This document shows, in pieces, positions 1 through 64,000 of a stretch of 64,000 nt of DNA (within the stretch, counting starts at the first letter, position 1; the number at the start of each line of letters is the position of its first letter). The stretch lies in NCBI RefSeq assembly GCF_900129905.1, contig NZ_FQXG01000003.1, positions 363,771 through 427,770 on the forward strand, read 5' to 3'. The notes below the pieces were generated by a model. It was not told the DNA's origin, ran no database searches, and worked only from the letters and a program-made list of their open reading frames with translations. Made by a program: the position numbers and the translations under genes. The stretch comes from Ferrimonas marina (GTDB taxonomy: Bacteria; Pseudomonadota; Gammaproteobacteria; Enterobacterales; Shewanellaceae).

Positions 1-136
1 GCTTGGCATTGCAGTGGTAGCCAGCCTGGGCGGCCAGTTGATCGCGGCTTTGATTAAGGGTCGGCTTGCCATTGCTGTGCAGGGCGTTCATGCCGGCGGT
101 GACCTGGCGGTAGTGTTCCTGAGAAATGAAGTGCAT
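1..136 (-). CDS. Partial gene, N-terminus of a small-domain protein of unknown function
   Basis: Only the first 45 codons are inside the window; the gene continues past base 1. The ATG at 136 is preceded (minus strand) by AAGGATAAGCGCG, a good Shine-Dalgarno at normal spacing. The visible residues contain TLNQSRDQLAAQAGY, which resembles the start of the small helical domain known as glyoxalase-related (a helix, then L.. ..LA...GY). The long gene at 16078 begins with a similar layout. This is a pattern match only. Function unknown. Confidence 0.6.
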   Translation of the reverse strand, partial: MHFISQEHYRQVTAGMNALHSNGKPTLNQSRDQLAAQAGYHCNAK

Positions 137-301
137 CGCGCTTATCCTTGTGCGGTCGGGTTTCCAGTTGCCCCATAACCAGAATGCGACCGGGTTAAAT
201 CGATCCACATTCCAAGTCCTAAATTTAAATGCAGGGCTTTTTTGCCGATTGGGGCGGCAGGCTGCTTAGGCCCGTCTTTCACCATAGTGAGGACGTGTTT
301 G

Positions 302-319
302 AATATACATATTTATATC
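302..319. promoter_or_regulatory. Weak copy of the AATATAC-N4-GTATATT operator
   Basis: The left half AATATAC is perfect and the right half TTATATC has two mismatches. It lies in the intergenic space between the minus-strand gene starting at 136 and the plus-strand gene starting at 426. It is the weakest copy and may be chance. Confidence 0.35.
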
Positions 320-425
320 GGCCAGGTCAAGGGGTTGCCTATTTGCAAAGCTGGTTGACTGGTTCAGCGCCATTGGCCGCTGTGGTACCATCAAAGAATA
401 AAGAAGTGTTAATTGTGAGCGTGGG

Positions 426-1607
426 ATGGCGAAGTACCGGGAAGTGTTGGCGCGAGATGTTCGAGGGGGCTGGCGAAACGAGGGTCGTCGTGCTTTGGCG
501 CGGTTGGACGAAGGTCTGCCAAAATATGCTGCTGAAGGTGAATTACTGAAGTCGAGGTATGTCGAGCTCAATAAGGATGTGGGTAACGTAGTTGAAGGTG
601 TCTTTAGCCAGTTCAAGGAGCAATTGCTGGAACAGTTCCGGAACAATGGTTGGGAAAATAGAACCGCAGTAGAAACCAGCTTAAACTCTGCCCTGCCTTC
701 CGGAAAGGCGCAGTTAAAAAAGTTTCTCCGCGACAGTGCAAAGCTTGACCTCGGCACCGAAACCGAACTCACCAGGACCTTGGTTATAGAGGCCCGTCAG
801 TGTGCCGAGGAGTTGATAGCCCTGGATGTTGAGGTAAAGGGTTATGACGGTCTTGTGGTGACCCAAGGTCAGAAGCGTGATGCGGTGGTAAAGCGCCAGG
901 CGGCTGAGAAAGAAGAGGCCCGACGGGTCGGCCACAAAGACGTGAAATATGCCGTGAAGTTTGCTGAGGAGTTGGTGGAGCAGTCCAGAGAAGGGATCAT
1001 CCAGGAGATGGCCCGGCGGACTGAGCGTCATCAAGAGGCGATGATTGCGGCCATCAAGGACGCTGACTATGTCTGGCAGTCTTATGCTCCGCGGAAGCGT
1101 GACAAGGCTTTGCCTTACCACCAGTTTGGTGGCTCCGACCTGGTAACGGTGGCGGATACTGAGTATGACCCAGAGCGGGGATGTGAGGTGTTCGTGATTA
1201 AGCCTAAGGCGGAGCGGGATAGGGTTATAAAAGAGAGGGCCGAGACTGCCTACCAGTATCTTAAAGACGAATTTGTGGGTAAGTTGAGCAAAAAAATTGG
1301 CGGGATCTTGGTGGCGCGCGGGGATTTGAAAGAGGGCGGGCTATCGTCGCCGCCTTTGAGGGTTTCCAGTAATATTGAGGCGCTGGTCACCGCGGAGTTT
1401 GAAGACGGGGGCCGCTTTAATGTCCGTGCCCAGTCGGTGACTGTATACAAACATAATATTAAAAACGGCTTTTGCGAGCAGTATCGGTTTAGCTTTCACG
1501 ATTGCTATTTTGGCGATGGCAGGAAGTTGCCATACCCGGACCTTGATAGGGTAAGCATTCATTTCGCCGGGATTAAGCCTAAGCGGGAAGTGGGTCCGTC
1601 GCGCTGA
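426..1607 (+). CDS. Conserved-looking hypothetical protein, helical N-terminus and beta-rich C-terminal domain
   Basis: 393 residues. Residues 1-240 are charged and helical, with long Glu/Lys/Arg runs consistent with coiled coil. The last ~75 residues look like a compact beta domain with the pattern F.DGG.F.VR......YKHN followed by FSFHDCYFGDG, a layout seen in unknown proteins of phages and plasmids. The frame opens just after a stop at 399-401, and 426 is the first ATG. There is no strong Shine-Dalgarno. A terminator follows at 1625. It ends in PSR, loosely like the L-x-R tails of the helical families further along. Function not recognised. Confidence 0.75.
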   Translation: MAKYREVLARDVRGGWRNEGRRALARLDEGLPKYAAEGELLKSRYVELNKDVGNVVEGVFSQFKEQLLEQFRNNGWENRTAVETSLNSALPSGKAQLKKFLRDSAKLDLGTETELTRTLVIEARQCAEELIALDVEVKGYDGLVVTQGQKRDAVVKRQAAEKEEARRVGHKDVKYAVKFAEELVEQSREGIIQEMARRTERHQEAMIAAIKDADYVWQSYAPRKRDKALPYHQFGGSDLVTVADTEYDPERGCEVFVIKPKAERDRVIKERAETAYQYLKDEFVGKLSKKIGGILVARGDLKEGGLSSPPLRVSSNIEALVTAEFEDGGRFNVRAQSVTVYKHNIKNGFCEQYRFSFHDCYFGDGRKLPYPDLDRVSIHFAGIKPKREVGPSR

Positions 1608-1624
1608 CCTGGCAAAACTACACA

Positions 1625-1647
1625 GGCCGCCTGAGGGCGGCTTTGTT
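1625..1647 (+). terminator. Rho-independent terminator
   Basis: GCCGCC and GGCGGC form a stem with a short TGAG loop, followed by TTTGTT. It sits 18 bases after the stop of the gene ending at 1607. Confidence 0.8.
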
Positions 1648-1680
1648 ATATCTGGGGCCTGGCTTAAGGGGGAGTGAACA

Positions 1681-1833
1681 ATGCTCCCTCATGGGCGCTT
1701 TGGCGTCGGAATGAGTGGTCTGCAGATGGGCACAATCCCCAAGCAGGCGGGCCCTACGGGAATGTTTCTCATCAGCCATTGTTGCAGCGGGAGCGTCCAG
1801 CTAACCCAGAATTCGGCATTTAATGCTGTATAG
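1681..1833 (+). CDS. Possible small protein of 50 residues
   Basis: A 50-codon frame starts at ATG 1681, preceded by AAGGGGGAGTGAACA, a very strong Shine-Dalgarno at good spacing. The product starts MLPHGRFGVGMSGLQMG and has two adjacent Cys near residue 34-35. No family is recognised. It lies in an otherwise gene-free stretch (1608-1975). The ribosome site is the only real support, so it may be a leader peptide or not expressed. Confidence 0.4.
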   Translation: MLPHGRFGVGMSGLQMGTIPKQAGPTGMFLISHCCSGSVQLTQNSAFNAV

Positions 1834-1878
1834 GGCGGCATGCAGGGGGTGGCCAGTAGGGCATAGCGAAGCGCCCAT

Positions 1879-1896
1879 AATATACTTGAGTATACT
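1879..1896. promoter_or_regulatory. AATATAC-N4-GTATATT operator copy
   Basis: Reads AATATAC-TTGA-GTATACT. It lies 79 bp before the start of the gene at 1976. It belongs to the repeated intergenic palindrome set found across the window. Confidence 0.7.
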
Positions 1897-1975
1897 AACG
1901 GACATGGTGCCCTGGAAGGGTGGTTAGAGCTGCTGGCGGGACCGCCAGCACTAGGGACAGAACATTGGAGGTTTT

Positions 1976-2365
1976 ATGGGTGCGTATTGGGGATCTCGTT
2001 TCTTTGCGGTCACGGCCAGAGACGAAACCAGCTTGGCTGAGGCACACGTGTCTCAAGTGGACTACAAGCCGGCGGCTATCGGGGAGGGCGTCGAGCTGAG
2101 CCCGCGAGATAGCATGGAGGGTTACCAGCATTACGCCACTGAGTCAGAGGCTCGCCTGGCCGTAAAGAAGCACGTCCTGGACCTGGTGGGGCCGGCCATT
2201 CGAGAGCTGTCCTGGGCCATTGATGATTTGTGGCTGCAGCGAGAGCATGGCAAGTTGCAGGGTAAGGGCGCTGAGGGGAAGGCATTTACTAAGCAGATCC
2301 GAGCGTTAGAGGCCCAAAAGCAGGCACTCCAGCACCATTGTCGTCGTCAAATCGAGTGTCGCTAA
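1976..2365 (+). CDS. Hypothetical protein, 129 residues
   Basis: The ATG at 1976 follows TTGGAGGTTTT, a clear Shine-Dalgarno. The N-terminal half is short and mixed; residues 55-129 are strongly helical with many Gln, Lys and Glu. No family recognised. It is followed after 9 bases by an interrupted frame with its own strong ribosome site, so the two probably form an operon. The operator copy at 1879 suggests shared control with recA and others. Confidence 0.75.
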   Translation: MGAYWGSRFFAVTARDETSLAEAHVSQVDYKPAAIGEGVELSPRDSMEGYQHYATESEARLAVKKHVLDLVGPAIRELSWAIDDLWLQREHGKLQGKGAEGKAFTKQIRALEAQKQALQHHCRRQIECR

Positions 2366-2374
2366 GGAGGGGGC

Positions 2375-2689
2375 ATGCTGGAAATCGAAAAGCTAATGGG
2401 GGCACGGTTGTTTATCCCTGAGCAGGTGAAGCAGGCGTTCATCCATGGCAAGGGTGACGCCGGAGTTGGCATTGCCTCCCAGACCGCGACCTTGGATGCC
2501 GAAGCGCACGGGTCGTAGGTGCCGCTGGAGGGCCTGGAGCAGGCTGAGCGCAGTGACTCGCTAGCAGAGCTGAGAGAAAGCCTCACGGACGCGTTCAGCT
2601 CGCTGTGGGATACCAAGGTCACCGTGCTGTTTGACTTCGGGGAGGCAGCTCAGGCGGGGCTGGAGGCGGCGGCCGGTGATAAGCCCTGA
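2375..2689 (+). pseudogene. Gene interrupted by an in-frame amber codon
   Basis: The ATG at 2375 follows AAGGAGGGGGC, one of the best ribosome sites in the window. The frame reads 47 codons, meets TAG at 2516-2518, then stays open in the same frame for 56 more codons to TGA at 2687. The codon after TAG is GTG, so reinitiation is conceivable. Codon character continues unchanged past the stop, which argues for one ancestral gene of about 104 codons. Alternatives are a recent nonsense mutation, two small coupled genes, amber suppression or a sequencing error. Function unknown. Confidence 0.55.
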
Positions 2690-2721
2690 TGTAGCTTCTT
2701 CCAGAAAGTGATTTGCAGATA

Positions 2722-2745
2722 GGGCGCCTTACGGCGTCCTTTTTT
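2722..2745 (+). terminator. Rho-independent terminator
   Basis: GGGCGCC-TTAC-GGCGTCC followed by six T. It ends the transcript of the genes at 1976-2689. Confidence 0.9.
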
Positions 2746-2778
2746 GGTAACGGTGGGGTGGTTGTGGCAGATACAACA

Positions 2779-2798
2779 ATACCGCCCAAGGGCGGTAT
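2779..2798. other. Perfect inverted repeat
   Basis: ATACCGCCC and GGGCGGTAT are separated by two A. There is no T-run on either side, so it may be an RNA hairpin or a protein site. Confidence 0.5.
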
Positions 2799-3031
2799 GC
2801 TGCGGCCTACTCTTCGCAGACCCGTGGTCCCAATCGACCTAACACCATCGTAGCATGACCAGGTTCAAACTCGGAGCGAAGGGCTGCCGTATTGCTGGCG
2901 GCGGAACCCACTCTGAATGTGCTTGCTGGGGTGGCCAGATGCCGTGCTCAAGTTCATTGTGCCGGGTGGGCCAACAGCTGTCTTGGGCACTTAAGAGCAT
3001 GCAGGTTCCGCAGTACGCGTTTACCGGTAAG

Positions 3032-3571
3032 TCAGTGGTGGGGGTAGCGGGGGAACGCTTGTAAGTCGCTGGGATCCTGCGTGGTTACGACCTTGGCATC
3101 AGAAAGGTCAGCAGGAGCAGGCCCAACAATGTATGGGGGTACGCAGATCAGTTCTTGCGCGGCCATGTGCGTCAGTGCGGATTTAGGTGGGTTACGAGAG
3201 TCAATGCCGATGGCTTGGTAGAACTGACCGTCATGCTTGGGGGTGGGCAAAAGCACAATCACCCGGCTGCCAGCTGGTGTGGTGCGGCACAACTGGCGTA
3301 ATCGCTTAACTGCTTTTGCGCTGTTGTTGGGTAACTCGACAATCTGAACATGATGATCGGTTAGCCAGGGTGCGATGAGTGATTGGAGCTGAGTGATCTT
3401 CACCTGGGCGAACTGATTCTTTCTGGTCTGGATTTCTTGTTTTGTGCCGCTGGTCCAGTTGAGCGCGAAGCGGCCTTGTTCGTTTGTGATGACCCAGAAC
3501 GGAACGATGTTGACTCTGTCCGCTCCTGGCACTTCGACGCCGCAATTGATAATGGTCTGTGGTACGAACAT
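3032..3571 (-). CDS. Hypothetical protein, 179 residues
   Basis: An open minus-strand frame with normal codon character. The product is mixed alpha/beta, with hydrophobic strands around residues 20-30 (VPFWVIT) and 103-109 (SRVIVLLP) and a Pro-rich C-terminal end. The ATG at 3571 has no clear Shine-Dalgarno, so the start is uncertain. The next upstream gene on this strand ends 74 bases before it, and the two may be co-transcribed. No family recognised. Confidence 0.65.
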   Translation of the reverse strand: MFVPQTIINCGVEVPGADRVNIVPFWVITNEQGRFALNWTSGTKQEIQTRKNQFAQVKITQLQSLIAPWLTDHHVQIVELPNNSAKAVKRLRQLCRTTPAGSRVIVLLPTPKHDGQFYQAIGIDSRNPPKSALTHMAAQELICVPPYIVGPAPADLSDAKVVTTQDPSDLQAFPRYPHH

Positions 3572-3645
3572 GGTGCTTGTCTCTGAACAGTTTTCGGCAA
3601 GGGTACGCCATAGCGCTGGCAGATGCCATGGCGTATCTGGGGAAT

Positions 3646-4257
3646 TCAGGGGCGAGTGTGCTTTTTCTGCTGGTTCCGAAGTTTGGTGATCCGGGTGGCG
3701 ATGATCACCAGTTCCTTGGGGTGGGCTTCAACGTTTTCCTGGGCCTGTTCAAGCTCCTCTGTAAGCGTTGGGCAAACACTGCCCTGTTCCTCTTTCATCG
3801 CTTGGGTTTCGGCCTTCCAATACTCCACATCACCTTGCAAGTCAGGCAGCAAGTCTTTGTGCTCTTTTTTGAGATAAAGAAGGGCCTGCAGCGGGGTGGT
3901 GAAGAGGCCGTGGGGAAGGTGATCAGCATTCTCGGAAAATTCCTTGCGGCAAAGATCGGGAATGCTCGATTTCCAGGGCTTAAGGCCACGTTTGGCGGCT
4001 TTGCTGTCGTAGGTCAGGTCGTGCTTGAGCACCAGGTACGCTTTCCGGGCCCGTTGGTTGGCGTAGCTGCTGGGTAAGTGGTTCTTAGCCCAGCCATTGG
4101 CACGCGTATTGGGCACCCGCAGGGTGCGGATGTGCCACTCTTCAATCTCCAACTCTGTCTTGCCGTCGGTGGTGAAGATGTTGGCAGAGTAGAACACCTG
4201 GCCCACCTTCAGGCACTTGGGTACCGGGCTGCTGGAAGCTTTCTTTTTTGCGGTCAT
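3646..4257 (-). CDS. Hypothetical protein, 203 residues, Lys-rich
   Basis: The ATG at 4257 is preceded by AAGGAGAGGACC, a strong ribosome site. The product begins MTAKKKASSS, has a beta-rich region (residues ~18-50), then a basic middle and a helical C-terminal third ending KKHTRP. No catalytic motif is seen. A stem-loop at 4276 separates it from the PAPS-reductase-like gene upstream, and the gene at 3032 follows. Function not recognised. Confidence 0.75.
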   Translation of the reverse strand: MTAKKKASSSPVPKCLKVGQVFYSANIFTTDGKTELEIEEWHIRTLRVPNTRANGWAKNHLPSSYANQRARKAYLVLKHDLTYDSKAAKRGLKPWKSSIPDLCRKEFSENADHLPHGLFTTPLQALLYLKKEHKDLLPDLQGDVEYWKAETQAMKEEQGSVCPTLTEELEQAQENVEAHPKELVIIATRITKLRNQQKKHTRP

Positions 4258-4275
4258 GGTCCTCTCCTTGAGGAA

Positions 4276-4298
4276 GTCGGCGCCTTGGCGGCGCCGAC
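4276..4298 (-). terminator. Stem-loop after the PAPS-reductase-like gene
   Basis: GTCGGCGCC-TTGGC-GGCGCCGAC, a perfect 9-bp stem just after the stop at 4306 on the minus strand. It is followed by TTCCTC, a weak T-tract, so it may attenuate rather than fully stop transcription. Confidence 0.6.
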
Positions 4299-4305
4299 CA
4301 TAGGT

Positions 4306-5427
4306 TTACACAGCGCCTGAGCTCAGCTCGCTGAAGGCCCCCAGGGGCAGTTCCCAGTCCTGGCCTTGGTCCAGGAACAGCGGCAGGGTGTAGTCAGTGG
4401 CCACGGCCTGGGCAACCAGTTCCGGCGGCAGATTGTCGATGGGCTTAACACCAGCGGCACGCTCTACCACGGTCTTGCCGTTGCGGTGGATGGAGACACC
4501 AAACTGCTTTTCGTACTCAGCGATGGCCTGCATCCGCTCTGGCCAGTAATGGCCGATGGTGGCCCAGATGCGGTCGTGGTTGAAGATGCAGGCCATGCAC
4601 GAGCTGCGGCCAAAGCCCAGGCGGTAGGGCAGCGGGGCAATCAGCTTGTGCTTGGCCAGGATGTCCCAGACTTGCTGCTCAGAGAAGTGCAGCACCGGGC
4701 GCCAGTGGTCAATGAAGCGCGGGGTGCGCGGGTTTTTGCCCCGGGCAGTATCATTGAAGTGCGGCTCCAGCTGGTTGTACTTGGAGCGGCCAGGGGATTC
4801 CTGGCGGCGCTCACCGGTGATGAACAGAACGCGCTGACCGATGAAGCGGTCTTGCGAGGTGAAGGCGCGTCGAGCCGGATCGATTTTCAGGGCACCTGAG
4901 CAGTAACGGGTGCGGATGTCTGCGGACTGCTGGGGGAACATCATCCGGGTGTTCGGCTTGGAGCGGCTGCGGTCCAGGGTCAGGGTGCCAGTCGGGGTCT
5001 GGATCTTGTGCGGGTGGGGGATGGAATCTTTTTTCAGCATCTCGCCCTTGAACCCGTGCATTAACCAGCTGTAGTACAGCGGGATCCCCATGGACTCACA
5101 GACCTTCTCCAGGAAGCTTTCGATGTGGGGCCAGTCGGCAAAGTAGCCGGGGGTTTCGCGGCCATCCACCAGGTGGTGCCAGCACTCGATTTTGCTGGTG
5201 GGCACGCCCATCTCCAGCAGGCGGAACAGGCAGGCGAAGGAGTCTTTGCCGCTCATGCAGACGATAAAGAGATCGTAGTCCAACTCGATGTCTTCGGCCT
5301 CGAAGTACACGTTGGGGGTGGCCGGTGCCTGGGCGATGATGTCGCCTTGGAACAGGTCAAGCTGGTTGCCAAGGCCGGTAATGATGCGGTCGTCCATAGC
5401 GTCGGTGCGGGCGGTGTTGCTATCCAT
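4306..5427 (-). CDS. Phosphoadenosine phosphosulfate (PAPS) reductase-family PP-loop protein
   Basis: 373 residues from the ATG at 5427, chosen because GGAGTG lies six bases before it; an upstream ATG at 5460 lacks a site. The PP-loop SGKDS is at residues 59-63. Further signs of the family are RYCSGALK in the middle and a CxxC pair in SSCMACIF near residue 290, which could bind metal or an Fe-S cluster. Members activate a substrate with ATP (N-type ATP pyrophosphatase) in sulfur transfer; stand-alone versions are common on phages and plasmids with unknown substrate. The DndC protein of DNA phosphorothioation belongs to the wider family, but no dnd partner genes are here. An operator copy lies 45 bp upstream. 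Confidence 0.85.
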   Translation of the reverse strand: MDSNTARTDAMDDRIITGLGNQLDLFQGDIIAQAPATPNVYFEAEDIELDYDLFIVCMSGKDSFACLFRLLEMGVPTSKIECWHHLVDGRETPGYFADWPHIESFLEKVCESMGIPLYYSWLMHGFKGEMLKKDSIPHPHKIQTPTGTLTLDRSRSKPNTRMMFPQQSADIRTRYCSGALKIDPARRAFTSQDRFIGQRVLFITGERRQESPGRSKYNQLEPHFNDTARGKNPRTPRFIDHWRPVLHFSEQQVWDILAKHKLIAPLPYRLGFGRSSCMACIFNHDRIWATIGHYWPERMQAIAEYEKQFGVSIHRNGKTVVERAAGVKPIDNLPPELVAQAVATDYTLPLFLDQGQDWELPLGAFSELSSGAV

Positions 5428-5472
5428 GTGGGTCACTCCATGTGAAAAATCATGTCTCACTCAACAGTTAGT

Positions 5473-5490
5473 AATATACATAAATATATT
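5473..5490. promoter_or_regulatory. AATATAC-N4-GTATATT operator copy
   Basis: Reads AATATAC-ATAA-ATATATT, one mismatch from the consensus halves. It lies 45 bp upstream of the PAPS-reductase-like start. Confidence 0.65.
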
Positions 5491-5779
5491 TAACGATGCA
5501 AGTTTGAGGTCGGTTCATTTGGTAGAAAATGGTCTGGGAGATGGCGGCACGCTGGCGTATACTGCAAAGCGCTGCAGCGTGACCGAGACCGTGATGCACA
5601 CTGGCCTGGGCAACAGCAGAATCGGGCCTCTGGCGCTATGAGTGGGGCGGTTGTGCTGACGGTTCAGCCTGGCTGAATGCATAGGCTTGGTGTTGTGTAG
5701 TGGGTGATATTGAGGTCTGGTTGATCAGGCCTTTTGGTTGAGTTGATTGTGGGGTGTACCGGTGCGGTTATCGACATTA

Positions 5780-6070
5780 ATGAAGAGGCTAGGGGTGTTT
5801 CGCGAGCGGTGGTGTCCCAGGCACGTGGATGTGATGCTGCGGGCCATCGGCGGGGCCACCGCCCCGGTGACCCGAGCAGTGAAGGCGGTGATGTGTGAGG
5901 GGCTCAGTGAGCGCCGCGCCGCCAGCCGGCACGGGGTTGGCGGGTTGCAGTTGCGGCACTGCCTGGCCCGGGTGCGCCGCCAGCACCAGCTGTGTGCACG
6001 TCTGGTAGAAGGCGGACGCGCCCCAGGTTGGTCGGAGCGGGTTGAGAGAGCGGCTGCACGGCGGTGGTAA
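5780..6070 (+). CDS. Possible KorA/TrfB-like DNA-binding protein
   Basis: 96 residues from ATG 5780; a GTG at 5762 with GGGG seven bases ahead is an alternative start. The stretch VKAVMCEGLSERRAASRHG followed by LQLRHCLARVRRQ matches the helix-turn-helix pattern of KorA/TrfB repressors of plasmids (V..G.s...AA...G.s......V..V). Those proteins bind operators that co-ordinate plasmid replication and transfer genes. The protein is very rich in Arg and Cys. It precedes the helical gene at 6119. The family call rests on one motif. Confidence 0.5.
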   Translation: MKRLGVFRERWCPRHVDVMLRAIGGATAPVTRAVKAVMCEGLSERRAASRHGVGGLQLRHCLARVRRQHQLCARLVEGGRAPGWSERVERAAARRW

Positions 6071-6073
6071 AAT
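6065..6073 (+). promoter_or_regulatory. Extended -10 promoter (TGGTAAAAT)
   Basis: TG-G-TAAAAT at 6065-6073 fits an extended -10 element. It lies 46 bp upstream of the start at 6119, and no good -35 is seen. Very similar elements precede the genes at 24799, 26721, 51142, 61722 and 63411. Confidence 0.6.
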
Positions 6074-6118
6074 TAGGGTATCGCCAACCGGCGTTTTGCC
6101 TATAGGAAAAAATCCCGT

Positions 6119-6934
6119 ATGTCTGCGAAAAGTCTTATCGAACGCGTCAAGCCGGCCCTGGGGCAGATGGGAGGGGCCGGCATACCTCCTGGTGGGCGCT
6201 ACACGGCCGTTGTTGAGGTCATTAGCCAACTGGAGTCGACGGTATATGCGCACCCAGGTGTCAACATTACCCGGGAGCGGTTGATCGAAAACCTTGGGAC
6301 GCTGGTCAGCATGCACCAGAGTGCCAGTGGCGTATCGGAATCCATCGATGAACAGCGCCACCGGGACGAAATGGCGCTGCGGGAAAGAGACTATGAGGAC
6401 GATCTCAACTGCCACGCTCACAAGGCAATGGCCTGGTTGGGTTACGATGATTGTCATAGTGAGGTGGTGAGGTTGGCCGATGCCTTGGGGGAGGCAATCG
6501 ACCATGGCCTGCATGATACCCCGGGGGTGGCGCCAGCCACATTCAAAAGCGCCGTGCAGTTTCTTAAGGATGTCAGCAAATGGCAGGGCCGGGTGAAAGA
6601 AAGGCTGGGCGAGAGCGCGCCTGAGGGATTTTTGATGGAGCGGGCGGAAGCGGAGAAATTCATCTCGGAGGCTTGCGGATTACTGGGTGCGATTAAAAAT
6701 GCCCCGTTGGTCGATGCTCAGTACAGCAGCCGTCTCGAAGACCTCGCCTACTTCATTGACTGTACAGGTCTCCAGCTTGACCAGGGCTTGGACGGGGCTG
6801 AGGGGGCCTGCGTTGCAGAGAGGCGCGAGGTTCTTGTTGAACTGGACAAAGATATAACGTGGGGCATCGCGCGTTGTCAGAAATATCTTAAGGAAGTCAC
6901 GCCAGAGTCGGAGCCTGGCCTTAGCCGGAATTAA
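6119..6934 (+). CDS. Helical protein, probable member of the dispersed helical family A
   Basis: 271 residues, almost wholly helical and acidic, with no membrane segment or signal. The ATG at 6119 follows TAGGAAAAAATCCCGT. Residues ~150-215 (KSAVQFLKDVSKWQ, then EKFISEACGLLGAI) have the same spacing as LGDWYVVVSKLCEAA in the 61722 protein, so distant relationship is likely. It ends EPGLSRN, close to the L-x-R tail of other members. It has its own extended -10 promoter and a strong terminator. Function unknown. Confidence 0.75.
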   Translation: MSAKSLIERVKPALGQMGGAGIPPGGRYTAVVEVISQLESTVYAHPGVNITRERLIENLGTLVSMHQSASGVSESIDEQRHRDEMALRERDYEDDLNCHAHKAMAWLGYDDCHSEVVRLADALGEAIDHGLHDTPGVAPATFKSAVQFLKDVSKWQGRVKERLGESAPEGFLMERAEAEKFISEACGLLGAIKNAPLVDAQYSSRLEDLAYFIDCTGLQLDQGLDGAEGACVAERREVLVELDKDITWGIARCQKYLKEVTPESEPGLSRN

Positions 6935-6958
6935 CCCGGGCGGGACCCTAGTAAAAGA

Positions 6959-6991
6959 AAACCGGGCTACCTGAATCAGGTAGCCCGGTTT
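6959..6991. terminator. Bidirectional terminator between 6119 gene and recA
   Basis: AACCGGGCTACCTGA pairs perfectly with TCAGGTAGCCCGGTT across a one-base gap, flanked by A and T residues on both sides. It serves two convergent genes. Confidence 0.9.
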
Positions 6992-7033
6992 CGTTATCAT
7001 CCCTGGTGTTGAGTCAGGGCGTTGCCAGTGCCG

Positions 7034-8065
7034 TCAGTGGGTCTGAACAGCGGCTTGCTCGTCGTCCTCCCCGGCTTTGGGCAGCATCGCGTCGCGGATC
7101 TGGCTTTCCAGTTGAGTGGCCAACTCCGGCTTTTCACGCAGGGTGCGGCAGGCGTTTCCTTTGCCCTGGCCAATTTTTTCGCCGGCGTAGCTGTACCAGG
7201 CCCCGGCTTTGTCGACCAGATCGAGTTTGACCCCCAGGTCGACCAGTTCGCCTTCGAAGTTGGTGCCTTCGCCATACAGGATCTGGAACTCGGCCTGCTT
7301 GAACGGCGGTGCGACCTTGTTCTTGACCACTTTCACCCGGGTCTCGTTGCCAATCACATTGTCCCCATCTTTGATGGCGCCGATGCGACGGATATCAAGG
7401 CGTACCGAGGCGTAGAACTTCAGCGCGTTACCGCCGGTGGTGGTTTCCGGGCTGCCAAACATCACACCAATTTTGTGGCGGATCTGGTTGGTGAAGATCA
7501 CCATGCAGTTGGAGTTCTTGATACCGGCGGTGAGTTTTCGAAGCGCCTGGCTCATCATCCGGGCCTGCAGGCCTACGTGAGCATCGCCCATCTCGCCTTC
7601 GATTTCGGCCTTGGGGGTCAGCGCAGCTACTGAGTCGATGACCAGGATATCGACGGCACCGGAGCGCACCAGGGTATCGGTGATCTCCAGAGCCTGTTCG
7701 CCGGTGTCGGGTTGGGAAATGAGCAGGTCGTCAACGTCGACGCCCAGCTTGGCGGCGTAGATGGGATCCAGCGCATGCTCAGCGTCGACAAAAGCACAGG
7801 TCTTGCCCTGCTTTTGGGCTTCGGCGACCACTTGAAGAGTCAGGGTGGTCTTGCCGGAGGACTCCGGGCCGAAGATCTCGACCACGCGGCCGTAGGGCAA
7901 GCCACCGACCCCAAGGGCCACGTCCAGCCCCAGGCTGCCGGTGCCGACGGTGTCGATGTTCAGGGTCTTGGCGTCGCCCATACGCATGATGCTGCCACGC
8001 CCGAAATTTCTCTCAATCTCCCCCAGCGCATGCGCCAGGGCCTTTTGACGGTTATTGCTTTCCAT
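7034..8065 (-). CDS. recA: RecA recombinase, accessory copy
   Basis: 343 residues and collinear with E. coli RecA. The Walker A GPESSGKT is at 66-73, followed by the Walker B region and loop L2 ([11 protein letters not shown] from Gln194). RecA coats single-stranded DNA, exchanges strands and triggers LexA-type self-cleavage. Residue 197, Met in E. coli and inside the DNA-binding L2 loop, is His here, and residue 192 is Thr instead of Ile. The ATG at 8065 follows AAGGATTTCCC. The usual chromosomal partner recX is absent, pointing to an accessory copy. An operator copy of the window-wide palindrome lies 32 bp upstream, in place of an E. coli-type SOS box. Confidence 0.97.
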
Positions 8066-8097
8066 GGGAAATCCTTATCTTCAGTGGGTACGCAATT

Positions 8098-8115
8098 AAT
8101 ATACTATCGTATACC
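8098..8115. promoter_or_regulatory. AATATAC-N4-GTATATT operator copy ahead of recA
   Basis: Reads AATATAC-TATC-GTATACC, 32 bp upstream of the recA start. No CTGT-N8-ACAG SOS box is seen here. Confidence 0.7.
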
Positions 8116-8205
8116 TTCAAGGTCAATAATTAATCATTGCTCGGTTGTTGATTGTCGCCAGGTTAAGTAGTGTGGGTGGCAGGAAAACTCCGAGGGTAGT
8201 TGGTT

Positions 8206-8541
8206 ATGCAGCAGGCAAGGGCACTCAACAAGTGCGAGATCCGTATCATGCAGATGATGTACGATCGCCGTGCTGATGGGCTACCGGACTTTGATGGGAA
8301 TAGTCAGGTGGACACCCTAAACCGATTACTTGAGAGGGGGTTGGTATCTCCCCTGGGTGACGGGACCTACTACCTCAGTGATGGGGGTCTGGTGGCGTTG
8401 TTGGGCTTCTATCGTGATACCTACAACCTGGGCACAGGTGACGAAAAGTTGTTCTGGGACTCGGGCAATCGAGTTTGGGTGGTTCGGCCGGTTGGCGGGC
8501 TCTGGGAGGTTGAGCATGTGGAGGGCCCCTCTGAGGGTTAG
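8206..8541 (+). CDS. Small protein with winged-helix-like N-terminus
   Basis: 111 residues from ATG 8206; a TTG at 8200 is an alternative. Residues 1-60 (ALNKCEIRIMQMM, then LNRLLERGLVSPLGDGTYYL) look like a winged-helix unit: helices, then a beta hairpin rich in Gly. The C-terminal part is beta-rich with several Trp. It is divergent from recA, so it may share its control region. DNA binding is inferred from the pattern only. Confidence 0.6.
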   Translation: MQQARALNKCEIRIMQMMYDRRADGLPDFDGNSQVDTLNRLLERGLVSPLGDGTYYLSDGGLVALLGFYRDTYNLGTGDEKLFWDSGNRVWVVRPVGGLWEVEHVEGPSEG

Positions 8542-8893
8542 AGGATTCAGTGCACGGCAGGGTCTTTGGTGGACAGCATCGGCTAGGAAAGCCGGATTGC
8601 TAAGGTGCCGCTAGGCTTGGGTTGATCGTGATGTTCCATAGGGATAAGTTGTAATCAGGGTGAGGACGCGAACGGCTGCGCGCTCACCGACGGCTATAAA
8701 CGCCTTAGCCGCCGCGGCCCCGGGTACTCGTACTTGGGGCCGTATTACTTTCTCCAGAGGCTAACCCAGTTCGGTTTATTTATAACACCCATAACGTGTT
8801 AATTTTTCAATTATTTTGATTAGTTGTTTACACTGATTTCCCCTTCTGATACTCCTTAGCGCCACAGTGAATTTTTAAGGGGTTAGCTGGGTT
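8542..8893. other. Gene-free control region upstream of the repressor gene
   Basis: 352 bp without a supported gene. The right third is AT-rich and holds a possible promoter, TTTACA at 8827 and GATACT at 8848 with 15 bp between. It also contains GTGTTAAT and TGTTTACAC, a loose inverted repeat that could be an autoregulatory site of the repressor at 8894. Confidence 0.4.
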
Positions 8894-9559
8894 ATGAAAG
8901 AGGAATTAGTTGGTGTTTACGCGTTTCGTCGCAATAACTTGATTAAACTCCGTGATGAGCGATTTGCGGGTTCACAAAGAAAGCTTGCTGAAGCGCTCGG
9001 GATAAAACCACAGAATATTAGCTGTTATTGCCGGGGGGTGAAGCCTATGGGGCCTCGCCGTGCTCGGGAGATAGAAAAGACCTTTAATCTCGGTACGGGG
9101 GAGATGGATCGTGAAGTAACTGTAGTGGATCGCCAGCAAAGCGAGTTGCCTGTCATGGCAGCCAGTGAGGCTCTGGATTGGCTCGGGTGTGACCACGGCA
9201 ATTGTGTTCCGGAAAGCACGAACAGGGCGCCGGCGGTAGGGGAGCATCTACCGGGGTCGTTTTATCTGGTGTTGGAGGATGATGTGGATAGTCAGCTGGC
9301 TCGCAGTGGTGACTGGTTGCTGATGACCGCCGGCGAACCGAAAAATTGCAGTAGCAAGATGCTGGTATACGCAGCAGTTGAGGGTTACAGGCCGATGTTG
9401 TGTTGGTACCGCCGCCAGCTGGATAAGGTCGATCTGTGGAACGACAGCTTCAAGAAAAGCTTTGATGCTCGACAAGTAGGGGTGCGGGTAGTTGCTTACG
9501 GGACGACAACCATTAGGCCACACCGCACTATGGGTTTTGCGGTGCGGCCTGGGCAATAG
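8894..9559 (+). CDS. XRE-family repressor with degenerate LexA/CI-like C-terminal half
   Basis: 221 residues. Residues ~12-66 form a Cro/CI-type helix-turn-helix (RKLAEALGIKPQNISCYCRG). The C-terminal half follows the S24 fold layout (SFYLVLEDD, then GDWLLMTAGEP, then VGVRVVAYG), but the usual GDSM nucleophile motif reads DDVD and no Lys general base is evident. It should therefore not self-cleave. Such proteins act as lysogeny-type or plasmid repressors. AAGGGG lies 11 bases before the ATG. It is a candidate, not proven, binder of the window's operator. Confidence 0.75.
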   Translation: MKEELVGVYAFRRNNLIKLRDERFAGSQRKLAEALGIKPQNISCYCRGVKPMGPRRAREIEKTFNLGTGEMDREVTVVDRQQSELPVMAASEALDWLGCDHGNCVPESTNRAPAVGEHLPGSFYLVLEDDVDSQLARSGDWLLMTAGEPKNCSSKMLVYAAVEGYRPMLCWYRRQLDKVDLWNDSFKKSFDARQVGVRVVAYGTTTIRPHRTMGFAVRPGQ

Positions 9560-9562
9560 CTA

Positions 9563-10177
9563 TCAGTGCTTGCGAGCCGGGGCAGGCAAGCACAGGGTCT
9601 TTGGATGCTGGTTGATAGCAGGAAGGACATGGCGTTTATTCAGCGAGATCTTAAACTGGCTCCAGCCGAACGGAGTCGCGTAGACCACGGTGACAAGGCC
9701 TGTGCCCGTTGCGGGTAGTTCCGCGAGGCATTTGATATACCGTTCACGCAGTGACTCAATCGGTAACAAATATCGGGGGTCGCGGAGCCAATGGGCCAGG
9801 CAAAGTACTCTGGTGCCGTCGAGGTTACAGAGTTTGGCAAACTCAGGGGTATTTTGAGATGGGTTAAAGGTCTGGGTTTTCTCGCCGACACCCAGGGATA
9901 CCTCCACAAAGGTTTTACGACGGTTGAGGGCAAGATCAACTCTGCCTTTGGTCTGATTAGTGCGGCTTCTAACTGGCACTTCACTCTCAACGTAGTATCC
10001 CTCCTGTGCTAAGCGAGACACGATCCCACGCACAAAGGGTGCCTCTCGTCTTTGGTGTTTTTTGGTGGGAACCATGGAGTGTTCTGATGCGCGCATCAGC
10101 TCTTCACTGATGAGCCTATTCAGCGTTCCGATTTGGCAGTGTCTGGAGTTTTGGTTGTTATTACGAGTAAGGGTCAT
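9563..10177 (-). CDS. Possible PD-(D/E)XK nuclease-fold protein
   Basis: 204 residues from the ATG at 10177, picked because GAGGCC precedes it; the frame is open further upstream. The core EGYYVESEVPV, then GRVDLAL, then KTFVEVSLG, follows the E...D...(E)xK layout of restriction-like nucleases, although the last Lys is Ser (EVS). Nuclease activity is therefore uncertain. The N-terminus is basic and Asn-rich. Base composition upstream is clearly more AT-rich than in the surroundings, suggesting separate arrival. It is convergent with the repressor at 8894, with three bases between stop codons. Confidence 0.65.
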   Translation of the reverse strand: MTLTRNNNQNSRHCQIGTLNRLISEELMRASEHSMVPTKKHQRREAPFVRGIVSRLAQEGYYVESEVPVRSRTNQTKGRVDLALNRRKTFVEVSLGVGEKTQTFNPSQNTPEFAKLCNLDGTRVLCLAHWLRDPRYLLPIESLRERYIKCLAELPATGTGLVTVVYATPFGWSQFKISLNKRHVLPAINQHPKTLCLPAPARKH

Positions 10178-10394
10178 AGTGAAGGCCTCAAAATGTTGAT
10201 GGAGTACTGAGGCTAGGCGAGGAAAAATATAATGCAAGGCTGTCCGGTGAAGAAAAAATAAATTTCTCTTGCCGTTGTTCTTTATTGGTGACCCCGTGGC
10301 TGATGTGGGCATCGCCTTTTAATATAAAAATGACGGGTTAAATTGTAAATAATTGATAATTTAAAGATGAGCAAATGCAGCAACTTAAAAATAA

Positions 10395-10431
10395 AAGAAT
10401 TGTTGAGATAATTTAAAATTCAACAATTCTT
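10395..10431 (-). terminator. AT-rich rho-independent terminator
   Basis: AAGAATTGTTGA pairs perfectly with TCAACAATTCTT over 12 bp, followed on the minus strand by TTATTTTT. It ends the minus-strand gene at 10449. Confidence 0.8.
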
Positions 10432-10448
10432 ATATGAAAAAACTGAGT

Positions 10449-11810
10449 TTATCGCCCAAGCTCGGCCTGGGCTTGTCTGGCCTTCTTGCCCTTCTTGATT
10501 AGGAACTCTGGATTCGGGGTGTCCTCTGGTACCTCTTCAAAGTCCTTGCAGCGGTTGATCGCCGTAAATTTGGTGCCCTTGTACTCCTTGTGATGTGCAA
10601 GGGTGCCGGTCAGATGGTAGTGCTTGCCGACCTCAAGATCTGGTGCGCTGCTTGGGGTGGTGAGCCATTCGAACGTCCTGCCTCCGCTGTCTCGGAAGGT
10701 CAATCGGAGCTTGTCCCCGTCATGAAAGTTGTGAAGACGTGATTTGGTAAGTTTAAGCGCCAATCGCCCGCGCTGTTTCAGTTCGCCGTAGTGCTCGTTG
10801 AGCAAGGTGGCCGCGTCTAAGGCTTGCTCCTTTTGCTTCTCCATGTCCCGCTGGTAGCAGCTGGGCAGTGACGCCAGCAGGCCGACCTGGAAGTTGTGGT
10901 TGCGGTCATTGAGGTCGATGGCCGCCACGCTCGCTAGCGAGCGAGCATTGGCAACGAAGTTGTTGGTGCTGTCGGAGCTGCGGTAATGGGCAATCACCGC
11001 TTCCGCGTTGCTCAGATGCGGGTGCGCCTCGCCCCGGTGATGGGCTTGCATTAATTCAGCCACCGGCTTGCTGGGACTTTGGATTTCGTTAAGGACTGCC
11101 AGCTTGGTGGGCGTCCGAGAGGCAGATTTGTGGAAGCCGTTGCGCTCGGTTTCCAGTGAGGCAATGGCCAGCAGCAGTTTGGTGTCGACGTAGCGAGCCG
11201 CCCGCTGGGTGGGCTCGTAGCCGGGATCGTCCATCTTGGACAAGTCCAGGAACAAGGCCTGAGTGTCCGCCATCAGCGCCAGTTTGTTCAGTGAGCCCGG
11301 AGCGATGAAGTCGTCCACGCAGGTCGAACCGATCTGTTTGGCTTCGCCGGAGTTGATGTCCTGCAAAAGGTAGGTGGTCTTGCGGTTGCGCAGGGTGGAG
11401 CAGTGCTCGCAGTTGGGCTTTTGCTGGTGCAGATCCAGTCCGAGTTGCTCAAGCCGCTCTTCGCCTTGGGTGCCAAAGGGCTTAACCAGGTTAACGGGTT
11501 GGCCTTCCGGGTCCTTTTCGTGCTCAATCTTGGCCAGGGCCAGCCATTGTTGGTTGTCTTGGCCTGAGAGTTGCGGCCATTCGCCTTCCAGTGTGGCCCG
11601 GCGTTTGCGGATCTGAATGACCTGCTCGTGGTAAGGCTCGCCAGGTTCTATCTTGGTGAACTGGGTCACGTCCTCCAGCCTCTCCTCGTCGGAGACGGTG
11701 AGCACCGGTGGCTGTAGCCCCAATTTACGTGCGCGCTTGGCCAGTTGATTTATCTTCGTCATGAGCCAGCTGAGCATGTCGGTGTCTACCCAAAATGTCC
11801 TGCGTTCCAT
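10449..11810 (-). CDS. Zn-binding and OB-fold-like protein of plasmid/phage type, unknown function
   Basis: 453 residues. CEHC at 134-137 followed by RNRKTTYLLQD and QIGSTCVDDF (Cys164) forms a three-Cys motif found in unknown phage and plasmid proteins, probably a zinc site. Residues ~345-430 (RLALKLTKSRLHNF, then DKLRLTFRDSGG, then HYHLTGTLAHH) look like an OB-type beta barrel, suggesting nucleic-acid binding. The ATG at 11810 follows GGGGA. The C-terminus is Lys-rich. A role in replication or DNA processing is inference only. Confidence 0.75.
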   Translation of the reverse strand: MERRTFWVDTDMLSWLMTKINQLAKRARKLGLQPPVLTVSDEERLEDVTQFTKIEPGEPYHEQVIQIRKRRATLEGEWPQLSGQDNQQWLALAKIEHEKDPEGQPVNLVKPFGTQGEERLEQLGLDLHQQKPNCEHCSTLRNRKTTYLLQDINSGEAKQIGSTCVDDFIAPGSLNKLALMADTQALFLDLSKMDDPGYEPTQRAARYVDTKLLLAIASLETERNGFHKSASRTPTKLAVLNEIQSPSKPVAELMQAHHRGEAHPHLSNAEAVIAHYRSSDSTNNFVANARSLASVAAIDLNDRNHNFQVGLLASLPSCYQRDMEKQKEQALDAATLLNEHYGELKQRGRLALKLTKSRLHNFHDGDKLRLTFRDSGGRTFEWLTTPSSAPDLEVGKHYHLTGTLAHHKEYKGTKFTAINRCKDFEEVPEDTPNPEFLIKKGKKARQAQAELGR

Positions 11811-11925
11811 TCCCCGGGCCTCTTAGAAGGGTCTCCTTCCATTTTACCGCCGCTGGGAGTGGGGCTGGTGGAACCGGCGACGGTCGAGTGGGGCACGGCG
11901 TGGCGACGGGGGTGCTGCGGTACGG

Positions 11926-12966
11926 TCAGATGGGATGGTGCTGACGAATGAGGGCAAAGCGTGGCTTGCCGATAAGTCGGCCCAAGCTGGTCCGCCAGTT
12001 GGCGGCATAGTGATCCTGGGCTTCACGGGTAAGCAGTTCGATGCTGTGATCGCTTAACAGCGCCAGCACCTCATCATCTGTGCCAAGCCGAGCCAGGGTA
12101 AGGACCATCCGTTTCGGCTCTAGCCTGGCGGCGCGCAGCAGCAACGCGTCAAAATCAAGATTGCGGCAGTACAATGCCCGGCTGGTGTCGCTGGGCTGGA
12201 ACTGCATCCCGATGGCAAAGTCGGCGATGGAGGTGGCACGGATCCGCAAGATGTCGGTGATGATCTGCAACTCTGTACGAGTGTCGAAGTAGCGCGCCGG
12301 TCGCAGGTGCCCTTGCTGTTCGTGGATCAACTCAAGCACCAGGCTGAGTGTGATCCTGTGGTGAGTAAGGACCTGATCGACCTCGTAGACGCTCAACTGG
12401 AGGTGTTGTGCCAGGCCGCCGCGGGTGTGGATGTCTTGGCCCGCCATGTAGTCGGCGAGGCCCTGATCCCCCTGTTGTAGGGCGTAGGCCAGGGCGAGTG
12501 GAAGACCAAAGCTTGGCCCAAGCGCAGCGGAAATCGCTTTCTTCACCTGCTGCCATTGCACGCGGTGAAGACGCAGAGCGTGACGTACGGTGCGTTCCGG
12601 CACCTGGAGATGTTCAGCGAGTGCTTCAATGGTGCGGATCCCATGCTCGACGCAGAAGGCTTTAAGTTCCACTTCTGAGCCCAGTGCCTGGTGAACAGGC
12701 TGTGCTGGCGCAGAGGCGGTAAGGGTCTGGGTCGGGTCGGTGGTGGTGGGGTTGCGCTTTTCAAGGTGTTCAAGGATCTGATGCCAGTCCATGCCCAGGT
12801 TGAGCAGTGCCGAGCGAAGGTGGGCCGTGGTTAGGCCAAGGTGCCGGGCGGCGCCTGAGAGGCTGTGGAGGTTGTTGGCCTCCAGGTAGCGGCAGAACGC
12901 CATGTCGGTTGTGAGCGCCTGGTAGCGCAGTTTGTCGCTGGCAATCTGCCCGGGTCGTTTGGCCAC
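11926..12966 (-). CDS. Tandem helix-turn-helix protein, paralogue of the 14739 protein
   Basis: 346 residues from GTG 12966, chosen for AAGGAAGA just upstream; an ATG at 13029 is open but lacks a site. The protein repeats an HTH-like unit several times (GAARHLGLTTAHLRSALLNLG, split by linkers; EALAEHLQVPERTVRHAL; GLAQHLQLSVYEVDQVL), spaced by about 70-80 residues. The C-terminal 150 residues align collinearly with the 14739 protein (KRMVLTLARLGTDDEVLALL against MLLPITFARLAPVDDVIAHF). It is probably a DNA-binding protein recognising a long or repeated site. Function unknown. Confidence 0.75.
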   Translation of the reverse strand: MAKRPGQIASDKLRYQALTTDMAFCRYLEANNLHSLSGAARHLGLTTAHLRSALLNLGMDWHQILEHLEKRNPTTTDPTQTLTASAPAQPVHQALGSEVELKAFCVEHGIRTIEALAEHLQVPERTVRHALRLHRVQWQQVKKAISAALGPSFGLPLALAYALQQGDQGLADYMAGQDIHTRGGLAQHLQLSVYEVDQVLTHHRITLSLVLELIHEQQGHLRPARYFDTRTELQIITDILRIRATSIADFAIGMQFQPSDTSRALYCRNLDFDALLLRAARLEPKRMVLTLARLGTDDEVLALLSDHSIELLTREAQDHYAANWRTSLGRLIGKPRFALIRQHHPI

Positions 12967-13075
12967 ACGCTCTTCCTTGATCGTGGTGTATCTGGAAAAG
13001 CTACCGAAAACCCAACCCCTTAGCAACAAGGCGTCAGGGGTCGGGTGCTAGGGGGCTCGGGGGGAAGTATGGAGA

Positions 13076-13603
13076 TCAGCGCATGGTGCCCAGTCGCAGC
13101 TTTCCGGAGGGTTGGTAAGCCTGTAAGGTCGCAAAGTTCACCTGGGCATGGACCTGCTGGGCGTGGCGATTGTGTGCCTGTAACTCGGAGGTGTCGATGA
13201 CCAGCAGCAGGGTGGAGCAGCGGCGGGCTACCTCTTTGTCCATCTTGGTAAACGGCTCGTGCTGGCAGGCACTGGCAAAGCGTTGATGGGCGGAGAGCCA
13301 GGTGAGCATCATCAGGTGGCGCTCGGAGTTGATCTGCTGATCAAGGTCGGTGGCGTGACGGTAGTAGTCGTCAGTCCCCGGCTGGCTGCGTTCAGTGAGC
13401 CGAGCCGTCGACAGCAGTTGGCGGAAGTAGCGGCGGTGGCCGGCCGGGTACAGCAGGTAATCAAACGCCTGCTCCGGCAGTGCCAGCAGCTCTTCAGCTG
13501 ATTGCGCGTTGGGTTTGGCGGCGTGGGACCAGGGTGACAGTGTAGTGCAGCCAGTAATGGCAAAAGAGGACAGCAGCAGGGCTGCCAGGGCGAGCTTTTT
13601 CAT
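13076..13603 (-). CDS. Small lipoprotein of unknown function
   Basis: 175 residues. MKKLALAALLLSSFAITGC is a textbook lipoprotein signal with lipobox ITGC (Cys19), so the mature protein should be lipid-anchored in the envelope. The mature part is helical and His/Gln-rich. Two further Cys lie near residues 113 and 129. It lies just upstream of the tandem-HTH gene on the same strand. No family recognised. Confidence 0.8.
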   Translation of the reverse strand: MKKLALAALLLSSFAITGCTTLSPWSHAAKPNAQSAEELLALPEQAFDYLLYPAGHRRYFRQLLSTARLTERSQPGTDDYYRHATDLDQQINSERHLMMLTWLSAHQRFASACQHEPFTKMDKEVARRCSTLLLVIDTSELQAHNRHAQQVHAQVNFATLQAYQPSGKLRLGTMR

Positions 13604-13864
13604 ATCGACGTCATTATCCGTGGATCAGGACTCAGGATTTTTCAACGTGTGACACGATACACGAACAGGCCTTGGGGCTTCAAGGTGGGGCATTGGAGTG
13701 AGTGCCGAGTTGGTATCGCAGGTATTAATTATGGGGTTTTAATGTTTTGCAGTGCATTGCTGTGGCAAGGTAGTCATTGAACGACATTTGTGAGGAATGG
13801 GCTTGCACTGCACCTCAGAAAGCCCTACGGTGAGCGGCAACGTTATGCTGTAGTGAAATTTTTT

Positions 13865-14581
13865 ATGCACCCTTACCTTGCGAGTTTGCTGGAAGGTAAC
13901 ATTCCTGAGGCGGCCCCCGTTGAGTTCCAAAAGCCGCCAAGCTTCCCTGACTACGCCAAGTCGATGGGGTATAGCTACGATCAAATCGCCGATCCGGCGA
14001 TGGCCGATGAGATGCTGTCGTTGCGGTTGGAGTTCCAGAAGATCGAGTTCGATCATGCGCTCAACAGTGGCTACGCATTCGAACTTAAGCAATCCGCTGC
14101 CACTCTGGGTGCTTATTCCACGGTGACTAAGCCGCTGTGTGCCCAAGTGGCCGCTAGGTTACAGGGCAAGCGTGTGTTGGAGATCGGTGCCGGTCGGGGG
14201 TTTATGGCTAAGGGTCTGGCGGAGTGTGGCATCGAGGTGACGGCCACCGACTCGCAATTGTGGGACAGTATGCCCGCCATCTATGACGTAAAGCAGATGG
14301 GGATGGAAGAGGCGGTGAAAGCGCATGGCCCCAGTCATGATGTACTGATGGTGATCTGGCCTTTTCGCCGTTCGCCACTAAAAGCGGTATTCCGGGCCTG
14401 GCATGCGCTGAAAGGTGAGAAGGCCTTTGTGGTTTACTGTGGCGAGGATGGCGGTGGGGCAACCGCCGGCTATGCCGCATTGTCGCTGTTGGAGCCCGTT
14501 GAGTCGTTGCTCGGTTGGATTGATTACCCGACATCCCCCTACCTGAAAGATGATATCGGCGGTTACAGAGTGGTGATCTAA
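13865..14581 (+). CDS. Class I SAM-dependent methyltransferase
   Basis: 238 residues from ATG 13865; the frame is open from GTG 13790 and GTG 13853 is also possible, and no start has a convincing Shine-Dalgarno. Motif I VLEIGAGRGFMAKGLAE is near residue 105, with acidic TATDS as motif II, typical of the Rossmann-like methyltransferase fold. The motif IV region (DVLMVIWPF) lacks an NPPY-type signature, so DNA-base methylation is unlikely. Substrate unknown. It is divergent from the lipoprotein at 13076. Confidence 0.8.
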   Translation: MHPYLASLLEGNIPEAAPVEFQKPPSFPDYAKSMGYSYDQIADPAMADEMLSLRLEFQKIEFDHALNSGYAFELKQSAATLGAYSTVTKPLCAQVAARLQGKRVLEIGAGRGFMAKGLAECGIEVTATDSQLWDSMPAIYDVKQMGMEEAVKAHGPSHDVLMVIWPFRRSPLKAVFRAWHALKGEKAFVVYCGEDGGGATAGYAALSLLEPVESLLGWIDYPTSPYLKDDIGGYRVVI

Positions 14582-14738
14582 TCTCCGTGGCGCCGGTGGC
14601 ACCAGTGCCCACCGCGGGTCTAAACGGTGTCTCGATGAAGCCCTTTCTTTAGCCGCACTGAGTTGCTAAAGTCGGTCCCGTTAAAACCTGAAGCTGGCAC
14701 GTTGGTTGTTCGCCGGCAAGGTTGTTCAGGGAGTGGAC

Positions 14739-15611
14739 GTGAGCAATTTAGCGGTAAATTATCTGCAGCAGGCGGGGGAGCACCCGGTGCTGGCAAGTCG
14801 CAGTAACCTCTTGAAATACTGCAGTGAGAATACGGTGCCGACGCTGGTGCACCTGGCCAAAGACATTGGCGTGTCGCCGCAGGCGGTGGGCCAGGTCCTG
14901 CGTGAGCGGGGCATTCAGTGGATGGATTTGCGCCGGGAGTTGGTGGATGAGAGTGGCATGGTGCTGTTCGAGCGCACCCGTCCATTGGGCGACGACTTTG
15001 AGGACGCCATCGCCGGCGGGCTGGACTCCCTCGCTGACTTCTTTGTTGAGCAGGGCTTTGGCTCGACCCTGGATGCGGCGCGTAAGTTGGGGTACTCCAA
15101 CGAGGAGTTATTGGGCCGTCGCCTGCGCAAGCGGGGGATCCCCTCCAAAGCGCTCAAGCGCAAGGTGCAACTGCTGGCCGGTACCGACAAAGGGGTGGGC
15201 TATTTCACCTTGGTGTCGCTTGATCAGATCCGCCAGGATGCGCTGGTTAACCGGGCCGTCAATCTCTCCGGCTTTTGCGAGTCCATGGGCATGGTGCGTT
15301 CTTCGGCGATGTCCGGCGCTAAGGAAGCGGGCCTGGACTTTGACCGGGATGTGCTTTGGGCGATCGCCCGGCGGGAACCGATGTTGCTGCCGATCACCTT
15401 CGCACGCTTGGCGCCGGTGGATGATGTGATCGCCCATTTTGCTGAACAAGGCGGCGTGACCGGTTTGCGGCGGGCGTTGCAGGCGCAGTGCGGCCAGGCC
15501 GACAAGCAGGATTGGTGGTTGAAGAAGTACCTGGGTGGCGAGCGATTCCAGCGCCTGGCGGATGGGTTGTCGGCTGCTCTGGATAGCCCAGAGAGTGGAG
15601 TGGAACCGTGA
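14739..15611 (+). CDS. Tandem helix-turn-helix protein, paralogue of the 11926 protein
   Basis: 290 residues from GTG 14739, preceded by AGGGAGTGGAC. HTH-like units are VHLAKDIGVSPQAVGQVLRE and AARKLGYSNEELLGRRLRKR, with a third more divergent unit around LSGFCESMGMV. The C-terminal half aligns along its length with the minus-strand protein at 11926, so the two are old duplicates now on opposite strands. Its stop overlaps the GTG of the next small gene by four bases, implying translational coupling. Confidence 0.75.
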   Translation: MSNLAVNYLQQAGEHPVLASRSNLLKYCSENTVPTLVHLAKDIGVSPQAVGQVLRERGIQWMDLRRELVDESGMVLFERTRPLGDDFEDAIAGGLDSLADFFVEQGFGSTLDAARKLGYSNEELLGRRLRKRGIPSKALKRKVQLLAGTDKGVGYFTLVSLDQIRQDALVNRAVNLSGFCESMGMVRSSAMSGAKEAGLDFDRDVLWAIARREPMLLPITFARLAPVDDVIAHFAEQGGVTGLRRALQAQCGQADKQDWWLKKYLGGERFQRLADGLSAALDSPESGVEP

Positions 15612-15829
15612 ACAAAGACCCGTTATTTGAGTGCAGCAAAATCCGCCAGGCCGCTGCGCAGGCCATGGCCCGAAGTCAGGCCATGGGCAGTGAACAACCC
15701 TTGAAGCTCAAAGGCGCATTGCATCGCTCTGCCAGGCGGTTGCCCCGGGGCGAACGGCGCCAGGGTGTTGGCTACCTGATGCCCTTTGTTGAGGACATCA
15801 CGTTGAGCTTCGCTCCCAGGCGTAAATAA
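15608..15829 (+). CDS. Small basic protein coupled to the tandem-HTH gene
   Basis: 73 residues, starting at GTG 15608 in the overlap GTGA with the preceding stop. The product is Arg/Lys/Gln-rich with no membrane segment. Tight coupling suggests an accessory partner of the 14739 protein. A strong terminator follows at 15849. No family recognised. Confidence 0.65.
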   Translation: MNKDPLFECSKIRQAAAQAMARSQAMGSEQPLKLKGALHRSARRLPRGERRQGVGYLMPFVEDITLSFAPRRK

Positions 15830-15848
15830 CACCGCCTTGAATCCCCCT

Positions 15849-15882
15849 GGGCCCCGGTCATGTCAATGACTGGGGCCCTTGC
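15849..15882 (+). terminator. Terminator-like hairpin with 13-bp stem
   Basis: GGGCCCCGGTCAT pairs with ATGACTGGGGCCC (one G-T pair) around a four-base loop, followed by TTGCATTT. It closes the 14739-15829 operon. Confidence 0.75.
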
Positions 15883-16077
15883 ATTTGGGGTCGCTATCGG
15901 ACACCATCATTACAGGGTAAGAACCTAAGGGCGTTAGCCTTTTAGAACCTTGCTAGGTTTGGTGCCGGCCAGAACAGCGTTGACCCACGAAGACTCGATA
16001 CACCCCGCAATACCCTCATTTTTCACCACCTGTGCGTGGTGTTAAACCGGCCGCTCCACGCATTGGAGGTGTCACCT

Positions 16078-18111
16078 ATGAAGCTATGGCTTCCTGCTGA
16101 TCGGCTTGACCCGCTGTTCAAGTACATCCGTGCCCAATTGAAAGCCCGGGGCCACACTCAGGGACTGGGCAAGCTCAACAACGCCATTGCCCAGACGTTG
16201 GATGGGCGCAACTGGTCTGCCTTAAAGGCCCGTGCTAAGGGTCAGGTTGGTATCACACTTTGTGCACCGGACAGCCCCGATAACAGTCCCACAGAACTGC
16301 AAGAGGCCATCGCCTTTGCCATCGAAGCTGCCTGCAATGAGGATGTCGCCGACATCGTCACCCACCCAGTGCATTACGCACGGTTGCGCTTGCAATGTGT
16401 AGGTGTAGGGTACGACGACTCCATGTTTGGGGGTTGGTTTGGGACGGATGACTTGAAAGGACACCTGTGCCAGAAGCTTAAAGACCTGGGGCTTGGTAGC
16501 TGGTATTTGGACGGTGCTCGATTTTGCACCAACGCCTCTTCGCTGGGAGGGCTGGACCAATCGCTTGAGGGTCTGATGGCCGAGGTGGCACAGACCCGGG
16601 AGCCGGCAGTTGTGCGTCATGAGCTCAACTGGGTGGTGGGGGATCACTGCGATACCGTGGGGCTTGGGTCCGACATGCTGTTTCCGCTTGAAACACCACA
16701 CCAACTCGAGCCCATAGAGGGGGTTTGGGCGATGCCAGGTACTGGGCCCGACGCCGAGGCGACCTATTATTTCGTTGTAGAATCGGTCGAGGTGTGCTCG
16801 GAAGACGGCCAGCGGGACGCTGATGGCGGGTACCTAACGCCGTTCGGCACAGTAGAGCTGGCTGACATTGTCGCAAAGTTACGCGAGTACGACTCCGTAG
16901 TATTCACAGCACTGGGACGTCCGGCCGATGGCCAGGCGGCTTGGCCGATGTGTCCGGCACTGTCTATAGAGGACGGGGCAATCGTGTTGGAACTGCCGAT
17001 GATGCAGCAGTTCTTCGCCGGTACCGACTATGAGGACCTGCTGAAGGTCCGCGGCACCATCGAGCACCTGATTGGTTTGTCTAGGCATGTTGCCAGCGAG
17101 ATGGCGATGGATTTTTGTCTGGCGTGGCCTTATGTGGATGGAAAGGGGGTTCGTTGGGATCATAGTTGCTGGGTAGAGATGTCGGAATTCAGCTTGGATG
17201 ACAGTATTAGCTTCCGCCGCGGGCTTGATCCTTACGAATGGCTGTTTGAGGAAAGCCTGCCGGAAGGTGCTGAAGCCAAGCGGGTGATCTATGGCGAGCT
17301 TGAGCTTGATGGTGCCTTGCTGGGATTGACGGCGGTGGTTGAGGGTAGCCTGGGTGAGCGCTTGTTCGAGTTCCAGGTGTACCCGATGAATCAATCCGTG
17401 ACTACCGAGCAACTCAAACAGGTGTTGCCATTGCCCTGGGTGCGGACCGGTCACACGGACTACCCGGGGTTCAACATGGTGAGGACCTATGATGGGCTTC
17501 CGCTTTACCCGTTGCCGCCTGACGTGATGCGGCCGGCGGCTATCTGGATAGCACCGGTGCGATGGGAGGAGCTGCCAGCGACCTTGTGGGATGAGGAGCT
17601 TCCTTTTGCGCCACCAAAAGACTGGGCCCAGAGGCTGTTTGAGGGGATGGGCGTTGATGACAACCTGCTGTTGATGCCGATGTTCCCGGCGCCGGCAGAG
17701 TGGTTTGTGGATAGTTTTGATGCCAGTGATCTGCAGCAGCGGATCCAGCGCTGGTGCCCGGACAAGACGATGTTGACCCAAGAGGCGTTGATCGGCATCG
17801 CCAGGCATTACCGCATGGAATACCTCCAGGGTGGGTTGGATGCGATCCCGTCGTTTGCGGTGGTCTCTACCAGTGGTGATTTACTGTTTCGTGACAACCA
17901 CCGGCAGCACTGTCAGGTCTGGAACCCATTGGTGGAGGCTTATGTGGCCGGGGCTTCTGGTGAGGAGGTCGCTACGCCGTCGCCTGAGGACGCAATGGGA
18001 CGTTGGTTACCAGACCTGCGAAAGGGCGGTGCCAGTAAAGGGGAAATAGCCGCGTGGTTTGGTCTGCCTGAATTCAAACAGCTGTCGGCCAGGGTGCAGA
18101 CGGCTGATTAG
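16078..18111 (+). CDS. Large acidic protein with N-terminal glyoxalase-related-type small domain
   Basis: 677 residues from ATG 16078, preceded by TTGGAGGTGTCACCT. Residues ~8-52 (LDPLFKYIRAQLKARG, then LNNAIAQTLDGRNWSALKA) match the small helical domain often labelled glyoxalase-related on plasmid proteins. The remaining ~620 residues are acidic, Trp- and Pro-rich, mixed alpha/beta and not recognised. There is no signal peptide or membrane helix. A terminator follows at 18134. Only the first domain can be hinted at; no catalytic role is proposed. Confidence 0.75.
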   Translation: MKLWLPADRLDPLFKYIRAQLKARGHTQGLGKLNNAIAQTLDGRNWSALKARAKGQVGITLCAPDSPDNSPTELQEAIAFAIEAACNEDVADIVTHPVHYARLRLQCVGVGYDDSMFGGWFGTDDLKGHLCQKLKDLGLGSWYLDGARFCTNASSLGGLDQSLEGLMAEVAQTREPAVVRHELNWVVGDHCDTVGLGSDMLFPLETPHQLEPIEGVWAMPGTGPDAEATYYFVVESVEVCSEDGQRDADGGYLTPFGTVELADIVAKLREYDSVVFTALGRPADGQAAWPMCPALSIEDGAIVLELPMMQQFFAGTDYEDLLKVRGTIEHLIGLSRHVASEMAMDFCLAWPYVDGKGVRWDHSCWVEMSEFSLDDSISFRRGLDPYEWLFEESLPEGAEAKRVIYGELELDGALLGLTAVVEGSLGERLFEFQVYPMNQSVTTEQLKQVLPLPWVRTGHTDYPGFNMVRTYDGLPLYPLPPDVMRPAAIWIAPVRWEELPATLWDEELPFAPPKDWAQRLFEGMGVDDNLLLMPMFPAPAEWFVDSFDASDLQQRIQRWCPDKTMLTQEALIGIARHYRMEYLQGGLDAIPSFAVVSTSGDLLFRDNHRQHCQVWNPLVEAYVAGASGEEVATPSPEDAMGRWLPDLRKGGASKGEIAAWFGLPEFKQLSARVQTAD

Positions 18112-18133
18112 CGGGGAAGCCGTAAATGATGTG

Positions 18134-18160
18134 CAGGGTTGCCAATGGCAACCCTGTTTC
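18134..18160. terminator. Terminator between convergent genes
   Basis: CAGGGTTGCC-AAT-GGCAACCCTG followed by TTTCGTT, 22 bases after the stop at 18111 and before the minus-strand gene ending at 18179. Confidence 0.85.
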
Positions 18161-18178
18161 GTTATTGCGGGAGAGTCG

Positions 18179-19159
18179 CTACGGTTTTTTGGGGGACCCA
18201 GTCGCTGGATTGGATGAGCGCTTTCTCCTGGGTGAAGGAGAGGCGATGTTGGCGGCGGCCCGACTGAGTCCCTGTGCCATCGGTTTGATGCCATGCTGCT
18301 TAATCGGGTTGCCCTTGATGAAGTCCACCCGGAATGATTTAACCGCGGGGTGCTTGTTCGACGTTGGGTCGAGTAAGTAAGAGACCCGGATCAGGATGCG
18401 CAGCAAATCCAGGGCATCGCCGTGCTCGTGGACCCGGTACACCACAGAGTCCTTAACATGGTCGTTGTTCTTCCTATCGGTGATCTTCAGGTCCGCCCAG
18501 CCGGTCACGGGTGAGGAATTAAACGCGTAGGCGTGCTTTATGTGAGTGGTGGAATACATTGCCTTCTGTGCTAGCCCTCCCCCTAGGGAGTGGCCGGTTG
18601 TGACGTAGGTGAAGCCGGGGTGACTGTCGATATGGCGCTGAAAGATGGCCAGCAGATCGGGGACTTGCTTGTACTGGTTCTTGGTTCGGGGCACATACTT
18701 GCTGAGCCAGTGAAAGTTATCAATGAAATCACTGAGGCTGTCTGTGCCGCGGATCGCCAGGGCCAGCAGTTTTTTTTCTTCATGCTTGGCTATGAGGAAA
18801 CAGACCGGGTTCTTGGTCTGCTGGTTTACAGGCAGGGGGCCTTGATGGAGGATGCTCCAGCCTTGCGGTAAGGGTACCTCGCCATTGCCGTAAACGTGTC
18901 CACTCAGCGCGGCCATGTCCGGGAAATGGGCGGTAAAGGGATCTGGCTTGCCTAGGAGGATGTCATTAAGCAGGGAATACTGGGGCCCATGGCTGACCAA
19001 GATGTCGTCTTCTTTCTGGGTGTAACGGAAATAGCGCCAGACCGCCAGGACAATGGCCAGCAGGGCAAGGATTAGCACCAGAGTACCCAGGGCCTGCAGA
19101 AGCCATCCAAGCACGCAGGTAATCCATCCCAGGCAATCCGCGTGGTTGTGTGCTGTCAT
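18179..19159 (-). CDS. Membrane-anchored lipase of the class 3 (Lipase_3) family
   Basis: 326 residues from the ATG at 19159, preceded by GGGAGGCAGC. An N-terminal hydrophobic stretch (residues ~12-44, WITCVLGWLLQALGTLVLIL onward) should span the inner membrane. The catalytic region has TTGHSLGGGLA, the nucleophile elbow GxSxG with the family's HS, preceded by LALAIRGTDSLSDFIDN, the usual oxyanion strand. Candidates for the Asp and His of the triad lie further on (SSPVTGWAD; VYRVHEHGDAL). The family hydrolyses glycerides or phospholipids. The C-terminus is basic and low-complexity. Confidence 0.85.
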   Translation of the reverse strand: MTAHNHADCLGWITCVLGWLLQALGTLVLILALLAIVLAVWRYFRYTQKEDDILVSHGPQYSLLNDILLGKPDPFTAHFPDMAALSGHVYGNGEVPLPQGWSILHQGPLPVNQQTKNPVCFLIAKHEEKKLLALAIRGTDSLSDFIDNFHWLSKYVPRTKNQYKQVPDLLAIFQRHIDSHPGFTYVTTGHSLGGGLAQKAMYSTTHIKHAYAFNSSPVTGWADLKITDRKNNDHVKDSVVYRVHEHGDALDLLRILIRVSYLLDPTSNKHPAVKSFRVDFIKGNPIKQHGIKPMAQGLSRAAANIASPSPRRKRSSNPATGSPKKP

Positions 19160-19420
19160 GCTGCCTCCCATCCATTGTGAATCCATTGATTACGTTGTCC
19201 CTAACCGATATGAAGGGCGGGGACCGATCCGCTGGGAGCCTGTTGGGGCGTGGTAATCTGGGGAGTGTTGGTGGCTCGCATCGTCGTCCATGTTCATTGC
19301 GATAGGTGGGTCAATAGTGTGCAGTTTTACGGTGGCTGTAGAGCAGGTTGAGTAGACCGGGGGTGGCCCGGGGCGCCTGCCGCCAGGTCGCTGTGTTTCG
19401 GTGATCCGGGCCAGGCCGGA

Positions 19421-19945
19421 TTGCCTGTTTGGGGTGGTGTGGTGCTGGTTCTGGGGAATACGCTGATCCTGATCGGTCAGTTGGTGCGTGTGGTGGCGTC
19501 CCGCTTTCGCAATGATCGTCGCTTGCTACAGGGGATGATGGTGTCATCGGCGATCGCCGCTGTCGGCTTTTGGTGTATGGGTACGCCGCTGACAGCATTG
19601 ACTTCGGTGCTCAGTGGGCTGGGGATCTGGTTGGCAAGTACCCGGTGGAAGGGCGTGTGGGCAATGGCTGCGGTGACCTCGATAAGCTTGGGGCTGTTCG
19701 TGGCATCAGATCCTATCCTGGCGGAATGGATGGGCTTTACCTCGGTCGCTGTGTTCTTGCTGGCGGCTCACACGCTAGAGGGTCGGGCGATGAGGTTGGT
19801 TACGGCTGGCTCCTACCCGCTCTGGCTGATCTGTTGTGTGGGCGTCGGGAACTGGGTCGGCCTCGGGTTTGGGCTGATAACCATGGTGTCGCTGACGCAG
19901 GTGGCGTTGGCGCCACCTGCAGTTGGATTGAACGCTGAGGGCTGA
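19421..19945 (+). CDS. Inner-membrane protein, resembles YgjV-type proteins
   Basis: 174 residues with about five or six hydrophobic helices. The stretch RFRNDRRLLQGMMVSSAI after the first helix recalls the short loop (RDRR) of YgjV-like inner-membrane proteins, whose function is unknown. The start is uncertain: TTG 19421 opens the frame, and GTG 19439 has GGGGTG shortly before it. It is convergent with the minus-strand gene at 19949, with three bases between the stops. Confidence 0.65.
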   Translation: MPVWGGVVLVLGNTLILIGQLVRVVASRFRNDRRLLQGMMVSSAIAAVGFWCMGTPLTALTSVLSGLGIWLASTRWKGVWAMAAVTSISLGLFVASDPILAEWMGFTSVAVFLLAAHTLEGRAMRLVTAGSYPLWLICCVGVGNWVGLGFGLITMVSLTQVALAPPAVGLNAEG

Positions 19946-19948
19946 GTT

Positions 19949-20359
19949 TTACTTGGGTTCTAGCGGCAGGGAGGTGTCCAGCTCCATGTTCACCACCCAT
20001 GGCACGGTATCGATGGCAAACTGTGGCTCGTGCTTCACGCCGGGTGGGTACAGGTGGCTTCCGTTCACTGTGAGGTTCTTGGTATGCCATTTGTGCCAGA
20101 ACATGAGTTCCCCGGTGTCCAGCAGGCCTTGAAGGCCTCGCTCAATGGTCTCGACGTCAAAGTAGCAGTGGCGGTCTTCCTGGCCCCCCATCACCACAGG
20201 GTTCTTCAGCAGGGCCCAATGAAACAGCAGGCGATGGCCAACATAGAGGTCATTGCCGTGTCGCCACATTGGGGCATTACCAAATCCCGCATCGTGCACC
20301 AACTGGCGGTCCTCGTCGGTGACCTGATCTTTGAGTTGTTGCAGTGTCATATTGCTCAT
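19949..20359 (-). CDS. Hypothetical protein, 136 residues, His/Trp-rich
   Basis: ATG 20359 with only a weak ribosome site. The product has many His and Trp (for example FWHKWHTKNL), which could hold a metal, but no known motif. It is the last gene of a minus-strand run with the two small membrane proteins upstream, 11 bases after the previous stop. Not recognised. Confidence 0.7.
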   Translation of the reverse strand: MSNMTLQQLKDQVTDEDRQLVHDAGFGNAPMWRHGNDLYVGHRLLFHWALLKNPVVMGGQEDRHCYFDVETIERGLQGLLDTGELMFWHKWHTKNLTVNGSHLYPPGVKHEPQFAIDTVPWVVNMELDTSLPLEPK

Positions 20360-20370
20360 AGTGGGGGCTC

Positions 20371-20835
20371 TTAAGCTGGGTTGGCAGCGCTGGGGGAATC
20401 GGTACCGAGGTCACTCCAGCGGTCTAGCAGGGCATTGCAGTCGGTTAGCAACTGTTGGCTGGCATGCAACGGATCGGCAGTAGTGGGGCTGTCGGTGTCT
20501 GCGGCCTTATCCAGTGCCTGGATGTGCAGTGCTTCAGCCCGGTCGTACAAATCCATCAGTTCGCGGTACAGCGGCCAGTATTGGTACCGGGCGTGGGCGA
20601 CCCGGGCGAACACCGGTAGGGCGCACAGCAGAACGCCGCCAGCCAGTGCAAACGGGGACAGTTCCGGCAGGGGGGTCTGGAAAAGCGTCTGGTTCAGCGC
20701 CAGCAGCAGCACCAGGATCACCGCGGGGGACAGTTGGAACCAGGTGCGGGTGACCAGATTGCGAACAGGGGCCAGCCGCTCCACCTTGCCTTCAAGGGCT
20801 TCAAAGCATTGTCGCAACACCACGTCCTCGGTCAT
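20371..20835 (-). CDS. Small two-helix membrane protein
   Basis: 154 residues. Two hydrophobic segments (residues ~36-48 and ~60-78) are flanked by an N-terminal and a longer C-terminal helical cytosolic part. Its ATG overlaps the stop of the gene upstream (ATGA), so the two are translated together. Helix, two membrane spans and helix resembles the SLATT layout of proteins linked to conflict systems, but no diagnostic motif is visible. Confidence 0.7.
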   Translation of the reverse strand: MTEDVVLRQCFEALEGKVERLAPVRNLVTRTWFQLSPAVILVLLLALNQTLFQTPLPELSPFALAGGVLLCALPVFARVAHARYQYWPLYRELMDLYDRAEALHIQALDKAADTDSPTTADPLHASQQLLTDCNALLDRWSDLGTDSPSAANPA

Positions 20836-21308
20836 CGTGTGCCTTCCTGTTCTGCTATGGCCAGCTTTCGCATCTCATAGAACGAGTACACCGCCGGGAT
20901 GTGCACCATCTGGGTATGGGAGTCCGCCAGGTCGACCATGACTCGGACCAGGGCCCCATGTACCTCAATGCGCTCGGGTGTTGGGTGCTGGAGGACCGCC
21001 TGCTCTGCTTCGTCGGTGGCGCGCTTGAGATCTTTGATCAGGTTGCTGTAGTCCCGGCACAGCGGATTCCACTGGTGTTCCTCAAACCCTCCATGTACCA
21101 GCATGAACGCAAACATGCCAAAGACCAGTAGGATGGTGGTCAGGTGGGACCCGAAGGCCCAGTCGATGGCAGTGCCCAGGATCGTTAAGCTGGCAGTGAA
21201 GGCGCACGCGGCAACTTTGCTCTGTAGCAGGTTTCTGAGTTTGCAGGTCTTGATGGCGCGTTGGTGCAACTGTTCAAGCCGGTGGCTAAAGTGGGTGGCG
21301 GATTCCAT
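20832..21308 (-). CDS. Small two-helix membrane protein, partner of 20371 gene
   Basis: 158 residues from the ATG at 21308; the frame opens at TTG 21326. Two membrane spans (residues ~36-52 and ~57-74) are followed by a helical C-terminal region. The topology matches that of the downstream gene, with which it overlaps by four bases, so the pair probably forms one complex. A SLATT-like relationship is possible but unproven. Confidence 0.7.
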   Translation of the reverse strand: MESATHFSHRLEQLHQRAIKTCKLRNLLQSKVAACAFTASLTILGTAIDWAFGSHLTTILLVFGMFAFMLVHGGFEEHQWNPLCRDYSNLIKDLKRATDEAEQAVLQHPTPERIEVHGALVRVMVDLADSHTQMVHIPAVYSFYEMRKLAIAEQEGTR

Positions 21309-21416
21309 GGGCAGCAATGTTCTCAATGTGATTCAAGCATTGTAGCGACTCGGATCAGTCACGGATAGGGGCAGCAGGGGCTTGACCGTATCCCATGTGC
21401 CTTGGCCGAGCGGCGA

Positions 21417-22784
21417 TCACAAAAGGTGCTGGATCATCCGGTACTTTCTCTCCAGCCGGGTTTTCACGTGGCTGCCCAGGTAAAGGGCCTGGGCAAACAG
21501 AGTGACGTGGGATTCAGCTTGGATGGCCAGGGCAAACACGCCGGACTTCGTTTTCATGATGGACAGGCATTCCTCGGGTTGATCGGTAATGCGCCGCAGT
21601 GAGGCCTGGCGCCTAATGGGTGTGATCCCAATAGAGCGGAGCCACTTCGAGAACTCGATCATCATGACAACGGATTTGCTGGAGATCGAGGCACGAAGTC
21701 GCCGTTTAGGCCCGTGCAGGCTAAAGCCGCCGTCAGCGTCAAAGTAGCCGCGATAGAAATGGTGGCGGAGGTCGGCTGCAATAGGCGGGGTGCTGATAGT
21801 GGCGCTTTTGTTGGGGGTGAGGCCGTAATCCACCAGGTGACGGAGAATGGCCGGGTTGGCAATGGTCAGCGTGTGACTCTGGGCGCGGTTAGAATGGCAG
21901 CGCTGCAGGTCGTAAATGGCACGGTGATCCAGTTCAAAGGCATCGGCAATCTGCTCGAGCATGCCGCGGTCTTTGGAGTAGACGTGGCAAACCCCGGTAG
22001 AACGGCAAAGGGTGCCATCACCCCAGATCACGCCAAGAGCCCATGCGGTAGCCGGATTAAGTTCGTTGCCGAGCCGTTGCGGATTGCCACTTTCCACCCT
22101 GAGGTGTTTGCCAGAGGTCTGGGCCATCGCTTGCCTTAATGCTTGTTGGTGAGGCCGGATGCTGACGTTATGCCGGGTTAAGACCTCTCTGGCTTTTTTG
22201 GTGCTGATCTCAAGACGGCGGGAGACCTCGGCGAGACTGTGTTGCTGGTACAGCGCCACCAACTGCTGCTCATCCTCTGGGGTCAGGGTCGCGCCCTTGG
22301 CCTTGGGCATGGGAGAGCCGATGGCTTTGAGTTTGTTCTGAAATTGGCCGGGAGTGATCTCCAATGAGTTGGCGGCCTCGTTAAGGGTAATCTCCTCGTC
22401 GAGGATTTGGGCTTGTAATTGCAGCAACCTGGGGGTTTGCTGTTTGAGTTTGTTGGCCATCGCCTCTGCGTGGTTGCGGGTTTCAAAGCCGAGCTGCTGC
22501 CAGCGTGCAAGCAGCGCGGGTGCTGACAAGCCAATCAGTTGGCCGCATTCAGCAACCGTCAGGCCCTGGCCGAGGTAGTGCTGCACGTAGCTTTTGATGA
22601 CGCTGGCGGTACTGGGCCCGTCGACCAGTTTGGCATCACGGGGTGAGCGCCGGGGGATGCCGTACTCGGCCAATAGGCGGTAGACCTTGTTGCGGCTGAT
22701 CCTCAGTTGGTCTGCAAGTGCTTTAGCGGACAGGCCGTTGTTGCAGTAGAGCAGGATGAGCTGTGCGCGTGTTGGCTTGACCAT
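21417..22784 (-). CDS. Free-standing LAGLIDADG homing endonuclease with N-terminal HTH units
   Basis: 455 residues from the ATG at 22784, preceded by GGGAGTTCCG. The two LAGLIDADG helices are LGVIWGDGTL (~250-259) and RGYFDADGG (~345-353), each with its acidic residue, so a double-motif monomer that cleaves long DNA sites is expected. The N-terminal ~230 residues contain four HTH-like units (AKALADQLRISRNKVYRLLA, AECGQLIGLSAPALLARW, LNEAANSLEITPGQFQNKL, LAEVSRRLEISTKKAREVL). No intron or intein sequence surrounds it. Homing or a domesticated regulatory role are both possible. Confidence 0.88.
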   Translation of the reverse strand: MVKPTRAQLILLYCNNGLSAKALADQLRISRNKVYRLLAEYGIPRRSPRDAKLVDGPSTASVIKSYVQHYLGQGLTVAECGQLIGLSAPALLARWQQLGFETRNHAEAMANKLKQQTPRLLQLQAQILDEEITLNEAANSLEITPGQFQNKLKAIGSPMPKAKGATLTPEDEQQLVALYQQHSLAEVSRRLEISTKKAREVLTRHNVSIRPHQQALRQAMAQTSGKHLRVESGNPQRLGNELNPATAWALGVIWGDGTLCRSTGVCHVYSKDRGMLEQIADAFELDHRAIYDLQRCHSNRAQSHTLTIANPAILRHLVDYGLTPNKSATISTPPIAADLRHHFYRGYFDADGGFSLHGPKRRLRASISSKSVVMMIEFSKWLRSIGITPIRRQASLRRITDQPEECLSIMKTKSGVFALAIQAESHVTLFAQALYLGSHVKTRLERKYRMIQHLL

Positions 22785-22880
22785 CGGAACTCCCGCAGAA
22801 GTGAGATGCACTGCTGAGGGGGTGTAAGTGTAGCCATTAATATTGCTAAATAGCCGTTTAACATTAATTATGAAGGGTAG

Positions 22881-22902
22881 GGCGGGGCGCATAGGCCCCG
22901 CC
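22881..22902 (-). terminator. Hairpin after the 22911 lipoprotein gene
   Basis: GGCGGGGC-GCATAG-GCCCCGCC, a perfect 8-bp stem just after the minus-strand stop at 22911. The downstream T-tract is weak. Confidence 0.6.
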
Positions 22903-22910
22903 GGTGTGGG

Positions 22911-24485
22911 CTACTGGGATAGTGGAACGAAGTTGTAGACCTTGGCGCCATCGAACAGCCAGGTGTGGGTCTCCGACTCGCCGGTGTCGAGGTTAAGCAG
23001 GGTGATTTCCTCGTCGAACACATTGGTGTCCTTGGCGACGAAACTCACCATGGGCGGATTGAGCTGGATTGAGTTTCCTACTTCGCTGTCCCAGGGCCGG
23101 GTGTAGACGGTAACAGGCTCAAGCGGGTCGTAGGACTGCTTGGTCAGGAACAGAGTGGATTCAGTATCATGCAGCGCGGAGGTGCAGTAGACGCCGTTAT
23201 CAGTGATCCGGACGCCTTCAATGCCCACCTCTTGGAACCACGGGAGGTTGTTAGCCTCAGTCGGGGCGCTCCAGTCGCCGGTCTGGGTGTCCCAGATAGC
23301 GCAACTCTCGCCAACCACGTAACGGTCAGCATACACACCGACGACCTGGCGGATATCGATGTAGGTCCAGCTAACATCATCCTGCTGGTGCAGGGGCAAC
23401 AGGGTCTTCTCGCCGTAGGTGCCGTCGGGATTGAGTTCGATGATCCCCATGTCGGGGCCGAACAGTTCCGGGTCGAGGAACAGCGTGGACACGATGGTCT
23501 TGCCATTGAGGGTGGCCAGTGCATTGTGGCTGCGCAGTGGGAAGGACCCGGTGATGTTGCCGCTCTCGACCTCGATCACCTTGAGCAACTCATCCACGTA
23601 GGTGTATAGGTGGCCATCGAGCAGCACGTTGAACTTACTCTGGTTGGGGCTGACCAGAGCAACGGTTGGAGCGTCTTCGGCGCTGGTGGGCAGGGTGACG
23701 TGCCAAAGCGCGTCATGGTGGGTCGGACCGTCCTTGTCTTCGGTCATATACCAGCCAGAGATCAAGGCGCCGTTGGTGTCGTTGCGGTTGCTGTTAGGAA
23801 GGTTGATCGGCATTTCAAGATCGAAGTTGGGTCCTTCTTCCAGTTCAAAGGTGCCGTGATCGACGTGCGAAAGCAGATCGACCAAGCGAGCGTGAACGAC
23901 ATCGCAATTGTGCACCTGCTCGATGATGGTTGCTCGGATCAGTAGCCAGCCCTGGCTGAGGTCCCGGATCACCCAGGGATCCATAGCCACCAGGTTGCAG
24001 GCGGCGAGGTCTGCCGGGTTGCCATCGGCATCCACGGCGGTGAAGCTGGCCACGATCGGTTCAACCTGGTTGTCCTCGGTGATCCCCACCGCCAGACTAC
24101 TCTCGTTACTGGCGACATTGGCGGCCTGGGCTGCAGCGGAGTGGGGCAGCATCGCCGTGATGGCCCGCTGGTTGGGCGAGGTCTCAACGTCAACGCGGCC
24201 AAAGCCGGCATAGCCGTGAATATTCGATTCGGTCAGGGTCAGGGTGAAGGTCCCAGTGGGTGGAGCAGAGTCGCCGTCCCCACTGCCGCTTTCGGTACCG
24301 TCGCCATTGTCGGTACCCTGATCACCGTCACTGTCGTCATTGTCAGTGCCTTGGTCGCCACCAGAACCGGTACCAGTGCCGGATTCAGGGGTAGTCGGGT
24401 TGGTCGGAGCCGGCTCGTCACCGCCACCGCCGCCACAGGCAGCGAGTAGCAGTGATAAAAACAGCGCAGCAAAAATATTCTTCAT
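22911..24485 (-). CDS. Lipoprotein with Gly/Asp-rich linker and a large beta-rich domain
   Basis: 524 residues. The signal MKNIFAALFLSLLLAAC has lipobox LAAC and is followed by five Gly and a Gly/Asp/Ser/Thr linker (to ~residue 75), a typical spacer for a surface lipoprotein. The remainder is beta-rich, possibly propeller-like (LLDGHLYTYVDELLKVIEV, LATLNGKTIVSTLFLD), with several Cys. It resembles the RCC1-type lipoprotein at 42495 in overall design. An operator copy lies 79 bp upstream, so it may be in the same regulon as recA. Confidence 0.85.
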   Translation of the reverse strand: MKNIFAALFLSLLLAACGGGGGDEPAPTNPTTPESGTGTGSGGDQGTDNDDSDGDQGTDNGDGTESGSGDGDSAPPTGTFTLTLTESNIHGYAGFGRVDVETSPNQRAITAMLPHSAAAQAANVASNESSLAVGITEDNQVEPIVASFTAVDADGNPADLAACNLVAMDPWVIRDLSQGWLLIRATIIEQVHNCDVVHARLVDLLSHVDHGTFELEEGPNFDLEMPINLPNSNRNDTNGALISGWYMTEDKDGPTHHDALWHVTLPTSAEDAPTVALVSPNQSKFNVLLDGHLYTYVDELLKVIEVESGNITGSFPLRSHNALATLNGKTIVSTLFLDPELFGPDMGIIELNPDGTYGEKTLLPLHQQDDVSWTYIDIRQVVGVYADRYVVGESCAIWDTQTGDWSAPTEANNLPWFQEVGIEGVRITDNGVYCTSALHDTESTLFLTKQSYDPLEPVTVYTRPWDSEVGNSIQLNPPMVSFVAKDTNVFDEEITLLNLDTGESETHTWLFDGAKVYNFVPLSQ

Positions 24486-24564
24486 CTTTGTTCCATCCTT
24501 GGTGTCTCTTGCGGTTCATCCGCATTCCCTGGTGAGCAAAACTCACCGTGAAGCTCAAAGTTAC

Positions 24565-24582
24565 AATATATGAAAGTATATC
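24565..24582. promoter_or_regulatory. AATATAC-N4-GTATATT operator copy
   Basis: Reads AATATAT-GAAA-GTATATC. It lies 79 bp upstream of the lipoprotein start at 24485. Confidence 0.65.
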
Positions 24583-24761
24583 GTCAAGGGTGGCGGAGGT
24601 GCCGTTGCCAATAGGGTGTGGAATGCTGGGTAATGTCGTTCCGGTGTGTAGTGGTGCGGCAGAAAGCTGGCAAAACAGAGTTCTATCCCTAGGCACTGTG
24701 TTGGGTTGTAGAACCCTATCAGGCATACGCTGGTGTTCGTCAGCTAGAGTGGGGGCAGCGG

Positions 24762-24767
24762 TATAAT
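24762..24767 (+). promoter_or_regulatory. -10 promoter element TATAAT
   Basis: A perfect TATAAT preceded by CGG, 31 bp before the start at 24799. It is of the same type as the elements at 6065, 26664 and 61696. Confidence 0.6.
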
Positions 24768-24798
24768 AGGGGAAGACAATCTCACGGGAAGTACAGTG

Positions 24799-25545
24799 AT
24801 GATCGACCTTGAAAGTGCGCGTCAGAGCGCTGAATTGTTGCGTGGCCTGGCGGGCGGCCTCAAGAGAATCCGCAACGCGCTCGATCAGATCGAGCAAACC
24901 TTGAAAGATGGCGATGAGAGTTTGCCAATCAGTGTGTATCCAAGTTTGCGCGTTCTGCCAAAAGAAGTTCAATGCTGGAACGCATTGCCGAAAGCGCAAA
25001 AAGGTCTACTGGTTGAACGCACAAACGTAGAACAGGGTTCGATTGGTTTGGTTTATCAGGCCTGCAGGGACTTTGAGGATGAATTGAGTTGTGATGAATG
25101 GGGCAGCGCCGAACGACTGGAAGGCGCTAGAGAAACGCTGGCAGACTGCGTTTTTGATGCCAGGTTAGTTCTGGACAAGGCCTACGAAACCGTTCTTGGC
25201 ATTCAGGGCAGTCTTTTTGACCAGTTGGAAACAATGGCTGCTCATCATGGCAAGCAGGCACAAAAGGGCAAGCAATTGGACAAGCAGAGCTGTGCTTGCC
25301 TGGGTGCAATGGAGAGGGATCTGGGGTCAGTGCGCCGCGATTTAGGTGCTGAACATCCGGAGCTTGCTGATAGTCTACGAGAGGTAATCGTGGGCCTCCA
25401 AAATGAGCATGCAAGGGATTTGCCTGTGCTGGGTGACGTCGTGCGTCATCAGGGCATGGATCAGGAGGGTGTGGCGGAATCTCTGGAGACCCTCATTGTC
25501 GCTCAGAGACAGGCCAAGCAAGCTGATCTCCGCCCTGGTCGCTAA
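24799..25545 (+). CDS. Helical protein, possible family A member
   Basis: 248 residues from ATG 24799 (GTG 24796 adjacent), with GGGAAG a few bases ahead. The product is helical throughout and begins ESARQSAELLRGLAGGLKRI, like the start of the 63411 protein. There is no membrane segment. It ends LRPGR. It has its own promoter and terminator, so it is a single-gene unit, as are other family members. Function unknown. Confidence 0.75.
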   Translation: MIDLESARQSAELLRGLAGGLKRIRNALDQIEQTLKDGDESLPISVYPSLRVLPKEVQCWNALPKAQKGLLVERTNVEQGSIGLVYQACRDFEDELSCDEWGSAERLEGARETLADCVFDARLVLDKAYETVLGIQGSLFDQLETMAAHHGKQAQKGKQLDKQSCACLGAMERDLGSVRRDLGAEHPELADSLREVIVGLQNEHARDLPVLGDVVRHQGMDQEGVAESLETLIVAQRQAKQADLRPGR

Positions 25546-25562
25546 ACGGCAAGGGACGCTCG

Positions 25563-25588
25563 AAGGCCTGCCCTCGGGTAGGCCTTTT
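25563..25588 (+). terminator. Rho-independent terminator
   Basis: AAGGCCTGCCC-TC-GGGTAGGCCTT followed by TT and TGT, 18 bases after the stop at 25545. Confidence 0.85.
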
Positions 25589-25660
25589 GTAGTCTAGGTG
25601 GTACCGTTGTGGCGTTGACGGTGGCAATGTGCGTGCCGGTTTAAGTCGAGGTAGTGGTTA

Positions 25661-26011
25661 ATGAGGACAAGGCATTATCAAAGCCTGAAGGACGCTGAGG
25701 TTGTGACCCGGATGAGCATGATCCAGGACAAGGGCTATGAGTTTGTCGGCCGGGTGCTGGTGCTATGCTTTTACCAGGGTGAGGTATACCAGTTTGTCGT
25801 GGTGGTGGAGCAAGAGTTTGAGCGGGCAGTTGATGATCCCGGGCATGTTCGTGTTCTGGCCGAAGCACAATACACACCGGCCAAGAAACATCTGGCGATG
25901 GATCCGATGGATCTTAACGCGATGTCCGAGGACATGGTGGCCAACGCCATCAGGACCTGGGCCTGGGAGAAACTAGCGGCTCGGTTGATCGAGGTGTCTT
26001 CTACCGGTTAG
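25661..26011 (+). CDS. Hypothetical protein, 116 residues
   Basis: ATG 25661, with GTCGAGGTAGTGG upstream as a modest ribosome site. The middle is a hydrophobic beta region (FVGRVLVLCFYQGEVYQFVV), too polar at its edges for a membrane helix, and the ends are helical. No family recognised. It stands between a terminator and the small membrane gene at 26092. Confidence 0.65.
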   Translation: MRTRHYQSLKDAEVVTRMSMIQDKGYEFVGRVLVLCFYQGEVYQFVVVVEQEFERAVDDPGHVRVLAEAQYTPAKKHLAMDPMDLNAMSEDMVANAIRTWAWEKLAARLIEVSSTG

Positions 26012-26091
26012 CCCTTGAGGGTGGGTTATCGCTGGCGCTGATCTGCGGTCTGGGCCATAATGCCGGACCCAGTCTTAGTGAGGTCGAAATC

Positions 26092-26361
26092 ATGAGCAGA
26101 AGAGATCCAGAGCCTGCTTGGGCGATTTATCGCGGCGATGACCTGGTCGCGGTGCAGCGCGCCTGCAGTAGCGACGACGCGGTAGAGCGGGCATTTCGGA
26201 TGATGCGTGGCTCCAAGGGCGTGAACTCGCCGGATGATCTGCGGGCCGTGTTACAGGTGCAGAAGCGACCCGATAACACCATCCGGGCCTGGCTAAAAAC
26301 CGGTGCAGTGATCTGTGTACTGATATTCCTGGTGGAGTACGCGCTGGGACTTTGGGGGTAA
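26092..26361 (+). CDS. Small tail-anchored membrane protein
   Basis: 89 residues. A soluble N-terminal part is followed by one hydrophobic helix at residues ~70-88 (AVICVLIFLVEYALGL) at the very C-terminus. GAGGTCGAAATC precedes the ATG. It lies 62 bases upstream of arfA. Function unknown. Confidence 0.65.
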   Translation: MSRRDPEPAWAIYRGDDLVAVQRACSSDDAVERAFRMMRGSKGVNSPDDLRAVLQVQKRPDNTIRAWLKTGAVICVLIFLVEYALGLWG

Positions 26362-26423
26362 GTGGCGGCCTAAGAGCCGCGGAACTGTGCCCGTAAGGGT
26401 GCTTTAAACAACAGAGGTAAACC

Positions 26424-26669
26424 ATGAAGAAGGTAGACCACGGCCGGGGAGCCGTGAAGGACGATGCGCTTGCCGCATTGGTAACGTCAAAGGTGTTCAG
26501 GCCCAAGCGAGAAGAGAGTGTTAAGGCCTACAACCGCAAGCAGAAGCACCGCAACCAGTTCAGAGAGCCCTGTCAAAAACGCGAAGTTTTGACAGGGCTC
26601 TTTGTTTGGAAGCTTGTCGGCTTGTTGTGGGTGGGCCGATACCGCAGGGGTGTTTGGGCCAGGTGGTAA
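26424..26669 (+). CDS. arfA: Alternative ribosome-rescue factor ArfA, with intragenic terminator hairpin
   Basis: 81 codons from ATG 26424, after AGAGGTAAACC. Residues 12-45 match E. coli ArfA: VKDDALAALVTSKVFR against IKDNAIEALLHDPLFR, then a basic YNRKQKH segment. ArfA enters the empty A site of stalled ribosomes and recruits RF2 to free them when tmRNA fails. A perfect 15-bp hairpin (26564-26601) starts at codon 47, inside the frame, as in known arfA genes. There it makes a non-stop mRNA, so that active truncated ArfA builds up only when trans-translation is weak. The readthrough tail is hydrophobic, also as in E. coli. Confidence 0.88.
   Translation: MKKVDHGRGAVKDDALAALVTSKVFRPKREESVKAYNRKQKHRNQFREPCQKREVLTGLFVWKLVGLLWVGRYRRGVWARW
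26564..26607 (+). terminator. Intragenic terminator / RNase III hairpin in arfA
   Basis: AGAGCCCTGTCAAAA pairs perfectly with TTTTGACAGGGCTCT around an eight-base loop and is followed by TTGTTTG. It lies within the arfA frame, before its stop codon. Confidence 0.85.
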
Positions 26670-26672
26670 AAT
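26664..26672 (+). promoter_or_regulatory. Extended -10 promoter (TGGTAAAAT)
   Basis: Identical to the element at 6065. It overlaps the last codons of arfA and lies 48 bp before the GTG at 26721. Confidence 0.6.
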
Positions 26673-26720
26673 TAAAGCAAGGGTGCCCGAATAGGCACAA
26701 GCTACCATTTGGAGTTGGGC

Positions 26721-27674
26721 GTGACAGTATCGAAGTTGGCGAAGCACCACAAAGCAGTTTATGAGGCGTTGCACAGTGACTTACAGGTATCGAGCGCAGT
26801 AAATCGTGCCTTAACCGAAGAGCAGGATGCTTCGCAAGCGCTAGACAATTTCAGGACAAAATCCGCAGAGATGCTGGCTGCGTTCCCGGATGGGGAGTGT
26901 GATTTTGCCAAAGGGCATCAGCAGTACGAGGCGAAATTGCGGCACCAGTTGGGTGTGGCCAGGCAAAAGACAAAGCGTTACCCGGCGAATGCTGCTAAGC
27001 AATTGGAATCGCCGCGTTACCTAGAGGCTTGCGAGCGACTTCAAAAAGCCGGTGGCGATCCTATTTACACGGCCAGCTGCGAGCTGGAGTTCGATGAGAA
27101 AAGTCAGCTCCCTCTGTTTGAAGAGATGCTGGCAAAGGCACTGGACTCAGGGTTGGATGTGGTACAGGCAGCACGTTGGAAAAACCCAAATGCCAGCCCT
27201 AAACGAGGACCGTTTGACGTCGTGGAGACACGATACCTGGTTATGCCGCATTGGCATCTAGAGGCTTTTGTAGATGTTAAGAAGGCTTTTGAAGAAGAGC
27301 GCAATCTAAGGGGTCTGGGATACACCAAGTTCGGGGTTGTTCTCCCAACTACTTCAATGACTCAAACTGCTGAGAAAATCGGAGCTAGGTACGATGGGGC
27401 AGGTTACGACGATGTCTGCATCCCCTTGGGTGGTACCGCTCAATTTCCGTTTGTTGGTAAGCGGAACATTGGAGACAGGATCCGAGATGCCATTGTGCGG
27501 ATGATCAAGGAAGCCCCTGGGATTCAGAACGACAGGAAGCACCCCAATGCCGGCGCAACCGAGTTCAGGTTTGAAGATGGGCGCGATCCGGTGCGAGTCG
27601 AGCCTTACAGTGATATAGAACTGGCGGAAAAACAGTGGGCCCTGGAGGTCAGCAACGAGTCTGCGTTAGGTTGA
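26721..27674 (+). CDS. Helical plus alpha/beta protein, paralogue of the 27696 protein
   Basis: 317 residues from GTG 26721, with GGAG six bases ahead; TTG 26709 is an alternative. The first ~110 residues are helical and charged. An alpha/beta domain follows (ARWKNP to VVLPTTSMTQTAEKI). It shares order and the C-terminal signature PYSDIELAEK with the next gene (PYSDMERFEK), so the two are tandem duplicates. The general design (helical half, then a small alpha/beta domain) is that of the 51.6-58.8 kb array. Function unknown. Confidence 0.75.
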   Translation: MTVSKLAKHHKAVYEALHSDLQVSSAVNRALTEEQDASQALDNFRTKSAEMLAAFPDGECDFAKGHQQYEAKLRHQLGVARQKTKRYPANAAKQLESPRYLEACERLQKAGGDPIYTASCELEFDEKSQLPLFEEMLAKALDSGLDVVQAARWKNPNASPKRGPFDVVETRYLVMPHWHLEAFVDVKKAFEEERNLRGLGYTKFGVVLPTTSMTQTAEKIGARYDGAGYDDVCIPLGGTAQFPFVGKRNIGDRIRDAIVRMIKEAPGIQNDRKHPNAGATEFRFEDGRDPVRVEPYSDIELAEKQWALEVSNESALG

Positions 27675-27695
27675 TGGCACTTGAGGAGTAGAGAA

Positions 27696-28619
27696 ATGGT
27701 GCACAAGATCATTCAAGCACCCATGCATACCGCGTTGAGGGTGGCCGGTGAGGTCCATAAGGGCAGGCGCCGTCTTAACAAGCTCCCGTCCGAGATTGGG
27801 GCTAACGAATCACGCTGGAAGGACTCCGAAGCGAGATATGGGTCCGAATTCTTCACAACCCAGATGCTCCAGGAGAGTGATGCGAGGCTGAGGGCAGAGC
27901 TGGAGCAACTCAATGAAGCCGAAGACGGTTGGGAGCAGCAACTAAAGAATGCCGCTGATAGGTACCAGCAGGGAGTGCAGCGCTACGTCGAGGCTGGTGG
28001 GCGGGATTATTGCGATGTCATGATGACGGTCGAGGTCCAAGACCATGGTGAGTTTGAGCTTTTTCAGCGGGCTTTAGACAAGGTGCGGAATGTAGTGCAG
28101 ATTGAGCTGCTACACGGTGGGCGGATCGCTGGTAAAGGACTGTTTGTCATGCTGATGCCACACACATCACTGCAGACCTGCCAGGAAGAGCTGGATATCC
28201 ATGGGATTACTCCATGTCGAATGTGCAGCGGGCCTGAGATACAAGCCCATTGCCAGTTTTTCCTGCCGCAGACGTCGGGGGGCTGGGATTTGGCCGGCGT
28301 AAGGCGGGTTGCGGAACACATCAGGTGGCGACCTGGGAGGGCCATGAAGGACCTCCAGGCAATCGTGGCGCCAACCATTAAGGAAGCAATGCTGCTGGAT
28401 TCCACATTGGCTCGTGGGCCTGCTGAGGCGATTTCGCAGGCTTTCATGGTGGCACCAGAACACTGTGATAGCCTGTACGGCGAGAAATCAAAGAACGCCA
28501 TTCCACTGCGTTACTTCGAGGCGGATGCTAATGGCAGTGCAGAGCGGATCACTCCATACAGCGACATGGAGCGATTCGAGAAGCGCCAGCAAAGCACGCT
28601 AGAGATGCCAGGTCGATAA
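27696..28619 (+). CDS. Helical plus alpha/beta protein, paralogue of the 26721 protein
   Basis: 307 residues from ATG 27696, preceded by GAGGAGTAGAGAA. Residues 1-105 are helical, then a Cys-containing alpha/beta domain follows (YCDVMMTVEVQDHGEF; LFVMLMPHTSLQTCQEEL). Near the end PYSDMERFEK repeats the motif of the upstream paralogue. The two are 21 bases apart and closed by one terminator, so they form an operon. It ends LEMPGR. Not recognised. Confidence 0.75.
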   Translation: MVHKIIQAPMHTALRVAGEVHKGRRRLNKLPSEIGANESRWKDSEARYGSEFFTTQMLQESDARLRAELEQLNEAEDGWEQQLKNAADRYQQGVQRYVEAGGRDYCDVMMTVEVQDHGEFELFQRALDKVRNVVQIELLHGGRIAGKGLFVMLMPHTSLQTCQEELDIHGITPCRMCSGPEIQAHCQFFLPQTSGGWDLAGVRRVAEHIRWRPGRAMKDLQAIVAPTIKEAMLLDSTLARGPAEAISQAFMVAPEHCDSLYGEKSKNAIPLRYFEADANGSAERITPYSDMERFEKRQQSTLEMPGR

Positions 28620-28630
28620 GAATGGGTCCA

Positions 28631-28658
28631 AAGAGCGCCGGCGGTAGCCGGCGCTCTT
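28631..28658. terminator. Bidirectional terminator-like hairpin
   Basis: AAGAGCGCCGGC-GGTA-GCCGGCGCTCTT, a perfect 12-bp stem between convergent genes. Confidence 0.8.
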
Positions 28659-28668
28659 GTGTCTGGGA

Positions 28669-29253
28669 CTAGCGGTCTGGTCCGGTGAACATCTGGTTAC
28701 TCACGGCCTTTCGCAGAAAACGTTCAATGGCGTTGCCAAACCAGCTGCGTTCTCCCTCAGGTCGCTGCCAGGGTGAGGACATGTGGACAGTATGGGGCCC
28801 GTCCCGCAAACAGACCGCGCGTACAGAGATCTTGTCTCCATCGTTGGTCAGGTTGGCGTGGCGGTCTTTATCCAGAATGATGCTGTATTCCCTGTCAAAA
28901 ACTACAAATGGCGGACCGGTTACCCCCTGGTGTTCTCGCTGGATATGACAACGGATACTGTTCCAGTTGCTCCGGCTCTGCCGACCTGGCAGATGAACAA
29001 AACGAACTCTGACAACTTCAAAGTGACTGGGGAAGTTGAAGTGGAGCCCTAGGGTATGAGCAGCGGCAGTGACAGTGCCGATAGCTTGCGATAATATCGT
29101 GATGTTACGAGCGTTGGCCTTTGGCCAGCGCTCTTTGTTGTTGGAGCAGGGAATGCTGGTGGATTTTACAATGCAGTTGGCGGGAGAGACTCCAGCCAGC
29201 TTGCAGAAGCGGTTACCGAAGGGCTGCAGGCCGCTTGGGTCGGTGGACCGCAT
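28669..29253 (-). CDS. Hypothetical protein, start uncertain
   Basis: The C-terminal ~120 residues look like real beta-rich protein (FEVVRVRFVHLPG; FVVFDREYSIILDKDR; DKISVRAVCLRDG). The only standard start upstream of this part is ATG 29253, which would overlap the plus-strand gene at 29153 by 101 bases and has a poor ribosome site. The N-terminal 60 residues therefore may not be translated, or the gene may be 5'-truncated. No family recognised. Confidence 0.45.
   Translation of the reverse strand: MRSTDPSGLQPFGNRFCKLAGVSPANCIVKSTSIPCSNNKERWPKANARNITILSQAIGTVTAAAHTLGLHFNFPSHFEVVRVRFVHLPGRQSRSNWNSIRCHIQREHQGVTGPPFVVFDREYSIILDKDRHANLTNDGDKISVRAVCLRDGPHTVHMSSPWQRPEGERSWFGNAIERFLRKAVSNQMFTGPDR
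29109..29139 (+). terminator. Terminator-like hairpin directly ahead of the 29153 start
   Basis: GAGCGTTGGCC-TTT-GGCCAGCGCTC (one G-T pair) followed by TTTGTTGTT, ending 14 bases before the ATG at 29153. A GATAAT at 29091 could start a transcript just upstream, so this may be an attenuator. Confidence 0.65.
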
Positions 29254-29521
29254 CTCACAACGGATGGCCAGGTTTGTGTGTCTGGGGTTGGTTCAGGAAA
29301 AGCCTCAGGAAGAGGCTGTAGATGTCTCGCTCAGGCAGGTGGTTCGTGAACAGCTGGACTGCAAGGTGGTCGACCTGGCTTCGAGGCTGGGGGTGCCGCG
29401 CAAGACCCTCTACCGTTGGTGGGCAGAGCACCCTGAGATGATCTTGGCGGCGTTGGCAGGTGTAAGGGTGGTAAACGGCCTAATTGAGCGTGGCGCCATG
29501 CACAATAGAGCATGGCACTGA
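29153..29521 (+). CDS. Small helix-turn-helix protein
   Basis: 122 residues from ATG 29153, preceded by TTGGAGCAGGGA. Residues ~75-97 (CKVVDLASRLGVPRKTLYRW) form a clear helix-turn-helix. The N-terminal half is mixed. It may be a small regulator, perhaps acting on itself given the hairpin in its leader. It is convergent with the minus-strand gene at 29524, with two bases between them. Confidence 0.7.
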   Translation: MLVDFTMQLAGETPASLQKRLPKGCRPLGSVDRISQRMARFVCLGLVQEKPQEEAVDVSLRQVVREQLDCKVVDLASRLGVPRKTLYRWWAEHPEMILAALAGVRVVNGLIERGAMHNRAWH

Positions 29522-29523
29522 AG

Positions 29524-31020
29524 TCACCGACACAAGGTGGTGATCTCGTCATGGCTCAGAGCCAGTCGCTGCACCAGCTTTGCCATGATGAACGAGGGAA
29601 GTCGGTCGTTGCCGCCGTGATCGCCTAGCACGAACACGCGGCCACCAGGGCGGTGCAGCTTAAGCTCAGAGCCTTTAGCCCGGCTGATGGTCACGCCCAT
29701 GCTTTCAAGCCTGGAGAGCACCACAGAGCGGCGCAGCTGACGCAGACGCGGCTTGGGCTTGGGTTGTTCTTCTGCTGGCGCCGCCGGTGTCGGCTCATCG
29801 GCCTGTACCAGTTCTGGCGCATCAGGTTGTTGGCTGATCAGGTCATCGATGGCGCTGGCCATGTCCAGCTCGTTCATGCTCTTGGGCTCGTCCAGGCGGG
29901 TATCTGACTGGCTCGGCAAGCGGCTGTAATGCTCCAGCGCGGCTTGGTGAATGCCAGAGAGCAGGTAGTGGGTAACGCGCAGATCGTCGTGCTCGCTCAT
30001 GCCAATGTGCGCGGCCCGGCCCCAGTGGCCGTCGATGTAGATCAGCTGGCCGCGGAAATTGAGCGACACGACCATCAGACCGCCCTTTTTGTCCTGCAAT
30101 GCCTTAAGCGGCGCCAGTTCCTTATCGATGATCACCTGTAGCATGCCGTTAAGTACCGCAAAGCGGAAGCCACAGGCAAACCCGTTGCTTAGCTCGAAGG
30201 TGTAGAACTGGTTGATCTGAAGCAGTCGGGCACGCATGGCCTGGATGTCTTCGAACAGCAGGGCGCACTGCTGGCGTAGTTCGTCACTGGTGAGGTCATT
30301 GGCGGGGATGAGATCTGCGAAGCCTTGGGCTCGTGCTGCTTGGTCCAGTCCCCAAAGCCGCATGTGGTGCTTGGCAAACTCGACTTCACCGTCGCTGAGT
30401 CTGGCCACGTAGTGTATGGCGATCTCGTCAATGCCGTATTGGTTGCCGATCCTAATCTTGCCTTCCGCATAGGCGTGGATGCACCAGAACACCACCAGCT
30501 CAGTCATGGCCAGCACGTAGTGGCATAGCAGAGGGTTTTCCTGGGGCCAGGCTTCGATAGGGCGGACGTGGGTTTCGATGAGCTTAGAGAGCTCTTTGGC
30601 CGTGGGGTTGCGGCGAAGGCGCTTGATCCAGTGATAGGCGATCTGCTTGGCGATGGCGAGGCCTTCGTCCATCAGTCGCATCTCGGTGGCCGAGCCGGAC
30701 AGCTCAATGCTTGGGGTGAGTTGGTCGCATCCGGCGTACTCGTTATTGAGCTGGCGTAATTCCTCAAGCCATGCTTCCAGAGGGGCGCGGGCGCTTTTCA
30801 TCGAGGAGCGTACAGTGCTGGATACCAGGGAGCGGAACTTGTCCTCATCGACATAGGGGACCGGGGTTTCGGACAGTACCGGATACTCCTGTGAGATGAA
30901 CTGCAGCAGAGGGTCGTCGGGGGCCTTTTCCAGGGCGTAGGCCTGGTTGCTGATGCTCTGCTTGTTGAGTCGGTCAGCCAGTTTGAACAGCTGCTTGCTT
31001 GTTTGAGCTTCTGTGGTCAT
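29524..31020 (-). CDS. Large helical protein with C-terminal HicA-like domain
   Basis: 498 residues, starting at ATG 31020. Residues ~1-380 are largely helical and not recognised. A Pro/Glu/Gln linker (~405-425, APAEEQPKPKPRLRQ) precedes a domain of ~65 residues: VVLSRLESMGVTISRAKGSE, then LHRPGGRVFVLGDHGGNDRL and KLVQRLALSHDEI. This follows the dsRBD-like fold of HicA/YcfA mRNA-interferase toxins, which usually read GSH with a catalytic His; here it is GSE. No HicB antitoxin is next to it. The domain may bind RNA without cutting it. Confidence 0.7.
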   Translation of the reverse strand: MTTEAQTSKQLFKLADRLNKQSISNQAYALEKAPDDPLLQFISQEYPVLSETPVPYVDEDKFRSLVSSTVRSSMKSARAPLEAWLEELRQLNNEYAGCDQLTPSIELSGSATEMRLMDEGLAIAKQIAYHWIKRLRRNPTAKELSKLIETHVRPIEAWPQENPLLCHYVLAMTELVVFWCIHAYAEGKIRIGNQYGIDEIAIHYVARLSDGEVEFAKHHMRLWGLDQAARAQGFADLIPANDLTSDELRQQCALLFEDIQAMRARLLQINQFYTFELSNGFACGFRFAVLNGMLQVIIDKELAPLKALQDKKGGLMVVSLNFRGQLIYIDGHWGRAAHIGMSEHDDLRVTHYLLSGIHQAALEHYSRLPSQSDTRLDEPKSMNELDMASAIDDLISQQPDAPELVQADEPTPAAPAEEQPKPKPRLRQLRRSVVLSRLESMGVTISRAKGSELKLHRPGGRVFVLGDHGGNDRLPSFIMAKLVQRLALSHDEITTLCR

Positions 31021-31151
31021 TTCGTCGTTGTAGTTATCTGTTCACAGGGGCTTTAGAGCATGTCCAAAGCTGGCTGCCGGATCAAGGGGGCCAGAGGGCC
31101 AACCGCCGGTTGTGTGAGCAAAAACCGGAGGCAGGCCCTGGGTGCAGCTGT

Positions 31152-31991
31152 TCACGGGGTGTCTGGTTCTTGATCGGGCTGTTGCTCGGGCTTCGGCTCG
31201 GTCTGCTGCTGGGTTGCCTGCTGAGGAGCGGGGGTGGGACGCTGCAGGCTGTTGATCCTATCGATTCTGGCGCTGGACGCCCCGGCATACAACAGGCGAA
31301 GGCGGTTCCATCGTCCGATTCTGCCGACGTAGATCTCTTCCAAATTCAACTCTTCTCGCGCTTCGTGCTTGGCGTAGGCGGTAAAGGCGCAGTCGAACTG
31401 AGCATTGCCGTCGATGATGGAGAGCCATTCCTCGACCAGCATATTCACGTCGTATTTCTGGGGTTGTCGCTGTGCCTTAATGGCCATTTGTCGATATGAG
31501 CGGACCTGATTAGATGCCTTGCCGGCTTGCTCGCCGGGCTTCCACACCGCCTGCATGCCTGCGATGATCGCGCCAACAAAGCCTAGGAACACCGCCCACG
31601 TGTTATTGATGTGTTCGCTTGTTTGGTTGGAGTCATTTGAAGTATCGCCCTCGGAGCGGTTGGAAGTCTGCGCGGTGTCGGTGTCACCATTCAGTGCATT
31701 GTCGTCATCGGTATGTTCGTCGGGCTGGCCATCTTCACCCGGCCTGTGTTGACTGGCCACCTCGGAAGCAGAGGTGCTGTCGAGGGTGATGGTGGCAGCG
31801 GTGATCCCGGACAGCGCCGATGAGCTGAGCAGAAAGATGGCGAACGCCAAGGTCTTATCGAAGCGACCGTAATATTTTGCGGCTAAGCGCTCGCGGAACT
31901 GGTTGAGGGTCAGCAACAGCACCAGGGTCGAGTGTTCATGAACACTCCAGTTGGCTTCCGGCTCAGGGTTTTGGTCGTTGTTGTCAGTCAT
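31152..31991 (-). CDS. Two-span membrane protein with acidic loop
   Basis: 279 residues from the ATG at 31991; the frame is open to 32090. There are two membrane spans (~residues 46-66, FAIFLLSSSALSGIT; ~131-150, WAVFLGFVGAIIAGM) separated by a Ser/Asp/Glu/Thr-rich loop of about 65 residues. A helical region follows, then a Pro/Gln/Glu tail. The N-terminal LNQFRERLAAKYYGRFDK before the first span is reminiscent of SLATT-type proteins, but the relationship is unproven. It lies upstream of the HicA-like gene on the same strand. Confidence 0.7.
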   Translation of the reverse strand: MTDNNDQNPEPEANWSVHEHSTLVLLLTLNQFRERLAAKYYGRFDKTLAFAIFLLSSSALSGITAATITLDSTSASEVASQHRPGEDGQPDEHTDDDNALNGDTDTAQTSNRSEGDTSNDSNQTSEHINNTWAVFLGFVGAIIAGMQAVWKPGEQAGKASNQVRSYRQMAIKAQRQPQKYDVNMLVEEWLSIIDGNAQFDCAFTAYAKHEAREELNLEEIYVGRIGRWNRLRLLYAGASSARIDRINSLQRPTPAPQQATQQQTEPKPEQQPDQEPDTP

Positions 31992-32108
31992 AACGGGTTG
32001 CCTGGTAGGGGAAAGGGGCAACCCAGAAGTGTGGCGGTCAACCGTCGTCTGGCGATCGCCTTGAGTAGGGTGTGGCGTTGGGCAGCCCATGGTCTGCGCC
32101 GTCTGTGC

Positions 32109-32702
32109 TTACTCTAGCCGGACCTCGGGGGCAGTGAGGTAGCCGAGCTTGTCAGTCCAAATCCGCGCTGCCCAGTCCTTAGAGAAGCTCTGTAAGAGAT
32201 CAGGCTCAGTGTCAGCGGCGGATTCTGCAAGGTCCACGGTGCCTTCAAGGAAGATTTCGACGGCGCCGGAGTCAATCAGCCGGTTCACTGTAGGTAGAAG
32301 CTCGTCGGGGCTGTTGATGCAGCACTCTTCATCCGCAAGTTCGACCGCAGGTGTCCCGTTGGGGGTGTAGCCACTCAGCCACGCAGTGCGGGGGGTAGCA
32401 ACTTGCTCAGGCCAACTCTTGGCGTGGGCGCTGGCGGCCCCATTGCCCTGATTGGTGAGGGCTTGGTATTTGTCAGGTGGCAATGGATCGGTCTGGCCCC
32501 AGCTAAGAACCGGTGGGTTCAGGGATCCGTGCTGGTGGCAAAAGTCCTGCCAGCGTCGGTTGGACTCTGCTTGGCTGGCCACCGGAGCTCCGGCGGTGCC
32601 GTTATCGTTTTTCAGCAGCAGGTAAAGCTTGCCGTCGGTGAGCATTACCTCAGCCGACAGGGGAGTGTCTCCGTCAGAGACCGCAGCGTATCCGTGCAGC
32701 AT
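32109..32702 (-). CDS. Hypothetical protein, 197 residues, acidic
   Basis: ATG 32702 follows GAAGGATATACGGAC; TTG 32723 is an alternative. The product is beta-rich at the N-terminus (AEVMLTDGKLYLLLKN) and contains CC within DEECCINS near residue 130. No family recognised. The operator copy only 25 bp upstream suggests direct repression. Confidence 0.7.
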   Translation of the reverse strand: MLHGYAAVSDGDTPLSAEVMLTDGKLYLLLKNDNGTAGAPVASQAESNRRWQDFCHQHGSLNPPVLSWGQTDPLPPDKYQALTNQGNGAASAHAKSWPEQVATPRTAWLSGYTPNGTPAVELADEECCINSPDELLPTVNRLIDSGAVEIFLEGTVDLAESAADTEPDLLQSFSKDWAARIWTDKLGYLTAPEVRLE

Positions 32703-32727
32703 GTCCGTATATCCTTCACTCAATCAA

Positions 32728-32745
32728 CATATACTATTGTATATT
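32728..32745. promoter_or_regulatory. AATATAC-N4-GTATATT operator copy
   Basis: Reads CATATAC-TATT-GTATATT, 25 bp upstream of the start at 32702. Confidence 0.7.
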
Positions 32746-32837
32746 AATGCGACAAAAAGTCAACTGGCAGAGCAAGTTTTGCATCGTCTCTGCCGGTGGT
32801 ATTTTGCGCTGTAGGGGCGGTGAAGGCAACCCACCCC

Positions 32838-33305
32838 CTAACCGTCAGGCTGTGCTTCATTCTCGAAGTTGACGGTGGCCGCGGCGACCTGGGCTTGCAG
32901 TGCCGCTTTGTCGGGTTTGTACTGGCTGGCAAGCCGGAGTAGCCCGTGGCAGTAGTCACGCACCGCGTGCTCACTGTCTTGCAGTTTAGGCGCATAGTCT
33001 GCCATCCCTAGGGCAAAGCGCTCGGCGAGGTCCTCGTCCGGCTCGTAGTCAGACTCATCGGCATCAAGGCTGACATAGTGCATTGCGTTGATCAGCATGT
33101 CGGAGACCAATTCAGGCACCGACTTTTGCTCTGCGTCGGAGCAGTGCTTGAGCGAGGTAAGGACGTTACGTGCCCCGCAGGTTGGGATGGCCTTGAGTGC
33201 TTTGGGGTAACCGAGCGGCCATGCCTTGATGGCAGGATTCGGCACTGGCTTCCCCAGTCCCTCAATGGTCGTGTGGAGCAACTGGGTCAATGTTGTGATA
33301 TTCAT
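32838..33305 (-). CDS. Hypothetical protein, 155 residues, helical
   Basis: ATG 33305 follows AAGGAAGCGTC. The product is helical and acidic, with DADESDYEPDEDLAERF in the middle. There is no membrane segment. An operator copy sits 30 bp upstream. Not recognised. Confidence 0.75.
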   Translation of the reverse strand: MNITTLTQLLHTTIEGLGKPVPNPAIKAWPLGYPKALKAIPTCGARNVLTSLKHCSDAEQKSVPELVSDMLINAMHYVSLDADESDYEPDEDLAERFALGMADYAPKLQDSEHAVRDYCHGLLRLASQYKPDKAALQAQVAAATVNFENEAQPDG

Positions 33306-33335
33306 GACGCTTCCTTACATCTATAGTTCAACCTT

Positions 33336-33353
33336 GATATATAAAAGTATATC
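33336..33353. promoter_or_regulatory. AATATAC-N4-GTATATT operator copy
   Basis: Reads GATATAT-AAAA-GTATATC, a perfect palindrome, 30 bp upstream of the start at 33305. Confidence 0.7.
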
Positions 33354-33380
33354 AATATGTGTGTTTGCATTCAAGGGTTT

Positions 33381-33408
33381 GCGGCGCCGGATCCCCATCC
33401 GGCGCCGC
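33381..33408 (-). terminator. Strong GC hairpin after the 33420 gene
   Basis: GCGGCGCCGGAT-CCCC-ATCCGGCGCCGC, a perfect 12-bp stem just beyond the minus-strand stop. It has no T-run, so it may protect the mRNA 3' end. Confidence 0.65.
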
Positions 33409-33419
33409 ACTTTGGTTGG

Positions 33420-35540
33420 CTATTCCTCCCGGTATAGGCGTTGAGCCACCCGTTCTGTCGCTTTGTAATTGGCCCCGTGCAACCGTGCTTGCTGACGCCA
33501 GCGAGCCTGCTCCGATAAGCGATAGCAATAGGGCGCAGGGACGGCCTTTTCCATTCCTTTGAGGGCCCATAGTAGGGGCGCATTGACCAGACGGTGTAAC
33601 CAGCGCTTGCGTTTGATCGTGTCTTTTAGCGCCGCAGCCACGATAGTACTGAGGGTGCCCAGTCCGTGGTTCGTGATTTTAATGGCCGTTCGAAAGTCCA
33701 GATTGTCGTACAGCGGGTGGGGGCGGTGAACAGCAGTGAAGATGGCCCGCCCGTCTAGTACCTGGTGGGCTGCAATGAAGTGACGGTACGCCTTCAGGTG
33801 GGGGCCAAACCCTTTTGTATTTCTAATGACCGGGATGTCGAAATAGCGTTCGCGCAGCCCCTCCCATTGGCTAGCAGAGGTGATTTCTACCAAGTCACTG
33901 CTTAGGTGCTGGGTGACATCGAGCGGTTTAAAGGCAGTGGCTTCGGACATCTGCTTGCCGATCACGGCCAGTCGTTCTGGCTTGTGTTGGTGGCGCACCG
34001 CCAGTTCCAGCAAGGTGGTGGGGGAGAGCATGTTATTGGTGCTCAGCGCAAGCAGCACGGGGCTCCACTGGACTACTTTGAGCAGCGCTAACCAGTGCTC
34101 GTTCATGTCGGACAATGATCGCGTCATTAACTGTTCATGGGTGTCAGGGTGGCGATGGAAGAACTCGAACAGAGTCTGGCACTGGTACTCACTCAGCCCC
34201 TGTGGATAGGCATCGAGTTGCAGTAGGTCCACACCGGGGTGTGAAGTTAGATCAAGCTCTCCCCAGGGGGATAGGGAAGATGGGGCAAACTGGCCGGACT
34301 GCATTCGGGTGGCCAAGGGTCTCACTCCCTCTTCGAGTTGCTCAATGGGGGTCAGCCACAGGCGGGCAGCCTTCCCGGTCATGGCCCGGACCACGCGGTG
34401 GACCAGCGGGTTGTTGCCAGCCGGATGGAAGTAGGCATAAGTGCAGTTGCCAAGCATCAGTGTATTCAATTTATCTTTCCAATGCTGGCCGATGACCTTG
34501 GGGTACACCATCACCATCTCATCGAAGCCGATCGTGGCGGTCTGCCAGTGCCAGTGGCTGCGAAGCAGTGCTTGCTGTTCTGGGTTGAGTGCGTCCAAGG
34601 TCCCGCGTCGGACCGTATCGCCCAACTGGTCGGGGAATACCAGGTAAACACCATCGTCACGCTGATCAAGGGTCTCTTGATGTTGGCTCAACCGCTGTGT
34701 GTAGGCATGAAAGCTGCTGAACTCACGGCACATGGCATCGCTGCGTAGGTCGTCGTGGGCCCGGTGGGCATACTCAAAGCTGGATTCCTCAAACGGCTGG
34801 GCCTTAAGTGCAAGGTAGGTCTTGCGAGCGGCATGGGCGAACGCTAACTGGTCGAATTGCTGGTTGAGATCCAGTGAAACAGCATCGCCGAATCGGTGGG
34901 CTTTTTTGATCAGGCGAATGGCGGTCCGAACCGGGGTACGCAGGTTCAGGGCCTCAAGGCGTCGGTGTTGAAGAAAGGCGAGGAATTCGGGGTGTGGCAC
35001 CAATTGGGGGCCATTCTCGGTAACTTTTAGTGCCACCATGCAGGCGTTGATGTCAAAGCTGGTGATGATGGCTTCGGCAGGGTCGGTCACCTTGTGGTTG
35101 CAGTCGAGCTCGATGAGGTTGAGGATGCCGATGCTGGAACTGTTCAAGGTGCGGCGGATGAGCCGCTCGGAGCTTACCAGACAGGGGATCCCGTAGGGGT
35201 GAATGTGGTAATTCGCGATCTGGCTGTTCGCCTCAACCACGGTGGTGGCATCGTTATGGGCTTCTTCTCGAAGTCTATCTGCGCTTTCAGGCCCGTTGTC
35301 GATGGGTGGCTTGTCCTTGACCGTATTGACGTTAAAGCAGTCGATGTCCCCGTAATCAGTGCAAAGGTCGAGCTTAAGCAGGTGGAACACCGCCGCGGCA
35401 ACGGCGCTGCCTGCCAGCACGGCTCCATTGCTCAGGCGGTCTGTCAGGATGGGGTGATGTTTGCCTGTGGCGTCAATGAGCATCTCCAGTGCAGCGGAGG
35501 CCAGTGCCGGTTGGGACAGTTCCTGTTCGAAGTTACGCAT
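33420..35540 (-). CDS. Large protein with N-terminal nucleotidyltransferase-like fold
   Basis: 706 residues from the ATG at 35540, preceded by AAGGAGAGGACC. Residues 36-69 read SNGAVLAGSAVAAAV, then YGDIDCF. GS followed by DxD (Asp65, Asp67) is the signature of the pol-beta-type nucleotidyltransferase fold. The rest (~70-706) is alpha/beta with no recognised domain and an Arg/Lys-rich C-terminus. Such proteins add nucleotides to RNA, protein or small molecules; the substrate is unknown. It follows the 35551 gene by 10 bases on the same strand, so the two are probably an operon. Confidence 0.7.
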   Translation of the reverse strand: MRNFEQELSQPALASAALEMLIDATGKHHPILTDRLSNGAVLAGSAVAAAVFHLLKLDLCTDYGDIDCFNVNTVKDKPPIDNGPESADRLREEAHNDATTVVEANSQIANYHIHPYGIPCLVSSERLIRRTLNSSSIGILNLIELDCNHKVTDPAEAIITSFDINACMVALKVTENGPQLVPHPEFLAFLQHRRLEALNLRTPVRTAIRLIKKAHRFGDAVSLDLNQQFDQLAFAHAARKTYLALKAQPFEESSFEYAHRAHDDLRSDAMCREFSSFHAYTQRLSQHQETLDQRDDGVYLVFPDQLGDTVRRGTLDALNPEQQALLRSHWHWQTATIGFDEMVMVYPKVIGQHWKDKLNTLMLGNCTYAYFHPAGNNPLVHRVVRAMTGKAARLWLTPIEQLEEGVRPLATRMQSGQFAPSSLSPWGELDLTSHPGVDLLQLDAYPQGLSEYQCQTLFEFFHRHPDTHEQLMTRSLSDMNEHWLALLKVVQWSPVLLALSTNNMLSPTTLLELAVRHQHKPERLAVIGKQMSEATAFKPLDVTQHLSSDLVEITSASQWEGLRERYFDIPVIRNTKGFGPHLKAYRHFIAAHQVLDGRAIFTAVHRPHPLYDNLDFRTAIKITNHGLGTLSTIVAAALKDTIKRKRWLHRLVNAPLLWALKGMEKAVPAPYCYRLSEQARWRQQARLHGANYKATERVAQRLYREE

Positions 35541-35550
35541 GGTCCTCTCC

Positions 35551-36036
35551 TTACGCTGCTTCATCGTGATCGGTTGAGTTGTTCTCAAGGCTCGCCTCGG
35601 CCACGTTTTCCGCCATCGAGTCGGCGCAATAGCCCGCAGCGATGGGGCAGTCGAAGGTTTGGGTGCGAAGTAGCTCAGAGGACATACCCTCACCTAGGGT
35701 GTAACCGGCCAGAAATCCCCGGCCTTTCGGGAGGCGAAGCACAATCCCTTGTGCAGTTTGGTGGGAATCGCGGTCACAAAACCAGCCTGTGTGCGTAATG
35801 CTGGCGCCGGGGACTTCATGGGCCCAGTCCCAGCGCAGACCTGGGGCGAAATCGGATTCCAAATAGAAGCCCATGGTCTCGTGGGTGGGGCGCATATCGA
35901 ACCGGTAGGGGCCGGTGCAACGGCCATTGGCGTAACCTTTTGTCTTCAAGTTGCGGAAGAGGTCCAGTCGCTGGGCTAGGGTCCCATGGGAGATGCGAAG
36001 GGTGCGGGGCAGGGTGAAGCCGGCAAAAGTATTCAT
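35551..36036 (-). CDS. Hypothetical protein, 161 residues
   Basis: ATG 36036 follows AAGGAAAACGC. The first ~110 residues are beta-rich with many aromatic residues (GFYLESDFAPGLRWDWAH; GWFCDRDSHQ), and the C-terminus is acidic and Asn-rich. It lies immediately upstream of the nucleotidyltransferase-like gene and probably works with it. Not recognised. Confidence 0.75.
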   Translation of the reverse strand: MNTFAGFTLPRTLRISHGTLAQRLDLFRNLKTKGYANGRCTGPYRFDMRPTHETMGFYLESDFAPGLRWDWAHEVPGASITHTGWFCDRDSHQTAQGIVLRLPKGRGFLAGYTLGEGMSSELLRTQTFDCPIAAGYCADSMAENVAEASLENNSTDHDEAA

Positions 36037-36114
36037 GCGTTTTCCTTAACGTCATTGGCAGGTGGGGCCTGCCGTTAAACAGTGGTTTGTCGCTATGCCC
36101 TAAAGCTCAAGGGC

Positions 36115-36133
36115 GGCCGCCGGTCTGGCGGCC
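36115..36133. other. GC-rich inverted repeat
   Basis: GGCCGCC-GGTCT-GGCGGCC followed by TTGTT on the plus strand. It lies between minus-strand genes, so its role is unclear. Confidence 0.45.
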
Positions 36134-36152
36134 TTGTTGGGAGTGCAGAGCG

Positions 36153-36515
36153 CTAATCCTCGGACTCTTCGGTCAGGCAGAGGGCCTGAAATTGCAGCAT
36201 CAGGTCCGCGCCGCAGTCGTCGCACTTGGCCAGCTGACCGGCCAAGGCGGGATTACGGGGCTCATGCCAGTCAGCGGCATCGACGGTGCCCCAGCAATCA
36301 CTGCCGCATTTGGGGCAGGTCAGGTTGGTGCGAGGAGCAACCTGCTCGACATAATCTTGGACTTCGTCCAGATGACGTCGCAAATGGCCCTCACTAAGGC
36401 CAGTTTGTTCACTCAGGGCAGCCCATTGTTCTTTGTCCAGAGTGACGGTGGTGGCCAGGGCAGTCAGTAACTGCGGCCAGACGGTAAGCAGTTGCTCGCG
36501 CATACGTTCGTTCAT
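36153..36515 (-). CDS. HTH plus zinc-ribbon protein
   Basis: 120 residues from the ATG at 36515, chosen for GGAGTGAAT just upstream. Residues ~28-58 (WAALSEQTGLSEGHLRRHLD) form a helix-turn-helix. CPKC at 67-70 and CDDC at 98-101 form a zinc ribbon. It is probably a DNA-binding regulator. Two operator copies lie in the region between it and the divergent gene at 36694. Confidence 0.75.
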   Translation of the reverse strand: MNERMREQLLTVWPQLLTALATTVTLDKEQWAALSEQTGLSEGHLRRHLDEVQDYVEQVAPRTNLTCPKCGSDCWGTVDAADWHEPRNPALAGQLAKCDDCGADLMLQFQALCLTEESED

Positions 36516-36550
36516 ATTCACTCCATGTGTTTTAACACCAACGCCACCAT

Positions 36551-36568
36551 AATATACTTTTGTATATA
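36551..36568. promoter_or_regulatory. AATATAC-N4-GTATATT operator copy
   Basis: Reads AATATAC-TTTT-GTATATA, 35 bp upstream of the minus-strand start at 36515. Confidence 0.75.
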
Positions 36569-36615
36569 AAAAGCAATACATGAGGTTTGTTCAGTGAAAG
36601 TTAAATCCCTTGCGC

Positions 36616-36633
36616 AATATACGAAAGTATATT
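36616..36633. promoter_or_regulatory. AATATAC-N4-GTATATT operator copy, perfect halves
   Basis: Reads AATATAC-GAAA-GTATATT, 60 bp upstream of the plus-strand start at 36694. Its centre is 65 bp from that of the copy at 36551, about six DNA turns, which would suit looping between the two. Confidence 0.75.
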
Positions 36634-36693
36634 ACTATAAGGGTGTTGATTCGGTAGGGCTCCCTGCCGAACTTGAGGGATTAGGAGTCAAGG

Positions 36694-37173
36694 ATGAACC
36701 AGACAGGATTGCCGTTTACCGTGGTGGCCAACCGGCCCATGCTGTTTCTGGGGCAGGGCGGCCGCAGCCACTATCTGCGCTTTGGTTTGAGTCGGCGCCA
36801 GCTGAGTGATGGGCGGCGGGTGACGCAGCTGCATCTCGGTCGCAAGCTCGCCGTGTTCGCAATGGGGGCCGCCAAGCAGGCCAAGGCGTGCAAACGGGTG
36901 CTGGACGTGGAGATGGGACGCCAGTTCATGCTGGGGCCGTTCTTCTGTGAGGCGAAGCTGGCCTGCAATCCCAGCGAGCGTTGCTGGGCCAATCGGCTAA
37001 TGGATGGGAGTCGCTTGAGCCGATTATTCGCCCTAGAGAAGATTTCCGAGCCTGAGGTGGGCGTGGATCAGGTGGTCCAGGCCGTGTACTTGGGGCCGCT
37101 GAGTCTTCACTGGGTGGCTTTCGACACTTGGAAAGACTGGTTGGCCAGTGTCAGACGTAAGGAGCGCCTGTGA
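36694..37173 (+). CDS. Hypothetical protein, 159 residues, basic
   Basis: ATG 36694 follows TTAGGAGTCAAGG. The product is basic with several Trp and three Cys, alternating beta and helix (GRKLAVFAMGAAKQAKAC; VVQAVYLGPLSLHWVAFD). Its stop overlaps the ATG of the next gene (TGATG), so the two are coupled. Operator copies lie upstream. Not recognised. Confidence 0.75.
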   Translation: MNQTGLPFTVVANRPMLFLGQGGRSHYLRFGLSRRQLSDGRRVTQLHLGRKLAVFAMGAAKQAKACKRVLDVEMGRQFMLGPFFCEAKLACNPSERCWANRLMDGSRLSRLFALEKISEPEVGVDQVVQAVYLGPLSLHWVAFDTWKDWLASVRRKERL

Positions 37174-37418
37174 TGAGCAAGGGATTTGAGCTCGACTTTG
37201 ATCAAGCGCTTTCTGTTGTCATGACTCGTGCCGGCTGGGTCCAGGGTGAGGATTTCAAGCCCGGTTTGGTGTTGGGCCTGAACGAGATGGGGGTGCTGTG
37301 CCAGAAGGACTTGGGTCCGCTTACCGCGCACTGGGTATCGCAGCCGGTAACCACCGGCGTGTATCGGCAGCGCTACCGAGTGGTGAAAACCGCAGCAGAG
37401 GCTAAGGCGAAGCCTTGA
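37173..37418 (+). CDS. Hypothetical protein, 81 residues
   Basis: ATG 37173 overlaps the preceding stop, with AAGGAGCGCCTG as ribosome site; GTG 37170 is an alternative. It is a compact mixed protein containing GWVQGEDFKPGLVLGLNEMG, perhaps a small beta domain. The second gene of the 36694 operon. Not recognised. Confidence 0.7.
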   Translation: MSKGFELDFDQALSVVMTRAGWVQGEDFKPGLVLGLNEMGVLCQKDLGPLTAHWVSQPVTTGVYRQRYRVVKTAAEAKAKP

Positions 37419-37446
37419 GGGGTTTACGCCAAGCGACGGAGTGCAT

Positions 37447-38271
37447 ATGGATTTGAATTTTTCGTTGTCAAAATTGCAATTGCTAGCGATTGCTGTGAGT
37501 GACGCTGATATCAACAAAAGTGCGCGGTTTGTGCCGACGTCGTTACAGACTTACGACGGGCGCTTTTATCCTGGGGGGCAACCACTGGATGCATCAGGGC
37601 GGACAGAGGGTGAGGTACCGGCGGGAGGGGTCTTTGAGCCAAGTGCTTCACGGATGGATCGGGAGGTGCCTGCGATGTTGCAGTTAGTCAGAACCACGGG
37701 GCGGTTGTTTTTGCGAGTCAACGTAGCTTACCCCTCAGATGTGGCACACTGGCCTGTCGTTACCGAGGTAGACGCGGATGGCTTTGGTTTAGCAGATCCC
37801 AACTCTGAGGAAGATTTACGCACGGAGTTTGGCGGCGACGATGAAGTTTACGACCTGCCTATTGCGTGGTTACACCGAGCGATTGAGTCCCGTCGATACC
37901 TGCGCGTCCGATGCAGCGATGACGCTCTGGAGTGGGTAGAAGGGGCGTGGCAACCAGAAAACGAGCCCATGCGGTTCCTGTTACCGCTGCCCGATGCTAG
38001 AGCCGCTGTTGGCGATACTTTGTCACCCAAGCTGAAGGCCTTGGTGGAGTGCTGTCTCAAGCAGGTTGAGCAAGGGGGCGACAAGGTATTTCGCATCCAG
38101 TCAGGTGCGCTGGTGCCGGCCAGAAGTGTTGGTCAGTTTTCACACCAAACCGTCAACCAACTCCATGCCCTGGGGGCAGTCCGGTTGGGTAAGCTGAGAA
38201 CTGGATATTTGGTGCTGGTGGTTGATCGAGATTTGCTCGAGCGGCTAGGTCAACTGCCTGTATCGAAATAG
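37447..38271 (+). CDS. Hypothetical protein, 274 residues
   Basis: ATG 37447, with GGAG five bases ahead; GTG 37441 is an alternative. The N-terminal ~150 residues are acidic and beta-rich, and the C-terminal ~80 (LKALVECCLKQVEQGGDKVF to VVDRDLLERL) look like a winged-helix or small alpha/beta domain. No catalytic motif. It follows the 37173 gene by 28 bases. Confidence 0.7.
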   Translation: MDLNFSLSKLQLLAIAVSDADINKSARFVPTSLQTYDGRFYPGGQPLDASGRTEGEVPAGGVFEPSASRMDREVPAMLQLVRTTGRLFLRVNVAYPSDVAHWPVVTEVDADGFGLADPNSEEDLRTEFGGDDEVYDLPIAWLHRAIESRRYLRVRCSDDALEWVEGAWQPENEPMRFLLPLPDARAAVGDTLSPKLKALVECCLKQVEQGGDKVFRIQSGALVPARSVGQFSHQTVNQLHALGAVRLGKLRTGYLVLVVDRDLLERLGQLPVSK

Positions 38272-38488
38272 GCTAGGTTGTTTGAAGCGCGGCTTGGGTT
38301 GGGTTCCTCTGGAGCCCTTTTTTGTACCTGTGCGGCGGTGCATGCATTGCTTATGGTGTTTCCTACGGATAGTCCCTTGATATGAATGACCAAATTGAGT
38401 AGCGTGCATGCTGAACATCGGTAGGCTTGCCGGTGATGCTGGCCTAAAGTCTGCCCTGGCTGGCGTTGTTGGGTGTGGAGTAAGCAAG

Positions 38489-38737
38489 ATGGAAAAGACA
38501 CTGCCAATCTGGACCCTGTATCAGTCGCCGAAGGACTACCCAGGGCAATATGTTGCCCGTCGATTTGAGGTTACGCCGGTGGGTGGGCCTAGGTTGACCG
38601 ATGAGGTGTACGCCAACAAAGACGTGGCGGCGGTGCGTGATTGGGTTCAGCAGGAGGGGCGGCGCTTCGGGGTTGTGCCGGTGAAGCTGGAACGGGATCC
38701 GTCGGACGATCCGGTGGTGCTGGAGTCGTGGATCTAG
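38489..38737 (+). CDS. Small conserved-type protein (IWTLYQSPKDYPGQYVAR)
   Basis: 82 residues from ATG 38489, with GGAGTAAGCAAG before it. The opening LPIWTLYQSPKDYPGQYVAR resembles a small uncharacterised family in Proteobacteria that begins W-x-(I/L)-Y...P.D.P...VAR and ends with a segment on which a following helix packs. Function unknown. Confidence 0.7.
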   Translation: MEKTLPIWTLYQSPKDYPGQYVARRFEVTPVGGPRLTDEVYANKDVAAVRDWVQQEGRRFGVVPVKLERDPSDDPVVLESWI

Positions 38738-38776
38738 GTGCGGACCTGGGACTGGGTGCGGTATGATGATGACAAT

Positions 38777-38828
38777 GCCCCTGACACGCTCCGTCGCCAT
38801 TAATAACCGCGGCGCAGCAGTCAGGGGC
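38777..38828. other. Long-range inverted repeat
   Basis: GCCCCTGAC and GTCAGGGGC are separated by 34 bases that contain a second GC-rich patch. It lies between convergent genes ending at 38737 and 38836. It may be a shared terminator or a structured RNA. Confidence 0.4.
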
Positions 38829-38835
38829 TATTACG

Positions 38836-39222
38836 TTAGAGGAATCCCTGCCGTTTCAGAGAGTGGCTAATGTCTTTAAAGGTTTTATCGTCCATTGGCT
38901 TGACTAGATGCTTATTGAGCATCGCCAGTGTAACTTTGCTGACCCGACTGTCTTGGTGGCTCTGATAGGCAAGCGGGGCGTTGTTTCGCACTGTCTGGTT
39001 GTGGCCAAGCCAGCGCAGCAGTTGCTCTGCATTGTCAAACACCAGCCGGCAGTTGAAGCCCAGTTCAGGACCTAACTGAATGGCGCCAAGCCGGCTGCGG
39101 TCCCGTGGGTAGATCGCGGCCAGAAGCGCCCGCAGCGGCGTCTCCGGCGTAGGACTCTCCTTGGGTAGCCGGCCATGCAGTTGAAAGTCCATGATTTCCT
39201 TTGCGGTTTTCGGGTATCTCAT
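38836..39222 (-). CDS. Hypothetical protein, 128 residues
   Basis: ATG 39222 follows AAGAGGAGCCGGC and overlaps the upstream stop (ATGA). The product is helical and basic at the C-terminus (MDDKTFKDISHSLKRQG). The last gene of a four-gene minus-strand run from 40707. Not recognised. Confidence 0.75.
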   Translation of the reverse strand: MRYPKTAKEIMDFQLHGRLPKESPTPETPLRALLAAIYPRDRSRLGAIQLGPELGFNCRLVFDNAEQLLRWLGHNQTVRNNAPLAYQSHQDSRVSKVTLAMLNKHLVKPMDDKTFKDISHSLKRQGFL

Positions 39223-39515
39223 GCCGGCTCCTCTTCCATTGGCGCGGCTGGGATAAGGCCCAGCATTTTTTGAATGTCAGGCTCGTGATCAACCAGCCCT
39301 TCCAGGTGAATGATAAACGGCTCATCGCCCAACACCCGAAACGCTTCATTGAGCTTCTCCAGGAACTCGGGCAGCACCGCGGCTTGCTGCTCCGGCCACA
39401 TTCCATCCAGATTGAGGACGTTGCCGGCCAGGGCAGAGATCCGCAGGTGGCGCCGGCGTTGGTTGCGCTCAGGGTGCTCGCCGTACACGATGTCGATGTG
39501 TTTCAGCTGTTGCAT
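39219..39515 (-). CDS. Hypothetical protein, 98 residues
   Basis: ATG 39515 follows AAGGAGGGAGCAGAG, a strong ribosome site. The product is mixed, acidic at the C-terminus (MEEEPA), with a basic RNQRRRHLRI segment. Translationally coupled to the next gene. Not recognised. Confidence 0.75.
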   Translation of the reverse strand: MQQLKHIDIVYGEHPERNQRRRHLRISALAGNVLNLDGMWPEQQAAVLPEFLEKLNEAFRVLGDEPFIIHLEGLVDHEPDIQKMLGLIPAAPMEEEPA

Positions 39516-39542
39516 CTCTGCTCCCTCCTTGGATGCTTGGGT

Positions 39543-40031
39543 TTAAGCTCGCAGCCAGCGTATGGCCGGCATCAAGAGTCGTTGTAGTTCCGCGACGGTC
39601 GCCTCGTTGGGTACCATCCCTTGCTGATTCAAATAGCGCCAGTCAGGCTGTGCCAGCGTAACCGGCCAGTGCTGTTGGTTCGGTGGCAACAGGCCGGTAT
39701 AGCGCCGTACCAGGCGCTGGCGGGATTGCACCCCCAGGTAATCGACGTAGTCGGCGCCATTGGCCAGCTGCACTGCCATGTGATCCTGGCTGTTAATCGC
39801 CTTGCGTCCGATCATCACCAGGGCGATGCCTGGGATGAGGGGCTCCAAAGCCTTGGCGAGCAGTACGCAACCGCCGGCACCGAAGTCGCCGTAGGGTAGC
39901 AGGGCCTGAGCCGTGTTGCCGGCTAGGGTGTCCCGCAGCATCTGATTAAAGCGAAGTCGCCTGCCCAGCCGAACGAGCGTGCCGCGGTAGCCGGCCCCGC
40001 AGGGCCGGCGATGTGCCAAGGTGCTACGCAT
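39543..40031 (-). CDS. Possible papain-like-fold cysteine protein
   Basis: 162 residues from ATG 40031, which overlaps the upstream gene's end by eight bases. Cys55 in GAGGCVLLAKAL, His84 in SQDHMAVQL and Asp94/Asp97 in GADYVDYLG have the order and spacing of the papain/NlpC/transglutaminase-like fold (Cys at a helix start, His and Asp on strands). A peptidase, amidase or transferase is possible. This rests on motif order only. Confidence 0.65.
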   Translation of the reverse strand: MRSTLAHRRPCGAGYRGTLVRLGRRLRFNQMLRDTLAGNTAQALLPYGDFGAGGCVLLAKALEPLIPGIALVMIGRKAINSQDHMAVQLANGADYVDYLGVQSRQRLVRRYTGLLPPNQQHWPVTLAQPDWRYLNQQGMVPNEATVAELQRLLMPAIRWLRA

Positions 40032-40707
40032 AGCGGCGTCGCTTGTTGGGCCGGCTGAACTGCGCCTCGTAGTTTTTCTGGGCTTGGCCGTAGAGGCCGG
40101 TGCAGACAGACTCATCGCCATCGAGCACTTCTTTGTAGTGTTCGTCGGTGTAGTAAAAGATGCCAGTTTCACCTCGGCCCCACTTGTGCTGATTCAGCAG
40201 CGTCAGTACCGCTTTGACCAGCGGGTGGCTGCGCGCTTCATCTACCGAGTGGTTGTTCTCTTCGATGTGCCACGTCAGGGTGCGCTGTTCGGGATCCACG
40301 TGCAGCGACCACTCATCCATGTGCAGGGTGAATGACCAGTCTCGCGACGTCAGGGTCTTAAAGGTCGCTTTGCGCGGCTTGCAAAGCGCAGCGTTTTTGC
40401 CGCGATAGAGTTCACTGCTGATCCGGAGCAGGTTTTTAAGATCCAGCGCGGTATCACGGGGCTGGGGTACCCCGGGGACCCGATAGCAAAGAATGTCACC
40501 AATACGACGCTCGGTGCAGAGATCAACAAAGCGGTTAGCGGCCCGGTCGCGCTTGCTCTGACCCTGCACCAGCGCATGCAAAGCCACCGCGCAGGCGTAG
40601 TGGTATTCCACGTGGGCGTTGTACAGTGCCCGGAGTTGCTTAGCCAAAGCACGGAAGCCGGTTTGGTTAAGTTGAATGGTGCCTTCTTCTCGTTGTTTAT
40701 TGCTCAT
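40024..40707 (-). CDS. Hypothetical protein, 227 residues, first gene of operon
   Basis: ATG 40707 follows AAGGACAGTCACG. The product is basic and mixed alpha/beta, with a Trp/His-rich strand region (DWSFTLHMDEWSLHVDPEQR) and an Arg-rich end. Four genes follow closely or overlap to 38836, and an operator copy 60 bp upstream would control all of them. Not recognised. Confidence 0.75.
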   Translation of the reverse strand: MSNKQREEGTIQLNQTGFRALAKQLRALYNAHVEYHYACAVALHALVQGQSKRDRAANRFVDLCTERRIGDILCYRVPGVPQPRDTALDLKNLLRISSELYRGKNAALCKPRKATFKTLTSRDWSFTLHMDEWSLHVDPEQRTLTWHIEENNHSVDEARSHPLVKAVLTLLNQHKWGRGETGIFYYTDEHYKEVLDGDESVCTGLYGQAQKNYEAQFSRPNKRRRYA

Positions 40708-40767
40708 CGTGACTGTCCTTAGACTTCAGTGGCTCAGGCCTGTCCTGTGCCTTTCAACATTATCTAT

Positions 40768-40785
40768 AATATACAAAAGTATATT
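40768..40785. promoter_or_regulatory. AATATAC-N4-GTATATT operator copy, perfect halves
   Basis: Reads AATATAC-AAAA-GTATATT. It lies between the minus-strand start at 40707 (60 bp) and the plus-strand start at 40848 (62 bp) and could act on both. Confidence 0.78.
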
Positions 40786-40847
40786 GACGGTCAAGCATAA
40801 GGATGAGACAATGGCTTTAGAAAATCAGGAAAGTTGAGGGATTGAAG

Positions 40848-41270
40848 ATGGGTCTGAAGCGTTTTGTGTCACGGTTGGTTGAAACCGAAGCGGGTCACAC
40901 CGTGGTGGTGAAACGGATCGCGTCCAAGGTTGAAAAGCCGGTTGAGGTGGAGATCCACCTTGCTATGACTGCGAGTGAGGCTTCTGGGGTCCGTGTTCTG
41001 GTGGAGTGCAAAGGATTGGTTGCCGCCCTGAAACACTTCACGGAAAGCACGCAAACCGGCCGAAAGGGTTCCTATGAGCTCATCTACAATAACGAGCAGT
41101 GCCTGAGGCTGGAGGTGGTGACTCGCGGCGAGCCCTTTCGCGAGGTCGTGCGGTTGACCTGTGGCCTGTACGGTGAGCACCTGCAAGGGGACGACCTGGG
41201 CGGCCTGGTTGAACTGACCATGATGGACGCCGCTGGACTGCTGAAATTCCTCCAGGCAGATCTTGACTGA
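40848..41270 (+). CDS. Hypothetical protein, paralogue of the 41409 protein
   Basis: 140 residues from ATG 40848, with GAGGGATTGAAG before it. The design is beta, helix, beta. It aligns with the next gene along most of its length: VVVKRI/LMVKRV, LVAALKHFTEST/LISALEYYSTQV, GEPFREVVRLTCGL/GEPYAEVVTFIWTL, and DAAGLLKFLQA/DAQSLVKFLKA at the end. They are tandem duplicates of an unknown family. Confidence 0.78.
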   Translation: MGLKRFVSRLVETEAGHTVVVKRIASKVEKPVEVEIHLAMTASEASGVRVLVECKGLVAALKHFTESTQTGRKGSYELIYNNEQCLRLEVVTRGEPFREVVRLTCGLYGEHLQGDDLGGLVELTMMDAAGLLKFLQADLD

Positions 41271-41408
41271 CCTAGCGCGGTGTTGAGGGTCGATAGCGCG
41301 GGTAGTTGCAGAGTCCGGCATAGCGGGCCCGATAGGCTCGCTATATCGACGAAAGGGCCCGAGGGTGGGACAATCCCCCAGGGAGATTGAAAGGAGATAG
41401 GGACAGAT

Positions 41409-41804
41409 ATGAAAGCAATGCTGTTTAAAAGCTGGTTTGGGTCAGACGCCCATAGCCAGCTGATGGTGAAGCGCGTCGAGGGAGACGGCCATGGGTTTCT
41501 GGTGGTGACACTGCGGGATGCAGAGGACAGTGGATCTGGGGTGGAGTTGATGCTGTCGCCGTGGGCTTCCAAGCTGATCAGTGCCCTTGAGTATTACTCC
41601 ACGCAGGTAGATGGTAAGTACCCGCGGGGGTACCGCTGTTTGGAACTGGGTGAGGACGGCGGTATCCTCGAGGTGGGTGGTTCTGTCCAGGGTGAGCCCT
41701 ACGCAGAGGTCGTGACGTTTATCTGGACCCTGGGGGCCCATACCCATGGGGTGGATATGACCATGGCGGACGCCCAGTCGCTGGTCAAGTTCCTTAAGGC
41801 ATAG
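41409..41804 (+). CDS. Hypothetical protein, paralogue of the 40848 protein
   Basis: 131 residues. ATG 41409 follows AAAGGAGATAGGGACAGAT. Same fold pattern and conserved blocks as the preceding gene, from which it is separated by 138 bp. The shared C-terminal (L/V)KFL(Q/K)A helix suggests a common binding role. Function unknown. Confidence 0.78.
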   Translation: MKAMLFKSWFGSDAHSQLMVKRVEGDGHGFLVVTLRDAEDSGSGVELMLSPWASKLISALEYYSTQVDGKYPRGYRCLELGEDGGILEVGGSVQGEPYAEVVTFIWTLGAHTHGVDMTMADAQSLVKFLKA

Positions 41805-41901
41805 GGGCGAGAAATCGACCCGTCGGATACGCTCGACCCGTTAGGGGAAGGGTGCTGGCGGTGGTAGACTGGCGGCAAAATAAGAACGATAAGGGGGCGG
41901 T

Positions 41902-42483
41902 ATGCTCTACGTGGTCGACAATCCAGGGTCCAATTTTGAGGAGAACACGGTTGTCGCGGTTAATCCGAAAGGCCTGGAGCCCTGCAACCTGATCACTGGG
42001 CTGCCCGAAGGGCTGGAGCGTGACCCCGCCTGGACCGCCCGTAATCAGTGCTATAACAACGTCCACAACGCGTTGCAGCAGTTGGGGCCGTACTGTGGCG
42101 AGTGGGGTATGGCCCATGTGCTGATTGTGGCTGACAACACCCTGTGTTGTGGCCATGCGGTGCTCTGGCATATCACAGAGAACGCCTTTTATGACATTAC
42201 CCCGCCGGCGGATGGGATGTCAGCACCGGAGCATGTGCTGCTGGCGTTGACGGTGACCCAGATGGAGAACATCGAGTTGGCCACCCTGGCCCGCGAGCGC
42301 TTCGGCGCAGAAGATAAGATCTCGCTACCCAACTTTCCCGATCTGGCCGCAGTGGAACCTGGCAGCGTGGAGGGTCCATTGGCGTTGCGCCTGGCCAAGC
42401 TGCACCGTTCCTTGATGCTCAATGAAGGGGTGTTGGGTCGGGCCAAAGAAAACGCCGGCTCAGAGCCGGCGTTGGTTCGGTAG
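41902..42483 (+). CDS. Possible papain-like-fold protein (second candidate)
   Basis: 193 residues, with ATAAGGGGGCGGT directly before ATG 41902. NQCYNNVHNAL (Cys50), CCGHAVLWHI (His85) and NAFYDITPP (Asp98) give the Cys/His/Asp order of the papain/transglutaminase-like fold. It is distinct in sequence from the 39543 candidate. The C-terminal half is helical and ends ALVR, another L-x-R tail. A hairpin overlapping the last codons serves as terminator. Confidence 0.68.
   Translation: MLYVVDNPGSNFEENTVVAVNPKGLEPCNLITGLPEGLERDPAWTARNQCYNNVHNALQQLGPYCGEWGMAHVLIVADNTLCCGHAVLWHITENAFYDITPPADGMSAPEHVLLALTVTQMENIELATLARERFGAEDKISLPNFPDLAAVEPGSVEGPLALRLAKLHRSLMLNEGVLGRAKENAGSEPALVR
42451..42473. terminator. 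Hairpin overlapping the 3' end of the 41902 gene
   Basis: AACGCCGGC-TCAGA-GCCGGCGTT, followed by GGTT. It lies inside the last codons and before the convergent lipoprotein gene ending at 42495. Confidence 0.6.
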
Positions 42484-42494
42484 GTCAGGGTTGG

Positions 42495-44840
42495 TTACGG
42501 CCCGAACTCGTCGGTCAGCGCCGGGCGGATGATGTGGGCCACCACATCGGAGTTACCGCCACCGGTGCCGCTACCCCAGGTCACGATCTGACCATCAGAC
42601 AGCATCGCCGCTACACCCTGGTCAGAGCCGTAGATCCGGACCACTTGGTTGCCGTCCAACAGATGCTGGACACCGGACTGGTTACCACCGTACTTGCTGT
42701 CACCCCAGGAGGTGGTGGAGCCGTCTGAGTGGATCGCTACACAGGCGTGCAGGCTGTGGCCCACATCGCGCACATCGGCCAGTGACAGGGCGCCGTCTGG
42801 CAGGGCACCACAGCGGGTTGCACCGCCCCAGGTGATCAGCGAGTTGTCTTCCTGTACGGCCATCAGGGCGTAGGGGGTGCCGAACACGCGCTTGATGTCG
42901 AAGAACAGGTGCTCAACGTGGTCGGTGACCGAACCGTAGTTCACACTACCCCAGGCGAAGATCTGGCCATCTTCACGACGGGCAACGAAGGCCCAGCGGC
43001 TATGCGCCATCTCAACGATGTCGTAGAGCTCAGCGGCGTCTTCGCCCGGATCACCACCCACATCAGAGCGGCCCCAGGTGATCAGCTCACCGGTGTCCAG
43101 GATCCCCATGAAGGACTCCTGGTTGTAGCGCAGTCGCACCACGTCCTCGAGCTTGTCTTCGACACTGCTCAGGTCTGGGTACACACCCCAGGCCACGAAC
43201 CGGTTGTCCTTGGTGCGGGCGGTAAAGGTGGAGGCGTTACCGAAGATCTGCACCACGTCGGTCAGTTGATCCTGCACTGCGGAGGAGTCACCGCCGTGGG
43301 TCGGGAAGCCCCAGGTCACCACGGTGCCGTCTTTGCGGATGGCCGCGAAGGCGTTCTCACCGGAGTGGATGGAGTCAACGTCAACCAGCTGTTCGGCCAC
43401 AGCGCTGATGTCACCTCCTTTCTCGATGTCACCCCAGGCGAACACCTTTCCGTCGGCACGCAGCGCGGCGAAGGCTTTGCTGGTGCTGACGATCTGGACA
43501 ATGTCATAAAGCTCAGCATCCAGGCCGGTGGTATCAGCACCCTGGGTCACATCACCCCAGGTCACGACGGAGCCATCTTCCTTCAGGGCCGCGAAGGCTT
43601 GAGTGGTCACGTGCAGGGACTTAACGTCCACCAGCTGATCGGCCACGGCCGAGCTGTCACCGCCGCGCTCCAGGCTACCCCAGGTCACAACCCACTTGTC
43701 TTTGTGTAGGGCCGCGAAGGCGCGGTTACCGGCCACCACCTGATCCCAGACACGTTGGTACATGCCGGAGGTCAGCAGGTCGTTTTGGATCCACCACCAC
43801 TGCTCGTCATCCAGATCATCGTCGGTCTTAGGCACCGGGTAGTGCTGGGACTCACCCTCGGCCTTGATGTCGGTGATGGTGAAGATGTTGTCGGTGGTCA
43901 CGATCTCAGTGGTGTATTCGTTGTCCACCGGGATGAAGGTGTACCAGTAGGCGTCATCTTCAGCCAGTTGCAGTTCCTGTTCCGAGACAGAAACCTTCTC
44001 CACCTGCTCGTGGTTGTCGACGGTCACCCAGGTGAAGCCGCCATTGACCAGGTCAACGTTAAGCTCCACCGCGGTCTCGTTCAGTTCCGCTTCGCCTTCC
44101 ACCACGTAGGTGGCGCTCATGGCAGACAGGTTGTAGGTCTGCTTCTGCGCGGATTCCACGTGGATCACGTCACCGGTGGTCAGAGTGACCGGCAGATCCT
44201 CGTCAATGCTGAACGGGTCGACCTCGGCCTTAGCGCCGTTGATCTTCAGGATGTAAGCGTCCTTATCCAGGAAGGTGCTCATATCCGGACCCACTTGCGG
44301 ACCGGTGCTGGCACCGGCGAAGCTGGCGCCGCCCAGGTTGATGTTGCCCGGGTGGGTAAAGGTTACGGTGACCTCACGGGTACTGGAGGGGATCAGCATC
44401 ACCCACTCTTCCCAGGCACCCTCATCGGAACACATGCGGGACCAGGAGGAGCCGTCGGAGCGGATCTCTTCCTCTGAGGTGCCCGGTTCACATTCCCAGG
44501 CCGGCGCGGTCATCTGCCACTCGCCCCATTGGCCTTCAGCAGAACAGCTGCGCAGCCACTGTGAGCCGTCGTCGTGGGTCTCGGCCTCGGTGCTGTCGGG
44601 CTGACAGTCCCAGGGCTCAGAAACCTGTTCCCAATCGCCCCAGGTGCCATCGGCGCTACAGGCCTGCACCCAGACCGAGCCGTCATCGCGGTTATCGGTT
44701 TGGGTTTGGTCTGCGGAACACTCAGCTACCACGGGCGGATCAATGATTTCGGGGATATCGTCCACCGAAGAGCCGCCGCTACAGGCGGCGAGCAACGGCA
44801 ATAGGGCCGAGGCAATGCCTGCTTTTTTGTAATGCAACAT
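42495..44840 (-). CDS. RCC1-repeat lipoprotein
   Basis: 781 residues from the ATG at 44840, preceded by CAGGAGACGTTCT. Lipobox LLAAC follows a short signal. After that come three ~35-residue repeats of the type C..dG.WG.W....W.C (residues ~35-135), an unrecognised middle part, then about nine ~50-residue units of the form AFAAL..DG.VVTWG....GGDSSAV.DQL.DV. These are RCC1/BNR-type repeats expected to close into a beta propeller. Probably outer-membrane or surface-anchored, binding protein or sugar. The partner is unknown. Confidence 0.88.
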   Translation of the reverse strand: MLHYKKAGIASALLPLLAACSGGSSVDDIPEIIDPPVVAECSADQTQTDNRDDGSVWVQACSADGTWGDWEQVSEPWDCQPDSTEAETHDDGSQWLRSCSAEGQWGEWQMTAPAWECEPGTSEEEIRSDGSSWSRMCSDEGAWEEWVMLIPSSTREVTVTFTHPGNINLGGASFAGASTGPQVGPDMSTFLDKDAYILKINGAKAEVDPFSIDEDLPVTLTTGDVIHVESAQKQTYNLSAMSATYVVEGEAELNETAVELNVDLVNGGFTWVTVDNHEQVEKVSVSEQELQLAEDDAYWYTFIPVDNEYTTEIVTTDNIFTITDIKAEGESQHYPVPKTDDDLDDEQWWWIQNDLLTSGMYQRVWDQVVAGNRAFAALHKDKWVVTWGSLERGGDSSAVADQLVDVKSLHVTTQAFAALKEDGSVVTWGDVTQGADTTGLDAELYDIVQIVSTSKAFAALRADGKVFAWGDIEKGGDISAVAEQLVDVDSIHSGENAFAAIRKDGTVVTWGFPTHGGDSSAVQDQLTDVVQIFGNASTFTARTKDNRFVAWGVYPDLSSVEDKLEDVVRLRYNQESFMGILDTGELITWGRSDVGGDPGEDAAELYDIVEMAHSRWAFVARREDGQIFAWGSVNYGSVTDHVEHLFFDIKRVFGTPYALMAVQEDNSLITWGGATRCGALPDGALSLADVRDVGHSLHACVAIHSDGSTTSWGDSKYGGNQSGVQHLLDGNQVVRIYGSDQGVAAMLSDGQIVTWGSGTGGGNSDVVAHIIRPALTDEFGP

Positions 44841-45247
44841 AGAACGTCTCCTGCGGCCAGGTGGCCTTTTCAAACGTGCGTAATTAATACTAATTATACG
44901 GCCGCTGGATCGCAGGGTGTTCAAATCCACGTTGGTTGGTCAACTATGGTAGGGGCGCAATGATAGGGATGGGGGGTACAGGGAGGCACGGACCTCGGGA
45001 AACATCCATCGCGGCTGTGGGTGTATGGCCTCAGAGTGTGGCTAGATGTTATATTAAATGGGCGGTACGTATGAGCCGGTGTCCTCGAAAGGGGTAGCTG
45101 CCGTGACGCCTGATTCTCCAGGTCCCCATCGCTGATAGGGATATGCAGGTCTCCGCCAAAGCGCAGAGATAACCAAGATGCCCGGCCCTTATTAAGAAGC
45201 CCCGCCGATACTTAAGTTCGGCGGGGCTGTTTTGTTGAAAGGCGGGG
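44841..45247. other. Gene-free stretch between the RCC1 lipoprotein and the DNA methyltransferase
   Basis: 407 bp. It contains the near-palindrome CGTAATTA-ATAC-TAATTATACG at 44879-44900, probably part of the lipoprotein promoter, and the terminator at 45198. A minus-strand frame at 45049-45309 has no ribosome site and overlaps the methyltransferase. No tRNA was found. Confidence 0.5.
45198..45228 (-). terminator. Terminator of the DNA methyltransferase gene
   Basis: AGCCCCGCCGA pairs with TCGGCGGGGCT around a nine-base loop; on the minus strand TTCTTAAT follows. The plus strand has GTTTTGTT after it, so it may work both ways. Confidence 0.8.
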
Positions 45248-46489
45248 TTAGCGGTGGGGGTTGAAGTTGGCAAAGGCCGGGTTGACCCAGGTGTCCTCGT
45301 CGCCGGCAAATCGGCGAAAGCCTTGTTTGATGTATTCCCAGGTTTGCTCCAGGCATACCCAGCGGCGTCCCAGTTTCTGTGCCGCGGCGCCCGAGGTCAG
45401 AGTGCCACCGAACGGGTCAACCACCAGGTCTGAGGGTCGGCTGAGGAAGCCGATCAGGAACTCAGCTAGGCGCTGCGGGTACTTAGCCGCATGCGGTGGC
45501 AGGCCCAGTGTGCGTGCCTCGGCGTTGACGGCCCGGCCCTCCGGGCAGTAGTTACTGAACTTGAGCGTGTTGGTGGGGATCTTGCCCTCGGTGACCCGAC
45601 CAAAGCTGCCTACCGGCTGCACGTAGGCGCCGTCGCCATGCTCTGAGTGATGCTGCTGGCCGCCGCTGGCCATCAGCTTCTTCATCCGTTCCGAGTGCGG
45701 TTGCAGCACCCGGCGATTGTCGGCAAAACAGTCCAGCGGGGAGTTACACAGCCAGAGGATAGGCTCGTAAGAGGTGTGCAGCTGCATCCGGTTTACGTGC
45801 GCCCAGGTTGTCGGTCCGGGGCACTTATTCGACTGCCACATCAGGGTGTCCATCTTGTACAGTCCCAGTTCGTCTTCGCAGCGGATCAGCAACCGCTCTA
45901 CGTAGGTTGAGCGCTGCGGGGAGCCCTGGACAAAGATGTCGTTGCCCAGGTTGATGGCCATGGAGCCACCTTTCACCAGGCGCTTGGCAATGGGCTTGAG
46001 AACCTTCATCAGCCAGTCAATGTACTCCTTCACCTCCGGGTTGCCATAGGCGCGGGCGACCCGCAGCGGATACGGCGGCGAGGAGATCATCAGTGCGATG
46101 GGCTCGTCGATGATATCGCGGGAGAGCAGGTCGATGCTGTCGCAGCAGATGGCGATGCCCAGGCTAGTAGACATCGCGACCACGGCTTTTGCCTGCTTGA
46201 TGGCGTGCAGTTGCTGGCGCTTCTTGCCGGTGAGGGTCCATTGGCCGCGGTCAACGCGGGTCAGGATCCCCTGGTCGCGCAGCGCCTGCTGAGCCCAGCG
46301 CACCCGGTGGTGGAATTTGTTGTGCTGGGTCTGCGCCTGGCCAAACAGGCCCATCTCGTTGCGCTGTGCCTCATCTAGCTCGAGGCGATCAGCGACGGCA
46401 GAGTACAGCTCGGTGTTGCTCAGGGGAGTTTCGCAGGCCGCGTAGGCGTCGGTGACAGCGTCAAACAGGTCTGGTTGCATTCCATGCAT
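45248..46489 (-). CDS. DNA (cytosine-N4 or adenine-N6) methyltransferase with N-terminal winged helix
   Basis: 413 residues from ATG 46489, after AAGGAGTCAGAACC. Motif IV SPPY is at 137-140 and motif I VDPFGGT at ~357-363. Motif IV before motif I is the beta-class order; SPPY favours N4-methylcytosine. A target-recognition region lies between them (~210-330). Residues ~5-88 (a helical unit, then GQWTLTG) look like a winged helix as in Mrr-type N-terminal domains. No restriction enzyme is adjacent, so it is an orphan methylase. An operator copy lies 30 bp upstream. Confidence 0.9.
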   Translation of the reverse strand: MHGMQPDLFDAVTDAYAACETPLSNTELYSAVADRLELDEAQRNEMGLFGQAQTQHNKFHHRVRWAQQALRDQGILTRVDRGQWTLTGKKRQQLHAIKQAKAVVAMSTSLGIAICCDSIDLLSRDIIDEPIALMISSPPYPLRVARAYGNPEVKEYIDWLMKVLKPIAKRLVKGGSMAINLGNDIFVQGSPQRSTYVERLLIRCEDELGLYKMDTLMWQSNKCPGPTTWAHVNRMQLHTSYEPILWLCNSPLDCFADNRRVLQPHSERMKKLMASGGQQHHSEHGDGAYVQPVGSFGRVTEGKIPTNTLKFSNYCPEGRAVNAEARTLGLPPHAAKYPQRLAEFLIGFLSRPSDLVVDPFGGTLTSGAAAQKLGRRWVCLEQTWEYIKQGFRRFAGDEDTWVNPAFANFNPHR

Positions 46490-46519
46490 GGTTCTGACTC
46501 CTTCATTATCAACCCTTTA

Positions 46520-46537
46520 AATATACAAAAGTATATA
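46520..46537. promoter_or_regulatory. AATATAC-N4-GTATATT operator copy
   Basis: Reads AATATAC-AAAA-GTATATA, 30 bp upstream of the methyltransferase start. Confidence 0.75.
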
Positions 46538-46793
46538 TTAGTGGTCAAGTCGGAGATGGCCCTGTTGCGTCGGTACTGGTTCCTTGCGGTACGGTGTTTG
46601 GCACAGGCACAGGGGGTCAGTATGTGCGAAGGTTGAAGCCCGTCACGTGCCCTATGGAAAACCCTAATAAGCAAGACCCGGATCCCAGTAGATCGAACAG
46701 TGCTTTCTGGCCAGCGCATAGGCTGTTCTTTGGGGCTAAAGGTTCATGCCATCCGGTGTTAGCATCAAAGTGTTGCGTTGTGGTGGGCTGAGT

Positions 46794-47480
46794 ATGTGGA
46801 AGTGGTATAAACAGGTGCTTTGGTGGCACAGTCGCCACCCTGAAGGGGTTTTGCTGGCGGTGCTGCTGTCGGCTTTGTGTTGGTTCGCAGCAGAGCTGCC
46901 AGTAGTACCGCTGTTCGTGGGCTTGTTGCTGGTACCGATCATTGGGGTCGGGGTGGTCGGCAACTACACCAGTGGTGAGAGGGGCACGCACGCATTGCAG
47001 ATGGTGTTTTGCTGCTACAGCCCGAAAAGTAACGACGGGCATTATGTGCATCAGGTGTTCGTCGGCCTGGTGGCTCTATGGGGAGTCGCCGGATGGGGTG
47101 GGGCCTGGCTGTTGGCAAGCTCGGGTATCGAGACCGGCGCCATCGTGGCAAGGTTCCCGGTGTTTACCGGAGTGCTGAGCTTGATGGTGATGATGGTAAT
47201 GGTGTTCCTGGCGGCAGTGTCCATCACCAACGTGCATATGGGCATGTTCAACAGCGAGCGGGTTAACGTCGTGTTGGGCGGAAGGGACTGGTGGTACTGG
47301 TTCACCGCAATGATAGTGGCCTTAGTTGGTTGTCGGTTGTCTGGTAAGCCCTGGACGCTGGGGTTTAACCTGGCGCTAATCTGGCTGCTGCCAGGGTGGT
47401 TTGCCCACACCCTGATGCGTATCGCTGCGGCGAACTTCGTTGAGATGTCTAAGCAAAGAGCAAAGGCTGGCGATGAGTGA
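46794..47480 (+). CDS. Multi-span inner-membrane protein
   Basis: 228 residues from ATG 46794; the frame is open to 46746. About five hydrophobic helices (for example VLLAVLLSALCWFAAELP, LFVGLLLVPIIGVGVVG, VLSLMVMMVMVFLAAVS) with short loops. The next gene starts within its last codons, so they form an operon. No transporter signature is seen. Confidence 0.7.
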   Translation: MWKWYKQVLWWHSRHPEGVLLAVLLSALCWFAAELPVVPLFVGLLLVPIIGVGVVGNYTSGERGTHALQMVFCCYSPKSNDGHYVHQVFVGLVALWGVAGWGGAWLLASSGIETGAIVARFPVFTGVLSLMVMMVMVFLAAVSITNVHMGMFNSERVNVVLGGRDWWYWFTAMIVALVGCRLSGKPWTLGFNLALIWLLPGWFAHTLMRIAAANFVEMSKQRAKAGDE

Positions 47481-47685
47481 AGCGCCTGATCGGTTGGACC
47501 TGGAAAGCGAGTTGGCCCGCCTGTTGGCCATTGAGACTGCGCAGTACGAAGATTTCATGCTGACCCGATTCGCTGTGCGTCGGCAGATAGCGCGTCATGC
47601 GGTCGACCGGGCCCGGGAGCTGTACCCGGAGGTGCCGCGGTCTCAATGGATGGCGGCCGCAGTGCAGCTGAGAAGGGCGGGGTAA
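47473..47685 (+). CDS. Small helical protein, coupled to the membrane gene
   Basis: 70 residues from ATG 47473, which overlaps the preceding stop by eight bases. Helical and Arg/Glu-rich (LESELARLLAIETAQYEDF). The following TTG gene starts one base after its stop. Not recognised. Confidence 0.65.
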   Translation: MSEAPDRLDLESELARLLAIETAQYEDFMLTRFAVRRQIARHAVDRARELYPEVPRSQWMAAAVQLRRAG

Positions 47686-47686
47686 G

Positions 47687-47872
47687 TTGGCTGTCAAAAG
47701 CACGCCATTTTCACCGGTCCGCTTGACGGGTGAAGACAGCAGAAAGTTCGTTGAGCAGGTAGAGGCCTCGCCAGGGCGGCCGGCGGTAGGACAAGCGCTG
47801 CAGCGCGGCAGGTTGACGTTGGCGAGATTGAAGAAAAGGGCGGGTGCAGTGGGCCAGGGTGATCCAGGTTAG
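47687..47872 (+). CDS. Small basic protein with TTG start
   Basis: 61 residues from TTG 47687. The first 30 (FSPVRLTGEDSRKFVEQVE) look like a real small domain: strand, LTGED, helix. The rest is basic and Gly/Ala-rich. The start has only GGGG as a weak ribosome site. Possibly a regulatory partner of a neighbour. Not recognised. Confidence 0.5.
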   Translation: MAVKSTPFSPVRLTGEDSRKFVEQVEASPGRPAVGQALQRGRLTLARLKKRAGAVGQGDPG

Positions 47873-47948
47873 CTTAGAGACCCGCGAGCAGGTGACGGTC
47901 AGCAGGAGTTCATCGGTCTGAGTGCACCGTGCATCTGGCCGGTCGGGG

Positions 47949-47954
47949 TAAATT
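47949..47954 (+). promoter_or_regulatory. -10 promoter element TAAATT
   Basis: GGGGTAAATT, 21 bp ahead of the 47976 start and of the same type as the elements before the helical genes. Confidence 0.5.
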
Positions 47955-47975
47955 GGAAGAAAAACGGGATGCATT

Positions 47976-48152
47976 ATGCGCAGTGACAAGGTCGGTTCGG
48001 TCAAGCCATTGGCCAGCTCCCCTCTGGCGAGGTTTGTGAACCAATCTACGCCTGAAGAGCAGGCAGAGGTCTATCGCCGTGTGTTTGAGAAGGTCGACAA
48101 AGATCAGCAGGCAGTGATCAGCCAGGCGGAAAGGGGTTCCCACGATGAATAA
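47976..48152 (+). CDS. Small protein of 58 residues, overlapping the next gene
   Basis: ATG 47976 with AAACGGG upstream. The product is MRSDKVGSVKPLASSPLARF then a helical, acidic second half (EEQAEVYRRVFEKVDKDQQA). Its stop lies eight bases inside the 48145 gene, so translation is coupled. A small charged protein overlapping a larger one recalls antitoxin-toxin order, but neither product matches a known pair. Confidence 0.65.
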   Translation: MRSDKVGSVKPLASSPLARFVNQSTPEEQAEVYRRVFEKVDKDQQAVISQAERGSHDE

Positions 48153-48936
48153 ACGAGATAAGGCCATTACTCCTCTCTATGATCTGATGGCGGCTCAACT
48201 GAAGGATTGCGACGCTTGGGCCAGGCGTGAAAAAGATCGCGTGGACCTGCTCAAACTTAAAGAGGGTCATGCTGCGTTGAACCGAACCGGGGGGGCGCCA
48301 GGACTCCTGGCTCTCTCTGAGGCTCATATTGGAATCGTTACCGCTAGAGTGCTGCCCCGAGAGCAGGATGTTTCTCCCGCAAAGACTGCAGCATCGCGGG
48401 CCGGCGATATGGCGGAAGCGCTGAGAGCTGCCAGGGGTGTTCTTTGCGCACTTGTTGAGCTGCATTTTACACGTGACGCCTATGGTGATCTGACTCAGTA
48501 TCTAGATTCTCTCGGCACTAAGCTGCGGATGGAAGACAGGTGTGCTCCGAGTTGGCACCGACGGGAGTGCTTTGTTGTGTGTGGTGATCTTGGCGAAATA
48601 GAGAAGCTTGTAGAAGCATCGAAGGGCTGGCCGGATTGCCAGTATGGTGAGGCCGCAGTCGGCCTTCCACGTTGGGAGGGTCCGAAAGTTGCCCGGGTAG
48701 CTGATAAGGAGCGGACGCTGTGGTCATTTGCCAAGCAATACCTTGCGGCACATTGGTTGACCACGATTGAGGAAGATAAAGACTGGGTCCAGGAGTGTGC
48801 ACTTGAGGTTCTTAAGGGGCTAGAGCCGGGTACTACTGAGACCTCGTTAAGGGGGATGGTGGGTGAAGAGCTAGCTTACTACGTAGGTAAGGGGCGCGTA
48901 CATTTGAAACCAGAGGTGTCGCCAGCACCGTTTTAA
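48145..48936 (+). CDS. Array-family (family B) protein, dispersed member
   Basis: 263 residues from ATG 48145. The N-terminal half is helical and the C-terminal half alpha/beta. It carries the family's core, FVVCGDLGEIEKLVEA then AAVGLPRW, corresponding to VGNLSQVQRFCERL and HVAGIPK in the 51612 protein. It lacks the L-x-R tail (ends APF). It follows the 58-residue gene and is closed by a terminator. It appears to be a diverged outlier of the tandem array 3.5 kb downstream. Confidence 0.7.
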   Translation: MNKRDKAITPLYDLMAAQLKDCDAWARREKDRVDLLKLKEGHAALNRTGGAPGLLALSEAHIGIVTARVLPREQDVSPAKTAASRAGDMAEALRAARGVLCALVELHFTRDAYGDLTQYLDSLGTKLRMEDRCAPSWHRRECFVVCGDLGEIEKLVEASKGWPDCQYGEAAVGLPRWEGPKVARVADKERTLWSFAKQYLAAHWLTTIEEDKDWVQECALEVLKGLEPGTTETSLRGMVGEELAYYVGKGRVHLKPEVSPAPF

Positions 48937-48962
48937 CTGGCAACCGACTTGTACGTTCTGGG

Positions 48963-48988
48963 CCCCGCCGTAAGGTGGGGTTCTTTGT
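48963..48988 (+). terminator. Rho-independent terminator
   Basis: CCCCGCC-GTAA-GGTGGGG followed by TTCTTTGTTT. Confidence 0.85.
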
Positions 48989-49101
48989 TTGGATGACATC
49001 TGTTGGCGGAAGGGCCAGGGGAATCAGGACGACAGGGAGCTGTTTACACCGGAGTTTCGCCAAGTCATACTGCTTTGAATCTGAAGATAGGGAAGTCTTC
49101 C

Positions 49102-50097
49102 ATGCTATTTAGCGCTGCCTTTTTGATTCTGATTTTGGGCCTGTCCGGTTATTGGGTAGGCCAAATGATGCCTTATGTTCGCGTTCGTCTTAGCGGCTCC
49201 GTTGGCTCGCATACGCTGTATATGTCGATCGGTATGGGGTTTGTGCTTGCCGTGGGTGTATTCATTGGGCGGACCCTGATTGTTATTATCCAGTCAGCAA
49301 CCGGTATTAGCGGACGCATAATGACATGGCTGCTGGATATTTCTGGAGTCACATATAAGTTGCCGGAAGACGGGTTTAATCTTGTTGTGCTTGAGGTTGC
49401 CGTGTCTATGCTTTTAATTGTCCCAGCAATCTACTTCTGTCGAAAGACAGATTGGTGCAAAAGATTGCTTTGCATTGGCGTCACCAATGTCGCAGGTGAT
49501 TCGGGTGGGGTAACTGGGCTTAAAGCTTGGGACGCGCCTAAGGACTTAGACTCTGAGATGTTGTTTCAGGCAATGGTTGAGTATGACGGCAGTCCGGAAT
49601 TTACTCAAGGATTAGAGTTGTCCAAAATAGAATCAAAGTTCTTAGAGTTGAGGCTGAAGTCAGGTCGTATACTTTTTGCTGCGCCAGCATCAATACCGAT
49701 AGGGCCTTTTAATGATCTGCGCTTTAGGGTCTTCTATGAAATGCGCGAAGATGAAAAGGGTGTCCCTTATGGTATTGTTGAGTATAAAGATAATCTAAAG
49801 GCCGTCGAGGAGTATAGGGAAGTCGGGAGTAAACTTTACCTTCTAGAATTCTGTGGTCCGAGACCTCAAGCGGATTATGAGCCTGGGAGCTCCTACCTAC
49901 ACTTCCTGGCTCAGGTAGGTCCATATATGCTTGCCCTTGAGAAATTCTGGGAGTCTGGGGTTACGGTTGCGGTCAGGGAGATTGAATCCCTTGGCACGGT
50001 CGAGCAGCAGGTGTTCCAAGACCGGATTGCGCTGGGGGATGAGGCGGCAAACCCACCGGCAGAACCGGGCCAGCTTCATCTGGGTGCGCCAGGGTAG
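49102..50097 (+). CDS. Membrane protein with soluble C-terminal domain
   Basis: 331 residues from ATG 49102, with GGGAAGTCTTCC before it; TTG 49003 opens the frame. Three membrane spans (LFSAAFLILILGLSGYWVG; ISIGMGF region ~40-60; VVLEVAVSMLLIVPAIYF) are followed by ~200 soluble, beta-rich residues. Third codon positions are visibly richer in A and T than in neighbouring genes, suggesting a different origin. Function unknown. Confidence 0.75.
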   Translation: MLFSAAFLILILGLSGYWVGQMMPYVRVRLSGSVGSHTLYMSIGMGFVLAVGVFIGRTLIVIIQSATGISGRIMTWLLDISGVTYKLPEDGFNLVVLEVAVSMLLIVPAIYFCRKTDWCKRLLCIGVTNVAGDSGGVTGLKAWDAPKDLDSEMLFQAMVEYDGSPEFTQGLELSKIESKFLELRLKSGRILFAAPASIPIGPFNDLRFRVFYEMREDEKGVPYGIVEYKDNLKAVEEYREVGSKLYLLEFCGPRPQADYEPGSSYLHFLAQVGPYMLALEKFWESGVTVAVREIESLGTVEQQVFQDRIALGDEAANPPAEPGQLHLGAPG

Positions 50098-50170
50098 GTG
50101 GTGGGTGCGTATTTGACATGATGCTGTATAGAATTACAATGAGATGTAATTGATTTGAGGAGGGCTGAGT

Positions 50171-50380
50171 ATGAATAAGAAGGACTTCAGGCCTATGCCT
50201 GAGTGGCTGCGCCATCAAGTGCAGCAAATGCCTGATTTAGCCCCAACATCCCGTGGGATTCAGGTTACTCACAAGCCTGGCTCTAACGCACTTACCCTCG
50301 AGCCAGGCTCGATGGTGCAGAGTGAGTCTTTGGCAGAGCAGTTACAGGGGATGAAGAAGATCCTCGAAGGCAAACTGTAG
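50171..50380 (+). CDS. Hypothetical protein, 69 residues
   Basis: ATG 50171 follows GAGGAGGGCTGAGT. The product is Pro/Gln-rich with a helical C-terminus (LAEQLQGMKKILEGKL). It has its own terminator. Not recognised. Confidence 0.75.
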   Translation: MNKKDFRPMPEWLRHQVQQMPDLAPTSRGIQVTHKPGSNALTLEPGSMVQSESLAEQLQGMKKILEGKL

Positions 50381-50403
50381 TAAACGCAGGCGATGGATTG
50401 ACA

Positions 50404-50429
50404 AAGGCACCCTTGAGGGTGCCTTTTTT
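50404..50429 (+). terminator. Rho-independent terminator
   Basis: AAGGCACCC-TTGA-GGGTGCC followed by six T. It lies between convergent genes and could serve both. Confidence 0.92.
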
Positions 50430-50445
50430 GAACCAGTCAGTTGGT

Positions 50446-50865
50446 TTAAGTTGAGATCGGAATGGTCTTCGGCATTTCGGTCTCAGGTACTTCCCGTTCG
50501 AGGCGAATGCTGAGGAATCCGTGGTCAAGCAGTGCGCTTTTCAGGTGCACATGTTCAGCCAGGCGGAACGCCTTGGTGAAGTCGCGCAAAGCCACGCCGC
50601 GGTGAAGGTAATCAACATCGACTTCTTTATTCTCTTTCCGTCCAGTAATGCTAAGTTTGTCGCCATGCAATTCCACACCTAATTCATCTTTTTTAAAACC
50701 AGCAACTGCAATATCAATCTGGTATTCATCTTCGTTAATGGCGATGACATTGTGGGGCGGATAATTGCCATCAGGTTTGAGTGCTTCGTCAAACATGCGT
50801 GGCATAACATCGAACCCGATGGTGCTACGAAACAGCGGTGAAAAATCGATAGTTTGAAAACTCAT
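50446..50865 (-). CDS. ibpA: Small heat-shock protein of the Hsp20/IbpA family
   Basis: 139 residues from the ATG at 50865, preceded by GAGGACACTACT. FSPLFRSTIGFD at the start and YPPHNVIAINEDEYQIDIAV match E. coli IbpA. The alpha-crystallin domain runs to LSIRLEREVPE, followed by the C-terminal tail with the IPI (I-x-I) motif used in oligomer assembly. It holds unfolding proteins for refolding by DnaK/ClpB. The 5' leader folds as a ROSE-type RNA thermometer. It is isolated from other heat-shock genes. Confidence 0.93.
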   Translation of the reverse strand: MSFQTIDFSPLFRSTIGFDVMPRMFDEALKPDGNYPPHNVIAINEDEYQIDIAVAGFKKDELGVELHGDKLSITGRKENKEVDVDYLHRGVALRDFTKAFRLAEHVHLKSALLDHGFLSIRLEREVPETEMPKTIPIST

Positions 50866-50922
50866 AGTAGTGTCCTCTTTTGAGCAACTGTTTGCGTGGG
50901 CCTTGTATAAAGCGCCCACTGA
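50866..50922 (-). promoter_or_regulatory. ROSE-type RNA thermometer in the ibpA leader
   Basis: In the transcript GUUGCUC (50888-50882) pairs with GAGGAC (50877-50872), which is the ribosome site, around a loop of four A, leaving the G of UUGCU unpaired. This is the hallmark of the ROSE anti-Shine-Dalgarno hairpin. A second hairpin, GTGGGC with GCCCAC, lies just upstream. Heating should melt the weak helix and free the ribosome site. Confidence 0.82.
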
Positions 50923-51106
50923 TCAAGTGTGGGTGGTAATCACCTATTTCAAGTGTTGTGCGTAGATTTGAACTTAATGGCGATGGGGCCAATGTGCTGG
51001 CAGGTCATTAACTCGGCAGTATCCCTATATGTAAAGCGGAAAACGTGCTCATGGAGTGGGTGGTGGAAACCGCTTCGGTATTGGTCGGAGCCACAGTATC
51101 GTGGGG

Positions 51107-51112
51107 TACAAT
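51107..51112 (+). promoter_or_regulatory. -10 promoter element TACAAT
   Basis: GGGGTACAAT, 29 bp before the GTG at 51142, of the same type as the elements ahead of the helical genes. Confidence 0.55.
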
Positions 51113-51141
51113 GGAATAAGTGAAGTGCGAGGAACCACGCC

Positions 51142-51537
51142 GTGACATCCCAAATTGATGCGTTGAAATATGGTTGGCCAGAAGCAGAAAAACTTCAGCA
51201 GCAGCGACGTTTGATCGTCAAGCACACCGGCACAGAGAAGCGGACGCTTATCAACGGTGAATACTGGTTCCTGGTTCGGCGCAACGGTTTTAATCGCCAA
51301 GTCCCGTTCGGGCAACTCACCCCTGATGAATTCGAAGCCCACCTGGATGCGGCTGCGCGCAAAGAACTGCGTGAGCAGCGACCGGGTTCTGCCGGTGGGT
51401 TGCTGGGTGATCCAGTAGCAGGCGTTGTCGGGGATGGCGCCGTGGCACAGCTGCAGGCAGAGTTGAAGGCCGCCCGGGGCCTCCCCGGTGCTGCCCCTGG
51501 GGTAAAGGCGTCGGGCGAAAGCAAGGACCTGGTGTAG
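51142..51537 (+). CDS. Small protein, paralogue of the 55845 protein
   Basis: 131 residues from GTG 51142. Residues 15-80 (LQQQRRLIVKHTGTEKRTLI to DEFEAHLDAAARKELREQR) align with the 55845 protein (QEKLILKHTHRDFKG to QEFEEKLNSAARKERAER). A basic beta region is followed by a helix with the AARKE signature. The two genes bracket the first half of the tandem array, so they may be co-factors of the system. Unknown family. Confidence 0.75.
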   Translation: MTSQIDALKYGWPEAEKLQQQRRLIVKHTGTEKRTLINGEYWFLVRRNGFNRQVPFGQLTPDEFEAHLDAAARKELREQRPGSAGGLLGDPVAGVVGDGAVAQLQAELKAARGLPGAAPGVKASGESKDLV

Positions 51538-51550
51538 CGCCGGGTCAAAG

Positions 51551-51611
51551 GGATTCAGATTCGGTTGTCGAATGTCGGCGACCAAAACAACCGTATTGAG
51601 AGGCAAGTTGC
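51551..51611 (+). repeat. Array leader repeat, copy 1
   Basis: The ~60 bp before the first array gene contain CAGATTCGGTTGTCG, then AATGTCGGCGACCAAAACAA, then GAGGCAAGTTGC up to the ATG. The same blocks recur before the genes at 52715 and 53914. Confidence 0.75.
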
Positions 51612-52598
51612 ATGGTGGATGGGTCGACTAAGAAAGCCCAGGAAAGGGCAGTGTTAAGTATGGCTCAAGCGATTGCAGGGCGGGTGGGGCATGCGAAGCA
51701 ACTTGAAGCTTCGGGTCTTATCGCCAGCTACATTTTGGCACTGAGGGAGCGGTACAAGGAAGGGGAAGCTGAGGCGAAGCGCTTGAATGATCATTTGCGG
51801 TTACCCACCGGCTTCTTCGCCGATAAGGAAATTCAGGATGCTCTGAAGGCGCAGTTAGAAGCGACGGCTCGTTCGAGCTCTCTATTGCACGAGAAGTTAA
51901 TTGAGACGGAACAGGCCATCCGTCGCCATTTGGAAATGAAAAGTAAGCATGAGGACCAACTTGCCGAGGTGCTGCGCTCGGGTCAGGTCGCTAGCGTGCT
52001 CTCTACAGTGAAGGTGACCGGAGTAGGGGGTAAGTCATTGAAAGGCCTTATGGCAGAGCCGGCCATGGCAGAAATCCGAGATCTTGTGACACGGGACGGG
52101 CCTAATGCCCACGGTATGAAGCTGGAATCAGAGCGTTCTTTAGATGCTGATGGGTCCGCTGCACACGTGTTCGTTCTGGTTGGCAATTTATCCCAGGTGC
52201 AGCGCTTTTGTGAGCGCTTACGCCACATTCTCTATGAGGGGGGGTATTTGGGTATCGAGGTGGACTCCATGCACGTCGCGGGGATCCCCAAGATGGAACC
52301 GAAGCCGGCGGTGGATATCCCCGACAGAGGTGACAACGGTGCCTTTGTGGCGGGGCTCAAAAGGTTTGTCTGCTACCGGGATGTGACGGGTGTTACTCAC
52401 CAGAGAGATCTGGCTGACGTGGTGGCCCGCGCTGGTATGGAATGCTTGGCACCTCTGGCCAGGTTTCTCCCGAAGGGGCACGATTACGATGACCCTGCAA
52501 TAAAGGCGCCAGGGTATGAACGTGACCTCATGGATTTGAGGTCTGTGGTTGAGAAAGCTAGGGGTCGGGGCAACGAAGTCGAGGGCTTAGATCGGTAA
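51612..52598 (+). CDS. Tandem-array family B protein, member 1
   Basis: 328 residues from ATG 51612. The helical coiled-coil half (1-115) is followed by LAEVLRSGQVASVLSTVKV. The core domain holds LKGLMAEPAMAEIRDLV, HGMKLESERS, FVLVGNLSQVQRFCERL, MHVAGIPKMEP and CYRDVTG. All blocks recur in members 2 and 3. It ends GLDR. There is no signal peptide, membrane helix or catalytic motif. It lies in an array of eight similar genes. Function unknown. Confidence 0.85.
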   Translation: MVDGSTKKAQERAVLSMAQAIAGRVGHAKQLEASGLIASYILALRERYKEGEAEAKRLNDHLRLPTGFFADKEIQDALKAQLEATARSSSLLHEKLIETEQAIRRHLEMKSKHEDQLAEVLRSGQVASVLSTVKVTGVGGKSLKGLMAEPAMAEIRDLVTRDGPNAHGMKLESERSLDADGSAAHVFVLVGNLSQVQRFCERLRHILYEGGYLGIEVDSMHVAGIPKMEPKPAVDIPDRGDNGAFVAGLKRFVCYRDVTGVTHQRDLADVVARAGMECLAPLARFLPKGHDYDDPAIKAPGYERDLMDLRSVVEKARGRGNEVEGLDR

Positions 52599-52654
52599 TT
52601 AAAGATGAGGCCGCCCTTGAATGGGGTTGGCTTTACGATTCCCAGATACAAACG

Positions 52655-52714
52655 GTTTCAGATTCGGTCGCCCAATGCAGGCGGTCACAACAATCATATC
52701 AAGAGGGCAGTCGC
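52655..52714 (+). repeat. Array leader repeat, copy 2
   Basis: TTTCAGATTCGGTCGCCCAA, then TGCAGGCGGTCACAACAATC, then AAGAGGGCAGTCGC before the ATG at 52715. It is closely similar to copy 1, which shows recent duplication of gene plus leader. Confidence 0.75.
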
Positions 52715-53710
52715 ATGTTGGACAGGTTAGTCGAGAAAGGGGCGGGAAAGGCAATCCTAAGGATTGCTGAGACGGTCGCTTCGCGAGATCGGCGTGCTAA
52801 GCAACTGAGTAAACATAAAGTGAGCACTGCCGAGTCAATGATCGGGGAGGAGGCGCTCGGGATGCTTAATGGGGCGATCGAGAGGTTAAAGCAACTTGCA
52901 GACAGCCCAGGAAGACTGATCTCCAGCGATGCTGATCTGTCCAGGTTTCGCGATCTGAATGCTGCTGCCGGGCCTTTTGAGTCGTTCTTTACAAGCAGCT
53001 TGACCAATCTGTCGAGTGCGCAGCGCACCCATCAGTCGAGGGAAAGAAAGAACGAGGAAAAGTTGGCAAAAGTCCTGCACTCGGGTGAAGTGGTAAGTGC
53101 GGTGTCAACGATCCAAGTTCAAGGTACGAAGGGTCAGAGCCTGGATGATCTAATGGCAGAGCCGGTCATGGCCGGGCTTCGTGAACTGGTTAGTGGCTCC
53201 AGTAGTGAACTGCATGGCATGAAACTGGTATCTGAGCGTTCCAGGGGTGGTGATGGGGCCGCTGTTCATGGGTTTGTGCTGAATGGCAATGTGTCGCAGA
53301 TGCAGAAGTTGGTTAAGTGCCTGGGTGATTACATTGCGCTTAATGACCCAGATCGGTCCGTCATCGCGACTCGTCTCCAGCACATCGCAGGGATGCCTAA
53401 AATCGCACCGCAGCCATCACGGCTTTTTTTCGACTACAACGCTGATGATGGTGCGTTCAGTGCCGCTGTTTCAAAGTTTTCTTGCTACGTCGATGTGACT
53501 GGTTTCGCCAGTAAGGCTTACGTGCCAGAGCGTTTGGCCCAGTCAGTATTGGAGCGTATGGTGCCATTGGCCGAATATCTACCGGAGGAGGGTGAGCCCG
53601 TGACGCCTGCCGAGTACGTCGATGGTCTCGCCCGTGAGGTTGCGACCTTGCTCGCCATGGCTGAACAAGCGAGGGAACACAAGAAAGAGTCCGGCGGCTT
53701 GGAGCGTTAA
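52715..53710 (+). CDS. Tandem-array family B protein, member 2
   Basis: 331 residues. Blocks are in the same order as in member 1: LAKVLHSGEVVSAVSTIQV, LDDLMAEPVMAGLRELV, HGMKLVSERS, FVLNGNVSQMQKLVKCL, HIAGMPKIAP and CYVDVTG, ending SGGLER. The helical first ~110 residues are diverged from member 1 while the core is well kept, so the N-terminus changes faster. GAGGG in the leader is the ribosome site. Function unknown. Confidence 0.85.
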   Translation: MLDRLVEKGAGKAILRIAETVASRDRRAKQLSKHKVSTAESMIGEEALGMLNGAIERLKQLADSPGRLISSDADLSRFRDLNAAAGPFESFFTSSLTNLSSAQRTHQSRERKNEEKLAKVLHSGEVVSAVSTIQVQGTKGQSLDDLMAEPVMAGLRELVSGSSSELHGMKLVSERSRGGDGAAVHGFVLNGNVSQMQKLVKCLGDYIALNDPDRSVIATRLQHIAGMPKIAPQPSRLFFDYNADDGAFSAAVSKFSCYVDVTGFASKAYVPERLAQSVLERMVPLAEYLPEEGEPVTPAEYVDGLAREVATLLAMAEQAREHKKESGGLER

Positions 53711-53860
53711 TTTATGGGTACTGACAGGGCTGGTGAGTTCTGGCCTACTGTACCTGCAGACAGAATTGAATGCCGCCTGGTGTGCTCTGGGTTAATCAAA
53801 CTTGGGGCAGTAACAGGGCCCAAACAGGTATCGGATGTGGCGCCAGGCAGATAGGTTTAC

Positions 53861-53913
53861 AGGGGATCGCCAAGCACAGGCGGCCAAGATAATCATAATC
53901 AGAGGGTGGTTGT
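53861..53913 (+). repeat. Array leader repeat, copy 3
   Basis: GGGGATCGCCAAGCACAGGC, then GGCCAAGATAATCATAATC, then AGAGGGTGGTTGT before the ATG at 53914. It is shorter and more diverged than copies 1 and 2. Confidence 0.65.
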
Positions 53914-54765
53914 ATGGAAGGTAGGAAGGTTAATAAAGGCCAGGTAGGGGCGCTTCAAGGGATAGCTGATGCGGTTTCTTCCAGAGTCGAGCAGACGCGG
54001 TACAGTATCGGCGCAGGTCAGTCGGGGTCTGGGAAAGGGACAATCGAGTCATTGACGAATACCAAGGATATCTTGCGCTGGCTGTCAGATTCCTCTGAAA
54101 AACTGGCCAAAAGTGAGGCCGATTTAGCAGAGGTTCTGCGGACTGGTGATCTGGTGAGTGGTTTGTCGACCGTCAAAATCTCTGCCGAGGCAGGTCAGTC
54201 TATAGACGAGCTAATGGCGGATCCGTTGGTAAAGGAGATTCATGACCTGGTGAAAAACACCGGGAAGGGGTCCCATGGTATGCAACTGGTCAGCGAGCGG
54301 ATCTTTGTAGAAGACGGTACGGTTTGTTGTGGGTACGTGTTGCAGGGTAACTTGTCCCAGATGAGGGACTTTGCCCTGTTCTTAAATGTCGTGATAGCGA
54401 TAAATAGCCAGCAAAAGTCCCGGGAAAGAGTCACCTCCACACACCTTGGTGGAGTGGCTAAGGTGGCAGAGCAGGCGTCAAGGTGTATCCCCAGTCCGGG
54501 TGATGATGATGCCAAGCGAGCGGCTCAGCCCGTGTTGAGCTGCTATGTCGATGTGACCGATGAAATACCCATGGGGGATGTGGGGACGTTGGTGGCTCGA
54601 TCCGCGTTGGAGCGCTTGGTGCCGTTGGGCAACCTTCCGGGTATGGGCAAACCCGCTACGCCAACCTTGCCTGCAGATGGTATGGAGCGCGAGGTTGAGG
54701 CATTTTGCGCTTTGGCAATGCGGGCGAAGGCGCGAGAGCACAAATCCGGCGGCTTAGAGCGGTAA
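53914..54765 (+). CDS. Tandem-array family B protein, member 3
   Basis: 283 residues. Shorter helical half (1-65), then LAEVLRTGDLVSGLSTVKI, IDELMADPLVKEIHDLV, HGMQLVSERI, YVLQGNLSQMRDFALFL, HLGGVAKV and CYVDVTD. It ends KSGGLER, nearly identical to the tail of member 2. The coding end and the leader are both kept while the middle varies. Function unknown. Confidence 0.85.
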   Translation: MEGRKVNKGQVGALQGIADAVSSRVEQTRYSIGAGQSGSGKGTIESLTNTKDILRWLSDSSEKLAKSEADLAEVLRTGDLVSGLSTVKISAEAGQSIDELMADPLVKEIHDLVKNTGKGSHGMQLVSERIFVEDGTVCCGYVLQGNLSQMRDFALFLNVVIAINSQQKSRERVTSTHLGGVAKVAEQASRCIPSPGDDDAKRAAQPVLSCYVDVTDEIPMGDVGTLVARSALERLVPLGNLPGMGKPATPTLPADGMEREVEAFCALAMRAKAREHKSGGLER

Positions 54766-54846
54766 TAAATGCAAGAGGCTGGGGCTTAGGGGCCCTGGCC
54801 TCTGTTGGGTTTATCGGCCCATGTTGTTGCGGTTGGGAGTATTGAA

Positions 54847-55812
54847 ATGGCTTCGGAAGAAATCAATAAGGCTAGGCGTATGAATGAGTTGTGGCCGGCT
54901 AAGATCCTGCATCGGTTAAAGGCCCTGGCGGCGGAAACGGGCCCAATATCGTCGGAGGAGGTTCGCGGTAAGGTACAGGCGCTCGAGAAGGTCAGCACCG
55001 CGCTGAACGACATTTGGAGCGTTGTCACTGATCTAAAGCTGTTCCCTGGGGCGGCGGAGCATTACGACAAGGCACGACAGAGCGTGAAGGGCTTGACTGA
55101 GGTTAAGGATGGTCTGAACAAAGAAGTGGCTGAGTCATTAGATCGCCACCATAAGGTGCTGTACAAAGTTCAGGATATCGAATTCGATCTCGAACGGTTC
55201 TTGGAGGATCGGGAACCGGGCCGTACCACCGCGGTTTCCGTCTTGGAGTTCGTGGCTACACGTGGCCAGAGTGCGGCGGACTTCAGGTTGGATGCCTGTG
55301 AATTCAAAGGGCTCATCGAGGGCAATACCCTTGACCATATGCACCTGCTCTCTAAAGAGGAGGGGAATGTGTTGGGTGCCCCCTCCATCAAATACGTACT
55401 GGTGGGCAACCTGCGTCAGCAGGAGAAGCTGGCAGAGCGTCTTGGAAACTTTGGTGAAAGGCGCTGGTTCCGTTTGGAAAAAGACCACCTGGCCGGTCTT
55501 CCTCAGCCGGGACAGAGGGCGCAATGTGATTTGCCTGCACCGCCTGCAGGCTGTGACGCGCATCTGGTGGCAGCTGAACTGTTAACTTGCGCGGTGGACA
55601 GTGAGCCGCTGTTGGGTAATCCCAATGCCGCTGATAAGGTGGCCAGGAGTGTGGTTAAGGCCATGGCGCCTCAACTGGATGTCTACCGGGAGCACAGCAA
55701 GATTGCGCCGGCCTCAATGATGCCTGGTCGTGAGGGGGATTTTGAGGTGTACTGCAAACTGCACCAGCGCCACATGGAAAAGACTTCTAGCTACAGTGGC
55801 CCAGGGCTATGA
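54847..55812 (+). CDS. Tandem-array family B protein, member 4
   Basis: 321 residues from ATG 54847, preceded by GGGAGTATTGAA; TTG 54805 opens the frame. Helical half (1-150), then core blocks YVLVGNLRQQEKLAERL and HLAGLPQPG, with a Cys- and Pro-rich region after them. It ends SSYSGPGL and so lacks the L-x-R tail. More distant from members 1-3. Its stop overlaps a possible ATG of the next gene. Function unknown. Confidence 0.8.
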   Translation: MASEEINKARRMNELWPAKILHRLKALAAETGPISSEEVRGKVQALEKVSTALNDIWSVVTDLKLFPGAAEHYDKARQSVKGLTEVKDGLNKEVAESLDRHHKVLYKVQDIEFDLERFLEDREPGRTTAVSVLEFVATRGQSAADFRLDACEFKGLIEGNTLDHMHLLSKEEGNVLGAPSIKYVLVGNLRQQEKLAERLGNFGERRWFRLEKDHLAGLPQPGQRAQCDLPAPPAGCDAHLVAAELLTCAVDSEPLLGNPNAADKVARSVVKAMAPQLDVYREHSKIAPASMMPGREGDFEVYCKLHQRHMEKTSSYSGPGL

Positions 55813-55844
55813 TTGGGCAACGCAAATCATCAGGAAACGCCATT

Positions 55845-56315
55845 ATGAATGCCATCGAATCGGCCGCTATTGCGCGCATCAAGCAAGTCAGCCGGCAAGA
55901 GCAAGAAAAGCTGATCCTTAAACACACCCATCGTGACTTCAAGGGCTCTGACGGAAGGTCCATCATGCAGAACCGTAACGGTGCGTCTTGTACGGTGGAT
56001 GTCAGTTGTCTGAGCGAGCAAGAGTTCGAAGAAAAGCTTAACTCCGCGGCAAGGAAGGAGCGGGCGGAGCGGACCCGGGACCTGGTCGATGCCGTAGTTC
56101 AGCGCCATGGCGCGCCCAAACTGCCCGAGGGATACCGACAGCAGTGGTGCACGGACCTGGCGGCTGCAAGGGATCTGTTCGCCGAGAATGGGATCTTGGC
56201 GGATTGGCCAGAGATGGCGCCTCACCGAGCAGCGATTGCCGCCGACATCGACAAGGAGATTCACCGAGAGCAGCAGGCGTTGGAGTCATCTGGCCCTGCC
56301 ACACTGGAGCGATAG
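55845..56315 (+). CDS. Small protein, paralogue of the 51142 protein, inside the array
   Basis: 156 residues from ATG 55845, with AGGAAACGCCATT before it; ATG 55809 overlaps the previous stop and is an alternative. It shares the basic beta region and the AARKE helix with the 51142 protein, then has an extra helical C-terminal part ending TLER, again an L-x-R tail. The next gene starts two bases after its stop, so it is co-translated with array genes. Confidence 0.78.
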   Translation: MNAIESAAIARIKQVSRQEQEKLILKHTHRDFKGSDGRSIMQNRNGASCTVDVSCLSEQEFEEKLNSAARKERAERTRDLVDAVVQRHGAPKLPEGYRQQWCTDLAAARDLFAENGILADWPEMAPHRAAIAADIDKEIHREQQALESSGPATLER

Positions 56316-56317
56316 CG

Positions 56318-57085
56318 ATGAAGTTAACCCAGGATGAGCTGACCTTTGCCCAATTGACCGTGGTGCATGCCCGGCGTGCCAAAGCGCTTGAGCGTGCAAA
56401 GGGTGACAAGGCCGGCGCCTTGGCTAACCTGAAGAAAGCCAACGAGGTCTGTGTGCCCAGGATCGCCGAGAAGCTGATGGTGGCTGAGGTGGATACGGCG
56501 CTGAGTGAGATTGTCTTTGCCGAGGATCGGTGGCCAGATGTGGTCGAAGTCCTCCGCTGGCACTGCCAGGCAGAGCGACCCATGACGGTGGTCGACTTCC
56601 GCATGGTCCAAGGCAAGGTGCATCTGAGTCTGATCGGTAACATGTCAGGTCAGCAAGATCTGTGGCGTGAGCTTGGGGATCGCGATGGCAGGATCCCCGG
56701 CTTGTCGCACCATCATAGGGTGGGCTTGCCCAAGTTCGAACAGTGCCTTGAACGCCTCGCTTTGCACAAGATCACTGGCGAGGCCGCTCCGCTGTGTCGC
56801 GAAATTAATGAAGATGTCGGCGGGTTTGATGATCTGTGCAGCCAGCAGTTCCTGGTCTGCGCTCACAGCGACTGGGCGTACCGGTGTGGGGAGCGGGCGG
56901 CCGAGGTGGCAGCCGAGGGTTTGTTCGCAGCAGTGTCGCCGGCGGTGGCCAGTGAGATCGGTTCCAATGGGTATCCGCCGGTTCCTGCTCACCAGGAGAA
57001 GCGCTTTGACGTGGCCATGGCGAAGTACCGTCAGGCCTACGGGTTCGTGAAGGAGATGAAGGGTCAGGCCATGCAGCCAGGCTAA
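56318..57085 (+). CDS. Tandem-array family B protein, member 5
   Basis: 255 residues from ATG 56318, with GGAGCGATAGCG before it. Short helical half (1-70), then the core with LSLIGNMSGQQDLWRELGD and HRVGLPKFEQ, a Cys-containing region, and a helical end (AMAKYRQAYGFVKEM). It lacks the L-x-R tail. Diverged, but recognisable from the GN.S...L and H..GLPK blocks. Function unknown. Confidence 0.78.
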   Translation: MKLTQDELTFAQLTVVHARRAKALERAKGDKAGALANLKKANEVCVPRIAEKLMVAEVDTALSEIVFAEDRWPDVVEVLRWHCQAERPMTVVDFRMVQGKVHLSLIGNMSGQQDLWRELGDRDGRIPGLSHHHRVGLPKFEQCLERLALHKITGEAAPLCREINEDVGGFDDLCSQQFLVCAHSDWAYRCGERAAEVAAEGLFAAVSPAVASEIGSNGYPPVPAHQEKRFDVAMAKYRQAYGFVKEMKGQAMQPG

Positions 57086-57117
57086 CTGACAATATTATTG
57101 ATGGTGGGATTTGTGCA

Positions 57118-57930
57118 ATGAAACACAACAGAAGTGTCTTGATGGCCTTTAAGAAGTACATTGAGGAGACCTCGGTGTTTAACGAGGCGTACCCCGTGGT
57201 TAATGGTATTGACTGGATCGCCAATGTCCAGGCGATGGAGGCGGATGGGTTGGACGCCAGTGCGCGTGAGGCGATCGTAGCTCACTACCTGCCCGGTTAT
57301 CGCAAGCGCTCATTGCGGTACGGTCTAGTATATGGTTCCGCACCGGGCTACTTGAGAGAACAGTTTGAGCGAGATGACAGCATTTGCAGTGCGATGAGCT
57401 GGGTTTGCGCTGAGGGTGGGCTCGCATCTGATCTGGATGCCGTTTTGACCGGTTTAGGGGTGAGGTTTGCACGGGTGGATTCCCGGGATGGGCTGATCGA
57501 CCGAGTGGTGTTTGCTAAGCCCTCGAAGGGTGCTCTGTTGGAAGAGAAATTGCAGGCATTGGAAGCGAATGGTGGGGCCGAACCGGTGTTTATTCGGGCC
57601 CGACATTTCGTTGGGTTGCCGAGGCTGGAGCAGCGTTTTGATGAGGCTTGCCGGCCGGACCATTTGTCAGGGACTGGTGCGGCCGCTGCATTGTTCTCTA
57701 CCTTTGTGGAGGTCGAACCCAACATGACACCTGTGCAGCGCTGGGAAGTCTGGCCGGCTTGTCTGCAGGCGTTGTGTCCCAGTCGGGTGCCTATGGCTTA
57801 TGGCGTCAAAGTGAAGCCATCTGCGGACCGCGAAGACCGTGCCGAGGTGCTGGCGGAGTTGGCCCGGGAGGTTGAGGCGATTAAGCAGGCCCCATTACCA
57901 AAGGAAGCGACCGCCGAGTTGGCGCGCTAA
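57118..57930 (+). CDS. Tandem-array family B protein, member 6
   Basis: 270 residues from ATG 57118; ATG 57142 is an alternative. The helical half includes AREAIVAHYLPGYRKRS, then a core with LLEEKLQALEANGG and ARHFVGLPRLEQR in place of the H..GLPK block. It ends TAELAR. Diverged from members 1-3 but in the same position and orientation and of the same length class. Function unknown. Confidence 0.78.
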   Translation: MKHNRSVLMAFKKYIEETSVFNEAYPVVNGIDWIANVQAMEADGLDASAREAIVAHYLPGYRKRSLRYGLVYGSAPGYLREQFERDDSICSAMSWVCAEGGLASDLDAVLTGLGVRFARVDSRDGLIDRVVFAKPSKGALLEEKLQALEANGGAEPVFIRARHFVGLPRLEQRFDEACRPDHLSGTGAAAALFSTFVEVEPNMTPVQRWEVWPACLQALCPSRVPMAYGVKVKPSADREDRAEVLAELAREVEAIKQAPLPKEATAELAR

Positions 57931-57957
57931 CTAATAGCTCTGGGAGCAGGAGAGATC

Positions 57958-58779
57958 ATGAGTACAGCGAGGTCGGTAGAGGCCCTAACAGCGGAAACAG
58001 TCACCTACCATCGTGGTCGAGTCGACCGTCTGGTGCTTAATGGCGTGCCCTATGGGAGCCTTGAGCCAGACATCACCGGGTGGAAGGGCCGCGGGCTCAG
58101 TATTTCTGCTGTCGCTGAAATGGAAGCTATAAGTCGGGAATTCGATTCGCTGCGAGACGCGGCAAAGAAAGGGTTCGACAACGCCGCGGTTACGTTGGAC
58201 AGAGCACTGGGGTTGGACCAGTCAGGTGTCATCAGCGCGGTTTCCAGTTTTCGGTTTAGCTCCAAACTGGCTGACAAAATCGACTACTACGTTAAGGCCT
58301 CGGGCATGCGGCGTTTGACCTGCGCGCACTTCCCTGAGCAGGGGGAGACCTGCCTGGATGTGGTTGGCACCTTTGTGGATCAGCGGGCCTTGATCGATGC
58401 CATACAAGACTTCAGGGCTAGGGAGGCGTGCGGTGAATTGCTGAAGGTGGATCACTTCGCCGGCTTGCCGATGGTTGGCCAGAAGCGTACATGCAAAGCC
58501 TTGCAAAATGGTGGGGTTGTGCGTCAGTGTGGTGCCGCTTGGCAGTCAAGAGCGGTCGGTGAGCAGTTGTTGGGGGTTGCCTACCTGGCGGACAACGAGC
58601 GCCCCTACCGGGCGGGTGACCACAGTGCTCGGTGTCTGCTTGGCGTAGCGCCAATGGAGACCGAGCACTATTTTGGTCAGGATCCGGTGCAGGGGGGCTG
58701 GGGTGCCCGAGGGCAAGTGATGGATGCCTACCGGTTTGCCGTCATGCTGGTACCGCATGAGTCCGAGCTAAGCCGTTAA
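57958..58779 (+). CDS. Tandem-array family B protein, member 7
   Basis: 273 residues, with GGGAGCAGGAGAGATC before ATG 57958. Core blocks are GVISAVSSFRFSSKLAD (compare VASVLSTVKV), DVVGTFVDQRALIDAIQDF and DHFAGLPMVGQKR. It ends SELSR. It is the last gene of the array and is followed by a strong terminator. Function unknown. Confidence 0.8.
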   Translation: MSTARSVEALTAETVTYHRGRVDRLVLNGVPYGSLEPDITGWKGRGLSISAVAEMEAISREFDSLRDAAKKGFDNAAVTLDRALGLDQSGVISAVSSFRFSSKLADKIDYYVKASGMRRLTCAHFPEQGETCLDVVGTFVDQRALIDAIQDFRAREACGELLKVDHFAGLPMVGQKRTCKALQNGGVVRQCGAAWQSRAVGEQLLGVAYLADNERPYRAGDHSARCLLGVAPMETEHYFGQDPVQGGWGARGQVMDAYRFAVMLVPHESELSR

Positions 58780-58800
58780 TCACAACCGTTGCAGGCAAGC

Positions 58801-58824
58801 GGGCCCGGGGATCACCCTGGGCCC
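58801..58824. terminator. Strong hairpin closing the array
   Basis: GGGCCCGGGG-ATCA-CCCTGGGCCC (one G-T pair), between the last array gene and the convergent ATPase gene. Confidence 0.75.
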
Positions 58825-58841
58825 GTGCTGTATCATGGGGA

Positions 58842-59972
58842 TTACAGGTTCGGGACTGCGCCGTAGGCACCGGCTAGGTACTTGCTGGAGTAGCAGTCGC
58901 CGGCACGGATCCCAGTGACGGAATTGAGGGTGTAGATCTCGTCGTTGTCAAACAGGGCGATCTGTTGGCGCTCTAGCTTGTCCATCAACTCCGCGTGGCG
59001 CACTGAGGCTACCAGCTGGGGTGCGTGGCCGTCCTCCAGGCTGCGGTGTTCCTGATACAGCTTCAGGTACATCTGCATCAGCAGGGGGTGAAGCCGGTTG
59101 TCCATGTCGTCAATGAGCAGCGGGCTGTTGGTTTCGATGGTGGTGATCAGTCCAACCAGGTAGGTAAGGATGCTGATGGCACCACCGCCGATCTGTGGAT
59201 AGGGCAGTTGCGCGGTCTGGCCATCGTCCATCGGCAGGTTAGCGATAAGGCCGGTTGGGTTGTGGGGGTCGAGCTCAATACTGGTCAGCCCCAGGTCCAT
59301 GCAGCTGAGCGACTTTGATGCCGCGGCCAGGACGTGGGGTTGCTGCAGTTTGGCGAGGGTCTGCGACCACACCTGCTCGGGGTGCTGCCGCGGGGTGAAG
59401 CATTGGATGACGTAAAAATAGCGGAATACCTGCGCTGCCTGCTCTGAGCCGGACTTGTTGGCCAGGGTGATGAGGGAGGTACCGGTATCCAGCTGGCTTT
59501 CCGCTGCGGCGGAGGCGAACTTGCCCTGGTGGCGATTGCGGGTCGGCTTCACCGCGCCGTGGTTCACCTCAAACACGGTAGAGAACTGGCGGCTGTGTTT
59601 GGCGCTGAGGACCTCTTGGACAACTTCGCCGTGCTGCAGCTGCAGGGTGTAGCGATAGGTGGTGCCGTCCAGTAGAAAGAGCAGTTCTGCCTGGGTGGGT
59701 AGGTCCGGGTGCAGGCTGTGCGGCTGCAGGCCGGTTAGCTGGCTGGCACTCTTGCGGCCGGCAATGAACTGCACAAGATCGCCCAGGGCTTCGATGAAGT
59801 TAGAGCGGCCGGCACCATTGGCGCCCCAAAGGAAGGTAGCCCGGTTGATCTGCAGATCGCCGAAGCGAAACAGACCGTCAATGTCCTCAGCGCCAGTGGC
59901 ACGGGTGTGGAAGTCCAGTTGCGCGCGGGTATTGAAGTTGCGGCAGTTGGTAAGGGCGAAACTCAGAAGCAT
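58842..59972 (-). CDS. AAA-type ATPase (OLD/AAA_15-like) with altered nucleotide motifs
   Basis: 376 residues from ATG 59972. The N-terminus LLSFALTNCRNFN and the motif GANGAGRSN (50-58) are those of RecF/OLD-like ATPases, except that the Walker A Lys is Arg56. Walker B reads LLIDDMDN (285-292) with DD instead of DE. Intact relatives couple ATP hydrolysis to DNA ends or act in phage defence with a nuclease partner; none is adjacent. ATP binding may remain but hydrolysis is doubtful. It is divergent from the transporter gene with 20 bp between. Confidence 0.8.
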   Translation of the reverse strand: MLLSFALTNCRNFNTRAQLDFHTRATGAEDIDGLFRFGDLQINRATFLWGANGAGRSNFIEALGDLVQFIAGRKSASQLTGLQPHSLHPDLPTQAELLFLLDGTTYRYTLQLQHGEVVQEVLSAKHSRQFSTVFEVNHGAVKPTRNRHQGKFASAAAESQLDTGTSLITLANKSGSEQAAQVFRYFYVIQCFTPRQHPEQVWSQTLAKLQQPHVLAAASKSLSCMDLGLTSIELDPHNPTGLIANLPMDDGQTAQLPYPQIGGGAISILTYLVGLITTIETNSPLLIDDMDNRLHPLLMQMYLKLYQEHRSLEDGHAPQLVASVRHAELMDKLERQQIALFDNDEIYTLNSVTGIRAGDCYSSKYLAGAYGAVPNL

Positions 59973-59992
59973 GGGGATCCCTGCAAATCAGA

Positions 59993-61306
59993 ATGTATCA
60001 AGTGAGGCAACATTTGCAGAATAATGAAAATAACAAGGTGTGTAAACACAAAGTTGGCGGGGCTTTCGGGCTGATGCTGGCGATCGTCAGCTACCGGCAG
60101 TGGCAGGGGATGACGGCGTTGTGGACCGTCTTCCTGGCGCTGATTGTCTACGGGACGGTAAAACTGACCGGGATGGGCCTGACCCTGCAGCAGGTGGCGT
60201 TTGCCTTCTGCGGGTTTCACCTGGCGTGCCTGGTGTTGCTGCTGGCGGACATGTTCTGGCCCGGCCGTCTGGTGCAGCCGATCGGTTGGGCTTTGGTAGG
60301 CAACCTGGTGTCGCTGGCCTTGATCCCGCAACCCAATGCCGCCTTGTACGTTGCGGCCATGGTGTTGGCCAGTGTGTTCTCCAAATTCGCCTACGCGCCG
60401 TCGGTGGCCCGCCTGGGGGTGTTGGGCAGGGCGTTGGGGGCCGGTGCCCGGCGGGGGACCGGGATGGGGATCCTGCTGGCGATGATCTGTTCCTCCTTGG
60501 TCAACGCGGTCATGGGGTTTGTTGCTGGGTTTGTGCCATGGCTATTTTACTGGCTGGTGGCGGCCACCGCGGTGTTTGGCCTGGTGGCGTTTAAGCCGCG
60601 GCCGACTCGGAGCAACCAGCCGGTGACCGCCAAAATGACACCGCTGCAGCGGCAGATGTTCGCCTTGTCGTGGATGAACAACGCGATATGCATGGTGACC
60701 CGGCAATTTCTGATCCCGATGCTGGTGCTCGGCCTGTTGGCGGACCGGGCGCCGCAGTGGGTGATGCCGGCGCTGGGCGTGATTGTGTCGGTCAGTACCT
60801 TGATCAGCTTGCTGTCCAGTCGCATCGACCGGGTACCGCCGGCCAAGATGATGTTGTTCGGGGTGCGGATGATGGCGATCGCCCCGGTGTTGATGGTGGG
60901 GCTCTCCTCCCTCGCCCTGGGTGGTGTGTTGTCGCTCGGTACCGCGGCGGTGCTGTTGTTGTTGCTGGTGGTGGTTGAGCAGTTTGTGGCACGGTTCTGG
61001 ACTCTGGGGTACACCAATCTGCTGATGGAGCGCTCCAAAGACCGGGTCATGGCGATGCGTTACCACCTGACCATCAGTGTGTCCGGGGCAGCCTTCGGCT
61101 TCGCTGCGGCCGGGGTGGCGATGGCCACCATCGGATTTGAGGCGCTGGTGTGCGGGGCTGTAGGCTTGGTGTTGATCTGGTCGCTGAAGTTGGAGCGCTG
61201 GATGGGCCGGGAGTTAGGTACCAATAATAATGCAGGGGGTGCAGGGGGTGCTGGTGTACCAGCAGGGCCTGCTGTGCCTGCATCGCCGAATAGGGAAAGG
61301 GTTTGA
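59993..61306 (+). CDS. Major-facilitator-like membrane transporter
   Basis: 437 residues with about 12 hydrophobic helices in two groups of six, separated by a central loop (FKPRPTRSNQPVTAKMTPLQ). This is the MFS layout; no substrate motif is visible. The start is uncertain: ATG 59993 has no good ribosome site, and an ATG at codon 28 is an alternative. GC content is higher than in its neighbours. The C-terminal tail is low-complexity (Gly/Ala/Pro). It is divergent from the ATPase gene. Confidence 0.75.
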   Translation: MYQVRQHLQNNENNKVCKHKVGGAFGLMLAIVSYRQWQGMTALWTVFLALIVYGTVKLTGMGLTLQQVAFAFCGFHLACLVLLLADMFWPGRLVQPIGWALVGNLVSLALIPQPNAALYVAAMVLASVFSKFAYAPSVARLGVLGRALGAGARRGTGMGILLAMICSSLVNAVMGFVAGFVPWLFYWLVAATAVFGLVAFKPRPTRSNQPVTAKMTPLQRQMFALSWMNNAICMVTRQFLIPMLVLGLLADRAPQWVMPALGVIVSVSTLISLLSSRIDRVPPAKMMLFGVRMMAIAPVLMVGLSSLALGGVLSLGTAAVLLLLLVVVEQFVARFWTLGYTNLLMERSKDRVMAMRYHLTISVSGAAFGFAAAGVAMATIGFEALVCGAVGLVLIWSLKLERWMGRELGTNNNAGGAGGAGVPAGPAVPASPNRERV

Positions 61307-61362
61307 CAGGGGCTTTGTAAAGCGCGTAAATAACTGCTACCAAACCTGCTGGGAGAGTGGAT

Positions 61363-61659
61363 ATGGAAGCGTTACGTCAGGCGCAGTTGGCTTTGAACGA
61401 GAAGACGGAGCCGTTGGGCTGGGGTATCTACGAGTGTGCCGGGGTCGAGGGTGATCATGGGCCGCACTGCTGCAACGGACAGGTGTATCAACTGCAGGCG
61501 GTCGAGGGCCCGCTGGATACCACAGAGTCAGGTGGCATGCTGCAGTGCTTTGCCAGTGATCACCGGGCCGCAGAGCACGTCAGGCTGGGCGCCCACCGGG
61601 GCGATGACCTGTGCGCGCAAACCCTGAGATTGCTTGAGTGTCTGCAGCAGAATCCTTAG
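61363..61659 (+). CDS. Small protein with Cys pair
   Basis: 98 residues from ATG 61363, with GGGAGAGTGGAT before it. Four Cys (YEC, HCC, QC, LC regions) and several His could bind a metal. Mixed alpha/beta. Not recognised. It stands between the transporter and the second helical array. Confidence 0.7.
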   Translation: MEALRQAQLALNEKTEPLGWGIYECAGVEGDHGPHCCNGQVYQLQAVEGPLDTTESGGMLQCFASDHRAAEHVRLGAHRGDDLCAQTLRLLECLQQNP

Positions 61660-61695
61660 CTACGGCGAATGACGCCATGGGCCCGTCACGCGGGG

Positions 61696-61701
61696 TAAAA
61701 T
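61696..61701 (+). promoter_or_regulatory. -10 promoter element TAAAAT
   Basis: GGGGTAAAAT followed by AAAAG, 20 bp before the ATG at 61722. Nearly identical to the element at 63384. Confidence 0.65.
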
Positions 61702-61721
61702 AAAAGAAAAAGGATTGGTAA

Positions 61722-62504
61722 ATGGCTAAGCTTGATGTTCGTCCTGCGATCACTCAATACGCTCAATACCTTGGTGCATTGGTGGAATTGCGTTCGCTTC
61801 TCCACGACTCACTTAAGGAAGCACATGGTGTGGCCAACCTGCACAGCTTCACTCAAGTGCAGCGTGGGGCAAAGTCGTTCAGAAATGTTCCGGTTGACCA
61901 GGGCGACTTCGATCGCATCATTCGGGTGATGGCGGAGAGCGTCAATGTACCAGCAACCAATGCGCAGGCATTTTATCGCCAGTTCCATGCCTTGCAGATG
62001 AGTCATATGGAGTTTGAAGAGAAGGCGCGGAAGGTTGTGCGGGAGGCCAGCGGTCAGCCCCAGGGCGAAGTCTCTTACCGGCGTCTTACAGAGGTGGCAG
62101 ATGAAGCCCAAGATGGGCTGAGGGACTTATTGGAAGCCGCTGAGGTCGCGGTGTATTCCATCAATCGTGACCTGGCAAAACGAGAAGTGGGCGTGCAGAG
62201 GGCTGCAAAGCAAGTCCTCGGTGATTTGACCGAGTGGATTGGCAAACTGCATGAGCAGGGTGATGTCGGCGCTGCTCTAGATCGCAACAAAGAAAGTCTC
62301 GGCGACTGGTATGTCGTTGTAAGCAAGTTGTGCGAAGCAGCCGACCTAGACAGCCGCGAAATTGATAGGGCGATTGATAAAGTAACGTATGCAAATATTG
62401 GTTCAGATTTTGATCCTGCTTTGGGGAATTTGCACCACCATGCGCAAGAGCTCTTCAGCGAGGTGAGCCAGGCTTTGAGCCAGAATGAAGAACTGGCCCG
62501 TTGA
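61722..62504 (+). CDS. Helical family A protein, array member 1
   Basis: 260 residues. AAAGGATTGGTAA precedes ATG 61722. Helical throughout, no membrane segment. Blocks VSYRRLTEVADEAQDGL, VLGDLTEWI and LGDWYVVVSKLCEAADLDS followed by IDRAIDKV align with the 62569 protein. It ends NEELAR, an L-x-R tail. Function unknown; the form suggests a filament, scaffold or coiled-coil partner. Confidence 0.8.
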   Translation: MAKLDVRPAITQYAQYLGALVELRSLLHDSLKEAHGVANLHSFTQVQRGAKSFRNVPVDQGDFDRIIRVMAESVNVPATNAQAFYRQFHALQMSHMEFEEKARKVVREASGQPQGEVSYRRLTEVADEAQDGLRDLLEAAEVAVYSINRDLAKREVGVQRAAKQVLGDLTEWIGKLHEQGDVGAALDRNKESLGDWYVVVSKLCEAADLDSREIDRAIDKVTYANIGSDFDPALGNLHHHAQELFSEVSQALSQNEELAR

Positions 62505-62568
62505 TCGGCCGTTCTGGTTCTTTGCAAACGGTTATTAACACAACAGCATAATAATAAAGGGGTCGGCC

Positions 62569-63297
62569 GTGGCTGAGCTAAAGCTGGACAAGCGAATTGA
62601 AGATGATTTGGAGCGATTCAATCGGTATACCAGATTGCGCGAAGATCTGGACCTGGGGTTAAAGGCACTGCGCAAAGCCGCCAAGCTGACGTCGTACACG
62701 GAGTTGCTGGCCGCTAAGCCTGTGTTTGCAGATGCCTTGAGGTTGCTGGATGTCCTGACCCAGATGGGTAAGCCTGATGGGGGGTACGACAAGGCCCTGC
62801 CTAGGATGGTTGAGGACTTTAATGCGGTGCGTGATAGCGACCGCGTTAGCTACCGCCTGCTGGCTCAGTACGCTGATCACATCCAGGGTAGCCTGAGTGG
62901 GCTGGTGGAGGAGTCAGATCTTGATGGCCATTTCAGTAAGTTAGGGTGTGAGATAGGCCGGGAGCTGGAGCGCAATCGCATTAAGGTGATGCGGGGCCTT
63001 GAAAAAACCCTGGGCGACGCCGACCAGTGGGTTGAAGGCTATCGAAGTGAAGGTCTGGACAGCGAAGACGTCTTGGCTATCAAAGAGCAGTTGGAAAGCT
63101 GGTACCCCAAGTTCCAGAATCTGTGCAAGGCGGTGGGTGCTAGCCCTATATATACAGACCGTGCGGTGGATCAGATCCTACGGTCGGATTCAGCAGGAGA
63201 TATGTACAGGGAACTGGGAAGTTTCCGTAAACAGTTTCGCGATATTCGCAAAGACTTGAAAGACGCCCGGACGCCGCAGGCAGAGATGGCGCCCTAA
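62569..63297 (+). CDS. Helical family A protein, array member 2
   Basis: 242 residues from GTG 62569, after AAAGGGGTCGGCC. VSYRLLAQYADHIQGSL, TLGDADQWVEGY and LESWYPKFQNLCKAVGASP followed by TDRAVDQI align in order with array member 1, so the two are tandem duplicates. It ends AEMAP. A terminator follows. Function unknown. Confidence 0.8.
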   Translation: MAELKLDKRIEDDLERFNRYTRLREDLDLGLKALRKAAKLTSYTELLAAKPVFADALRLLDVLTQMGKPDGGYDKALPRMVEDFNAVRDSDRVSYRLLAQYADHIQGSLSGLVEESDLDGHFSKLGCEIGRELERNRIKVMRGLEKTLGDADQWVEGYRSEGLDSEDVLAIKEQLESWYPKFQNLCKAVGASPIYTDRAVDQILRSDSAGDMYRELGSFRKQFRDIRKDLKDARTPQAEMAP

Positions 63298-63320
63298 TGG
63301 CGTTGGCATTGAGAGTGAAT

Positions 63321-63345
63321 AACAAGGGCCCACTGGGCCCTTGTT
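63321..63345 (+). terminator. Rho-independent terminator
   Basis: AACAAGGGCCC-ACT-GGGCCCTTGTT, an 11-bp stem, then GATGGG; it lies between array members 2 and 3. Confidence 0.75.
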
Positions 63346-63383
63346 GATGGGTCGGTGTCGCGCATCGTCCAGGCGGGACGGGG

Positions 63384-63389
63384 TAAAAT
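63384..63389 (+). promoter_or_regulatory. -10 promoter element TAAAAT
   Basis: GGGGTAAAAT followed by AAAAAG, 21 bp before ATG 63411. Confidence 0.65.
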
Positions 63390-63410
63390 AAAAAGAAAAG
63401 GGTTGGATAG

Positions 63411-64000
63411 ATGTCGGAGATTTCTATTGCTGGTGGTGTTCGTCAAAGCGCCCGGCTTGCTCAGAGTGTCCAGGAATTGAGTGGGCACCTACGGGACTGG
63501 CGTAATGCTATGGAAGGGGTTGAAAGGACTAAGAACTATACAGTTATGGGGCAGACCTTTGCAGAAATGGCGCGTCTGTTGGCCCCGCTCAAGCCGGATG
63601 AGGGTACCAACAGCTTTGGCCCAACCAAGCCCCTAATGCGCGCCTATCGGAACGTGCTTGACGAAAGTGTTGACCATCCCGCACAGCGGGCGGTCAATGA
63701 AATGAGTGCTTGCCGCTTTGCTGACCTGCTTCATTCGGCTCAAGCCTTGTTGGGTGACATTGAGAAGCATCAGCGGAATTTCCGGATTGGATCAGCGCCG
63801 CTTAAGCCGGTAGCAGAGGTGCGTGCAGATAGCGTAAAGCTATACAAACGTTGGGCCCAGGTTGGGGACTTAGCGAAGGACGCCCAGACCGCTCTGAGTA
63901 ACTTTGAGCGAGATTTCCGACCATTCTTTACCAAGGTTCAGGGCCAGATGATCAATGTGCTGGGTGACTGGTTAGATGGCCAGGATGACTCGTTGTCATC
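63411..64000 (+). CDS. Helical family A protein, array member 3, partial
   Basis: Open from ATG 63411 to the window end (196 codons seen), with AAAAGGGTTGGATAG before the start. Helical and charged. LYKRWAQVGDLAKDAQ and VLGDWLDGQ recall blocks in members 1 and 2. The start, SARLAQSVQELSGHLRDW, resembles the start of the 24799 protein. The array continues beyond the window. Function unknown. Confidence 0.75.
   Translation, partial: MSEISIAGGVRQSARLAQSVQELSGHLRDWRNAMEGVERTKNYTVMGQTFAEMARLLAPLKPDEGTNSFGPTKPLMRAYRNVLDESVDHPAQRAVNEMSACRFADLLHSAQALLGDIEKHQRNFRIGSAPLKPVAEVRADSVKLYKRWAQVGDLAKDAQTALSNFERDFRPFFTKVQGQMINVLGDWLDGQDDSLS

What the first reader, a model, noticed from the sequence alone, without database searches (positions are those of the whole stretch)
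51542..58779. Tandem array of fast-diverging paralogues with no known function
Seven genes in one orientation (51612, 52715, 53914, 54847, 56318, 57118, 57958), plus an outlier at 48145, share a helical N-terminal half and a core with a hydrophobic strand, then GN.S...L, then H..G(L/I/M)P(K/R). Members 1-3 are clearly duplicates; 4-7 keep only the core blocks. N-termini differ most, as expected if they contact a varying partner. There is no signal peptide, membrane helix or known catalytic motif. A diversifying family on an accessory element could be a conflict system, a structural set, or an immunity or adaptor repertoire. This is the best candidate in the window for an undescribed system.
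Basis: partly seen in the sequence, partly recalled or inferred. Interest (0 to 1): 0.85.

Follow-up and report, generated by a model that had tools for sequence, protein, structure and literature searches.

The report
Plasmid-specific C-terminal tags on orphan proteins
A run of fast-changing, unrecognisable proteins on a huge bacterial plasmid ends in a short shared tail that also marks unrelated proteins of the same plasmid, and four other huge Pseudomonas plasmids mark many of theirs with tails of the same design, which looks like an address label for sending a plasmid's own proteins through its transfer machine.

Summary
The array is real: M1-M4 are clear paralogues, M5-M7 weak but supported ones; the outlier 48145 is not supported. 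No relative of the family was found outside this genome, and it matches no Pfam, PHROG, PDB or PADLOC entry of weight.

The main result lies at the C-termini. Five of the eight array genes (six loosely) end in [G/E/A]-[L/M/P]-x-R-COOH. Contig C10, a 576-kb megaplasmid-like contig, has 21 such genes of 500 (1.4 expected) in 19 families; a 400-kb chromosomal stretch shows no excess. C10 encodes a type IVB (Dot/Icm-like) secretion system. In the first 400 kb of four related Pseudomonas megaplasmids, 5-16% of genes carry a plasmid-typical tail ([DE]LGL on pMPPla107, pBASL58 and pPL1; [DS][FL]x[IL] on the FeN3W plasmid), often on tandem arrays of diverging orphans. A Vibrio type IVB megaplasmid and three other controls show no such tail.

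Best reading: the tail is a plasmid-specific type IVB translocation signal, and the array a diversifying set of proteins delivered through the plasmid's transfer machine. The tag is shown statistically; transport, receptor and target cell are inferred. The Vibrio result and the imperfect match of tag type to DotM relatedness speak against a simple version.

The parts
51612..52598 (+). M1, 328 aa, orphan array protein, tail ...EVEGLDR-COOH (strict tag)
52715..53710 (+). M2, 331 aa, paralogue of M1 (34% identity), tail ...SGGLER (strict tag)
53914..54765 (+). M3, 283 aa (the gene finder prefers a start at 54073), tail ...SGGLER (strict tag)
54847..55812 (+). M4, 321 aa, diverged paralogue, tail ...SGPGL (no tag)
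55809..56315 (+). Inserted gene, 168 aa, paralogue of 51142-51537 and not of M1-M7; tail ...PATLER (loose tag)
56318..57085 (+). M5, 255 aa, weak member, tail ...QAMQPG (no tag)
57118..57930 (+). M6, 270 aa, weak member, tail ...ATAELAR (strict tag)
57958..58779 (+). M7, 273 aa, weak member (the only one of M5-M7 that hhalign supports), tail ...ESELSR (strict tag)
51142..51537 (+). Gene just upstream, 131 aa, paralogue of 55809-56315, untagged
426..1607 (+). Unrelated orphan, 393 aa, tail ...EVGPSR (strict tag)
6119..6934 (+). Unrelated orphan, 271 aa, tail ...EPGLSRN (tag plus one residue)
41902..42483 (+). Unrelated orphan, 193 aa, tail ...SEPALVR (strict tag)
61722..62504 (+). Unrelated orphan, 260 aa, tail ...NEELAR (strict tag)
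24799..25545 (+). Unrelated orphan, 248 aa, tail ...DLRPGR (loose tag only)
27696..28619 (+). Unrelated orphan, 307 aa, tail ...LEMPGR (loose tag only)
10449..11810 (-). 453-aa protein, tail ...QAELGR (strict tag, but its homologues on the FeN3W and Vibrio plasmids do not match their patterns, so possibly chance)

Best explanation
The array encodes soluble orphan proteins that carry, like members of 16 other families on the same megaplasmid, a plasmid-specific C-terminal address tag ([G/E/A]-[L/M/P]-x-R-COOH with Glu upstream). The tag is most likely read by the coupling part of the plasmid's own type IVB (Dot/Icm-like) secretion system, which moves the proteins into a partner cell: a recipient bacterium during conjugation, or another target. 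Bodies diversify, as expected for factors in an arms race or with varying targets, while the tail stays fixed because it must fit one receptor. Shown: the tag, its absence from a chromosomal stretch of the same genome, its spread over unrelated families, the type IVB genes, analogous tags on four related megaplasmids. Inferred: receptor, transport, target cell, activity.
For: Tag: on C10 (500 genes of 80 aa or more) [GE][LM].R ends 16 genes against 0.62 expected from internal occurrences, GL[ED]R 5 against 0.03; L.K (3 vs 2.45) and [IVF].R (4 vs 4.65) are not enriched. Chromosomal control, 400 kb of C6: 1 of 332, 0.42 expected. Codons of the tail vary synonymously. 19 of 456 families are tagged; one representative per family gives 17.7 against 1.2 expected. 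Motif-agnostic pair test: L@-3/R@-1, z 9.2, best internal 5.0. Machine on C10: DotH 4.7e-36, DotI 3.7e-20, DotC/TraI 9.6e-46, DotM_C 1e-32, T4CP TraG-D_C 3.6e-7, T2SSE ATPases. Related plasmids (first 400 kb of pBASL58, pMPPla107, pPL1, FeN3W): tags on 53 of 368, 60 of 379, 20 of 411 and 46 of 340 genes, in 32, 13, 7 and 37 families. Tagged proteins rarely have a membrane helix: 0/21, 4/53, 3/60, 2/20, 2/46, against 104/479, 70/315, 82/319, 72/391, 43/294 untagged. Three homologous clusters have tagged members on FeN3W and on a DLGL-type plasmid; in the two whose tails were printed each copy has its own plasmid's tail. Of 33 C10 genes matched on at least three of the four tagged plasmids, 24 lie in the type IVB/pilus region C10 143997-181374. 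Legionella precedents: a C-terminal hydrophobic residue (RalF) and E-block/DotM (passages).
Against: No transport was tested. A Vibrio megaplasmid with DotH and DotC has no such tag in 800 of 882 kb, though 28 of the 33 shared C10 genes match it too. Tag type does not follow the coupling proteins strictly: Leaf58 DotM is closer to FeN3W (0.61) than to silesiensis (0.54), yet silesiensis shares DLGL with Leaf58. In 8 of 97 tagged clusters a homologue on another of the five plasmids is untagged. The C10 tag is shorter and weaker than the others; M4 and M5 lack it; some C10 carriers are probably chance, such as C10 146725-147795 in the transfer region, whose homologues are mostly untagged. Tag patterns were chosen after looking at the data, except in the pair test. 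Only two other kinds of reader were searched for.
Confidence: 0.5

Rival explanations
1. The tag is a docking peptide for another plasmid-encoded receptor (compartment, partition complex, assembly scaffold, or protease for which the tail is a degron), not a secretion signal.
For: Short C-terminal peptides do such jobs elsewhere (recalled: encapsulin cargo peptides, PDZ ligands, C-degrons). [LF]-x-[LI]-COOH resembles a PDZ ligand (recalled). The tag is absent from a type IVB megaplasmid of Vibrio.
Against: No encapsulin match (PF04454) in the own genome or on four plasmids; no PDZ_6 match on the four plasmids, and none of the eight own-genome matches lies on C10. 24 of 33 genes that C10 shares with at least three of the tagged plasmids, in the parts read, lie in the transfer region.
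Confidence: 0.28
2. The array is a conflict or defence module of fast-evolving sensors or antitoxins; the tail is secondary.
For: Fast divergence and tandem duplication; an AbiLi-like ATPase lies next to it on the other strand (58842-59972, E 2.1e-41).
Against: PADLOC 0 of 9 for M1-M7, the inserted gene and 48145. The same tail marks 16 other families along C10.
Confidence: 0.1
3. The tail is a DNA-level feature (overlap with the next start, terminator, recombination site) or plain homology.
For: Some array genes are tightly packed (gaps of 3 and 28 bases).
Against: Synonymous codons vary and gaps to the next gene range widely; 19 families without detected homology on C10 and 32 on pBASL58 carry the tag.
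Confidence: 0.02
4. Decaying orphan duplicates without a function.
For: No relatives found, weak similarity of M5-M7.
Against: All members are open, with coding signal (scores 17 to 58), and M1-M3, M6 and M7 keep the tail while the bodies diverge; in the 26-member pMPPla107 family mean identity is 0.20 over the whole protein and 0.96 in the last four residues.
Confidence: 0.06

Closest known systems
Legionella Dot/Icm effectors with extreme C-terminal hydrophobic signal (RalF type) or Glu-rich E-block read by DotM
   Same: Type IVB machine with DotM and a DotL-like T4CP; signal at the very C-terminus with a hydrophobic residue (passages)
   Different: Here one near-fixed short tag per plasmid, on a conjugative-type megaplasmid; no Glu-rich block proper (E enriched at -6 to -8 on C10); transport not tested
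Plasmid proteins carried to recipients by conjugation (pED208 conjutome; Sog, ParM and VbhT as cited there)
   Same: Plasmid-encoded proteins translocated to recipients; C-terminal or internal signals shown for chromosomal substrates (abstract and passages of PMC11288057)
   Different: That is an F-type system with varied signals; no replicon-wide common tail or orphan arrays are described in the passages seen
pMPPla107-like Pseudomonas megaplasmids
   Same: Closest type IVB machines (40-48% identity); arrays of orphans with a C-terminal tag, found here
   Different: Tag is [DE]LGL or [DS][FL]x[IL] instead of [GE]LxR; in the parts held no protein matches the M1-M4 profile significantly

Membership tests
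Type IVB (Dot/Icm-like) secretion substrates | The same replicon encodes a type IVB machine | tested here: met
   DotH, DotI, DotC, DotM_C, T4CP and ATPase models match on C10; the TrbI (DotG-type) match is below its curated cut-off
Type IVB (Dot/Icm-like) secretion substrates | C-terminal signal with a hydrophobic residue near the end | tested here: met
   L/M/P at -3 with fixed neighbours, 21 of 500 genes against 1.4 expected; M4, M5 and 48145 do not have it
Type IVB (Dot/Icm-like) secretion substrates | Glu-rich E-block upstream of the end | tested here: inconclusive
   Glu enriched at -6 (z 4.2), -7 (2.7), -8 (3.4) in 24 C10 proteins with the loose tag; no EExxE search was made
Type IVB (Dot/Icm-like) secretion substrates | Cytosolic protein without membrane helix | tested here: met
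   Crude hydropathy rule: 0 of 21 tagged C10 proteins with a membrane helix, 2 of 21 with a signal-like N-terminus; some Legionella effectors do have membrane helices (abstracts in listings), so this is not a strict criterion
Type IVB (Dot/Icm-like) secretion substrates | Machine-dependent translocation | not testable with these tools
   needs a reporter assay
Encapsulin cargo | Encapsulin shell protein encoded on the replicon or in the genome | tested here: not met
   PF04454: 0 of 5 genomes or records, 3 of 14 control genomes rang; only this one shell family was searched
PDZ ligands of a plasmid-encoded PDZ protein | PDZ protein on the plasmid | tested here: inconclusive
   Only PDZ_6 (PF17820) searched: 0 of 4 plasmids, none of 8 own-genome matches on C10
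Known anti-phage defence systems | Match to a PADLOC model | tested here: not met
   0 of 9 array-region proteins
Any Pfam family | Significant profile match | tested here: not met
   M1-M7, 48145, 51142 and the inserted gene: none near a curated cut-off

The most novel reading that the evidence does not exclude
Large type IVB megaplasmids carry a plasmid-specific C-terminal postcode on 4-16% of their genes, mostly orphan proteins in diversifying arrays, and deliver this protein arsenal with or without DNA. The postcode co-evolves with each plasmid's coupling complex, so plasmids do not ship each other's cargo.
Probability: 0.42. Interest if true: 0.92.

Novelty: new variant of a known kind. 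Interest (0 to 1): 0.8.

Why it matters
Many genes of such megaplasmids are annotated as hypothetical proteins. A short tail that marks tens of them at once, varies between plasmids and is visible without homology would turn part of that dark matter into a testable set: add or remove the tail and ask where the protein goes. If it is a transport signal, these plasmids would carry very large cargoes of conjugation-delivered proteins, and the signal would be readable from sequence alone.

Tried and rejected

Results against the reading: the Vibrio megaplasmid has no tag in 800 of 882 kb (in its first 400 kb [LMP].R ends 11 of 376 genes against 2.2 expected and L.K 11 against 3.1, but the pair test there, z 5.7, is no better than internal windows). 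Pseudomonas koreensis p1, typed MPF_I by PLSDB but without a DotH match (a search in which nothing rang), has no such tag in 200 of 468 kb; its best C-terminal pair, A-A, z 6.3, exceeds its internal best 4.9, and the second Vibrio stretch also shows A-A, z 10.7. pSymA: none in 200 kb of 1,354 kb. A Xanthomonas sacchari record fetched as a possible control was dropped before any count because its recX and lexA suggest chromosomal DNA. DotM and DotL relatedness does not strictly predict tag type. 8 of 97 tagged clusters have an untagged homologue on another of the five plasmids. The profile search does not support 48145.

Limits: genes were called by a home-made finder; of the four related plasmids only the first 400 kb was read; 400 kb of the 792,747-base contig C6 stood for the chromosome; strict and loose tag patterns differ and were set after inspection; the array probability (4e-6) is post hoc because the tail was first seen there. 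For the Pfam scans of tagged proteins (looser patterns) 76 of 80 were given (57 of 60 pMPPla107, 19 of 20 silesiensis; four crossing a stretch border were dropped) and 94 of 104 (55 of 57 Leaf58, 39 of 47 FeN3W; one crossed a border, nine I left out by choice). Of 19 papers naming pMPPla107 I searched one by terms.
Full report
What the window is. C10 carries a second full recA (window 7034-8065) besides the one on C14. In the 20 of 49 plasmid records listed for window 1-25000 the match is this recA; 45 of the 49 records are from Pseudomonas. C10 also carries a type IVB secretion system and type IV pilus-like ATPases and a secretin. It is therefore most likely a megaplasmid or part of one; closure was not tested.

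The observation. M1-M4 are clear paralogues. M5-M7 are weak members: with a profile of M1-M4 plus one or two other weak members each comes first to third outside the profile among 2,481 proteins (E 0.02-0.22); M7 alone also beats 209 background genes in hhalign by a small margin. The invariant columns in the seven-way alignment are M1, S131, G181, H221, G224, P281 and P295 of M1. The outlier 48145 has no support. An unrelated gene (55809-56315), paralogous to 51142-51537, sits inside the array.

No relatives. In the own genome M1 finds only M2-M4. There was no match in 59 related genomes apart from one E 0.006 hit, nor in 72,556 plasmid and 50,697 phage records, nor in two contig collections, whose pattern-based scans find closer relatives only; nothing of weight in Pfam, PHROGs, PDB sequences (M1) or PADLOC.

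The tail. M1, M2, M3, M6 and M7 end in GLDR, GLER, GLER, ELAR and ELSR, the inserted gene in TLER; M4 and M5 do not. The same ending recurs on unrelated genes along C10. Of 500 genes of at least 80 aa, 16 end in [GE][LM].R against 0.62 expected from internal occurrences, and 5 in GL[ED]R against 0.03; look-alikes (L.K, [IVF].R) are at expectation. In 332 genes of a 400-kb chromosomal stretch the count is 1 against 0.42. Codons vary synonymously. The wider pattern [GEA][LMP].R (plus GLSRN) marks 21 genes; 11 of the 21 lie in or reach into the window. With homologues collapsed, 19 of 456 families are tagged, three in the array and 16 elsewhere; one representative per family gives 17.7 against 1.2 expected, so one or two carriers may be chance. 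A test that names no motif in advance, the most over-represented residue pair in the last eight positions, picks L at -3 with R at -1 (20 vs 2.94, z 9.2; best internal window 5.0).

The machine and its kin. C10 matches DotH/IcmK, DotI/IcmL, DotC/TraI, DotM_C, a TraG-D_C coupling protein and T2SSE ATPases over their cut-offs, and TrbI (DotG-type) below its cut-off. The nearest machines by DotC and coupling protein are on megaplasmids of 0.88-1.17 Mb: pBASL58 (Pseudomonas sp. Leaf58), the FeN3W plasmid, pMPPla107, pPL1 (P. silesiensis) and Vibrio plasmids, at 40-48% identity. DotM or DotH was confirmed on the five that I used.

Other plasmids, other tails. In the first 400 kb of each: pMPPla107 ends 51 genes of 356 (100 aa or more) in exactly DLGL, pBASL58 27 of 339 in DLGL and 11 in ELGL, pPL1 20 of 359 in DLGL; FeN3W uses [DS][FL]x[IL]. 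Pair z-scores are 41, 29, 20 and 11, against internal bests of 18, 9, 6 and 6 (paralogue families probably raise the internal values). The tails extend further in a plasmid-specific way: R-11, D/E-10 and a hydrophobic -7 on pMPPla107; E-10 and L-7 on pBASL58; G-10, F-7 and S-6 on pPL1; K-11, K/R-10 and I-7 on FeN3W. Tagged families number 13 of 292, 32 of 317, 7 of 351 and 37 of 298. Tagged genes lie next to tagged genes more than chance on the DLGL plasmids: 54 of 60, 35 of 53 and 17 of 20 (random means 17.3, 13.9, 1.8); on FeN3W (19 of 46, random 11.3, maximum 23) and C10 (5 of 21, random 1.6, maximum 7) the excess is within the random maximum. In the 26-member pMPPla107 family mean identity is 0.20 overall and 0.96 in the last four residues. 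Of 170 tagged proteins scanned by Pfam, 5 match DUF4116 and a few others match single families weakly. Ten homologous clusters have tagged members on two or more plasmids; three of them join FeN3W with a DLGL plasmid, and in the two whose tails were printed each copy has its own plasmid's tail. In 8 of 97 tagged clusters a homologue on another of the five plasmids is untagged.

Controls that do not show such a tag. Vibrio parahaemolyticus pVP-19-VB00998 (800 of 882 kb), P. koreensis p1 (200 kb), S. meliloti pSymA (200 kb) and the chromosome stretch. So a type IVB machine alone does not imply a tag.

Mechanism. Tagged proteins look soluble (membrane helix in 0-10% against 15-26% of untagged genes, by a crude rule). 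Of 33 C10 genes matched on at least three of the four tagged plasmids, 24 lie in the type IVB/pilus region C10 143997-181374, which makes the machine the natural common reader; but 28 of the 33 also match the untagged Vibrio plasmid, and only part of each plasmid was read. Legionella uses an extreme C-terminal hydrophobic residue (RalF) and Glu-rich signals read by DotM, and the DotM authors suggest that DotM of other species may have co-evolved interfaces for other tails (passages of PMC7251119 and PMC5802825). Plasmid proteins are known to be carried to recipients by an F-type conjugation system (abstract and passages of PMC11288057). I therefore take the tail as a plasmid-specific translocation signal, at about even odds; a docking or degron tag is the main rival. 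Tag type and DotM relatedness do not match strictly.

Known or not. Of 19 papers that name pMPPla107 I searched one: no mention of C-terminal, type IV secretion, Dot, hypothetical or paralog. pBASL58 is named in one paper, seen only in the listing. A search for a conserved C-terminal motif with megaplasmids or type IV secretion (12 of 313 listed), one for megaplasmids with type IVB terms (15 of 37 listed) and one for DLGL (8 of 1,967 listed, none of the eight holding DLGL) showed no paper on such a tag by title or abstract start. The library holds open-licence papers only.

Noticed in passing
58842-59972 (-): AAA ATPase next to the array, on the other strand, matches AbiLi in PADLOC (E 2.1e-41) and AAA_21 in Pfam (2e-9); possible abortive-infection gene.
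   Followed up: partly
7034-8065 (-): Second full-length recA of the genome, on the megaplasmid; the listed similar records are mostly large Pseudomonas plasmids.
   Followed up: partly
11926-12966 (-) and 14733-15611 (+); C10 248022-254116 and 304449-304916: A seven-member untagged paralogue family on C10, one member with a weak sigma-70 region 3 match below cut-off.
   Followed up: no
26721-27674 and 27696-28619 (+): Tandem pair of a five-member C10 family; one member has the loose tag MPGR.
   Followed up: no
61722-63297 and 63411 onward (+): A second run of orphans; the first two are paralogues (E 1e-13), of which the first ends in ELAR, and the gene from 63411 ends in GLDR just beyond the window.
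   Followed up: partly
L136-L155 (pMPPla107, first 400 kb): A tagged family of 26 diverging paralogues plus others; DLGL ends 51 genes.
   Followed up: yes
L116-L135 (P. silesiensis pPL1): Besides DLGL, proline is over-represented at -3, -4 and -5 (43 vs 18.8 at -3); SPSP or SPEP endings recur on pMPPla107 and FeN3W. Unexplained.
   Followed up: no
Leaf58 and FeN3W tagged set (A3): DUF4116 is the only Pfam domain that recurs in tagged proteins scanned (5 of 94, best E 2e-12).
   Followed up: no
C10 130796-131911 (+), and about 80-110 kb: By eye from N-termini only (recalled, no family search): an FtsZ-like protein, and flagellar FlhA/FliF/FlgK-like proteins on the megaplasmid (sequences).
   Followed up: no
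C10 63203-64453 (DotM): Net charge of the C-terminal half of C10 DotM is -3, against +8 to +13 on five other plasmids, while the C10 tag alone ends in Arg. Suggestive only.
   Followed up: no
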